Below are positions 1-29,388 of a stretch of 29,388 bases of DNA, piece by piece. Position numbers and translations under genes: made by a program. The notes beneath the pieces are model-generated. The model saw only the letters and a program-made list of their open reading frames with translations, did no database searches and was not told the DNA's origin. Each line of letters opens with the position of its first letter. Positions within the stretch are counted from its first letter, which is position 1. This DNA is from a virus: positions 1 through 29,388 of the IMG/VR virus record IMGVR_UViG_3300045996_000799; one strand, written 5' to 3'.

Positions 1-235
1 CCGCTACGTCGATTTCAACTTCACCGCTTTCGTCGGGGTCTTCCTCTGTTTCGTCGTCAGTCTCGGGAGTGGCCTCTTCGGCTTCCGCTACTGGCGCTTC
101 CTCTTCGGTTTCGCCTTCCGTGGATGCCTCGGATTCCTCCGTGGCACCCCATTTACGCAGCAGTTCTGAGGCCGCTTGATCCTCAGTCATGCCGGTTGCG
201 ACTTCCCCTGACGGGGCGTGGTCAACTTCGTTCAA
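1..235 (-). CDS. Putative scaffolding protein, N-terminal part (cut by window edge)
   Basis: The frame is open to the left edge, so only about 78 codons are seen. I chose a TTG start at 233-235 because an AAAGGAAG ribosome-binding site lies four bases upstream; the first internal ATG (188-190) has none. The visible part is extremely acidic, with runs of Glu and Asp separated by Ala, Thr and Ser and no hydrophobic core. In P22-like and many other podoviruses the gene after the portal encodes an acidic, helical scaffolding protein that guides procapsid assembly and leaves before DNA packaging. Here it follows the portal by two small genes, so scaffold is the best guess. It could also be another acidic head-assembly protein. 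Confidence 0.6.
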   Translation of the reverse strand, partial: MNEVDHAPSGEVATGMTEDQAASELLRKWGATEESEASTEGETEEEAPVAEAEEATPETDDETEEDPDESGEVEIDVA

Positions 236-567
236 TCGTCTTCCTTTGGGGGCGCATCACTGCGATACCCTGCTCCGATTAAGCCCATATGGGCTTAGAG
301 GCTGGGAGCTGTCAGCCTGCTAACCAACTTGACGCGCGGCATTGCCTGCCAAGCGCCCCAAATCCTAAAATGCGTTCCATGAACCTTCTAGACGTGATAT
401 TTCGCATCTCTCCTGCCGACTCGCCGATTTTTCCTAAGCCGTTTCGGCTTCTCAGGAAAGTTGGCGGGCAATCGGCAAGGGCTCGGCGGCGAAGGGTTGC
501 AAAGCCTATTGCTTTCCGCGCGAAGCGTGGAAGGACAAGGCAATTCCACGAATGGATTTCAGACCCA
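236..567. other. Non-coding gap between head genes, with RNA-hairpin potential
   Basis: This 332-base interval breaks an otherwise tightly overlapping late operon. I see no convincing gene. Two plus-strand frames cross it, but they run against the operon and lack ribosome-binding sites. On the minus strand there is a 30-codon frame starting near 408 whose AGGAG lies only two bases from its ATG, so I do not call it. The interval contains a perfect 18-base palindrome (TAAGCCCATATGGGCTTA, 280-297), about 45 bases upstream of the scaffold start, and a long bulged hairpin (423-476). No clear sigma70 promoter was found. Confidence 0.6.
423..476 (-). other. Long bulged hairpin upstream of scaffold gene
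   Basis: In the late mRNA (minus strand) the 3' arm is a continuous 19-base run (plus 423-441). It pairs with three blocks of the 5' arm: GCCGATT, TTTCCT and AAGCCG, closed by an AAA loop, with two unpaired insertions on the 5' side. No U-run follows, so it is not an ordinary terminator. It could be an mRNA processing or stabilising structure between the head genes; that role is inference. Confidence 0.55.
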
Positions 568-855
568 CTACAACCCGACCCGGCGGCCTAGCTTCTTCAG
601 CTTGCTCTCGCGCTCAATCTCGATCTGCGCCAGCTTTCCATCCTGCACCGCACGGGTGAGGAATGCTTTGTACTTCGTGTGCAGGTACTGAATCCCGGCA
701 ATGTGCGCCAGCGCTTCAGAGTCCGTGGGGTGCGAGGTCTTGAACAGGCGATAGCACTCGGCGTCGATGTGCTCGGCTGCTTCCTTGAAAAGCTCGTCCT
801 CAAGGATGTTCTTGGCCCGGTGTCCCCGGTTTACTGCGTCTTGGAGCTTGTCCAT
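568..855 (-). CDS. Hypothetical helical protein (95 aa) in head operon
   Basis: Unrecognised small, charged, probably all-helical protein. Its ATG (853-855) overlaps the stop of the preceding gene by one base (TGATG), and GGAGA lies seven bases upstream, so start and coupling are well supported. The C-terminus is rich in Lys, Glu and Arg. It lies between portal and scaffold, where podoviruses often carry small head-assembly or accessory proteins. A large untranslated interval follows it. I cannot assign a function. Confidence 0.8.
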   Translation of the reverse strand: MDKLQDAVNRGHRAKNILEDELFKEAAEHIDAECYRLFKTSHPTDSEALAHIAGIQYLHTKYKAFLTRAVQDGKLAQIEIERESKLKKLGRRVGL

Positions 856-1160
856 CAGGTCGTCTCCAGCGTCACAAAGCGGCGAGAAATACTGACGATG
901 CGCAGGTTCTGTCCGCGCTTCTGCCTGTTTACGTGCTTCGGAGCGGCATACAGCGTGCCGTCCTTCATCTCGACGGCGTTCTCCACATAATCGCCAATCA
1001 GTTCAGACGCTGCGGTCCTTACCGCCTCTTTGACAAGAAACTCCTTGCTCAGAGGCCAACGGCATTCCCGGCGCGTCTGTTCGTTGTAGTGGCGCTGTGA
1101 ATACTGCAACGCCTCACGCTTGGACATGATCGGAACGCGAGTCTGTCTGACAGTGCTCAA
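855..1160 (-). CDS. Hypothetical basic protein (101 aa) after portal
   Basis: Unrecognised, basic protein. It starts with TTG at 1158-1160, supported by a strong AGGAGGT six bases upstream that lies inside the end of the portal gene; the two genes overlap by four bases. The middle resembles a small alpha/beta fold and the C-terminus is basic. Its place directly downstream of portal suggests a head or DNA-packaging accessory role. This rests on position alone. Confidence 0.8.
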   Translation of the reverse strand: MSTVRQTRVPIMSKREALQYSQRHYNEQTRRECRWPLSKEFLVKEAVRTAASELIGDYVENAVEMKDGTLYAAPKHVNRQKRGQNLRIVSISRRFVTLETT

Positions 1161-3298
1161 GGACGGACCTCCTGGCTAACTTCGCGCTCCGCAGCCGCCG
1201 TGGCCGCGTTCTGCACGGATGCCTGTGCACTCACCTGCGCAACCTGAATCTTCACAGCCGCATCGAGTTCGGCCTTCCACCGCTGGAAGTCCATCTCTCT
1301 CTGATGTTGCTGGTCCCGATACTGCGCATCCAGAGCCTTGATCTGCGCGTCCATCTCGGCACGATTGCGTTCCCGCTCTGCGTCTCTGGCGTCGTTCTGC
1401 GCCTGAAGCTCCAATTCAGCCTGTTTCTGCCGCATGGACAGATCGCCCTTGGCCTGCTCAAGCTGCATGGTGATCTGCGCGCTCATCTGGTCGGACTGAG
1501 CCTTACCTTGCTGGCGCATCTGCTCCACCAACACCTCGGGCGGAGGCTGTTTCGGCTCGGGCGGCTTTTGGCTCGGGTCGTCCCAGAACTCGCCAGGGTC
1601 TTTGAACCCCGCAGCCCTCGTCAGCTTGGACAGGGTGTTGTAGACCTTCGCCGGGCTCGCCAATCCATGCGGGCCGACAGCGCCTTGCAACTGGAATACC
1701 TTTTCCAAGAATGCGATCTGCTGCGGTTTGTCGCCAGTCCCCAGACCCACCGACACCGTCATGTCCTGGCGTTTGACCCAATGTCTCGGGTCCACCGGCA
1801 CAAACTCGTTCCGCAGCTTGACAATCTCCGCCTTGCGGGCGTGCTTCAAGGTCAAAGCGTGGACGATCAGGAACAGGCTCTTTACACCCGTCTCCGCCAT
1901 GATCCGAGCGATGAACCTGACCCGTTTCTGTGCTGCGGACATCAGTGCAGCGGTCGTGGCGTAGGGCGTGTTCTTGTTGATCGTGTGCGAATCGAGCCCT
2001 TGAGTCTGCTCATTCACACCCGTGCGCTTCATTCCGATGCGGTCGGTGTACTCCAGCATGGGAATGGCAATTTCACCCGTGGTCGGATGGTTCAGCGGGA
2101 AGATTGCCTGTCCCGGATTGCCCTTCACCCGCACGATGCCACCCGGACGGCTATCCAGCATGTCGTCCAGGTTGACGTTATCCGCGTCGATACCGTATCG
2201 ACCGTTATTGGCAAGGTACTGGTTGTCCAGTGCGTTGCGCCACAGGGCAGTTTTGATCTGCTGCAGGTCCATGACCGCATCGGCCAGGGAGAAGCCGTAA
2301 TGCTGGTGCGGCAGCGGAGCAGGGCACAGGGCAACGATGGGGACGAACTCCGCCTTCTCCTTCAGCAGAATCTCCCGGCCCACCACAATCACATGGAGCA
2401 GTTCGGCCTTGCCGTCGCCGTCATCATCGTGGCGAATCCACACTTCCCGAACCCGAACCCGGCGCATGGAAGGATCGTTCTCGCCACCCTCGTCCATGTC
2501 CATGAACGGCTGGTAACGATTACGGCTGGCGTCTTCGTAGTCACCGGCAGACTTGCCAGAGTCCGCGATGTTGTCGTCAACCTCAAAGCCCTCTTCCCGC
2601 AGTTGGGAGATGGTCTTGGACTCTTCGTGCTCGCAGAAGTCAAGGGCCGGGTCTTGCAGGCTCAGGTTTCTAGAATGCTGGGAAACCTTGATGTTCTCGG
2701 GAGCCACGTTGACCAGGCGAACAACGTCCTTGCCGGTCTTGCGCTTGAACGTGCAGGTGTAGGTCTTGATCGGCTCGACCATCCCCGCGACGAACTGCTG
2801 GCCTTCTTCGTACTCGACCAACTCCACGCCGGGGTCTTGCATCAGGAATTGGTATTCTTCTTCCGACACCCCTTCGTACTTCTCTTCCGTCTCGTCCTCG
2901 GAATCGTCCCAGTACGCTTTGACGTAGCCCACCTTCTGCAGCAGGGCGTCGTGGCTCCAGCCGTAGAACACGGAGAACCAGTCATTCCGCTGGGTGATGA
3001 CATGGTTTACAAAGTCAGTCTCTTGCTCGGCACCCTTTACGTCTTCCTGAGACTTCGGGGAGAAGGACACAACCTCATCCCCGCCGCAGAAGATTTCGGC
3101 CAGGTCCGGCTTGATCCACTCCACCGTGTCAAAGACATCCCGCGAGACGACCTGAGAGCGGCCCGTGACCTCGTTGCCCATGGGCTCGCCACGGTAATAC
3201 TCAAGCGACTTGGTGCGATCCTCGGAGAGCGTCCCGTACAGCTCGGCCTGGCTCTCGTGCTGCTCGATGGCAGTAATCAGGGAGTTTTCATCAGCCAT
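1157..3298 (-). CDS. Phage portal protein, P22-like, 713 aa
   Basis: The dodecameric portal forms the vertex through which the terminase pumps DNA, and on which the tail assembles. At 713 residues it matches the large portals of P22-like podoviruses (P22 gp1 is about 725). Visible features are an acidic, Trp-rich N-terminal half, an Asp-rich acidic segment near residues 235-280, and a long Gln, Glu and Ala-rich coiled-coil region from roughly residue 590 to the end, like the P22 portal barrel. It starts at the ATG (3296-3298), which overlaps the preceding micro-gene by eight bases. It lies downstream of terminase as expected. A long plus-strand open frame (1304-3385) across this gene is a shadow. 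Confidence 0.93.
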   Translation of the reverse strand: MADENSLITAIEQHESQAELYGTLSEDRTKSLEYYRGEPMGNEVTGRSQVVSRDVFDTVEWIKPDLAEIFCGGDEVVSFSPKSQEDVKGAEQETDFVNHVITQRNDWFSVFYGWSHDALLQKVGYVKAYWDDSEDETEEKYEGVSEEEYQFLMQDPGVELVEYEEGQQFVAGMVEPIKTYTCTFKRKTGKDVVRLVNVAPENIKVSQHSRNLSLQDPALDFCEHEESKTISQLREEGFEVDDNIADSGKSAGDYEDASRNRYQPFMDMDEGGENDPSMRRVRVREVWIRHDDDGDGKAELLHVIVVGREILLKEKAEFVPIVALCPAPLPHQHYGFSLADAVMDLQQIKTALWRNALDNQYLANNGRYGIDADNVNLDDMLDSRPGGIVRVKGNPGQAIFPLNHPTTGEIAIPMLEYTDRIGMKRTGVNEQTQGLDSHTINKNTPYATTAALMSAAQKRVRFIARIMAETGVKSLFLIVHALTLKHARKAEIVKLRNEFVPVDPRHWVKRQDMTVSVGLGTGDKPQQIAFLEKVFQLQGAVGPHGLASPAKVYNTLSKLTRAAGFKDPGEFWDDPSQKPPEPKQPPPEVLVEQMRQQGKAQSDQMSAQITMQLEQAKGDLSMRQKQAELELQAQNDARDAERERNRAEMDAQIKALDAQYRDQQHQREMDFQRWKAELDAAVKIQVAQVSAQASVQNAATAAAEREVSQEVRP

Positions 3299-3470
3299 TC
3301 AGAGCTTTCTGTTCCTGCTCGCGCACCCATGCCCAGAACGCCTCGTTGCCCGCATACCGGCGATCAGGAAGGCCACTCTTGGTAAACCGCTTCACCATGG
3401 CGAACACTTCATCGGGAATGACGTACTCGCCATAATCTCCGACATAGATGTTGATGTAGGGCTTAGCCAT
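3291..3470 (-). CDS. Hypothetical 59-aa protein between terminase and portal
   Basis: Small protein with no recognised family. ATG at 3468-3470 overlaps the stop of the upstream micro-gene by eight bases, and its own TGA (3291-3293) overlaps the portal ATG by eight bases. This tight chain is the main reason to call it, since no good ribosome-binding site precedes the ATG and translation is probably coupled. The sequence is tyrosine-rich near the N-terminus (MAKPYINIYVGDYGEYV) and ends in a Trp, Glu, Gln and Lys helix. It may be a head accessory protein. Confidence 0.65.
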   Translation of the reverse strand: MAKPYINIYVGDYGEYVIPDEVFAMVKRFTKSGLPDRRYAGNEAFWAWVREQEQKALNG

Positions 3471-3582
3471 GCTTTGGGGGTCGTCCGGGTTTGGGGCGGT
3501 TTTCTAGGGCGGTCAGTCGTTGTTGCAGTTCGGCAATCAGGCGCTCTAGTTCCTTGATTCGATTCATCAGAGCGATGCTCAT
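3463..3582 (-). CDS. 39-aa leucine-zipper micro-protein
   Basis: The ATG (3580-3582) overlaps the terminase stop as ATGA, with GGAG five bases upstream, and its stop overlaps the next gene's start by eight bases. The protein has an almost perfect coiled-coil heptad: Leu at 5, 12, 19 and 26, and Ile, Ile, Leu at 9, 16 and 23. It ends in a basic, proline-rich tail (RPKPGRPPKHG). It therefore probably oligomerises, perhaps with terminase or portal, while the tail could contact DNA. I know of no named family; the function is inferred only from position and shape. Confidence 0.72.
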   Translation of the reverse strand: MSIALMNRIKELERLIAELQQRLTALENRPKPGRPPKHG

Positions 3583-4886
3583 ATCACTCCGTTCGGCTTG
3601 TACTTAATGGGCTTGTCCTTTGGCTTAGGCGCTTCATAGGCAACAGCCATCAGTCCGAAGGCGTCTGCTCCGTGGGATGCCCAATCGTGGTCAGGGCCTA
3701 GCCCAATGCCGCGAACGGCGTCCTTCTTCTCGTGATACCAACCAAGCGCATCCCGGCCACCTTCGGTAGTAGCGGCGTTGATCCACATTGACGGGAACAG
3801 CCTGCGCACAGCTTCAATCCGCTGTTTGGCCGCTCCTGCGCCTTGGTTCTCAATGACTGTGACCTTGTAGCCAGCGTCCTTCAGCGCACTCTCGTAACTA
3901 ACCTTGCGCGTCCGGTCATGCTGTGCGCCGTCATGGGGTAGCCAGAACTGGCAGCGGTCAGGGGTGTAGCCCTTCTCCCGCATCCAGCCCAAGTGATGCC
4001 CCAGTTCCTGGCCTACCGCTTCGTAGTAGTCCAGTACGCGAATCTCTTTGCCGATGAACTGCGCTATCCAGATCGTGAAGGCGTCAGCCCTCGCACCTGT
4101 GCCGCCGATGTCCACAAAGGCGCGCAGCGTCATCAGAGGATCAGCGGCCACCCTGCCAATCCGCCCCTCGGCCTTCGCTTGGGCTAGGTGCTTGGCGAAG
4201 TACGCACCCTCTACTACCGTGACGTAGCCACCTTCCCAGATGTGGTCGTACTGGTCCGGCTGCATTCGCAGGCAGTCAAGGCGCTCTTGCTCTAGTTCCG
4301 CCGTGAACCACGGGTTGTCGCGCCAGTTCGCTTTGACAACTACCGCACCCGTGGGCTTTTCCTCGCCCATGAACATCTGATCTACCGGGTCAACCTTGCG
4401 GCGCGGGTTGTAGCTCCACCACATCTGCGAGCCGCTAGCCCGCATGGTTGGCCGGTACAGGTTGATAGAGTGCTGGGTCGCTCCCTGAGCTTCCTCCCAC
4501 CAACCCCGCTTGAACCCCTCCAGTGACTTGATCGAGTCGGCCGTGTAGTCGTTCATCCCCTTGAAGATGATTAGCCCATCTCCGGGGGTCGTGATGACAT
4601 CCTTGTAGACCTTGAAGCCGTCTGCCTCGGTGATCCCCAAGGCGGTTAGCTTCGACTCCAACAGCAGCTTGGAGGACTGCGCCAGGTCTTTCTGTACCTC
4701 ACGGATACAGACTGAACGCAACCCTTCACCACCGGATTCGCCCGGTTCGGCAAGGCTGTCCTCAATCAGCAACTCAGCGAAGAAGTGGGATTTCCCGCTC
4801 CCTCGTCCACCCCGGCACACTTTGTCGCGGGCAGGCTTGAGCAGCGGAACGAACACCTCCGCCGTCTTTAGCTTGAGTTCCCTCAC
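3579..4886 (-). CDS. terL: Terminase large subunit (ATPase/nuclease)
   Basis: This is the packaging motor. The N-terminal ATPase has a Walker A motif GGRGSGKS (residues 26-33), a Walker B-like WWEEA (129-133) and a coupling motif WSYNPR (157-162). The C-terminal RNase H-like nuclease has acidic residues in VDIGGTG (Asp259), LPHDG (Asp319) and HGADAF (Asp408), spaced as in phage terminases. The 435-residue length is usual for the PBSX/Terminase_3-type group. It starts with GTG, overlapping the small-subunit stop by three bases (GTGA). With the small subunit it cuts and packages concatemeric DNA into the procapsid. Confidence 0.95.
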   Translation of the reverse strand: MRELKLKTAEVFVPLLKPARDKVCRGGRGSGKSHFFAELLIEDSLAEPGESGGEGLRSVCIREVQKDLAQSSKLLLESKLTALGITEADGFKVYKDVITTPGDGLIIFKGMNDYTADSIKSLEGFKRGWWEEAQGATQHSINLYRPTMRASGSQMWWSYNPRRKVDPVDQMFMGEEKPTGAVVVKANWRDNPWFTAELEQERLDCLRMQPDQYDHIWEGGYVTVVEGAYFAKHLAQAKAEGRIGRVAADPLMTLRAFVDIGGTGARADAFTIWIAQFIGKEIRVLDYYEAVGQELGHHLGWMREKGYTPDRCQFWLPHDGAQHDRTRKVSYESALKDAGYKVTVIENQGAGAAKQRIEAVRRLFPSMWINAATTEGGRDALGWYHEKKDAVRGIGLGPDHDWASHGADAFGLMAVAYEAPKPKDKPIKYKPNGVI

Positions 4887-5242
4887 TGCGGGCGGATTAC
4901 TTCGCGCGTAACCTTGCCGATCTGCACCGCGCCGGACAGTTCAACGCCCTTTTGCTCCCGCCAGTCCTCAGGGAACCGCGCCGCCATGCTGCGGGACCAG
5001 ACCGAGCCATTGAAGCCAGGGCCAACCATGCCGGTTTGGCCTTGGTCCTCCCACCATGCCTGGGCGTGAGTCCGTGCGCGCGTTAAGGCGTCGGAAAACT
5101 CAGGGTGGACCTTGGCCCACTCGTAAACGGTGTCCTTGTTTACGTCCAGGTTTGAGGCAATCCATGCGACAGACTTACCTGCCCTACCCCATTCAATGAC
5201 CTGTTCGCAGTATTCCTGCTTGTATTCGCTTGGGCGTGCCAT
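4883..5242 (-). CDS. terS: Terminase small subunit
   Basis: DNA-recognition subunit of the packaging enzyme, 119 residues. The N-terminus is a helix-turn-helix (about residues 10-50) of the form seen in Sf6/P22-type small terminases, opening MARPSEYKQEY and containing DVNKDTVYEWAKVHPEF. A helical oligomerisation segment follows. It sits directly upstream of and overlaps terL. Start ATG at 5240-5242, with GGGAGG about ten bases upstream. The pac or cos site it would recognise is often within or near this gene, but I could not identify it. Confidence 0.9.
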   Translation of the reverse strand: MARPSEYKQEYCEQVIEWGRAGKSVAWIASNLDVNKDTVYEWAKVHPEFSDALTRARTHAQAWWEDQGQTGMVGPGFNGSVWSRSMAARFPEDWREQKGVELSGAVQIGKVTREVIRPQ

Positions 5243-5287
5243 GCTTTAGACCTCCCTTGCGGGTGTAGTCCGGTTAGTGGTTACTAA

Positions 5288-5593
5288 TTAGCCAGCAATC
5301 AAGCTGACCTCGGCGCCAGTGCCGGAAATTGCAGTGACGTTCCCTCTGAGCTTTGCGTAGCTGTCAGAGCTGGTGAAGCTGTCAGAACTAGTGGTAGTGG
5401 CGAGGGTCAGGCTGATCGTGCCAAGCGTGTCCCAATTGGTGCCGTTGTGGGAGCCTTGCACTTGGATCGTGGCTGCGCCTGCGCCAGAACTGGTCGTGCC
5501 GTGGGCTTGGAAGGTCTTCGCCCCCGTCCATCCCTCTACTGCTGATCCTGCCGCTACGGTCGTTGCATCGACCAAAAGCCATTGGTTTGCCAT
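5288..5593 (-). CDS. Small beta-rich virion protein (101 aa)
   Basis: Ser, Thr, Gly and Ala-rich, beta-strand-rich protein. The N-terminal MANQWLLVDATTVAAG and a segment around VQGSHNGTNWDTLG resemble small head-decoration or tail-fibre accessory domains common between tailspike and terminase genes in phages. No catalytic motif is visible. It is separated from terS by 45 bases with no clear terminator, and follows the tailspike gene in the same operon. Structural role is inferred from position and composition. Confidence 0.75.
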   Translation of the reverse strand: MANQWLLVDATTVAAGSAVEGWTGAKTFQAHGTTSSGAGAATIQVQGSHNGTNWDTLGTISLTLATTTSSDSFTSSDSYAKLRGNVTAISGTGAEVSLIAG

Positions 5594-5609
5594 GTTTGTT
5601 CCTGAATGG

Positions 5610-6965
5610 TTAGGTCACGCCGGTTAAGTACCAGTTGGCGCTTGTTGCATCGTTGCGGGTGAATGTGACAACAGAGCCGACAGGGACAGTCAGCGTGGCG
5701 ACTCCGGGGCCGAGGTACAGATTTCCGCCCGTCGCGAAGTCAATGCCGTTTGTGTTGATCCGCAGGGTCAACGTCTCTCCGACTCCTCGTTTGGAGGTGA
5801 TCGTGGTACAGGTCAATCCAGCACTCGCACCAATAATCACTACCTTGTGCGCCTGGGTCGTGATCGTTGCCCCAGAAGCGTAGGAGATGGTTGGCGTTAC
5901 CCCACTCGTTACCGTGATGTCAGGGCATCCAACGATGTCGAATCCTGTATGGCCAGAGCACGAAACCTGCGTGTCGTTGGTTCCCGTGAACCGGCAATAG
6001 CGCAGGCTGGTAAAGGTATTGCCTCCTGCGCGGACGGCAATTCCAGCCCCTGCGTTGTTTGCAGCGTTGGCAAACCGGCAGTTAAAGAAGTCCACATTCA
6101 GCGCCGTCGCCTGGATGTCTACCCCGTTCTTCAGGCTCTCGAACCAATGCGTGTCGAACGAGACGTTCTCTGCCCGGTCCACATAAGCCGCCCACTCTGC
6201 CCATTGGCTGGTGCAGTTAATGAACTTGATCGCGTTGGGGCGAATGTCTCCACCGCTTGCGATGTTCCGCGTCAGCCGGATATTGGTTCCGGTGTAGTTG
6301 CTGTTCGTGCCGTCAAACTGACAGTTGTAGAACGTGAAGTGCTCGCACTGCCCTTCCAGCTTCAAAGAATGAGCCGTGGATGATGCGGGGCGCATCACAT
6401 CAATATCCCGGAAGGAAATGAACTGGTGCGGCCGGTCTACAGTCGTCTTGCTTCCGAGGAAATGGATGTTGTCGCCGGGGAAGTCGCGAATCTTGATGTC
6501 GTGAAAGCAGGAGTACCAAAACCCCCCGTCAGCCCCATCCAGTTGGGCCTCAAAGTACATCGCCCCTTGTCCGGTGTTCGATGCGTTGCCCTGGAGCATG
6601 AAACCGCCAATACTCACATCCCGCACCCGACCTGCGGGCATGGTGATGAACGGATCGGTGTTCCCGCTTCGTGCCTTGAGGATCGTGCAGTCCGACCCAT
6701 CTCCGCGCATTGAGACGCCGGAGATGAGTTCAAAGTCATCCAGCATGTAGGTGCCAGCCGGGATGTGCAGCGACACCCCTTGGCTGGCCGCCTCAGTGAT
6801 CGCTGCCGCCCATGCTGCGGTGTCGTCGGTGCTCCCATCCCCTACAACTTCAGCCAGGTCTTTGATGCTGACAAAATCGCTCAGCTTCTCCCGCACCTCA
6901 CGCCGTACACCTCCACTATGCGTGTGATATACCTCCCCGATAGGGCCGACCCGTAGTCCAGACAA
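5610..6965 (-). CDS. Tailspike-like protein with right-handed beta-helix (pectate-lyase-3 type)
   Basis: A 451-residue receptor-binding protein. Residues 1-40 are a short, probably particle-binding N-terminus. From about 41 the sequence GDGSTDDTAAW starts the pectate-lyase-3 type beta-helix typical of phage tailspikes and depolymerases, and repeated short Gly and Asn-rich strands continue to about residue 370. A beta-rich C-terminal cap follows. TTG is the only reasonable start (6963-6965), preceded by GGGG; the next Met is far inside. Whether it cleaves a surface polysaccharide cannot be read here, since beta-helix catalytic residues are not fixed. The short N-terminus suggests it may attach through an adaptor. 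Confidence 0.85.
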   Translation of the reverse strand: MSGLRVGPIGEVYHTHSGGVRREVREKLSDFVSIKDLAEVVGDGSTDDTAAWAAAITEAASQGVSLHIPAGTYMLDDFELISGVSMRGDGSDCTILKARSGNTDPFITMPAGRVRDVSIGGFMLQGNASNTGQGAMYFEAQLDGADGGFWYSCFHDIKIRDFPGDNIHFLGSKTTVDRPHQFISFRDIDVMRPASSTAHSLKLEGQCEHFTFYNCQFDGTNSNYTGTNIRLTRNIASGGDIRPNAIKFINCTSQWAEWAAYVDRAENVSFDTHWFESLKNGVDIQATALNVDFFNCRFANAANNAGAGIAVRAGGNTFTSLRYCRFTGTNDTQVSCSGHTGFDIVGCPDITVTSGVTPTISYASGATITTQAHKVVIIGASAGLTCTTITSKRGVGETLTLRINTNGIDFATGGNLYLGPGVATLTVPVGSVVTFTRNDATSANWYLTGVT

Positions 6966-6968
6966 GCG

Positions 6969-7454
6969 TTACCCCGGCAAGTGCCAGATTTCGTAGCTTT
7001 CCAGGGTCAGGACATCAGTCCCGACAGCCTTTTGCCCAGAAAGCACCAAATCAGACGCAACCGACCAGTCCACAGAGCTGGTGACGATGGCGGAACCGGA
7101 ATCTCCGAAGGACACGCTGGCCGAGCCTGAACCAACCTGAGAGTTGGTCACTCCCCTGTTACGGATGCGGCGAGAGTCGGAGTAAGAGGCAATCGTGGTT
7201 TTTGCCGATCCGAGGTAGACCGTCCCGCCTATCCCACCCAGACGAATGCGCGGCGTCTTGGCGTTAGCTCCGTTGGTGACAGTCCAAACAGTGCGGACTT
7301 CATACCCACCATTGACGCCAGGCGGCGGCAGACTCACCGTGACCAGGGCTTCTTCGCTCGTCGTGTTGCTCACGGACAGGGCCACGGCAGATGCCGCCAC
7401 CAGCGTCGCACCAGCAGTCAGGCCGGTCTTTCGCGGATCGGTTGCTACCGTCAT
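6969..7454 (-). CDS. Beta-rich virion-associated protein (161 aa)
   Basis: Ser, Thr, Val and Gly-rich protein with no Cys and probably all-beta, resembling jelly-roll decoration or tail-fibre modules. It is the first gene of the late operon after the terminators and ends three bases before the tailspike start. ATG at 7452-7454 with GGAG five to six bases upstream. No family motif could be named, so a structural role is inferred from composition and from its place beside the tailspike. Confidence 0.75.
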   Translation of the reverse strand: MTVATDPRKTGLTAGATLVAASAVALSVSNTTSEEALVTVSLPPPGVNGGYEVRTVWTVTNGANAKTPRIRLGGIGGTVYLGSAKTTIASYSDSRRIRNRGVTNSQVGSGSASVSFGDSGSAIVTSSVDWSVASDLVLSGQKAVGTDVLTLESYEIWHLPG

Positions 7455-7471
7455 TGAGGCTCCAGATGTAG

Positions 7472-7494
7472 AAAAGCCCGCTCAGTGGCGGGCT
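7472..7494 (-). terminator. Rho-independent terminator 2 before late genes
   Basis: On the minus strand AGCCCGC pairs with GCGGGCT around a six-base loop, followed by a short U-run (plus AAAA at 7472-7475). It ends 18 bases before the first late gene. Confidence 0.8.
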
Positions 7495-7624
7495 GTGAAG
7501 TTCCGATAGTGGAACGGCAATATGCCGGGGAAGCTCTGTGACGAGGTGGCAGGACTGTGCTGCGCGAGCGGCGTCCCCCTAATGGTGTCTAACGAGCTTC
7601 CCCCGTGCTGGGGTGGCGGGTGCC

Positions 7625-7655
7625 AGAAAAGCAAAAGGCCCGCTCGAAGCGAGCC
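7625..7655 (-). terminator. Rho-independent terminator 1 before late genes
   Basis: Minus-strand hairpin of seven pairs, including one G-U (GGCTCGC, loop TTCGA, GCGGGCC), followed by TTTTGCTTTT. It lies about 145 bases downstream of the candidate late promoter. Confidence 0.75.
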
Positions 7656-7797
7656 CTTGTGTTGGTTGCGGCCAGTGTGCGCGGGAATTTCACCCCATAC
7701 CGCCTCACTTGACCGACTTACTTTGCAGAGGCACCTCTCCCACGAAAGATGCCCCAATTATTTTCGACGGAACGCCCGCCACTTTGTAGGTCCGCGC

Positions 7798-7827
7798 ATC
7801 CTAACACAAATAATTCCCCTACGCCAA
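7798..7827 (-). promoter_or_regulatory. Candidate late promoter (pR'-like)
   Basis: Reading leftward: -35 TTGGCG (plus 7822-7827), an 18-base spacer, then -10 TAGGAT (plus 7798-7803). It sits just downstream of the Q-like gene and upstream of both terminators. It was found by eye from sigma70 consensus. Confidence 0.5.
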
Positions 7828-7837
7828 CTACCGTTCG

Positions 7838-8356
7838 TCAGTCCAAACTGAGCCTCGGAGCCAGCATCGCCATAGCCGCACTACCTGCCGCAGCCTGTGC
7901 CCGGTCTATCTCTTGTGACAACCAACGGGCCAGGTCGCGCGTTTCATGGGGGAACTGGCGGTCGAAGTTGAGTTTCCCGGTGGCTAGGCAGTGGGAGCAC
8001 TCATCCCCTTGGATCGGGGTGTCCTTGATGACCGTGTATCCCGTCCCTCCGCAGGGCAGGCAGATGCCGTGCCGGTAATATGCCAAAACAGCCTTAGACA
8101 GGTCTTCAGCCTCCACGCGGGAGAACTTCAGGCGAAGGGTGCGGGACCGCTTGAAAGCCATCTCCGTCAGCTCCAGAACCACCGGGCCGGGCTTGCCATC
8201 GGCAAACAGGCGAGTCAGGGCGATTCCTAGAGCGTGCCCGTTCTTTGCTGCCAGCCCTGAGGCTCCGAGAACGTCCGTGTCTGAGAAGGTCGTCCGCTCG
8301 TCCACCGAAAGGTTGTCGGAGTTGACCGCTTGGGAATATCTCTCGGTGATTCTCAT
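7838..8356 (-). CDS. Putative late antiterminator, Q-like, zinc-binding
   Basis: A 172-residue protein with two DnaJ-type zinc motifs: C99-x2-C102-GGTG and C120-x2-C123-LATG. Several phage Q-type antiterminators carry a zinc-binding module of this kind. The position is the stronger argument. It is the last gene of the early minus operon, and directly after it come a promoter, two terminators and the late genes, as in lambda Q-pR'-tR'. It would load onto RNA polymerase at the late promoter so that the terminators are read through. Start ATG at 8354-8356, with GAGGGG seven bases upstream. Assignment to a named Q family is unconfirmed. Confidence 0.65.
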   Translation of the reverse strand: MRITERYSQAVNSDNLSVDERTTFSDTDVLGASGLAAKNGHALGIALTRLFADGKPGPVVLELTEMAFKRSRTLRLKFSRVEAEDLSKAVLAYYRHGICLPCGGTGYTVIKDTPIQGDECSHCLATGKLNFDRQFPHETRDLARWLSQEIDRAQAAAGSAAMAMLAPRLSLD

Positions 8357-8380
8357 TCCTCTGCCCCTCTCTTGTAGTTG

Positions 8381-8884
8381 TCAAGCCATCAAAGCAGCAA
8401 ATGGGTTAGTCACATCCCGCCAAGCGAGTCCCTTGCGAATCTTGTTGATCGTGGAGATGTGCACCCCATAGGCACCAGCCAATTCCCGGGTCGGCTTCTC
8501 GCTGGATCGGATGAGACTCACCGCGTCCTGCGTCAGCTTTGCCCGGTGCTCGATGTTGAACGTCCTTTGGCTGGCCGCTCGCTTGAGCTTCACTGACAGG
8601 CGGGCTCCGTTCTTTTGGGCAACCTGGGCGTGATTCGTCATCGTCAGATGTTCGGGATTAAGGCACTTTGGGTTGCCGCACTTGGTTGTGATGAGCCGCC
8701 CGGCAGGGATCGCACCTTTGACGATCTGCCACACAACCCGGCGGGTGGAAAGGACCGTCCTGCCGTTCTTGCCGTACCCGACATAGAGGTTGATCTTGGG
8801 GACGCCTGCGGACGAACAGATGCCAGTCCATTCCCAGCAATCGCCGCACTCGATGCACTTGGCTTTGATGTCGTCTAGGTTCAA
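8381..8884 (-). CDS. HNH endonuclease with C-terminal HTH (homing type)
   Basis: Probable DNA endonuclease. The N-terminal half shows CIECGDCWEWTG and, around residues 48-80, the HNH pattern RRVVWQIVKG...CLNPEHL with the conserved His79. Residues about 110-155 form a small helix-turn-helix (LAGAYGVHISTINKIRKG), as in free-standing homing endonucleases with NUMOD-like DNA-binding ends. ATG overlaps the upstream stop (ATGA). Such genes often move by themselves and occur between nin-region genes. It could also serve as a packaging-associated HNH nuclease, but it lies away from terminase, which makes that less likely. Confidence 0.8.
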   Translation of the reverse strand: MNLDDIKAKCIECGDCWEWTGICSSAGVPKINLYVGYGKNGRTVLSTRRVVWQIVKGAIPAGRLITTKCGNPKCLNPEHLTMTNHAQVAQKNGARLSVKLKRAASQRTFNIEHRAKLTQDAVSLIRSSEKPTRELAGAYGVHISTINKIRKGLAWRDVTNPFAALMA

Positions 8885-9147
8885 GACTGCGCCTCCATGA
8901 TTTCCTTCATGGTCACGGCCATGGGAATGCGGCAGCTACCGTCCACGGCGTATTCGTGGCGCTTCCTGCCCTCACTCCTTGGGTATCGCTTCACAAACCC
9001 TCGGGCGGCCATCATTCCGATGAAGTTGCACACCTTCTCGCTGGTGCTGCCTAGCTCCTGGGCAATCTCACCCACACCCCAGCGGCCACCATTGCTCAAG
9101 ATCAGCAGCCAAATGGTCTTGGTGCTCAAGCTGTCGTCTTCTGTCAC
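8881..9147 (-). CDS. Winged-helix DNA-binding protein (88 aa)
   Basis: Residues about 10-60 form a compact winged-helix: a first helix (TIWLLILSNGGRWGVGEIAQ), a recognition-like helix (STSEKVCNFIGMMAARG), then a wing rich in Arg and Lys (KRYPRSEGRKRHEY). GTG start overlaps the ninG stop (GTGA), and its stop overlaps the HNH start. It is probably a small transcriptional regulator of the early operon, with unknown target. Confidence 0.75.
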   Translation of the reverse strand: MTEDDSLSTKTIWLLILSNGGRWGVGEIAQELGSTSEKVCNFIGMMAARGFVKRYPRSEGRKRHEYAVDGSCRIPMAVTMKEIMEAQS

Positions 9148-9707
9148 TCGTTCTCCAATCTCTTTTCCATGCGTCTTAGGCGCTTGCCCATGACTGCCTT
9201 AAACCGCTTGTAGTAGTCGATAGGCGGCTTGAACGTCTGGTTCTGCGCCATCAGCCAATCAACCTTGTCTTGCCCGATCTTTGCGATCAGACGGGGGCGG
9301 TAATCGTGGATGTTCCCGCCCTTGTCCTTGTTGCACGATGAGCAGGATTTGTGAATATTCCAGAGGTGGAATTGCACCGCCGACGCTGCTCCGTGGCTCC
9401 TGAAGTGCGATCCGTGCCACTGACCTCCCCACGTTGCCGGGAGATGGCAGGAGATGCACCCATCGTTGCGGTCCCGAAGCCGGGCGATCTTCTGCACGAT
9501 CTTTCGGCACTCGTCCTCCCACTGAGCGCGCGTCTTGATCTTCTCTTTGCGCTCCCGGAATGCTTCCCGCTCCTTGGTCTTGTCCAGCCTCACCTTGCGA
9601 TGGGCGCAGCGGGGAGAGCACACCGCCTGCATGGGCCTGGCAGGCATGAAAGGCTTGGCGCAGACGCTGCACGCCTTGGACTTCGGGGCGTGGGGGCGGA
9701 GGGTCAT
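9144..9707 (-). CDS. ninG: NinG-like recombination protein (Rap)
   Basis: Member of the lambda NinG (Rap) family, a structure-specific endonuclease that acts on recombination intermediates. Visible features are an N-terminal four-Cys zinc finger (CSVC...CSPRC), a basic coiled-coil, and an HNH-like core CISC...GSHFRSHG...CSSCNKDKGGN. I chose the ATG at 9705-9707, which overlaps the preceding stop (ATGA) as most genes here do; an upstream in-frame GTG (9720-9722) would add five residues. It lies beside ninB in a lambda-like nin region. Confidence 0.9.
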   Translation of the reverse strand: MTLRPHAPKSKACSVCAKPFMPARPMQAVCSPRCAHRKVRLDKTKEREAFRERKEKIKTRAQWEDECRKIVQKIARLRDRNDGCISCHLPATWGGQWHGSHFRSHGAASAVQFHLWNIHKSCSSCNKDKGGNIHDYRPRLIAKIGQDKVDWLMAQNQTFKPPIDYYKRFKAVMGKRLRRMEKRLENE

Positions 9708-9898
9708 TCCGGCGTCAACCACTCAAAGCGGAACTTCCACAGGTAAAGAGCTTTTCGGTAGCCGTTGCGCTCAGAGAAAAGCGCGAGACTTTTCGGCCTC
9801 ATGCTGACGTGCGGGCCGTAGCCGCAAATGCGGAACCAGAAGCACAGGCTGTAGACGCCTCGCCCCATTGCTCCGCAGAACAGCGGAAATTCGTTCAT
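9704..9898 (-). CDS. Small conserved phage protein (64 aa)
   Basis: Aromatic and Arg-rich small protein whose pattern (GRGVYSLCFWFRICGYG, then FSERNGYRKALYLW, then RFEWLTPE) I recognise as a common unnamed nin-region protein in phages. I use ATG 9896-9898, which overlaps the ninB stop (ATGA) with GGAG eight bases upstream; a longer version to 9931 would run into ninB. Function unknown. Confidence 0.8.
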   Translation of the reverse strand: MNEFPLFCGAMGRGVYSLCFWFRICGYGPHVSMRPKSLALFSERNGYRKALYLWKFRFEWLTPE

Positions 9899-10245
9899 TG
9901 GCTCAACTCCACTCCGTTCATTGCCGCCCATGCGTGCAAAAATTCAACGAATTCGCTTGCGTCCTGCTTGGTGAACTTGCGGGACTGCAATCCAATCTCC
10001 ACCACTCCATCCCCGGTCAGGTTGGGGATGACCTTTCCCCTTGGTCGCTTCGTCTCTTTGGCGAAGGCGTCCAGCAACAGGCGCTTCCAGCTCTCCGCGT
10101 CCCACTTCGATCCAAGGTGGGAGGCTTGCTCCGCGATTTCCGCGATAGCCGCGTGGTACTTTTCCTCTTGGCTGCGGGACTTGATGGGACGCGATGAAAG
10201 ACTCTCCGGCCGGTTAGTGGACGAGCCCACATGAAATGAATTCAC
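9895..10245 (-). CDS. ninB: NinB-like recombination mediator carrying an LGSS-type repeat at its N-terminus
   Basis: Residues from about 25 match lambda NinB (Orf), which helps load RecA-like recombinases on SSB-coated DNA: RSQEEKYHAAIAEIA, KWDAESWKRLLLDAF, IPNLTGDGVVEIG, then a C-terminal ASEFVEFLHAW. Compared with lambda NinB, about 45 N-terminal residues are absent. In their place stands a peptide encoded by the dispersed repeat (HVGSSTNRPESLSS). Compact NinB versions may exist in other phages, so true truncation is uncertain. GTG start (10243-10245) overlaps the upstream stop, with GGAG six bases before it. Confidence 0.85.
   Translation of the reverse strand: MNSFHVGSSTNRPESLSSRPIKSRSQEEKYHAAIAEIAEQASHLGSKWDAESWKRLLLDAFAKETKRPRGKVIPNLTGDGVVEIGLQSRKFTKQDASEFVEFLHAWAAMNGVELSQ
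10193..10231 (-). repeat. Dispersed repeat R1 (sense, start of ninB)
   Basis: In gene direction: GTGGGCTCGTCC, ten variable bases, CGGAGAGTCTTTCATC. It begins about 14 bases after the ninB start and encodes VGSS...PESLS in frame. Confidence 0.9.
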
Positions 10246-10394
10246 TTCCTGCTCCAGTTCTCATAAGCAGCACGCGGGGTCTGTCCACAGGCCCAAGTCA
10301 TGGAGGACTCAGCCAATCGACCACACCTCCACCAACCGCGATACAGCCACAGGCGAGGCTTGGCAGGCTTGGTGTCTTCAAGAAGGCTGACCAT
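10242..10394 (-). CDS. Small conserved phage protein (50 aa)
   Basis: Trp and Arg-rich peptide (RLWLYRGWWRCGR, then TWACGQTPRAAYENW) of a type often found in phage nin regions; no function is known. The ATG (10392-10394) is provided by the edge of an antisense repeat copy, with AAAGGA about ten bases upstream inside the same repeat. The stop overlaps the ninB GTG. So the repeat supplies both the ribosome-binding region and the start codon. Confidence 0.75.
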   Translation of the reverse strand: MVSLLEDTKPAKPRLWLYRGWWRCGRLAESSMTWACGQTPRAAYENWSRK

Positions 10395-10432
10395 GTGGGC
10401 TCGTCCTTTGCATAGGGCGGAGAGTCACGCTT
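10391..10432 (+). repeat. Dispersed repeat R2 (antisense, methyltransferase end)
   Basis: Plus strand reads GTGGGCTCGTCC, eleven bases, CGGAGAGTC. It covers the last codons of the methyltransferase gene (stop at 10425) and the start of the next gene, antisense to transcription. Confidence 0.85.
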
Positions 10433-11105
10433 CGATTCCAAGCTGCTCCGGCCTGCGGATAGGCTCGGCGGCGAAGAGGGGGCGTTGCTTGTAGGCTTGC
10501 TCGATGCGGCGGCAAGCGATGTCGAAGTACTTGGGTTCGCGCTCGATGCCGATGAAGGAGCGATGCATCTGCACCGCCGCCACACCTGTCGTGCCGGAGC
10601 CCATGAAGGGATCGAGAATTAACAGCGCATCTCCAACCTGCTCGATGCACCATTGCATGAGAGCCAACGGCTTCTGAGTGGGATGCTCTGGGCCTTCCTG
10701 CCAGAGATGCGTCCGGTGGAGTTGGAAAATGCGCAGCGGCTTGTCCAAGTTCGTGTAGGCAAGCTCGCCGTCCGACATCGTTAGGCCCTTCTGTGCCTTA
10801 TCCCAAACGAACCAGCAGCGCGCAGCCGGGAGCCCGAAGTAGTTGCCTCCCCAGATGACTTGCACCTTGGAACACGCCCGCAAGGCGTCAAACAATTCGA
10901 TGCTGGGCGTTTCGCTGTCCCACCCCATGAACTCATGCGCCTTGCGGAGCTGAGTCCCGTTCCTGCGCTCAGAGCCCTTCTGTCCATCTATGCCGATGCC
11001 GTAGGGCGGGTCCGTAATCACCGCATCCACCTTCGGCAGCGTCGGCAGAATCTCCATGCAGTCGCCCAGATACAGCCGGGCGTCTCCGATCTGCTCAACC
11101 CTCAT
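10425..11105 (-). CDS. DNA N4-cytosine/N6-adenine methyltransferase, beta class
   Basis: S-adenosylmethionine-dependent DNA methyltransferase of 226 residues. Motif IV DPPY (residues 32-35) comes first and the SAM-binding motif [10 protein letters not shown] (165-173) near the C-terminus, which is the beta-class order. HPTQKP (141-146) is also typical. It has no partner restriction gene, so it is probably an orphan enzyme that protects phage DNA or resets host marks. ATG at 11103-11105 overlaps the upstream gene by 11 bases. Its last codons lie within an antisense copy of the dispersed repeat, so its C-terminal tail may be repeat-derived. Confidence 0.93.
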
Positions 11106-11268
11106 CTTTCATCTCCCTCACCGGCAACCCTTGGAACATTGCTGCGTATTGGCGAAGCCTTGTCGTCAGCAACTGCACCAAGCAAGCGTTGCGCTCTGAC
11201 TCGCTGTCGGGGTAGTGCCTTTGGGCGAGCGAATGCAGCATCTCTAGCTGCTCGTCAATGCTTGTCAT
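11095..11268 (-). CDS. Hypothetical helical protein (57 aa)
   Basis: Small, charged helical protein (opening [19 protein letters not shown]). I chose ATG 11266-11268, which overlaps the upstream stop (ATGA) and has AAGGA three bases before it. A longer in-frame version to 11439 would overlap a better-supported gene across its whole length. Function unknown; the context is between replication and methyltransferase genes. Confidence 0.65.
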
Positions 11269-11456
11269 TTGTCCTTGATCCACTTTTCCCGTGTCGCCTG
11301 TATCTCCAGGCTCACCGGCTGATGTTTCTTGCAACCACCGTGGGGTGGCAGGTATTCCCATCTCTCGCCAAGTGCGCAGACACACAACCGAAGCCGAACC
11401 ATCGCGGGCGGGGTCTTTTTCGGTGTCCAGTGTTCGCACGTCAGGCAGTCAGGCAT
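11265..11456 (-). CDS. Cys-rich small protein (63 aa)
   Basis: Contains CLTCEHW near the N-terminus and CVC plus HGGCKKHQP further on, a probable zinc-binding fold common in unnamed phage proteins. ATG at 11454-11456, with weak ribosome-binding signal, overlaps the upstream gene by 16 bases, and its stop overlaps the next start. The reading frame is preferred over a competing frame because of the Cys/His pattern and coupling. Function unknown. Confidence 0.65.
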   Translation of the reverse strand: MPDCLTCEHWTPKKTPPAMVRLRLCVCALGERWEYLPPHGGCKKHQPVSLEIQATREKWIKDK

Positions 11457-11581
11457 CCGTCACCCAGCACGATCAGCGCCCACTTCACGCGAGACGGCTC
11501 AACACGCAGGCCATTCCTCACCAGGTCGAGGATTTCGTGCGCCAGCCGCTTCTTGGCCGGGATGTTGTTGCGTAGGGTCAT
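11441..11581 (-). CDS. Small basic protein (46 aa)
   Basis: Short protein starting MTLRNNIPAKKRLAHEIL and continuing with a helix and a VKWALIVLGDG segment, like other unnamed nin-region proteins. ATG (11579-11581) overlaps the stop of the P-like gene (ATGA) and has GGGAGA six bases upstream. Function unknown. Confidence 0.65.
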   Translation of the reverse strand: MTLRNNIPAKKRLAHEILDLVRNGLRVEPSRVKWALIVLGDGCLTA

Positions 11582-12033
11582 GCGTGCTCTCCCTTGTGCG
11601 CCAGTGCCTCTTTAGCCATCCGAAGGACGAGCGGGGCGATGCGCTCTCCACCGTCCGCGCGGCCAACGATTCGCTTGGCCCAATCCACACCGATGCGCCC
11701 TGCAGGCTTGCTGAGGACCGGGGCGAGCTTTGCCAGTTCTTCCGCAATGCGCGCAGGGTCGGCCTTGGGAGCCTCCAGGCGGGGCAGTTCGTCAGGCGGT
11801 GCGCGGCGGGCCAGAAACTTGAACTGGAGGGCGTTCGGGGCCGTTTCCGGGGGCAGGTTTTGCAGCGCCCAAGCAATCGCCTTGGGGTGGTTTTCAAACC
11901 CTGAAAGCTCATGCGCCCAATCGGATTTCACGGCGTTCAGGTCGATATCCGACCACTTGCGCAGGAACGACTGGCCGTAGATCAGGGTCAGCTTGTCGAA
12001 GATCCTGTCAACCCAGGAGACGGGTAGTGCCAT
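11578..12033 (-). CDS. Replication protein P-like helicase loader
   Basis: A 151-residue protein resembling lambda P: it begins with a short helix (VDRIFDKLTLIYG), then FLRKWSDIDLNAVKSDWAHEL, then an Ala and Pro-rich helical region. Lambda P brings host DnaB helicase to the origin-bound O complex. The ATG at 12031-12033 has GGAGG six bases upstream and overlaps the O-like gene. A longer frame reaching 12255 lacks such a signal and would overlap the O gene deeply. The O-P order is the same as in lambda. Confidence 0.8.
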   Translation of the reverse strand: MALPVSWVDRIFDKLTLIYGQSFLRKWSDIDLNAVKSDWAHELSGFENHPKAIAWALQNLPPETAPNALQFKFLARRAPPDELPRLEAPKADPARIAEELAKLAPVLSKPAGRIGVDWAKRIVGRADGGERIAPLVLRMAKEALAHKGEHA

Positions 12034-12814
12034 CGGTGGCCTCCATGTCGAAGAATTGGGCGGCGTCTTGAACGGCGACACCGGGAGCCGCTTGTTGGGT
12101 GCGCTGGCGCTGTTCGGTGCGCCACTGAGGTTCGGCTGAGCCGGAAACAAGGCGGGGCTTCTTCGCCTGCCTCTCTGCGTACCAGTCGGGGCGGAACCCG
12201 ATCCAGCCGTATTCGCAGCAAGCCTCCACCGCACGCTCCACGGTGATCCCGGCATCCTCTGCCCCTCGGATCAATCCCTTGGCAGCGGTGCTGGTGAACT
12301 TGCCCCCCTTCTTTGCCCTCCTGACCTCCAGGTAATCGGCAAACAGCGCGGGCGTCACGCCCGGAAGGGCGTCGCTTCCCACTTCTCCTGAACGTAGTGA
12401 AGGAGAGTGGGTTTGGCTTTGGCTTTGGCTAGCTTTCGAGCTGGGTTCGTGCTGGGTTCCATCTGATAACCCGCTGGGTTCTTGCGGGGTTTTCGGTTTA
12501 CGGGGTCTGCCACCCTTCTTCCCGTTCTCCCTGGCTGCTTCAATCAGGGGACGAGCCTTCTCGATCTGCTCGTCTGCCTTGCTCTGTGTCCAGCCTTCCG
12601 GGGTCTTCTCCCAGAACCGGGCCAGCACCTTGTCTACGTCGATGCGATCAGCCTTGGTCATGGCGCGGCAGATGCTGTAGCACTCGTCTGGGGGAATGGG
12701 TTGCTCGGTGCTGTAGTAGTGGTCCAGCAGGCGGTCGTAGGCTCCGAACTGAGCGAGCGTCAGCCCGCCTGTCTTGGCCGTGATGTCGCCAATGAACCGC
12801 TTGTAGAAGTTCAC
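12008..12814 (-). CDS. Replication initiator O-like, DUF1376 domain
   Basis: Residues 1-90 are a DUF1376-type domain (YKRFIGDITAKTGGLTLAQFGAYDRLL...), common in phage replication initiators. A low-complexity linker follows (about 100-150), then a C-terminal region with RPDWYAER, possibly contacting DNA or the helicase loader. GTG start overlaps the upstream stop (GTGA), and the P-like gene follows. Short direct repeats inside the linker-coding part (12412-12481) look like an origin placed within the initiator gene, as in lambda O. Confidence 0.85.
   Translation of the reverse strand: MNFYKRFIGDITAKTGGLTLAQFGAYDRLLDHYYSTEQPIPPDECYSICRAMTKADRIDVDKVLARFWEKTPEGWTQSKADEQIEKARPLIEAARENGKKGGRPRKPKTPQEPSGLSDGTQHEPSSKASQSQSQTHSPSLRSGEVGSDALPGVTPALFADYLEVRRAKKGGKFTSTAAKGLIRGAEDAGITVERAVEACCEYGWIGFRPDWYAERQAKKPRLVSGSAEPQWRTEQRQRTQQAAPGVAVQDAAQFFDMEATDGTTRLLG
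12412..12481. repeat. Candidate replication origin iterons inside O-like gene
   Basis: Three tandem TTTGGC units (12412-12429) are followed by three exact GCTGGGTTC units starting at 12440, 12451 and 12473, i.e. spaced 11 and 22 bases, about one and two helical turns. Lambda ori also lies within the initiator gene as iterons. A low-complexity linker could produce some repetition by itself, so the origin role is inference. Confidence 0.5.
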
Positions 12815-13104
12815 GCAGCCAAGCCTCTCGTCCTGCTACCCCGCACCCGCAGCGCCTCGGCTTCGGCCTGCCACCACCTGTCACGGTCCCCAGCGTCTGC
12901 CAGGTTTCCGTGCTTCTCGTACTCACGTTGGGCAGCGCAGAACCTCTCAGCGCATTCGCAGATGTAGGTCTGCAAAGCTGAGTCACTCATCTCGGACAGG
13001 GTTTCGAGGTTCTGTCTTACAAAATGGATGAGCGTCGATGCGGGAAACTCAGGCGAGCGCGAATCCGTGTCGTCGCTGGCGTCAAGGGAAAGAGCGGGGA
13101 TCAT
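12811..13104 (-). CDS. Hypothetical protein (97 aa)
   Basis: Unrecognised acidic and helical protein with one CEC pair and a Trp pair. ATG 13102-13104 has GGAGA six bases upstream, and its stop overlaps the O-like GTG, so it is part of the replication operon. No motif suggests a function. Confidence 0.75.
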   Translation of the reverse strand: MIPALSLDASDDTDSRSPEFPASTLIHFVRQNLETLSEMSDSALQTYICECAERFCAAQREYEKHGNLADAGDRDRWWQAEAEALRVRGSRTRGLAA

Positions 13105-13118
13105 GTTTTGTCTCCGGG

Positions 13119-13901
13119 TTAGGCGGTTGCCTTAGCGAGAGCTGCGTAGACCAGAGGCGTGACGGCGACAAGTTCGCGCCATTCCTCGTCCGTATAGTCC
13201 ACGAGGTTCCCGCCCTCCTTGCTGTCAGCGGCCACGGGAATCAGCTTTGCAAGCCGTTGCAGCGCCTCCAGCAGTTCCGGGGCTGCAGCTATCAGGCGGG
13301 CGTCTGCCTTCATTCGCTCAAGCGCGGGGGGTGCGATTTCCTTGCACCACTTCTGACCGTAATCCGCACCGTCTAGGCAGACAGGTCCAACGCGAATTCC
13401 GCCAGTCATGCAGTCGTATCCAAGGCAATCGTCGTACTCACCAATGGCCCACGGTCCCGGCGTGTGCGCAGCCTTTCCGAGACTCTCCGGCCCATTCGCA
13501 GGCAATTTCAACTTGACCGAGCTGTCCCCGGCTTCTCCACCAATCGGCTTGAACCCTTTAACTGAGCGGTCCAGCCGTTCGATTTCGGCCAGCATCAGCG
13601 CGGCGGCGCGCACTAGATTGCGGCGTCTGTCCTTCGGCTTCCACCACTGCACGGACCAGCCAGTCCACTCCCACAACTTGCGCAGTTCCACCGTGCCCAC
13701 CTGGATGGCGCGCTGGTCAGCGATGGCATAGCACGCTGCCGCCACTGCCATGGCACCGTCGCCGTGTTCGTCGTCGTGCTGCGCCGTCCAGCCCTCGGCA
13801 TTGATCTGGCGATGCCGCTCGGCCAGCACATCGCGTGCAGCCTCGGAAAGACTCTCCGCCGTGCCGCCGGACGAGCCCAAATGGTCTTTGTTGTCTTCCA
13901 T
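13119..13901 (-). CDS. Chimeric early protein: repeat tag plus two phage modules (260 aa)
   Basis: The N-terminus (MEDNKDHLGSSGGTAESLS) is repeat-encoded. Residues about 22-125 form a common phage module (RQINAEGWTAQHDDEHGDG, then WWKPKDRRRNLVRAAALML). After a second, degenerate repeat at the junction (LPANGPESLGKA), a different widespread module follows (HTPGPW..., then ARLIAAAPELLEAL). The latter also occurs alone as the 93-aa gene at 16707. I use ATG 13899-13901, right after the upstream stop, with GAGG nearby; the longer frame to 13988 would overlap another gene. Biochemical role unknown. Confidence 0.8.
   Translation of the reverse strand: MEDNKDHLGSSGGTAESLSEAARDVLAERHRQINAEGWTAQHDDEHGDGAMAVAAACYAIADQRAIQVGTVELRKLWEWTGWSVQWWKPKDRRRNLVRAAALMLAEIERLDRSVKGFKPIGGEAGDSSVKLKLPANGPESLGKAAHTPGPWAIGEYDDCLGYDCMTGGIRVGPVCLDGADYGQKWCKEIAPPALERMKADARLIAAAPELLEALQRLAKLIPVAADSKEGGNLVDYTDEEWRELVAVTPLVYAALAKATA
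13478..13512 (-). repeat. Dispersed repeat R3 (degenerate, at module junction)
   Basis: Keeps GACTCTCCGG (CCGGAGAGTC in gene sense) but the GGGCTCGTCC half is eroded. It encodes PANGPESLG between two domains of the 260-aa protein. Confidence 0.45.
13845..13881 (-). repeat. Dispersed repeat R4 (sense, gene start)
   Basis: In gene direction TTGGGCTCGTCC, ten bases, CGGAGAGTCTTTC. It begins seven codons into the 260-aa gene and encodes LGSSGGTAESLS. Confidence 0.9.
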
Positions 13902-13902
13902 G

Positions 13903-14037
13903 TCACACCCTCGGATGGTTATGAGGATCGTTGTTATCCTGCTCACAGCTAGAGCAGAAGAACCAGACAGCACCGAAAAGGAATCCAACGATGCAGGCGG
14001 TCATCCAGACGTAATCGGGGATTTCAGGCAGGTTCAT
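13903..14037 (-). CDS. Small membrane protein (44 aa)
   Basis: One membrane segment (about residues 9-27: VWMTACIVGFLFGAVWFF) followed by a hydrophilic tail with CSSCEQ. ATG 14035-14037 is preceded by AAGGAG at good distance, and it overlaps the upstream stop. Role unknown; possibly superinfection exclusion or host-membrane modification. Confidence 0.75.
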   Translation of the reverse strand: MNLPEIPDYVWMTACIVGFLFGAVWFFCSSCEQDNNDPHNHPRV

Positions 14038-14192
14038 TGCTGCTCCTTGCGGCCAATCAACAGCCAATGAGAGAACAATCCCGCCGCAGAAAAGAACGTG
14101 GCGGTCCACCATTCGGACAAGGTGTCACCAACAAAGAAGCCCGCAAGGGCGAATCCCAGCGCCATGCCGACGCCAACCGTTAGGTAACTCAT
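14034..14192 (-). CDS. Small membrane protein (52 aa)
   Basis: Two hydrophobic segments (YLTVGVGMALGFALAGFFVG and FFSAAGLFSHWLLIG) around a short EWW turn, ending in a charged RKEQQ tail. ATG 14190-14192 has AAGGAG five bases upstream and overlaps the CII-like stop (ATGA). Function unknown. Confidence 0.75.
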   Translation of the reverse strand: MSYLTVGVGMALGFALAGFFVGDTLSEWWTATFFSAAGLFSHWLLIGRKEQQ

Positions 14193-14569
14193 GCAGGCTC
14201 CTTAAGTGATGCGAGCATGTTCAGCATTTCCGGGACCGCCCCTTCCAGCTTGGCAAGCAAGCGAGAGCGACGGGCCTCCGGGGTGTCCATGTACTTGGCC
14301 GCGAGGTATTCGATAACCGCCGCAGCCTCCCCGGTGCTGGCAATCCATGCCTCCAGGTCGTCGCAGTTCATGCGCTGGGTGTCGCCCTCTGCCGGGTTCA
14401 ACTTGCGGGCCAGCGTGCTAGGAGCCATGTCCATATCCCCGGCCTGCGTCTTTTGCGACTTCGCCGTCACCGTGGATCGGTGCGCTACGTAGTGGCGTAG
14501 AGTGGGGAAACGGTCGGGTAGCGCAGGCTCAAAACTGAAGGTCAGTTGAGAGGGGGAAATAGATGGCAT
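14189..14569 (-). CDS. CII-like transcription regulator (126 aa)
   Basis: The centre has a helix-turn-helix of the kind seen in phage CII-like regulators: a segment ending SQKTQAGDMDMAPSTLARKL, then MNCDDLEAWI, and a helical C-terminus. It lies two genes downstream of cro, the cII position in lambdoid phages, where such a protein would activate repressor and integrase transcription. No promoter target could be confirmed. The start at 14567-14569 is the first ATG and the exact N-terminus is uncertain. Confidence 0.6.
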   Translation of the reverse strand: MPSISPSQLTFSFEPALPDRFPTLRHYVAHRSTVTAKSQKTQAGDMDMAPSTLARKLNPAEGDTQRMNCDDLEAWIASTGEAAAVIEYLAAKYMDTPEARRSRLLAKLEGAVPEMLNMLASLKEPA

Positions 14570-14619
14570 GTTGGATTCCCGTCTGTTGCCGTCTCAGCGC
14601 GAGACAAAAAAACGATGAT

Positions 14620-14991
14620 TCAGGAATGCGAAACCTGAGCACCCAGCCTGTGATCCACAGCACCGAGGAACGTCAAACCAGCAATGGCCGGATGAGCCGT
14701 GGGAACTGCGGGAAGGGCAACGACAGCAGGCTTGGGAGCGGCAGGGCCGTCCCTGGCGATCATTGCGGCGTTGAGGCGTACACATCCATCGAGGTGGTAC
14801 GAGCCTTCATGGGTTCCGCAGAATCGGCAGTTGCTGGCGGGCTTGTCTTCCGTCTCCGCGAAATACACGGACATGGGCTGCTCGGTAATGGGGGCGGCGA
14901 CAGGCTGGTAGATCGCAGCAACGCGGTTCTGGGACTCGACTGCACGTTTGCAGTAGTCAGCCCAAACTTGTACGAGGTAGCTTTCGGTCAT
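14620..14991 (-). CDS. Hypothetical protein with Cys/His motif (123 aa)
   Basis: Central CRFCGTHEGSYHLDGC looks like a zinc site, and the C-terminal third is Ala, Pro and Val-rich. ATG has GGAGA six bases upstream. A long plus-strand frame (14563-15471) crosses the same DNA, but it runs against the operon and has no start signal, so I treat it as a shadow. Function unknown. Confidence 0.65.
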   Translation of the reverse strand: MTESYLVQVWADYCKRAVESQNRVAAIYQPVAAPITEQPMSVYFAETEDKPASNCRFCGTHEGSYHLDGCVRLNAAMIARDGPAAPKPAVVALPAVPTAHPAIAGLTFLGAVDHRLGAQVSHS

Positions 14992-15021
14992 GGTCTTCTC
15001 CGGTTGGATAAGGGGGACTAC

Positions 15022-15396
15022 TCAGGCAAGTTCGGCTTCGACGGCTTCGTCAACGATCCGCACGGCCTCTGCGAAGGGGATGCCAGTGAAGAACTCGCTG
15101 CACTGGTCGGTTGCGCGCTGACCAATGAGTCGAACCGTGTAGAGGGCTTCCCTCTCGGCGGCCAACGCCGTCTGCCTGTGGGCAAAGCGCGCGGAGGCAT
15201 GGAAGCGAACAACGTCCACTTTCCCGAAGTAGCGGCGAGCCTGAGTCAGAGTGCCGGACAGGCGTTCGCGAGCCATGGTGGTCATACCGACCTTCACCAC
15301 GCCGTTGCTGAACTCACTGACGTAGAGAACGGGGCCGGAGTCGCGGGCAACCTCGGGGAAGCGGCCATGCAGGGTGCCGGGCTTGCGGTAGTTCAT
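15022..15396 (-). CDS. GIY-YIG superfamily-like protein (T5orf172/Mug113 type)
   Basis: The 124-residue protein contains VLYVSEFSNGVVKVGMTT near the N-terminus, then an Arg-containing helix, a conserved HRQTALAAEREAL stretch, and SEFFTGIPFAEAV. This pattern matches the small GIY-YIG-related nucleases of the T5orf172/Mug113 group. It lies directly after cro (TGA then ATG). A DNA-cleaving role is inferred from fold; in other phages such genes have unclear biology. Confidence 0.65.
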   Translation of the reverse strand: MNYRKPGTLHGRFPEVARDSGPVLYVSEFSNGVVKVGMTTMARERLSGTLTQARRYFGKVDVVRFHASARFAHRQTALAAEREALYTVRLIGQRATDQCSEFFTGIPFAEAVRIVDEAVEAELA

Positions 15397-15603
15397 TCAG
15401 GTCGCCTTCGCCTGTTCGTTGTCCTGGCTGAACAGGTCCGGGCGGGCCAACTCGAAGTAACGACGCCATGACTTGGGCATGTCGCGCTCCTTGCCGTCAG
15501 CGTCCTTGCCGTACCACTGCGACACAGCCTGCGGTGTCAGGTCGCACAGCCGCGCCACCTCTGATGGGCCGCCGAGGGCGTCGATGATGGTCTTGGAGTC
15601 CAT
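15397..15603 (-). CDS. cro: Cro-like repressor (68 aa)
   Basis: Small helix-turn-helix protein of Cro/YdaS type: IIDALGGPSEVARLCDLT, then PQAVSQWYG, then a basic helix (PKSWRRYFELARP). I use ATG 15601-15603, with GGAAA upstream, because the candidate promoter's -10 lies at 15631-15636, so the longer frame starting at 15651 would begin before the transcript. First gene of the rightward-type early operon (minus strand), it should compete with the repressor at the same operators. Confidence 0.85.
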   Translation of the reverse strand: MDSKTIIDALGGPSEVARLCDLTPQAVSQWYGKDADGKERDMPKSWRRYFELARPDLFSQDNEQAKAT

Positions 15604-15614
15604 TGAGTTTCCGA

Positions 15615-15667
15615 AAGAGGTCTTGCCTGTAATATACAAGAGGTCTTTCATTTGCGCAAGTAGTCTT
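15615..15667. promoter_or_regulatory. Operator cluster 1 (OR-like): three AAGAGGTCTT dyads
   Basis: Copies of the dyad core AAGAGGTCTT occur at 15615-15624 and 15638-15647, and a variant AAGTAGTCTT at 15658-15667, spaced 23 and 20 bases. They overlap the early promoter, its spacer and its start region. Confidence 0.75.
15631..15659 (-). promoter_or_regulatory. Early promoter for cro operon (pR-like)
   Basis: Leftward -35 TTGCGC (plus 15654-15659), 17-base spacer, -10 TATATT (plus 15631-15636). The operator at 15638-15647 lies in the spacer. Confidence 0.75.
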
Positions 15668-15673
15668 GCCGAA

Positions 15674-16084
15674 ATGGACGGGACCTACAGCGAACGGCTC
15701 AGCCGCGCCATGGAACTGGCGGGCTTGAAAGGTCGCGATGCAAGAGGGAAATTGGCCGAAGGGCTAGGGATTTCCGTGCAGGCCGTAGGGCAAGTTCTTA
15801 CCTCGCCCGCCCGCTCCTTCTCTGCTGAGATAAGCGCCAAGGCCGCACGTTTCCTGCGGGTAGACCACCACTGGCTGGCAACCGGCGAGGGAGAGCCACG
15901 GCCAAAGTCGGCGGTATCAGCCGAGGCAATGGAGTTCGCCAGGCGCTACGACAAGCTGGACGCGGAGGGCCGGGCCAAGTTCTCGGCCGCCATCGTGCTG
16001 GCGCGCAAAGGCGTCTCCGATGAGCAGGTGGAGCGCGACATGCCCATCACAGCCAAGCGGCCCAAGCAGCCGACGAAAACCTAG
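15674..16084 (+). CDS. CI-position repressor without peptidase domain (136 aa)
   Basis: Divergent from cro, in the lambda cI position. A helix-turn-helix occupies about residues 28-45 (LAEGLGISVQAVGQVL), followed by the LRVDHHWLATGEGEP block typical of CI N-terminal domains. Unlike lambda CI it has no S24 peptidase part, no Ala-Gly cleavage site and no Ser/Lys dyad, so it is probably not cleaved through RecA. The C-terminus is a short helix and a basic tail. I start at ATG 15674, beyond the operators; a longer frame back to 15473 would run through cro and its promoter. It probably binds the shared operators and holds lysogeny. Confidence 0.7.
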   Translation: MDGTYSERLSRAMELAGLKGRDARGKLAEGLGISVQAVGQVLTSPARSFSAEISAKAARFLRVDHHWLATGEGEPRPKSAVSAEAMEFARRYDKLDAEGRAKFSAAIVLARKGVSDEQVERDMPITAKRPKQPTKT

Positions 16085-16377
16085 TACACAGCGGGCAGAC
16101 AGTCGCTCCGGGGCGTGGCCCGCACTTGGGCAAGCACGCGCACCATCTCCCCGCCGGAGTCATCCATGCCGATCAGAAGCATGTCGGTAGACACTCCGTA
16201 CAGGATGGCTAGCTCGCGCAGCTCCAGCACGCTAGGCAGGGTACGCCCAGCCTCCCAAGAGGACACGGCTTGCCGTGTTCGCAGAAAGTCGCGGGCGACA
16301 TCCTGCTGGGTGAGTTCGGCGGCGAGTCTTGCCCGGCGCAACCGATCCCCTATTTCCTGGCGCATTTGAGCTTGCAT
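16081..16377 (-). CDS. XRE-family regulator (98 aa)
   Basis: Classic HTH_3 fold (about residues 10-65) with LRRARLAAELTQQDVARDF, then RQAVSSWEAGRTLPSVLEL. It is convergent with the CI-position gene, the two stops overlapping by four bases. AGGGGAAG sits just upstream of its ATG. Two regulators in one immunity region could be repressor and modulator or antirepressor; which is which is not decided by the sequence. Confidence 0.8.
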   Translation of the reverse strand: MQAQMRQEIGDRLRRARLAAELTQQDVARDFLRTRQAVSSWEAGRTLPSVLELRELAILYGVSTDMLLIGMDDSGGEMVRVLAQVRATPRSDCLPAVY

Positions 16378-16626
16378 TACTTCCCCTGATGGCGGCGGCG
16401 TTTGCCTTCTCGCTCAGACCATCGTAAGCCTTTCGAGGCGGCGTCCTACAGACGAATTACGAAAGGTTGAGTAAAGCAATCGTTGCGAGATTTAGCACGG
16501 TTGCCAGCCCATGTTTGCGCAGCGTTGCGCAACACTGGCTTTCCATCCAGCATCTTCGTCCCATCACAGGTACTACTTTCATCGGGGTTTACCCGTAGAA
16601 CGTCAAATTCCTGTTGCTCCGACTGA
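16378..16626. other. Non-coding immunity region with inverted repeats
   Basis: No gene is seen. Two inverted repeats stand out: CCTTTCG (16429-16435) with CGAAAGG (16460-16466), and a hairpin in which GCCAG/CTGGC (16503-16539) encloses TTGCGCA-GCGT-TGCGCAA (16515-16532). These could be operators of the 98-aa XRE regulator, whose gene starts at 16377. No clear promoter for that gene was found. Confidence 0.5.
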
Positions 16627-16663
16627 AAGACCTCTTGCGCTTTAACTGAAAGAGGTGTTTAAT
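16627..16663 (+). promoter_or_regulatory. Early promoter (pL-like) with operator cluster 2
   Basis: Plus-strand -35 TTGCGC (16635-16640), 17-base spacer, -10 TTTAAT (16658-16663). The dyads AAGACCTCTT (16627-16636) and AAGAGGTGTT (16650-16659) overlap the -35 and the spacer/-10. Same -35, spacing and operator as the cro promoter. Confidence 0.75.
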
Positions 16664-16699
16664 CTCTCCATCGGCTCTAACGAGCCAAACACTGGAGAG
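16664..16699 (+). other. Leader hairpin covering the first ribosome-binding site
   Basis: GGCTC-TAAC-GAGCC (16673-16686) forms an inner hairpin and CTCTCCA pairs with TGGAGAG (16664-16670, 16693-16699), so the GGAGAG in front of the first gene is in the outer stem. The inner part resembles a boxB (nut) hairpin. Functional role is inference. Confidence 0.45.
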
Positions 16700-16706
16700 A
16701 AGCGAG

Positions 16707-16988
16707 ATGAGCGAAGCGAAGCACACGCCGGGACCGTGGCACGCCGCACAGACGACCGTGTACGCGCTGCATGGTCATCCGCTGCGCAATCGTTTCAGCG
16801 CCTCGGTGCAGGGCGGCCGCCGCGATGACGCGGAGTGGGGTGAGCTGCTCGCCAACGCCCGCCTGATGGCTGCTGCACCGGAACTGCTGGAGGCGTGCCG
16901 CGATGCTTTGGACGCTGGCAACGATGGCGACTGGCAATCCGCAGAGAAGGTGCTGCGCGCCGCAATCGCCAAGGCTGAGGGAGCCTGA
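16707..16988 (+). CDS. Early protein with HTPGPW / AAAPELLEA module (93 aa)
   Basis: First gene of the plus-strand early operon, with GGAGAG seven bases before ATG. It begins with KHTPGPW and contains ANARLMAAAPELLEACRDAL, a module very common in unnamed phage early proteins. The same module forms the C-terminal half of the chimeric protein on the minus strand (13119-13901). Function unknown. Confidence 0.8.
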   Translation: MSEAKHTPGPWHAAQTTVYALHGHPLRNRFSASVQGGRRDDAEWGELLANARLMAAAPELLEACRDALDAGNDGDWQSAEKVLRAAIAKAEGA

Positions 16989-17022
16989 CATGGCCTACCA
17001 ACCCCACCCTACTGGAGATGAG

Positions 17023-17232
17023 ATGACCAACAGCCATGAAGTCCATTTGGTAGTGCCTTCCCTGACGGCGGAGAGTCTTTCATCGACCGCTGGCGTGGAA
17101 GTACCTGCCGCGCCTCTGCGGGTGCAGTCCTATCCGCTCACCGAGCAGCAGCGCGAAATGCTGTCCTGCCCTGGTGTGACGCATATCCCCGGACGAGCAG
17201 CCCTTGATGTGAAGGAAGATGACCGTGGCTGA
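17023..17232 (+). CDS. Small early protein with repeat-encoded N-terminus (69 aa)
   Basis: ATG 17023 has GGAG five bases upstream. ATG 16990 is an alternative that would add 11 residues. Residues about 8-22 (LVVPSLTAESLSS) come from a dispersed repeat copy. The remainder (YPLTEQQREMLSCPGV) resembles nothing I can name. Confidence 0.6.
   Translation: MTNSHEVHLVVPSLTAESLSSTAGVEVPAAPLRVQSYPLTEQQREMLSCPGVTHIPGRAALDVKEDDRG
17044..17085 (+). repeat. Dispersed repeat R5 (sense)
   Basis: TTTGGTAGTGCCTTCCCTGAC, then GGCGGAGAGTCTTTCATCG. Its left half is a variant shared only with copy R9 at 21181. Confidence 0.85.
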
Positions 17233-17452
17233 CCTGACCAACAACCAGCGCAACATCCTCAGCGCGGCCGCCGTCAACAAACTAGGCGTGGTCGAGCGTC
17301 CCTACCTACCCGGTTTCGAGGGTGTGACCTGGAACCGGAACGCGACGAAGCTGTGCGAGCGCGGCCTGCTCAAGCCTTACGTTCACGGTGGTTTCGAGAT
17401 TACCGATGCTGGTCGCGCCACCATCGCCAAGGCAACCGGCGACCTGACATGA
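17219..17452 (+). CDS. Hypothetical winged-helix-like protein (77 aa)
   Basis: Sequence LTNNQRNILSAAAVNKLG...TKLCERGLLKPY...FEITDAGRATI has the helix-helix-wing character of a small winged-helix protein. ATG 17219 overlaps the previous stop; GTG 17225 is a possible alternative with AAGGA upstream. DNA binding is inferred. Confidence 0.7.
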   Translation: MTVADLTNNQRNILSAAAVNKLGVVERPYLPGFEGVTWNRNATKLCERGLLKPYVHGGFEITDAGRATIAKATGDLT

Positions 17453-17616
17453 GCGGGTTTCTGCTCCATCGCTGTCTAGGCCTTGCCTACATCGTTGACG
17501 GGCTGTGCATCTTTTTCACTGGCCGCAGTCCGGTGTCGTCGCTTTCCGTTGCCCGGCACATGGCCCGGAGCCGTCTGAAAGCGTACGGATCAAATGAACA
17601 AAAGGATCAGCAATGA
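17449..17616 (+). CDS. Small hydrophobic protein (55 aa)
   Basis: ATG overlaps the previous stop (ATGA), and the gene ends four bases into the next. An N-terminal hydrophobic stretch (FLLHRCLGLAYIVDGLCIFF) suggests one membrane segment, followed by a basic tail. Function unknown. Confidence 0.6.
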   Translation: MSGFLLHRCLGLAYIVDGLCIFFTGRSPVSSLSVARHMARSRLKAYGSNEQKDQQ

Positions 17617-17924
17617 ACCTCGTCACCTTCCCTCCCCACTCCGACACCCTCGGAGCGCATGAGAACTACTCCGTACTGACAGACCAGGCAGACGAAGCAG
17701 ACATCCGCCGCCGCGCCGAAGAAGACGCAGGCGTCAGGACTCGGCCAGCAAGGAAGGAGATTGCCGCTCTGGCAACGAACCTCACCGAACTGGAGCTAGG
17801 GGCGCTTGTCTCGTCCCTCATCGGGGCAGTGGCTAAGTGTGGATGGAGCCATACCACTACCGGAAAGACGGTGACGGAGTACCTGCTGGATGTGCAGGAA
17901 GCTATTGAAAGGGGATGCGAATGA
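17613..17924 (+). CDS. Hypothetical protein (103 aa)
   Basis: Unrecognised, helical and charged. ATG overlaps the previous stop, with AAAGGA seven bases upstream. A central ELELGALVSSLIGAVAKCGW helix is the only hydrophobic stretch. Part of the tightly coupled early operon. Confidence 0.7.
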   Translation: MNLVTFPPHSDTLGAHENYSVLTDQADEADIRRRAEEDAGVRTRPARKEIAALATNLTELELGALVSSLIGAVAKCGWSHTTTGKTVTEYLLDVQEAIERGCE

Positions 17925-18121
17925 AAGTGCGATCCATCTTTGAAACTGGCACAACCCGCGTGGTGCTCATCGCTGAAACCGAGGCCGAGATGCGGATGCT
18001 CGGAGTGCTTGGCACGGAGATGGCCGCTACCGCCATCGTTCACCACGAAGGCCACGCAAGCTACAAGAAGGTGTCCTCCATCCAGATCGAGCTAACACCG
18101 AAGGCGGGGGAGCAGGCATGA
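17921..18121 (+). CDS. Hypothetical protein (66 aa)
   Basis: Small alpha/beta protein (MKVRSIFETGTTRVVLIAET, then MRMLGVLGTE) similar in style to other unnamed phage early proteins. ATG 17921 overlaps the previous stop, with AAAGGGG upstream. A 17-codon frame (18118-18171) follows it and overlaps its stop; I do not call it. Confidence 0.7.
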   Translation: MKVRSIFETGTTRVVLIAETEAEMRMLGVLGTEMAATAIVHHEGHASYKKVSSIQIELTPKAGEQA

Positions 18122-18170
18122 ACGCCCGTAACGCCCCTTTGAGGTTCGCCAGAAGGATGGGGGTTCTGTG

Positions 18171-18805
18171 ATGGCTCGCAATGTAGTGGTCAATCCAGGC
18201 GACAGATTCGGGTTCTTCACCGTTCTGGAGGAAGCACCGCGACAACGCCGAATTGACGGGACATCGCTCCGGGCCTTTGTTCTTCGGTGCGATTGCGGCA
18301 CTGTTAAGACTGTTCGGTTGGCCCATATCAAGGCGGGTGTGACTGTTAGCTGTGGCTGCTTCAACCGCACTGCAACCATGGCGAAGATGAGAGAGGCCCG
18401 GATCACCCACGGCGCTTCCAGAACTCCCGTTTACGAGGTGTGGAAGAAGATGAAGGGGAGATGCCACAACCCGGAGGATCGAGCATACCCATGGTATGGG
18501 GGACGAGGCATCGAGGTCTGCCAAGAGTGGCGAGACAGCTTTGAAGCCTTCGCCGCATACATGGCGAGCGCCCGGCCAGGATGAGCGTGGATCGCATCGA
18601 CACGAACGGCAACTATGAGCCGGGCAATGTGCGATGGGCCACCTATTCCCAGCAAGCCCGCAATACCCGTCGGAACATCTTGGTGATCTTGGACGGCTCA
18701 AAAGTCACCCTCGTGGAAGCGGCAGAGAAGCGTGGCTGGGTTTATGAGAAGGCCCGCACCGCGATACATCGGCATGGCGAATACCAAGGAGTTGCCCGTG
18801 TTTAA
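18171..18805 (+). pseudogene. HNH/AP2-like endonuclease gene broken by a one-base deletion
   Basis: The first part (18171-18584) has a CDCG/CGCF zinc motif, THGASRTPVYEVWKKMKGRC, and YGGRGIEVCQEWRDSF, then stops at ARPG. The second part (18581-18805) continues with [20 protein letters not shown], the conserved next block of the same family. Adding one G after 18563 (ATGGCG to ATGGGCG) would join them in frame as [14 protein letters not shown]. So a single base is missing from a G run. The gene is either inactivated, expressed as two pieces or read by frameshifting; a sequencing error is also possible. An intact product would resemble free-standing homing nucleases. Confidence 0.8.
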
Positions 18806-19007
18806 CCCACAACAGTATCGCGGCCTCCGATTTGAGCGGACGGCGAGCGCAGCGTTCAAGGATGCGTCCTACGCCGACCCCATCGAGGGACCGGAAGAAG
18901 GCCCCGGCCTGCTGATTAGCCCGATGTTCTGGATCGGGGGAATCCTGGCGGTCGCTTGCTGGACTGGCATCTGGATGGCGATTGCGTTCATTCTGGAGAA
19001 CATCTGA
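18798..19007 (+). CDS. Small membrane protein (69 aa)
   Basis: I choose GTG 18798, which overlaps the end of the broken endonuclease frame and has AAGGAG six bases upstream. ATG 18774 is weaker. The soluble N-terminus contains [13 protein letters not shown], and the C-terminus has one long membrane segment (about residues 44-67). Function unknown. Confidence 0.7.
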
Positions 19008-19243
19008 TGACCAAGAAACTGACGCCGTGGTTTCCGCCTGAAGTGAAGCCAGCAAGGAAGGGCGTGTACATCGGCAGCATCTTCCGGGACGACGGCCTGT
19101 ATCGCTATTGGGACGGCGTTGCTTGGTCGTTTCCAGAAGAAAGCCCACAGGAGGCTTACCGCTACCGCAAGGACGGCAAGAGAGGCCATAGCGAAATTAG
19201 TGAGGATGTGGAATGGCGAGGACTGGCACGGAGGCCAAGGTGA
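19007..19243 (+). CDS. Hypothetical protein (78 aa)
   Basis: ATG overlaps the previous stop (TGATG), with GGAG eight bases upstream. It contains PWFPPEVKPARKGVYIGS and YRYWDGVAWSF, a pattern common in small phage proteins of unknown role. Confidence 0.7.
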   Translation: MTKKLTPWFPPEVKPARKGVYIGSIFRDDGLYRYWDGVAWSFPEESPQEAYRYRKDGKRGHSEISEDVEWRGLARRPR

Positions 19244-19719
19244 ACCCGGCCCACAAGTGCAGCGACTCTGTTTGCTCAGAGAGGTATTGCGCTAACCGTT
19301 GTCCTTTCTTTACACCAGAGGAAGAAATGCAGAAAGACCGTTTTTCTTACTTGGGCTCGTCGGGAGATAGGCCGGAGAGTCTTGCAGAGGCCGCCATCGA
19401 GCACATCGCCAGCCAATGGGACGGATTCTTCTACGAAAACTCCTTCGGCGGAGACATCGACATCGGCGCGGCAATCCGAGAAGCGTTCGACAAGTTCATG
19501 ACGATGGAGCGTGCCCAGCCGTCGAGTGACTCTCCGGCGTCAGGTCGGACGGGCCAAAGTGAAAAAGACGGCTGTTCTGTCTCCACTCTCCAAGCACGAA
19601 TCACCGAACTGGAAGAAGCACTGGATGACTTGCTGGACCTCGTGCAATGGTCGGTGAGTTCGGACAGCCCCGCAATGGTCCGTGCCATCGCCGCACTGAA
19701 GGAGCCCAGCAATGACTGA
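19240..19719 (+). CDS. Mosaic early protein with internal repeat-bounded segment (159 aa)
   Basis: GTG 19240 overlaps the previous stop and has GGAGG five bases upstream; the longer frame from 19213 overlaps more. The N-terminus is Cys-rich (CSDSVCSERYCANRC), a probable zinc site. Residues about 37-108 are bounded by a sense repeat (19350) and an antisense repeat (19526), so this middle piece looks inserted. The C-terminus is coiled-coil (LQARITELEEALDDLLDL). Function unknown. Confidence 0.7.
   Translation: MNPAHKCSDSVCSERYCANRCPFFTPEEEMQKDRFSYLGSSGDRPESLAEAAIEHIASQWDGFFYENSFGGDIDIGAAIREAFDKFMTMERAQPSSDSPASGRTGQSEKDGCSVSTLQARITELEEALDDLLDLVQWSVSSDSPAMVRAIAALKEPSND
19350..19386 (+). repeat. 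Dispersed repeat R6 (sense)
   Basis: CTTGGGCTCGTCG, ten bases, CGGAGAGTCTTGC; encodes LGSSGDRPESLA inside the 159-aa gene. Confidence 0.85.
19526..19564 (-). repeat. Dispersed repeat R7 (antisense)
   Basis: Minus strand reads CACTTTGGCCCGTCC, then CTGACGCCGGAGAGTCAC after two bases. It is the inverted partner of R6 within the same gene and encodes DSPASGRTGQSEK in the gene's frame. Confidence 0.8.
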
Positions 19720-19903
19720 CGAAACGCCTATCGACAGAGGACCGTTGACCCAGCCCGTGGAGTTGTTCTGCAGTTCCTGCCGGGAGGGAGGATGCCCCGT
19801 TCCTGGCGCTTGTGAGATTCCTTCTGGTGAACAAGCACGAAGCATCAAGTTCCTGGCGGTTCTTACTGCTCTTCTTAGAACTACGAAAGGCAAACAGCCA
19901 TGA
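19712..19903 (+). CDS. Small Cys-rich protein (63 aa)
   Basis: ATG overlaps the previous gene's end, and its own stop overlaps the next start (ATGA). Residues about 19-34 (CSSCREGGCPVPGAC) look like a zinc or disulphide cluster. Function unknown. Confidence 0.65.
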   Translation: MTDETPIDRGPLTQPVELFCSSCREGGCPVPGACEIPSGEQARSIKFLAVLTALLRTTKGKQP

Positions 19904-20070
19904 ATTTCCACTTGGGCTCGTCCCCCCTGATAACGGAGAGTCTCTCCAAGGTTCGCGGCGTGCTCTCCGACCTGTCAGCCGTTTTCACCGAAGCCGTGCG
20001 CGTCTGGAAGCGCCGCAGATGGCTTCGCAACTACCGCGCTTCCATCCCTGATCCGTTCAACACCCACTAA
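19900..20070 (+). CDS. Small basic protein with repeat-encoded N-terminus (56 aa)
   Basis: ATG 19900 overlaps the upstream stop and AAAGG lies about nine bases before it. Residues 4-16 (HLGSSPLITESLS) are encoded by a dispersed repeat. The rest is a helix with a strongly basic stretch (VWKRRRWLRNYR), suggesting nucleic-acid contact. No known family. Confidence 0.65.
   Translation: MNFHLGSSPLITESLSKVRGVLSDLSAVFTEAVRVWKRRRWLRNYRASIPDPFNTH
19909..19950 (+). repeat. Dispersed repeat R8 (sense, gene start)
   Basis: CTTGGGCTCGTCC, ten bases, CGGAGAGTCTCTCCAAG, beginning about ten bases after the ATG at 19900. Confidence 0.9.
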
Positions 20071-20080
20071 GGACACGAAC

Positions 20081-20524
20081 ATGGCCAAGATTTCCGAAAT
20101 GCTCCCGAGCAACTACCTCAAGCAGACCGACTTTCCCGAGGACTACGTTGTCACCGTCCGCGCCATCGAGCGCAAGAACATCGCTATGGACGGCAAGCCC
20201 GCCGACTACAAGTGGCTCGCCCACTACAACGAGTTCGAGAAGCCGATGGTGCTGAACGCGACCAACATCCAGCTCATGGCGAAAGCCTGCGGATCGGATG
20301 ACACGGACGACTGGATCGGCAAGCAGGTGATTGTCTACGTGGACGAGAACGTGTCCTTCGGCGGCGAACTGGTCGGCGGCCTGCGCATCCGCAAGCACAA
20401 GCAAGCCGCTCCCGTGGCTCCGCGTGCTGCGGCCAATGCCCAGCGCCCCGGCCCGGCCCGTACCGTTGCCAGGGTGGGCGGTGACGGCCTGCCGGATGAC
20501 GACTTCGACCCCAGCCACCCGTAA
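20081..20524 (+). CDS. Early OB-like/ssDNA-associated protein (147 aa)
   Basis: N-terminal MAKISEMLPSNYLKQTDF, then beta strands and a conserved MVLNATNIQLMAKACG and DDWIGKQVIVYVDENVSF block. This is a frequent phage family near recombination genes, probably an OB-like fold. The tail is Ala and Pro-rich with acidic DDDFDP end, as in ssDNA-binding proteins. It is followed by a zinc-ribbon peptide and a Gp157-like gene. ssDNA binding is inference. Confidence 0.65.
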   Translation: MAKISEMLPSNYLKQTDFPEDYVVTVRAIERKNIAMDGKPADYKWLAHYNEFEKPMVLNATNIQLMAKACGSDDTDDWIGKQVIVYVDENVSFGGELVGGLRIRKHKQAAPVAPRAAANAQRPGPARTVARVGGDGLPDDDFDPSHP

Positions 20525-20790
20525 TGAAGCAGTGCAGCCGTTGCCTTCGATTCCTGACCCGCGCTTGCTTCGCGAAAGGAGCATCGCAGTGCAACGGCTG
20601 CACCAATCAGCGCGACCCGAAACCATGGGCCGCTGACGGCAAGCCGCTGGCAGAAGTCCTCAATAACTGGAGAACCCGTGACCGCACTCTACGAACTGGC
20701 GCACGCCTACCGCGACACAGCCGACCGGCTCGCGGACCTGGACCTGGACGAACAGACGATCACCGACACGCTGGAGAGCATGGCGGGTGA
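20524..20790 (+). CDS. Zinc-ribbon peptide, start of frame overlapping the next gene
   Basis: The start overlaps the previous stop (TAATG). Residues 4-27 hold CSRC and CNGC, a zinc-ribbon. The frame continues 113 bases into the Gp157-like gene, where the sequence looks like an off-frame translation, so either the real C-terminus is longer than useful or a frameshift ended it earlier. The N-terminal half looks genuine. Confidence 0.5.
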   Translation: MKQCSRCLRFLTRACFAKGASQCNGCTNQRDPKPWAADGKPLAEVLNNWRTRDRTLRTGARLPRHSRPARGPGPGRTDDHRHAGEHGG

Positions 20791-21175
20791 TCTGGAGGCC
20801 AAGGCCACGAACACAGCCATGGTGATCCGCAACATCGAAGCGAACGCCGCCGCGATCAAGGAAGCAGAGGCCCACATGGCAGCACGCAGGAAGGCGCTGG
20901 AGAACCGCGCAGCCCGCGTCAAGGACTACCTGCTGGCCAACATGATGGTCGCTGGTATCCAGAAGATCGAATGCCCGTACTTCAAGCTGTCCGTGCAGGA
21001 CAACCCCGCCGCCGTGGAGGTGTATCAGCCGGAGCTAGTCCCTGCGCAGTTCATGCGCCAGCCCGAACCGCCGCCACCAGCCATCGACAAGGCCGCGATC
21101 AAGGAAGCGATCAAGGCGGGCCAGGAAGTGCCGGGATGCCGCCTGACGCAAGGCAAGCGACTGGCGATCAAGTAG
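20678..21175 (+). CDS. Gp157-like (siphovirus Gp157) protein
   Basis: A 165-residue protein with TALYELAHAYRDTADRL at the N-terminus, then a long helix, ALENRAARVKDYLLANM, KIECPYFKLSVQDNPAAVEV, and a C-terminal PGCRLTQGKRLAIK. This is the Gp157 family (Streptococcus phage Sfi 157 type), associated with phage resistance or recombination genes but without proven mechanism. GTG start at 20678; usually found beside ssDNA-binding genes, as here. Confidence 0.85.
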   Translation: MTALYELAHAYRDTADRLADLDLDEQTITDTLESMAGDLEAKATNTAMVIRNIEANAAAIKEAEAHMAARRKALENRAARVKDYLLANMMVAGIQKIECPYFKLSVQDNPAAVEVYQPELVPAQFMRQPEPPPPAIDKAAIKEAIKAGQEVPGCRLTQGKRLAIK

Positions 21176-21180
21176 CAGCC

Positions 21181-21223
21181 GATGAGAGATTCTCCGTTGT
21201 CAGGAAAGGCACTACCGAGTGAA
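21181..21223 (-). repeat. Dispersed repeat R9 (antisense, after Gp157-like gene)
   Basis: Reads GATGAGAGATTCTCCG, four bases, CAGGAAAGGCACTACC on the plus strand, the inverted form of R5. It lies six bases after the Gp157-like stop. Confidence 0.85.
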
Positions 21224-21284
21224 CAAGATGAATCCTTCTATTCCTCTCCCCGATGATTCAGGGGGAGAACAGCCATGAAGGCAG

Positions 21285-21318
21285 ATTTGGGAGCGGCCAT
21301 CTGCACGGCGGAGAGTCG
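21285..21318 (+). repeat. Dispersed repeat R10 (sense, before C5 methyltransferase)
   Basis: ATTTGGGAGCGGCC, then ACGGCGGAGAGTCGCGG after five bases. It is shorter and more diverged. It ends just before the methyltransferase GTG at 21324, and a 20-codon frame (21275) would translate it as LGAAICTAES. Confidence 0.7.
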
Positions 21319-21323
21319 CGGAG

Positions 21324-22025
21324 GTGCCTTTGAATGAGCTGGCACTGTTCGCGGGCGCTGGTGGAGGCTTGCTCGCTTCCCGTCTGCTCGGATGGAGGAC
21401 CGTCTGTGCGATTGAGTGGAACCCGAGCGCAGCGGCCATCCTCGCTGCGCGACAAAACGATGGATCGCTTGAGCCATTCCTTGTGTGGGACGACATCCGC
21501 ACCTTCGACGGGATGCCTTTCAGGGGCCGTATTGACATCGTTTCTGGCGGCTTTCCCTGTCAAGCCTATTCCTCGGCGGCTGCGGGAAACAACACTGCGG
21601 ACGACCTCTGGCCGGAGCAACGCAGGATCGTGGCAGATGTCGCTCCCAGGTACGTATTTGCCGAGAACGTCCAACGACGCGCGATCGATCGGGCCGCAGA
21701 CGACCTCGAGGCGCTGGGTTACGAAACCCGCTGTCTTTCCCTTAGCGCGCAGGACTTGGGTGCTGACCACATTCGGTCCAGGCATTGGCTTCTTGCATAC
21801 GCCGACGACCCAAGGGAACTACTGCGCACCGTCGATGCAGAAGCACCCATCCTGCCGGGCATGGAACACCGTGTTTGGGAAAGTGACCCCGGAAGCGCAG
21901 GAATGGCTGATGGGCTTTCCTCGAGGATGGACCGCCTTGCAGCCACTGGAAACGGACAGGTTCCAGTCGTGGCTGTCGCTGCACTACTCACCCTTGCCGC
22001 TGCGGCTGGCAGCGTGAAGGGATGA
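21324..22025 (+). CDS. C5 cytosine DNA methyltransferase (compact)
   Basis: A 233-residue Dcm-type enzyme. Motif I FAGAGG (9-14), motif IV GFPCQ with catalytic Cys79, motif VI ENV (114-116), motif VIII RSR (151-153) and motif X GNGQVP (209-214) are all present, but the space between VIII and X is short, so the target-recognition region is small. GTG start (21324) follows the repeat R10. The stop TGA (22023-22025) lies inside repeat R11, so the whole gene is bracketed by inverted repeats. It probably protects phage DNA from host restriction; no partner nuclease is seen. Confidence 0.88.
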   Translation: MPLNELALFAGAGGGLLASRLLGWRTVCAIEWNPSAAAILAARQNDGSLEPFLVWDDIRTFDGMPFRGRIDIVSGGFPCQAYSSAAAGNNTADDLWPEQRRIVADVAPRYVFAENVQRRAIDRAADDLEALGYETRCLSLSAQDLGADHIRSRHWLLAYADDPRELLRTVDAEAPILPGMEHRVWESDPGSAGMADGLSSRMDRLAATGNGQVPVVAVAALLTLAAAAGSVKG

Positions 22026-22065
22026 AAGATTCTCCGCCGTCCGAATCGTCTCCGACCAAATGAAA
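22021..22065 (-). repeat. Dispersed repeat R11 (antisense, end of C5 methyltransferase)
   Basis: Plus strand: GATGAAAGATTCTCCG, then CCGTCCGAATCG and a TCTCCGACCAAATGAAA variant edge. Its TGA is the stop of the methyltransferase gene. Confidence 0.85.
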
Positions 22066-22138
22066 AAGCATCTCCCCTCCCCCTTCTGACTCCAGAGTTA
22101 TCTATATAGCCTATGAGTGACAAACAGCCTTCAATTCA

Positions 22139-22178
22139 ATGTGGGCTCGTCCTCCTTCCATTCGGAGAATCTTTCATA
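22139..22178 (+). repeat. Dispersed repeat R12 (sense, before excisionase)
   Basis: TGTGGGCTCGTCC, ten bases, CGGAGAATCTTTCATAG. It is the only sense copy with AATC and forms a 15-base perfect inverted match with R11. Confidence 0.9.
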
Positions 22179-22179
22179 G

Positions 22180-22476
22180 ATGTCTGACCTGAACCGCCAG
22201 CAGCTTTGCGCGGCCCTGAGCATCAGCGAAAGCCATGTCCGCAGGTTGGAGCGGTACGGCCTGCCCTGCACTCCTGTTGGCGTCAGGTCGAAGCGCTATA
22301 ACCTTGACGAATGCAAAGAATGGCTGAGGAATAACCCATGTCCATCTGGACGGACAAAAACGGGCGTAAGCACGTCGGCCTTATGGTCGGGGGGCAGAGA
22401 GTACACCGCATCCTTCCGAAAGAGGCAACTGCGCGTGATGCCAAGCGGATCGAATCCCAAATCCGAGAATCCCTAG
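22180..22476 (+). CDS. xis: Excisionase/MerR-like HTH protein
   Basis: N-terminal LNRQQLCAALSISESHVRRLERYGLPC is a MerR-type helix-turn-helix seen in phage excisionases, and YNLDECKEWLRNN ends the fold. The frame then runs 139 bases into the integrase gene, where it probably has no function. The ATG is directly after the repeat R12 and no good ribosome-binding site is seen, so translation may depend on a short upstream frame (see findings). Directly upstream of integrase, as expected for xis. Confidence 0.7.
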   Translation: MSDLNRQQLCAALSISESHVRRLERYGLPCTPVGVRSKRYNLDECKEWLRNNPCPSGRTKTGVSTSALWSGGREYTASFRKRQLRVMPSGSNPKSENP

Positions 22477-23357
22477 AGCGGGACAAGTCGGTCAACATCC
22501 CCGGCAATCCGTTAATCAGCGAAGTCATGACCCTGTACATCGCCCACGCCAAGAATCTGCGCTCCCCGGCCACGGCGAAGTACCACGCCGAGCGAGCTGG
22601 CCCTTGGGCAGAGAAGTACCGCGCCAGCCAAGCCCGCCAGTTCGCCGCCGAACTCATCTCGGACATGACTGGGCCTTACGCTGCCGCCACCATCAACCGG
22701 ACGCTAGGGACCGTGAAGAAGGCGCTGCGCATGGCTTGGGAACTGGGGCGCACCCCCGAGGACTTCGGGCAGCAGATCAAGCGCCTGCCGGAGAACAACG
22801 CCCGCGATGTGTACCTGACCCGCGAACAGGTCGCCAAGATCGCCAGCCATGCGAGCCCGGCCGTCGCCAGTGCAATCTGGATCGCCCTTTACACAGGGGC
22901 ACGGCGGGGGGAGGTGTTGGCAATGCAGCCGCAGGACGTAGGGCCGGACTTCATCACCATCCACGCGAGTAATACGAAAACGCTCAAGACGAGGGCCGCG
23001 CCGATCACTGAGGCGCTTCGGCCGCACTTGGCCGCCCTACCCCTGCCCCTGAACTTTGAAGGGCTCAAAACAGGGTTTAGACGCGCCAGAGAGGCCGCCA
23101 AGATGGAGCATGTGAACTTCCACGACCTGAGGCATAGCTGTGCGGCCATCTTGATCGCCAGCGGGACGGACATCTACACGGTGTCCAAGGTGCTCGGCCA
23201 TTCGTCGGTGAAGACCACAGAACGCTATGCCCACCAGGACGTTTCCAAGCAGACGGAGGCCCTGAAAAAAGCCTTTGACTCTGGACGGATTGCACCGACA
23301 ATTACACCGGGCAAGAAAAAGGGGAGCCCGAAAGCTCCCCATGTCATTGGTGGGTGA
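22338..23357 (+). CDS. int: Tyrosine-recombinase integrase
   Basis: A 339-residue integrase. Catalytic residues are visible: Arg189 in TGARRGE, His262 and Arg265 in HDLRH, His288 in LGHSS, and the nucleophile Tyr297 in RYAHQ. The N-terminal part (about 1-60) is a DNA arm-binding type region, followed by a SAM-like core-binding region (about 60-150). ATG 22338 has GAGG eight bases upstream. Its last codons overlap attP, and a minus-strand terminator is encoded within its 3' end. It integrates the phage into a tRNA-Val gene. Confidence 0.95.
   Translation: MSIWTDKNGRKHVGLMVGGQRVHRILPKEATARDAKRIESQIRESLERDKSVNIPGNPLISEVMTLYIAHAKNLRSPATAKYHAERAGPWAEKYRASQARQFAAELISDMTGPYAAATINRTLGTVKKALRMAWELGRTPEDFGQQIKRLPENNARDVYLTREQVAKIASHASPAVASAIWIALYTGARRGEVLAMQPQDVGPDFITIHASNTKTLKTRAAPITEALRPHLAALPLPLNFEGLKTGFRRAREAAKMEHVNFHDLRHSCAAILIASGTDIYTVSKVLGHSSVKTTERYAHQDVSKQTEALKKAFDSGRIAPTITPGKKKGSPKAPHVIGG
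23315..23340 (-). terminator. Rho-independent terminator inside the integrase 3' end
   Basis: Minus-strand hairpin GGGGAGC, loop TTTCGG, GCTCCCC, followed by TTTTT (hairpin 23320-23340 in plus coordinates). It begins about seven bases after the 3' CCA of the tRNA-Val segment. Confidence 0.85.
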
Positions 23358-23394
23358 TGCAGGGTTTGAACCTGCGACCCCTGCCGTGTGAAGG
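23348..23394 (-). other. attP core: 3' half of tRNA-Val(CAC)
   Basis: Minus strand reads from the anticodon loop TTCACAC (U33, anticodon CAC, A37) to 3' CCA: anticodon-stem strand, variable loop, T-arm GCAGG-TTCAAAC-CCTGC, acceptor 3' strand ATCACCC, discriminator and CCA. The 5' half of the tRNA is missing. It follows the integrase gene and overlaps its last codons. Plus strand continues into phage genes, so this is attP. Confidence 0.88.
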
Positions 23395-23438
23395 GGAATA
23401 CGGCGAAACGTGCGCTAGGCTCCCACTAGGAAAGGACG

Positions 23439-23951
23439 ATGCTGATGGGCAGGAAACGGCGGGAAACGGCAGAGGAATGCACCCGAAATGCACAGGAGAT
23501 GCCTCTGGCGTGGGGCGGCTACATCATCCGTCCGACTGATCGCAGGTATGCGGACATCCGGGAAGCGCCGAACACCTCCGGCATCTACGCTTGGTACGCC
23601 AAGAACGGCTACCTGATGTACGTTGGGAGGTCTGTGCAGATTGCCACCCGGCTGCGGCAGCATCAGATGACCAGCTTCACGGCCAGGCCCAGCCTATTCT
23701 CATTCCTGGAAGTGCCTGATCGCCTGATTGCGGCGGTGGAGGGTGCTCATATCCGGGTGCTTGCGCCGATAGAGAACCGGGCTGGTGAGTCCCGCTCTAC
23801 CTCGTTTCAGAAGGAAATGGAGGCCGCGATTGAGGCTGAATGGCGGGACGTGCTTCCTGTGCAGACGGAATGGCTAGATGCTGCATACAGCAGGATCATG
23901 GCAGCAGTCGCAGAAGGAATGGAGCGGGATCGTTTGGCCCGCTTCAAGTGA
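23439..23951 (+). CDS. GIY-YIG endonuclease-like protein (170 aa)
   Basis: The motif SGIYAWYAKNGYLMYVG, followed by RSVQIATRLRQHQ, is a GIY-YIG nuclease signature. A later Glu-containing helix (ESRSTSFQKEMEAAIEAEW) may provide the metal-binding residue. ATG 23439 with AAAGGA just upstream; ATG 23445 is an alternative. It lies beside attP and outside the main operon, a typical accessory position. It may be a homing or host-DNA nuclease. Confidence 0.75.
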   Translation: MLMGRKRRETAEECTRNAQEMPLAWGGYIIRPTDRRYADIREAPNTSGIYAWYAKNGYLMYVGRSVQIATRLRQHQMTSFTARPSLFSFLEVPDRLIAAVEGAHIRVLAPIENRAGESRSTSFQKEMEAAIEAEWRDVLPVQTEWLDAAYSRIMAAVAEGMERDRLARFK

Positions 23952-23994
23952 TTGCAGCGAGCCTGTAGGCATCCTTAATGAAAGGGAAGTGAGA

Positions 23995-24411
23995 ATGGAA
24001 GACAAAGACAGTTCGGTCAATTTGGGCTCGTCCATCCTGACAGCGGAGAGTCTTTCCAAGATTGCCGTCATTCGTCACACGCTGATGACTGGCTTGGCGC
24101 ATAACCCGGCAATCCATGCACTGGATGAAATTGCTGCTGAAAGAGCGGAACTGCTGCAAGCCGCTTTCCGGCGTGGTGTTGATGCTGCCCGTGGCGGGGC
24201 GGTGCTGGGCCGCGTGCTCGCGCCCAATGATCCGTTCTGCCCTAAGTGCGGTCACAACCGGGATACGTCCAGCGTTTCCAGCGTGGACCTTGGCGACGGT
24301 TGGAAGGGCTGCCAGTTTTGCGGAACGGAGTGGAAAGAACTGCCAGACGCTGACGCGCCCCACCGGCCGATGAAAGATTCTCCGCCGTCCGAAGCGGACG
24401 AGCCCAAGTGA
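23995..24411 (+). CDS. Zinc-ribbon early protein bracketed by inverted repeats (138 aa)
   Basis: Starts MEDKDSSVNLGSS, very like the N-terminus of the minus-strand chimeric protein (MEDNKDHLGSS). Residues about 78-105 contain CPKCG and CQFCG, a four-Cys zinc ribbon. The N-terminal repeat R13 is sense, while the last 13 codons (MKDSPPSEADEPK) are the antisense repeat R14 read in the opposite direction. So both ends of the protein are repeat-encoded. Function unknown. Confidence 0.75.
   Translation: MEDKDSSVNLGSSILTAESLSKIAVIRHTLMTGLAHNPAIHALDEIAAERAELLQAAFRRGVDAARGGAVLGRVLAPNDPFCPKCGHNRDTSSVSSVDLGDGWKGCQFCGTEWKELPDADAPHRPMKDSPPSEADEPK
24018..24061 (+). repeat. Dispersed repeat R13 (sense, gene start)
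   Basis: ATTTGGGCTCGTCC, ten bases, CGGAGAGTCTTTCCAAG. It is close to consensus. Confidence 0.9.
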
Positions 24412-24414
24412 AAT
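24369..24414 (-). repeat. Dispersed repeat R14 (antisense, gene end)
   Basis: Plus strand: GATGAAAGATTCTCCG, then CCGTCCGAAGCGGACGAGCC and CAAGTGAAAT. It ends the 138-aa gene; the stop TGA (24409-24411) is within it. Confidence 0.9.
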
Positions 24415-24416
24415 AG

Positions 24417-24488
24417 AAGGATGTTTGGTTATCCTGCCTTTACCGATATTGGCAGTACAACCATCCTTACCGTTTAGCGGTAAACGGT
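24417..24488. other. Two structured hairpins between early genes
   Basis: The first hairpin pairs AAGGAT, GGTT and CTGCC with GGCAG, AACC and ATCCTT (24417-24468, 12-base loop). The second is ACCGTTTA-GCGG-TAAACGGT (24469-24488). They lie between the last repeat and the final plus-strand gene. No U-run follows, so they are not obvious terminators; regulatory role unknown. Confidence 0.5.
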
Positions 24489-24506
24489 CAACCAATGGAG
24501 AGAGAG

Positions 24507-24740
24507 ATGGAACTACCTGAACTGCCGGAGCCCCCGAGCTACGAGTCAGCCTACGACGAGGCTCCGCTGACGGACCACTACTCCGCCGACCAGATGCGAG
24601 CATTTGGAGAGCAGTGCATCCTGCTAGAGAGGGAGCGCGCGGCACAAGCGTGTTTGGCTGGGTTTGCCAAGGGCGTGCTTGAAAGCGAGGCAGCCCAATG
24701 GTGTGCCGCCGTAATCCGTCATCCTAGCGAGCCTGCATGA
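24507..24740 (+). CDS. Small phage protein with MELPELPEPP start (77 aa)
   Basis: I choose ATG 24507, with GGAG five bases upstream; ATG 24495 is also possible. The sequence has the pattern MELPELPEPP...YSADQMRAFG...ERERAAQACL, a common unnamed early phage family. The 3' end overlaps the convergent membrane gene by 17 bases. Confidence 0.75.
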   Translation: MELPELPEPPSYESAYDEAPLTDHYSADQMRAFGEQCILLERERAAQACLAGFAKGVLESEAAQWCAAVIRHPSEPA

Positions 24741-24888
24741 CCCTATCCAGCCACAACAGACCTATGTTGGCTCCGGCGTAGTGATAGTAGACGATAGCTA
24801 GCGGCCAGTTCTTCTGATACCCGTACACCGCTGCAGCCAGGGCGTAGCTCACGGTAGGAACGCACAGGAGCCAGAAGGACCAGCTCAC
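24724..24888 (-). CDS. Small membrane protein (54 aa)
   Basis: I use GTG 24886-24888, with GGGAGG five bases upstream and overlap with the preceding micro-gene. Two hydrophobic segments, FWLLCVPTVSYALAAAVYG and WPLAIVYYHYAGANIGLLW. This is the last gene of the minus late accessory block. It might assist lysis; not proven. Confidence 0.65.
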   Translation of the reverse strand: MSWSFWLLCVPTVSYALAAAVYGYQKNWPLAIVYYHYAGANIGLLWLDRVMQAR

Positions 24889-24992
24889 CAAAGCCTCCCA
24901 ATAACGACGATGGCAGCGCCCATCAGAGCCAACTGAGCCAGCCGAAGAACAATCACTACGCCGATGCAGACCCATTCGGTAATGGCGTTCAT
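24885..24992 (-). CDS. Micro-membrane protein (35 aa)
   Basis: One hydrophobic segment (WVCIGVVIVLRLAQLALMGA, then AIVVIG). ATG 24990-24992 has AGGT about eight bases upstream; its TGA overlaps the next GTG. It may act with the following membrane protein; function unknown. Confidence 0.55.
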   Translation of the reverse strand: MNAITEWVCIGVVIVLRLAQLALMGAAIVVIGRLW

Positions 24993-25029
24993 AACGTATA
25001 CCTACATGGAACGGGCGTTCTGTTCACTT

Positions 25030-26184
25030 TTACGCCACCATTCCGACATCGCAGCGGTGCCGCTCAATCTCACCGTGCTCCCGATGGTGGACGATTAGCT
25101 GCATGTCCCGCCCCGCCCGATAGCCTTGCCCTTGATGCCAGGCATCCCGAGCCGCTAGAGTCCTGACGTACTCCACCAGCCCACCCGGATACTCCTTAAC
25201 GTCCTTGTGGTGAACGTGGCCGACATACCAGTACCTATGGGTCGTCTGGCCCCATTCCACGGGTTTGTCAGCAGCCATGACCGCGAGCATGTCCTTGCCC
25301 TTGATCGTGTCGCCGTGGGTTGATCCGATCATCACCTTGCCAAACTGGAAGTACCAGCAGGGAGCCGGAGACAGGTCTACTTCTACCCGAGGGTCGTTGT
25401 GGAAGTAGCAGGACAGCATCAGGGCCAGCGCATAGGACGAGTGCCCATCGTGGTTGCCCTTGTTGATGCGGACAATCACTCTCTGGTGCTTCTCCAGCAT
25501 TCGCCGGATGCAGTGAATCTTCGCCCGCAGACCAACTTGTTGTACCTTTGCCCACCTTCCGTCTACATCTAATTGGTGTCCAGAGGCGGTGACGTTCTTC
25601 TGGTTGTCCGCGTGGAACATATCCCCGAGGTTCAGGAGGACGCCTGCAGACCCTTCGGGAGCTGCTGATACCAACCTGTCAACCGCGCTGCAAGTCAGAC
25701 GTTCAGCTATGTCCAGGTCGAAGTCTGCCCCGGCGTCCTGCCACCAGGCGTACATGCCGAAGTGGGGATCGCCCCATGGGTACACACACAGCAAGGCATC
25801 GTTGCTGTACGCCGGGGGAGTAGAGACAGGAGCCAGCCCTTTGACGCTCTGCGCCAGGCCGTCAGCGAACTCCCTAAGCATCTGCGCCTGCCGGTCCTCG
25901 TCCTGTACCGACTTCACCCATTGGGACGACAGCTTCCCATCCACGTACAGGGATGAGACGCCCTTGACCTTGTAGCCGTCTGGAACCGTTCTTGTAAGGT
26001 CATGCTCAGGAGAGTAGCCCTTGCTCGCTGCCCTTGCCTTGACCCGTTGGAGCGCGGCCCTGAGCGTCTTGCCGTCAACCTTAAGGGCCTTGGCGGCTGC
26101 ACGCTGGGAGCCGTGCTTGTCTACCGCTTCAAGGTATTCCAGCTCCCTTACCGTGGCGTATGAGGCAAGCTGGGCGTCCATCAT
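25030..26184 (-). CDS. Metallophosphoesterase with N-terminal HTH (384 aa)
   Basis: Calcineurin-like phosphoesterase. The metal-binding set is present in order: D139-x-H141 (GDPHFG), GD187-188 (LGDMFHAD), GNHD 243-246, H290-G-D292 and GHVHH 322-326. Residues 10-50 form a helix-turn-helix (GSQRAAAKALKVDGKTLRAAL), so the enzyme probably acts on or near DNA. Substrate unknown; a phosphodiesterase or nuclease role is possible. It is coupled to the HslV-like gene (TGA/ATG overlap). Confidence 0.85.
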   Translation of the reverse strand: MMDAQLASYATVRELEYLEAVDKHGSQRAAAKALKVDGKTLRAALQRVKARAASKGYSPEHDLTRTVPDGYKVKGVSSLYVDGKLSSQWVKSVQDEDRQAQMLREFADGLAQSVKGLAPVSTPPAYSNDALLCVYPWGDPHFGMYAWWQDAGADFDLDIAERLTCSAVDRLVSAAPEGSAGVLLNLGDMFHADNQKNVTASGHQLDVDGRWAKVQQVGLRAKIHCIRRMLEKHQRVIVRINKGNHDGHSSYALALMLSCYFHNDPRVEVDLSPAPCWYFQFGKVMIGSTHGDTIKGKDMLAVMAADKPVEWGQTTHRYWYVGHVHHKDVKEYPGGLVEYVRTLAARDAWHQGQGYRAGRDMQLIVHHREHGEIERHRCDVGMVA

Positions 26185-26603
26185 TTCAGCTTGTGAACGT
26201 AGACCTTGCCGCCAGACAGGTTGTCGATCTGGCAGGCAATCTCTACTGCCTTCTTGGCGTCCGCTCCAGCAAGGTACGCAGCCAGGGCAAGACTTCCGCC
26301 AGAACCGATCCCCATGTAGCCACGGTCCATGACGAAGTAGCCCCCGGCGCTGTCCAGAACCCTAAGCCCATTTGGGCCTAAGATGAGGGCGCTGGAATTG
26401 GTGATCTTTGGAGCGGGACCGTTCATCCCAGCCCTGTACCAAGCCAGCCACCTATCGCCCTCCGTAGCGACTCCACAGAAGCCGATCAGCTCGTCTCCGA
26501 TGCGGACAACCTTGTTGGGGTCTTCCCACCACTGATCCCCGCTGGTTGCCTTGGAGTCGGCAACCATCACCCCTTTGCGGGCGTCTGCAAAGATGGTCGT
26601 CAT
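26181..26603 (-). CDS. HslV/proteasome-like Ntn hydrolase (140 aa)
   Basis: Starts MTTIFADARKGVMVADS, as HslV starts MTTIV, so the nucleophile would be the N-terminal Thr after Met removal. Counting from it, Asp15 and Lys30 (NKVVRIGDE) match HslV Asp17 and Lys33. Later IGSGGSLALAAYLAG is the usual Gly-Ser-Gly block. There is no partner HslU-like ATPase here, so it may use the host's. It could process virion proteins or host proteins; both are inference. Starts right after the upstream stop. Confidence 0.75.
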   Translation of the reverse strand: MTTIFADARKGVMVADSKATSGDQWWEDPNKVVRIGDELIGFCGVATEGDRWLAWYRAGMNGPAPKITNSSALILGPNGLRVLDSAGGYFVMDRGYMGIGSGGSLALAAYLAGADAKKAVEIACQIDNLSGGKVYVHKLK

Positions 26604-26915
26604 TTAAATAGTCGTCTCGCGAAACTTGGACAGCTCCAGCATCGCCCTAGAGCCATCCTCAAACACCACCAGGACTAGTTCCTCATTGGAGGCGAAGCAG
26701 CCATAGGCAAGAATCGTCCCCTTGGGGTCGAGAATCCGCGCGTTCTTGAACCTGTCCCGGAACTCCTGCGGGATGTGGCTTAGCGTCTCCCCGTGCGAAC
26801 AGAGGGATTCGTACAGCCTCAACTCCTGCGATCCGTCTGAGCTTTTCAGCATCAACTCGGCAGACACAGAACCAGCCGCGCACAGCAAAGCCGCAGCGAT
26901 GATGAATCGACGCAT
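26604..26915 (-). CDS. Secreted small protein with signal peptide (103 aa)
   Basis: I use ATG 26913-26915 (AAAGG upstream) instead of a longer frame to 26978. Residues 1-19 (MRRFIIAAALLCAAGSVSA) form a Sec signal, with cleavage after Ala19. The mature part is small, with two Cys (possible disulphide), and a beta-rich sequence. It should go to the periplasm; possible roles are superinfection exclusion or envelope modification. Confidence 0.7.
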   Translation of the reverse strand: MRRFIIAAALLCAAGSVSAELMLKSSDGSQELRLYESLCSHGETLSHIPQEFRDRFKNARILDPKGTILAYGCFASNEELVLVVFEDGSRAMLELSKFRETTI

Positions 26916-26935
26916 GGGGAGCCTTTCAGGGGGAG

Positions 26936-27058
26936 TTAAGCGATGTGCTTGCGCCGGAAGTACCGGCAGACGACGCACTGAGAATCAAACTCAGGGCACG
27001 GCCTCTGTAGCCCGCCCTTCTTCCAGAAAACGCGATGGCGCAGGCGGCGGAGATTCAT
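26936..27058 (-). CDS. Micro-protein, basic, Cys-containing (40 aa)
   Basis: ATG overlaps the DUF1353 stop (ATGA). Arg-rich start MNLRRLRHRVFWKKGG, then CPEF and CVVC. No known family, but tight coupling supports it. Possibly zinc-binding. Confidence 0.55.
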   Translation of the reverse strand: MNLRRLRHRVFWKKGGLQRPCPEFDSQCVVCRYFRRKHIA

Positions 27059-27417
27059 TTCGTCTTGTTGTTCCAGGCGACCCAGCCGCCAAGGCGAACA
27101 CCGGCCCACATCAGCCAGCTTTTCCAGCCTGGCTCGCCAGAGATTCCGGCAGCCTCACGGAACACCGCATCAGCGACGGAGCGGGAGACTTGCTTTTCTC
27201 GATAGAGGTAGTCGTGCACCACCGCCGCTTCGTGGGCAGAGTCGCCAGTCAGCAGGAAAGCAAGCGGAATGCGAGGGACTGAGGCGAAGTCAGTGACGAA
27301 CCCTTCCGGGACTGCAAAGACTGTTTTGGCTACGTCCGAGCTGTAAATCAGTGGCTGGAGAATGCACCACACAGTCCCAGACTTCTCCGCTCGCAAAGGG
27401 GTGATGAATCGGCTCAC
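27055..27417 (-). CDS. DUF1353 protein (120 aa)
   Basis: Contains the DUF1353 pattern: PEGFVTDFASVPRIP, then HEAAVVHDYLYRE and SVADAVFREA. GTG start with GAGG six bases upstream. DUF1353 proteins are common phage accessory proteins, often near lysis genes; activity unknown. Confidence 0.85.
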   Translation of the reverse strand: MSRFITPLRAEKSGTVWCILQPLIYSSDVAKTVFAVPEGFVTDFASVPRIPLAFLLTGDSAHEAAVVHDYLYREKQVSRSVADAVFREAAGISGEPGWKSWLMWAGVRLGGWVAWNNKTK

Positions 27418-27424
27418 GCTTGCC

Positions 27425-27559
27425 TCACATGTATTCGTCTAGGTCTTCGTCGTCGTAGATCGGCGGGATGTACGGAACCTTGATCGGCTCGTCTTCCGTG
27501 TCCGTGGGCCAGTGGCAGTTCTTGCCTGTGTGATCCCCTCCGCAGAGGACGCAAATCAC
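27425..27559 (-). CDS. CCHC zinc-knuckle micro-protein (44 aa)
   Basis: Residues 3-14 (CVLCGGDHTGKNC) follow the C-x2-C-x4-H-x4-C zinc-knuckle pattern, then an acidic tail. GTG overlaps the lysozyme stop (GTGA). It probably binds nucleic acid or protein in small amounts; small phage zinc knuckles of this type are frequently unannotated. Confidence 0.65.
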   Translation of the reverse strand: MICVLCGGDHTGKNCHWPTDTEDEPIKVPYIPPIYDDEDLDEYM

Positions 27560-27993
27560 TGAGCGAATTGCCACAACCCCGTCCGCATCTGTTCGGCCAT
27601 CCGCTTGGCTCTTACGGGGGTTTGCTTAGCCCACAGCGACTGCAGCATTGCGTGGGCAGCGTTCTCGTACTTGCCGTCCCGGATGAGGGCTAGGGTGTTC
27701 TCAAACTTCAGGAGCCCTTCGGTCCCTAGCTGAAATGCCATATTCAGCAGAACGCCCTTTCTGGCATCGTCCAAGTCCTGAAACCACGGCAGCGCACGGG
27801 TGAGTGCGTCGATGCGGTCGTCTATGTCGTTGTTCAGGAGATAGGTGATTTCGTCGGGGCGAAGGCCCCCACCTTTGCGCTTGTCAATCAGCCGTCCGAC
27901 GCCGATGGTGAGATAGCCAAGATGGTCTGGATAGGCGTGGGGGATGACGCCCTCGTCGCCCTTTAGCTGCTTGGCGAGTTCGGCTTTCATCAC
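27556..27993 (-). CDS. GH24 lysozyme (endolysin)
   Basis: Muramidase that cleaves peptidoglycan at lysis. Glu14, Asp23 and Thr29 have the same spacing as the T4 lysozyme triad Glu11, Asp20, Thr26, in GDEGVIPHAYPDHLGYLTIGVG-like context. 145 residues, within the usual range. There is no signal peptide, so a holin is needed; the upstream membrane protein may provide it. ATG overlaps the upstream gene. Confidence 0.93.
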   Translation of the reverse strand: MMKAELAKQLKGDEGVIPHAYPDHLGYLTIGVGRLIDKRKGGGLRPDEITYLLNNDIDDRIDALTRALPWFQDLDDARKGVLLNMAFQLGTEGLLKFENTLALIRDGKYENAAHAMLQSLWAKQTPVRAKRMAEQMRTGLWQFAQ

Positions 27994-28223
27994 TTGTCCT
28001 GTTTCTGGTCTAGCTTGTTTTCGATCCGCTGCAATGCATCCCGAATCTCACGCATGGCGTCTTTGAAATCGTCCTTGGTGATGTAGTCCCGCGCCAATTC
28101 CTCCCTGAGTCGGGAGAGGTCTGTGCGTAACTCCTTGACAGCCCCCCACAGCTCGCGGGCAAACCAGCCCATGACAGCAAGCGAGGCTCCCGCCCCCACG
28201 TTGATGACGGTTTGAAAATCCAT
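27990..28223 (-). CDS. Holin-position membrane protein with coiled-coil (77 aa)
   Basis: The N-terminus (VINVGAGASLAVMGWFARELWG) is a membrane segment, followed by a charged coiled-coil (LRTDLSRLREELARDY...RIENKL). It lies directly before and overlaps the lysozyme gene, the usual holin place. It could be a single-pass holin or a lysis accessory; no family assigned. Confidence 0.65.
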   Translation of the reverse strand: MDFQTVINVGAGASLAVMGWFARELWGAVKELRTDLSRLREELARDYITKDDFKDAMREIRDALQRIENKLDQKQDK

Positions 28224-28233
28224 GGGGGAAGCC

Positions 28234-28446
28234 TCAATCTCCGGTGTTGGCGGTTTCCCGCAGGTATTGCTTTAAACAGTGGTCCTCCTGATCGCGGAAG
28301 CAGAGGAAGTAGTCATCCACCACCCCGCGAAAGAAGTAACCCTTTCCCTCTAATTCCCGCTTCCACAGCCATGCGGAAATGGTCAAACGGGCATTCCCGT
28401 ATCGCGGCCCGTATCGCTTGCACAGGACGAAATACAAGCGGCACAT
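28234..28446 (-). CDS. Hypothetical protein (70 aa)
   Basis: ATG 28444-28446 has TAGGAGC five bases upstream. The sequence is Arg and aromatic-rich (RLYFVLCKRYGPRYGN) and ends with a short acidic region. It lies downstream of a terminator, so expression should need late antitermination. Unknown role. Confidence 0.65.
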   Translation of the reverse strand: MCRLYFVLCKRYGPRYGNARLTISAWLWKRELEGKGYFFRGVVDDYFLCFRDQEDHCLKQYLRETANTGD

Positions 28447-28465
28447 GGATGCTCCTAACGGGCAA

Positions 28466-28487
28466 ACAAAAACCGCCCGAAGGCGGC
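28466..28487 (-). terminator. Rho-independent terminator in late accessory block
   Basis: Minus-strand GCCGCC-TTCG-GGCGG hairpin followed by TTTTTG. Transcripts from the ejection gene should end here unless antiterminated. Confidence 0.75.
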
Positions 28488-28519
28488 TACACTGGCTGAG
28501 CTACTACGGGAGTAGGTCT

Positions 28520-28765
28520 ATGCGGTTTCATCTGGCTCTGGCTGTCTTAATCGCCGGTTGCGGTGGCGGGGATGACCCCGACCCATCCATAGAAGCATCG
28601 AGACGCGCTGCCATGGAATCCGCAGAGGAAACCTGCTCCACCCGTACCGGGCTGGGTCACATCTACATCAAGGAGCGCCAGAGATTCCACCCTGACGGCT
28701 CCTTCCGTGACCTTTCCATCCTCTGCCAGTGCGGGGATGGTTACTTGTTCTGGGCTAAGGGGTAA
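28520..28765 (+). CDS. Divergent small lipoprotein (81 aa)
   Basis: Signal of 13 residues with lipobox LIAGC (Cys14), then a short acidic linker (GGGDDPDPS) and a small Cys-containing domain. It is transcribed against the surrounding late genes, like a moron. ATG 28520 has a weak GGAG-like site. A plausible role is superinfection exclusion at the inner or outer membrane; inference. Confidence 0.7.
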   Translation: MRFHLALAVLIAGCGGGDDPDPSIEASRRAAMESAEETCSTRTGLGHIYIKERQRFHPDGSFRDLSILCQCGDGYLFWAKG

Positions 28766-28774
28766 GATGCCGGG

Positions 28775-28897
28775 ATGGACTACATCGAGTTCAAGATGTG
28801 GAAGGCCCTGGCAATCATCGCCCTGGCCTTCCTCGCTGGCCTGTTCGGCTTTATTGGCCCGCGAGAAGGGGAAGGCCGCGATAAGCGCCCTGACTGA
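28775..28897 (+). CDS. Micro-membrane protein after the lipoprotein (40 aa)
   Basis: Begins nine bases after the lipoprotein stop. A single hydrophobic segment (WKALAIIALAFLAGLFGFIG) is followed by a charged tail. It overlaps the 3' end of the convergent ejection gene by 47 bases. AAGGGG lies about 12 bases upstream, slightly far. Possibly a two-gene moron with the lipoprotein. Confidence 0.5.
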   Translation: MDYIEFKMWKALAIIALAFLAGLFGFIGPREGEGRDKRPD

Positions 28898-29388
28898 GTA
28901 GCCCCATGGGGGCCGCCTCGTCCAGTAGCGCAGTACCATTGCCCAGCAACCCCCTCTGCGCGCCCTTGGAGAACATATAGGCGCGAGCCAATGGCGGGAG
29001 TGCGTAGTTCGTTGCACCAAGGGCCACACCAGCCGGGCCCATCGCGGCAGCGCCCAGCCCGCCAGTAAGCATCGAGCCCATCGGCTTAAGAGCATTGACG
29101 CCAGGCGAGCCGATCAGGTGCGGAGGTTGGGCGGCTTTGTTGAAGGTGTTGCCGAACTGTGCAACCGTCTTCAGATCGCCAGACAGAGGCTTACCCTTCT
29201 GCAGTTCCCGAGCCAAAGCGCGAGCGTCCACAGTCCCCGCACCTTCTCTCAAGCCCTTCTCCACAGTGAAGCTTTTGGCGATGTTCTGCCGAGCAGCACG
29301 GTAAGCGCCCAACAGGTCTTTCTGACCAGCAGCGCCCAGGGCGTCGTCAATCGCTCCCTCGTAGGCCGAAGCCAGAGACTTGTATGTC
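28851..29388 (-). CDS. Probable ejection/internal virion protein, C-terminal part
   Basis: The frame is open to the right edge, so only the last about 178 residues are seen. It is Ala and Gly-rich with helical N-terminal part, then a hydrophobic Gly/Ala segment (GGLGAAAMGPAGVALGATNY) like the C-termini of podovirus DNA-ejection proteins. An apparent TTG start inside is not real because reading continues upstream. The gene should be upstream of the lysis block in the late operon. Confidence 0.6.
   Translation of the reverse strand, partial: TYKSLASAYEGAIDDALGAAGQKDLLGAYRAARQNIAKSFTVEKGLREGAGTVDARALARELQKGKPLSGDLKTVAQFGNTFNKAAQPPHLIGSPGVNALKPMGSMLTGGLGAAAMGPAGVALGATNYALPPLARAYMFSKGAQRGLLGNGTALLDEAAPMGLLSQGAYRGLPLLAGQ

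Follow-up and report, generated by a model that had tools for sequence, protein, structure and literature searches.

The window analysed here is a metagenome-assembled IMG/VR viral record of 29,388 bases, whose portal and terminase are related to podovirus counterparts and which carries a tyrosine integrase gene and an early region encoded on both strands. Among its genes is one for a C5 cytosine methyltransferase that is bounded by two copies of a repeat in opposite orientations (Table 1). As the initial annotation had stated, the sense (S) copy lies directly before the GTG codon at 21324, where the methyltransferase ORF starts as listed, and the antisense (AS) copy holds the stop codon, TGA 22023-22025, within its first bases. 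Because relatives begin at 'ATGAATGAGCTG', the true start is probably TTG 21330, 12 nt past the core of the repeat; the S copy itself carries a short leader ORF whose stop overlaps the methyltransferase start.

The two copies are not a chance pair, since they are members of a family that a profile HMM recovers 13 times in the window with E values of 1e-11 to 1e-6, and 57 copies with 9-nt cores are present in six related viral contigs. The repeat is about 45 nt long, with a nearly invariant 9-nt core (CGGAGARTC), a left half that falls into several subtypes, and a consensus in the sense direction of about TTTCATTTGGGCTCGTCC-N-GACGGCGGAGAGTCTTTC. All eight S copies in the window stand at gene starts and four of the five AS copies at gene ends, on either strand, the exception being the copy at 19521 within an ORF. 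By this orientation rule the methyltransferase is one of several identically framed genes, with conserved islands separating neighbouring slots. The repeat noted earlier at the 3' end of the other methyltransferase gene obeys the same rule, for this N6/N4 methyltransferase gene (10425-11105, minus strand, PF01555 match) ends inside an AS copy. The repeats are probably cassette ends, and many early and accessory genes in this group of temperate podoviruses would sit in slots with S at the 5' side and AS at the 3' side.

Table 1. Repeat copies and associated features of the window (S, sense copy; AS, antisense copy)
Feature	Coordinates	Strand	Remarks
S repeat fused in frame to ninB (9895-10245, minus)	10193..10236	-	
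AS repeat, 3' end of N6/N4 methyltransferase gene	10389..10433	+	
S repeat fused in frame to gene 13119-13901 (minus)	13843..13886	-	
S repeat near start of rightward gene series	17041..17084	+	
S repeat fused in frame to ORF 19327-19719	19345..19388	+	
AS repeat inside ORF 19327-19719	19521..19564	-	sole copy away from an ORF end
S repeat fused in frame to ORF 19900-20070	19906..19949	+	
AS repeat just past Gp157 gene (20678-21175)	21181..21224	-	
Leader ORF carried by S repeat	21275..21337	+	20 aa, MKADLGAAICTAESRGGAFE
S repeat, 5' end of C5 methyltransferase cassette	21281..21323	+	profile HMM; core CGGAGAGTC 21309-21317
C5 cytosine methyltransferase, swapped gene	21330..22025	+	PF00145 E 1.4e-22; start by homology
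AS repeat, 3' end of methyltransferase cassette	22021..22065	-	holds stop codon
S repeat before excisionase-like/integrase module	22135..22178	+	different genes follow in G002, G008, G009
Excisionase-like (22180-22476) and tyrosine integrase (22338-23357) genes, next slot	22180..23357	+	
S repeat forming N-terminus of ORF 23995-24411	24016..24059	+	
AS repeat forming C-terminus (KDSPPSEADEPK*) of ORF 23995-24411	24369..24413	-	

Relatives were obtained by a pattern scan of viral contigs (G001, G002, G003 and G004) and, through subtype scans of viral contigs, G008 and G009 were added; the contigs are metagenome assemblies, with one metagenome the source of four of the six. Gene calls are ORF-based, and the S and AS classes outside the window follow an operon direction inferred from homology. 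G001 is near-identical to the window across 12.9 kb. Each end of contig G004 overlaps with G009, by 94 and 127 nt (100% identical), and the two are probably parts of one circular phage genome that was split by assembly. The GTDB species genomes held no convincing copy of the repeat, just two isolated hits in unrelated phyla, roughly as many as chance would give, and so lend no support to a host-genome repeat. An element specific to the methyltransferase is ruled out, as the repeat frames many unrelated genes and the family was found in none of the 80 methyltransferase relatives searched; a repeat general to related podoviruses is likewise ruled out by its absence from 14 Gp157-bearing loci, EBPR podovirus 2 and a Bradyrhizobium phage. 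The integrase used as a query for further relatives gave zero matches.

Presence or absence of the methyltransferase gene at the repeat borders could be compared in three relatives (G002, G004 and G008), all of which hold different genes there. On the left side of this slot (slot C), the 34 nt before the core and the core itself (43 nt) are identical in the window and the three relatives; what follows is the C5 methyltransferase in the window, a PAPS-reductase-like gene in G002 and G004 (52% identical to each other, with a Pfam match slightly below the curated cut-off) and an unrelated short ORF in G008. On the right side, near-identity is back from the AS core GATTCTCCG and extends through the island to the next S core, where the genomes diverge again. 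The cassette proposed in the initial annotation is supported by this comparison, because other genes lie between shared flanks in three relatives: the methyltransferase gene is exchangeable and the repeats are its borders, but such a unit is not particular to methyltransferases, since the repeats frame many unrelated genes too. Elsewhere, the slot of gene 13119-13901 holds a PNKP-type phosphatase in G004, the sequence after the S copy at 17041 is unrelated in all four genomes compared, and ninB, preceded by the repeat in the window, lacks it and has its own start in G008 and G009. The site at G002 11870 was ruled out as a second example of an empty site, the flanking gene being different in G008. 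Relatives' slots hold nucleic-acid repair genes (G008 13078-14316, G004 9533-9987): in G008 an S copy is followed by an RtcB RNA ligase, and in G004 the PNKP-type phosphatase bears the tag as a fusion.

All pairs of copies were compared, with outer flanks scored as homologous at an identity of at least 0.70 and the inside taken as the 60 bases inward of the core. In this comparison, whose pair and block-end counts are non-independent owing to the relatedness of the genomes and the inclusion of both members of each pair, 42 pairs had homologous outer flanks, and identity inside the core was at background level in 41 of them (0.44-0.67; background 0.51, sd 0.04), the lone exception being the cassette common to G002 and G004; homology-block ends in the accessory regions lay no more than 15 bases from a core 43 times against 8.0 expected, a value reached in 0 of 5000 shifts, and 43 of the 57 cores had such an end. 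Profiled base by base over 30 of these pairs, identity is high ahead of the core, reaches 1.0 within it save for the variable R, and has dropped to chance about nine bases further on. The repeats are short and diverged, and one could take them for chance matches or for shared regulatory sites unrelated to gene exchange; given HMM E values reaching 1e-11, the number of cored copies in six contigs and the excess of block ends at cores, we consider this highly improbable. Instead, the repeat appears to mark interchangeable gene slots. The exchange points vary, coinciding with the core in some slots (those of S 21281 and S 22135) and with the outer edge of the repeat body in others, as in the slot common to G003 26758, G004 5185 and G008 8228, where the outer flank matches completely and divergence already affects the repeat body. 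The same gene was not found in two different slots among the genomes compared.

Several swaps end exactly at the almost invariant 9-nt core, inverted ends frame the gene, and tandem S copies stand before the integrase of G002 (7146-7247), as if the second had landed right after the core of the first. These features would suit a core that is the site of a site-specific recombinase or transposase, with the gene and its inverted ends forming a mobile cassette. We find such an explanation improbable, as no resolvase family gave a hit in the six genomes and a common enzyme is lacking; the tyrosine integrases differ between genomes (about 30% identical between the window and G002) and those of the window and G002 are slot content themselves. 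Furthermore, exchange points are variable, no cassette was found in two slots and, unlike in a transposon or MITE, no target-site duplication is visible beside the inverted repeats at slot C or the ninB site. The likeness to a small transposon or recombination unit drawn in the initial annotation is thus not upheld: no site-specific recombinase shared by the group was found, and exchange points scattered over the repeat make homologous recombination a better fit than a transposon-like unit.

The initial annotation did not note that S copies have the look of translated sequence, or that AS copies are usually the source of stop codons. A single leader frame, common to the S copies, runs open through the repeat in 34 of 35 of them. 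Every one of the 35 could start in this frame at an upstream codon, and the frame is maintained by the spacing in 33 of 35 (one via a +9 insertion) versus 8 of 20 AS copies (Fisher p 2e-5 for 32/34 vs 8/20). The leader peptide (xxHLGSSxxTAESLS) either forms a fusion with the gene product or terminates at the gene's own start codon, with several ATGA overlaps. The domain after a fused tag is nearly complete in the PNKP phosphatase (from residue 21) and NinX (from residue 24); the Pfam match of NinB begins at residue 22, yet from profile position 40 only. In AS copies the stop is usually at -5 or -1, or about +33 past an in-frame tail such as KDSPPSEADEPK. From these reading frames we infer that the leaders in S copies are translated. 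The AS and S copies of one island can possibly pair as RNA (z -2.05 and -1.82), a weak hint that such pairing could couple translation; a hairpin of the whole AS and S copies as a conserved unit is unsupported, the subtypes of the halves varying independently.

The open leader frame of S copies at gene starts and the possible AS-S pairing would also agree with repeats that are mainly expression elements (leader peptide, ribosome site, coupling hairpin), conserved since genes need them, in which case the sharp borders would come only from conserved islands and gene turnover by ordinary illegitimate recombination. A precedent is offered by the start-linked SAS/ESAS sequences of cluster K mycobacteriophages, for which a role in translation has been proposed (PMC3203893). 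Expression alone, however, leaves unexplained why the same sequence is inverted at gene ends, why copies are mosaic inside the repeat and why ninB occurs both with and without it; moreover, the pairing z-scores are modest and the AS and S halves in one island are often of different subtypes. We therefore rate this explanation as rather unlikely.

The reading we favour, as fairly probable from the comparisons of these genomes, is that of a repeat at gene boundaries through which swapped genes stay expressible, swapping itself proceeding via phage homologous recombination. Recombination on short shared islands and repeats would replace one gene body by another, with annealing proteins (ERF/Sak type, NinB/Orf matches) as the proposed actors. 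Homologous recombination fits because related genomes differ by swaps at one position that is flanked on either side by conserved islands, and experiments with lambda have established that Rad52-like recombinases and orf drive mosaicism over short diverged homology (PMC3945230). An ERF annealing protein is encoded in G002 (4813-5202) and a Sak annealing protein in G008 (10735-11115), while NinB is present in every genome (G004 and G009 counted as one; G003 with a match under the Pfam cut-off). The window itself yielded no single-strand annealing protein. As the annealing recombinase differs between G002 and G008, the recombination module itself has been replaced. The S repeat may keep an incoming gene translatable by contributing a start codon followed by a leader (about 10-25 codons) that would either continue in frame into the gene or end at the gene start codon, typically as ATGA; GGAG in the core may act as the ribosome site. 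Stop codons would usually come from the AS repeat, either at +33 or at its edge (-5). Both this recombination pathway and a selection for modularity are what we infer from such patterns. Recombination on islands would seem to explain swaps within a slot, but not the same sequence at starts and, inverted, at ends. It is conceivable, if somewhat doubtful, that one sequence serves as a universal start plug and, inverted, as a universal stop plug, a dedicated phage design for gene capture; if so, a gene landing between two copies would be exchangeable and immediately translatable, and the repeat would be maintained through promoting the turnover of accessory genes.

Several known systems resemble this arrangement in part. 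According to later papers that cite the original work (PMC4503421 and PMC3950731), the PeSL (promoter early stem-loop) cassettes of T4-type phages (Arbiol 2010; Comeau 2014) carry dispersed motifs between accessory genes that are credited with modular shuffling; the repeat described here is likewise dispersed and was found at the borders of shuffled genes. As those papers describe them, PeSLs combine a promoter and a terminator-like stem-loop between genes, whereas our repeat reaches into coding sequence and is inverted at gene ends. Consensus scans of 16000-25000 revealed no enrichment of promoters of the consensus type covered (1 promoter-like site vs 2.8 expected) or of terminators (6 terminator-like sites vs 7.8 expected). 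The SAS/ESAS sequences, suggested to be possible recombination targets, are similar in their many copies, their location in the non-structural half and at gene starts, and their ribosome-site-like core, but SAS is a 13-nt sequence, GGGATAGGAGCCC, that closely precedes gene starts, almost always has the same orientation and does not occur at gene ends (PMC3203893). The repeat here differs from SAS/ESAS in its length and sequence, its coding nature, and its occurrence in both orientations with inversion at gene ends. For lambdoid phages, Clark (2001) reportedly described brief conserved stretches at the borders of genes, through which unrelated genes can be exchanged by homologous recombination. 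The concept of such boundary sequences is cited in PMC3029335. A conserved short sequence between non-homologous genes of related phages is what we found as well, but lambdoid boundary sequences differ from border to border, while here many borders carry members of a single repeat family, which is present in either orientation and provides start or stop codons. Rickettsia palindromic elements are short repeats translated in frame within unrelated proteins, inside genes; the present copies, in contrast, are at N- or C-terminal ends and mark borders of gene exchange. Integron gene cassettes have sites in the same orientation, unlike the inverted copies that frame each gene here. To our knowledge, and as far as the open-licence literature shows, none of the compared systems is known to use one sequence as both a coding start leader and an inverted stop region, and this symmetric coding use at starts and stops appears to be a new variant of boundary-sequence mosaicism.

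Whether the mosaic borders of phages arise from illegitimate recombination or from boundary sequences has long been disputed, in part because boundary sequences could not be found at most borders (PMC3029335). With one recognisable repeat at many borders in several genomes, the boundary model is therefore directly testable. The repeat suggests a possible way of keeping swapped genes expressible, and it calls for caution in annotation, as N-terminal tags of such phage proteins may represent leaders or scars of exchange instead of protein domains.

A few further features of the window were seen. A 41-nt inverted repeat pair (13263-13303 and 16855-16895; 93% complementary), unrelated to the cassette repeats, flanks the divergent early region. 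AAGAGGTCTTTCA-like repeats at 15614-15650 and 16624-16660 surround repressor-like HTH genes (15473-16377) and are possibly operators. A gene at 26181-26603, which adjoins an exonuclease-family gene (25030-26184), matches an HslV-type peptidase family (phrog_1040).
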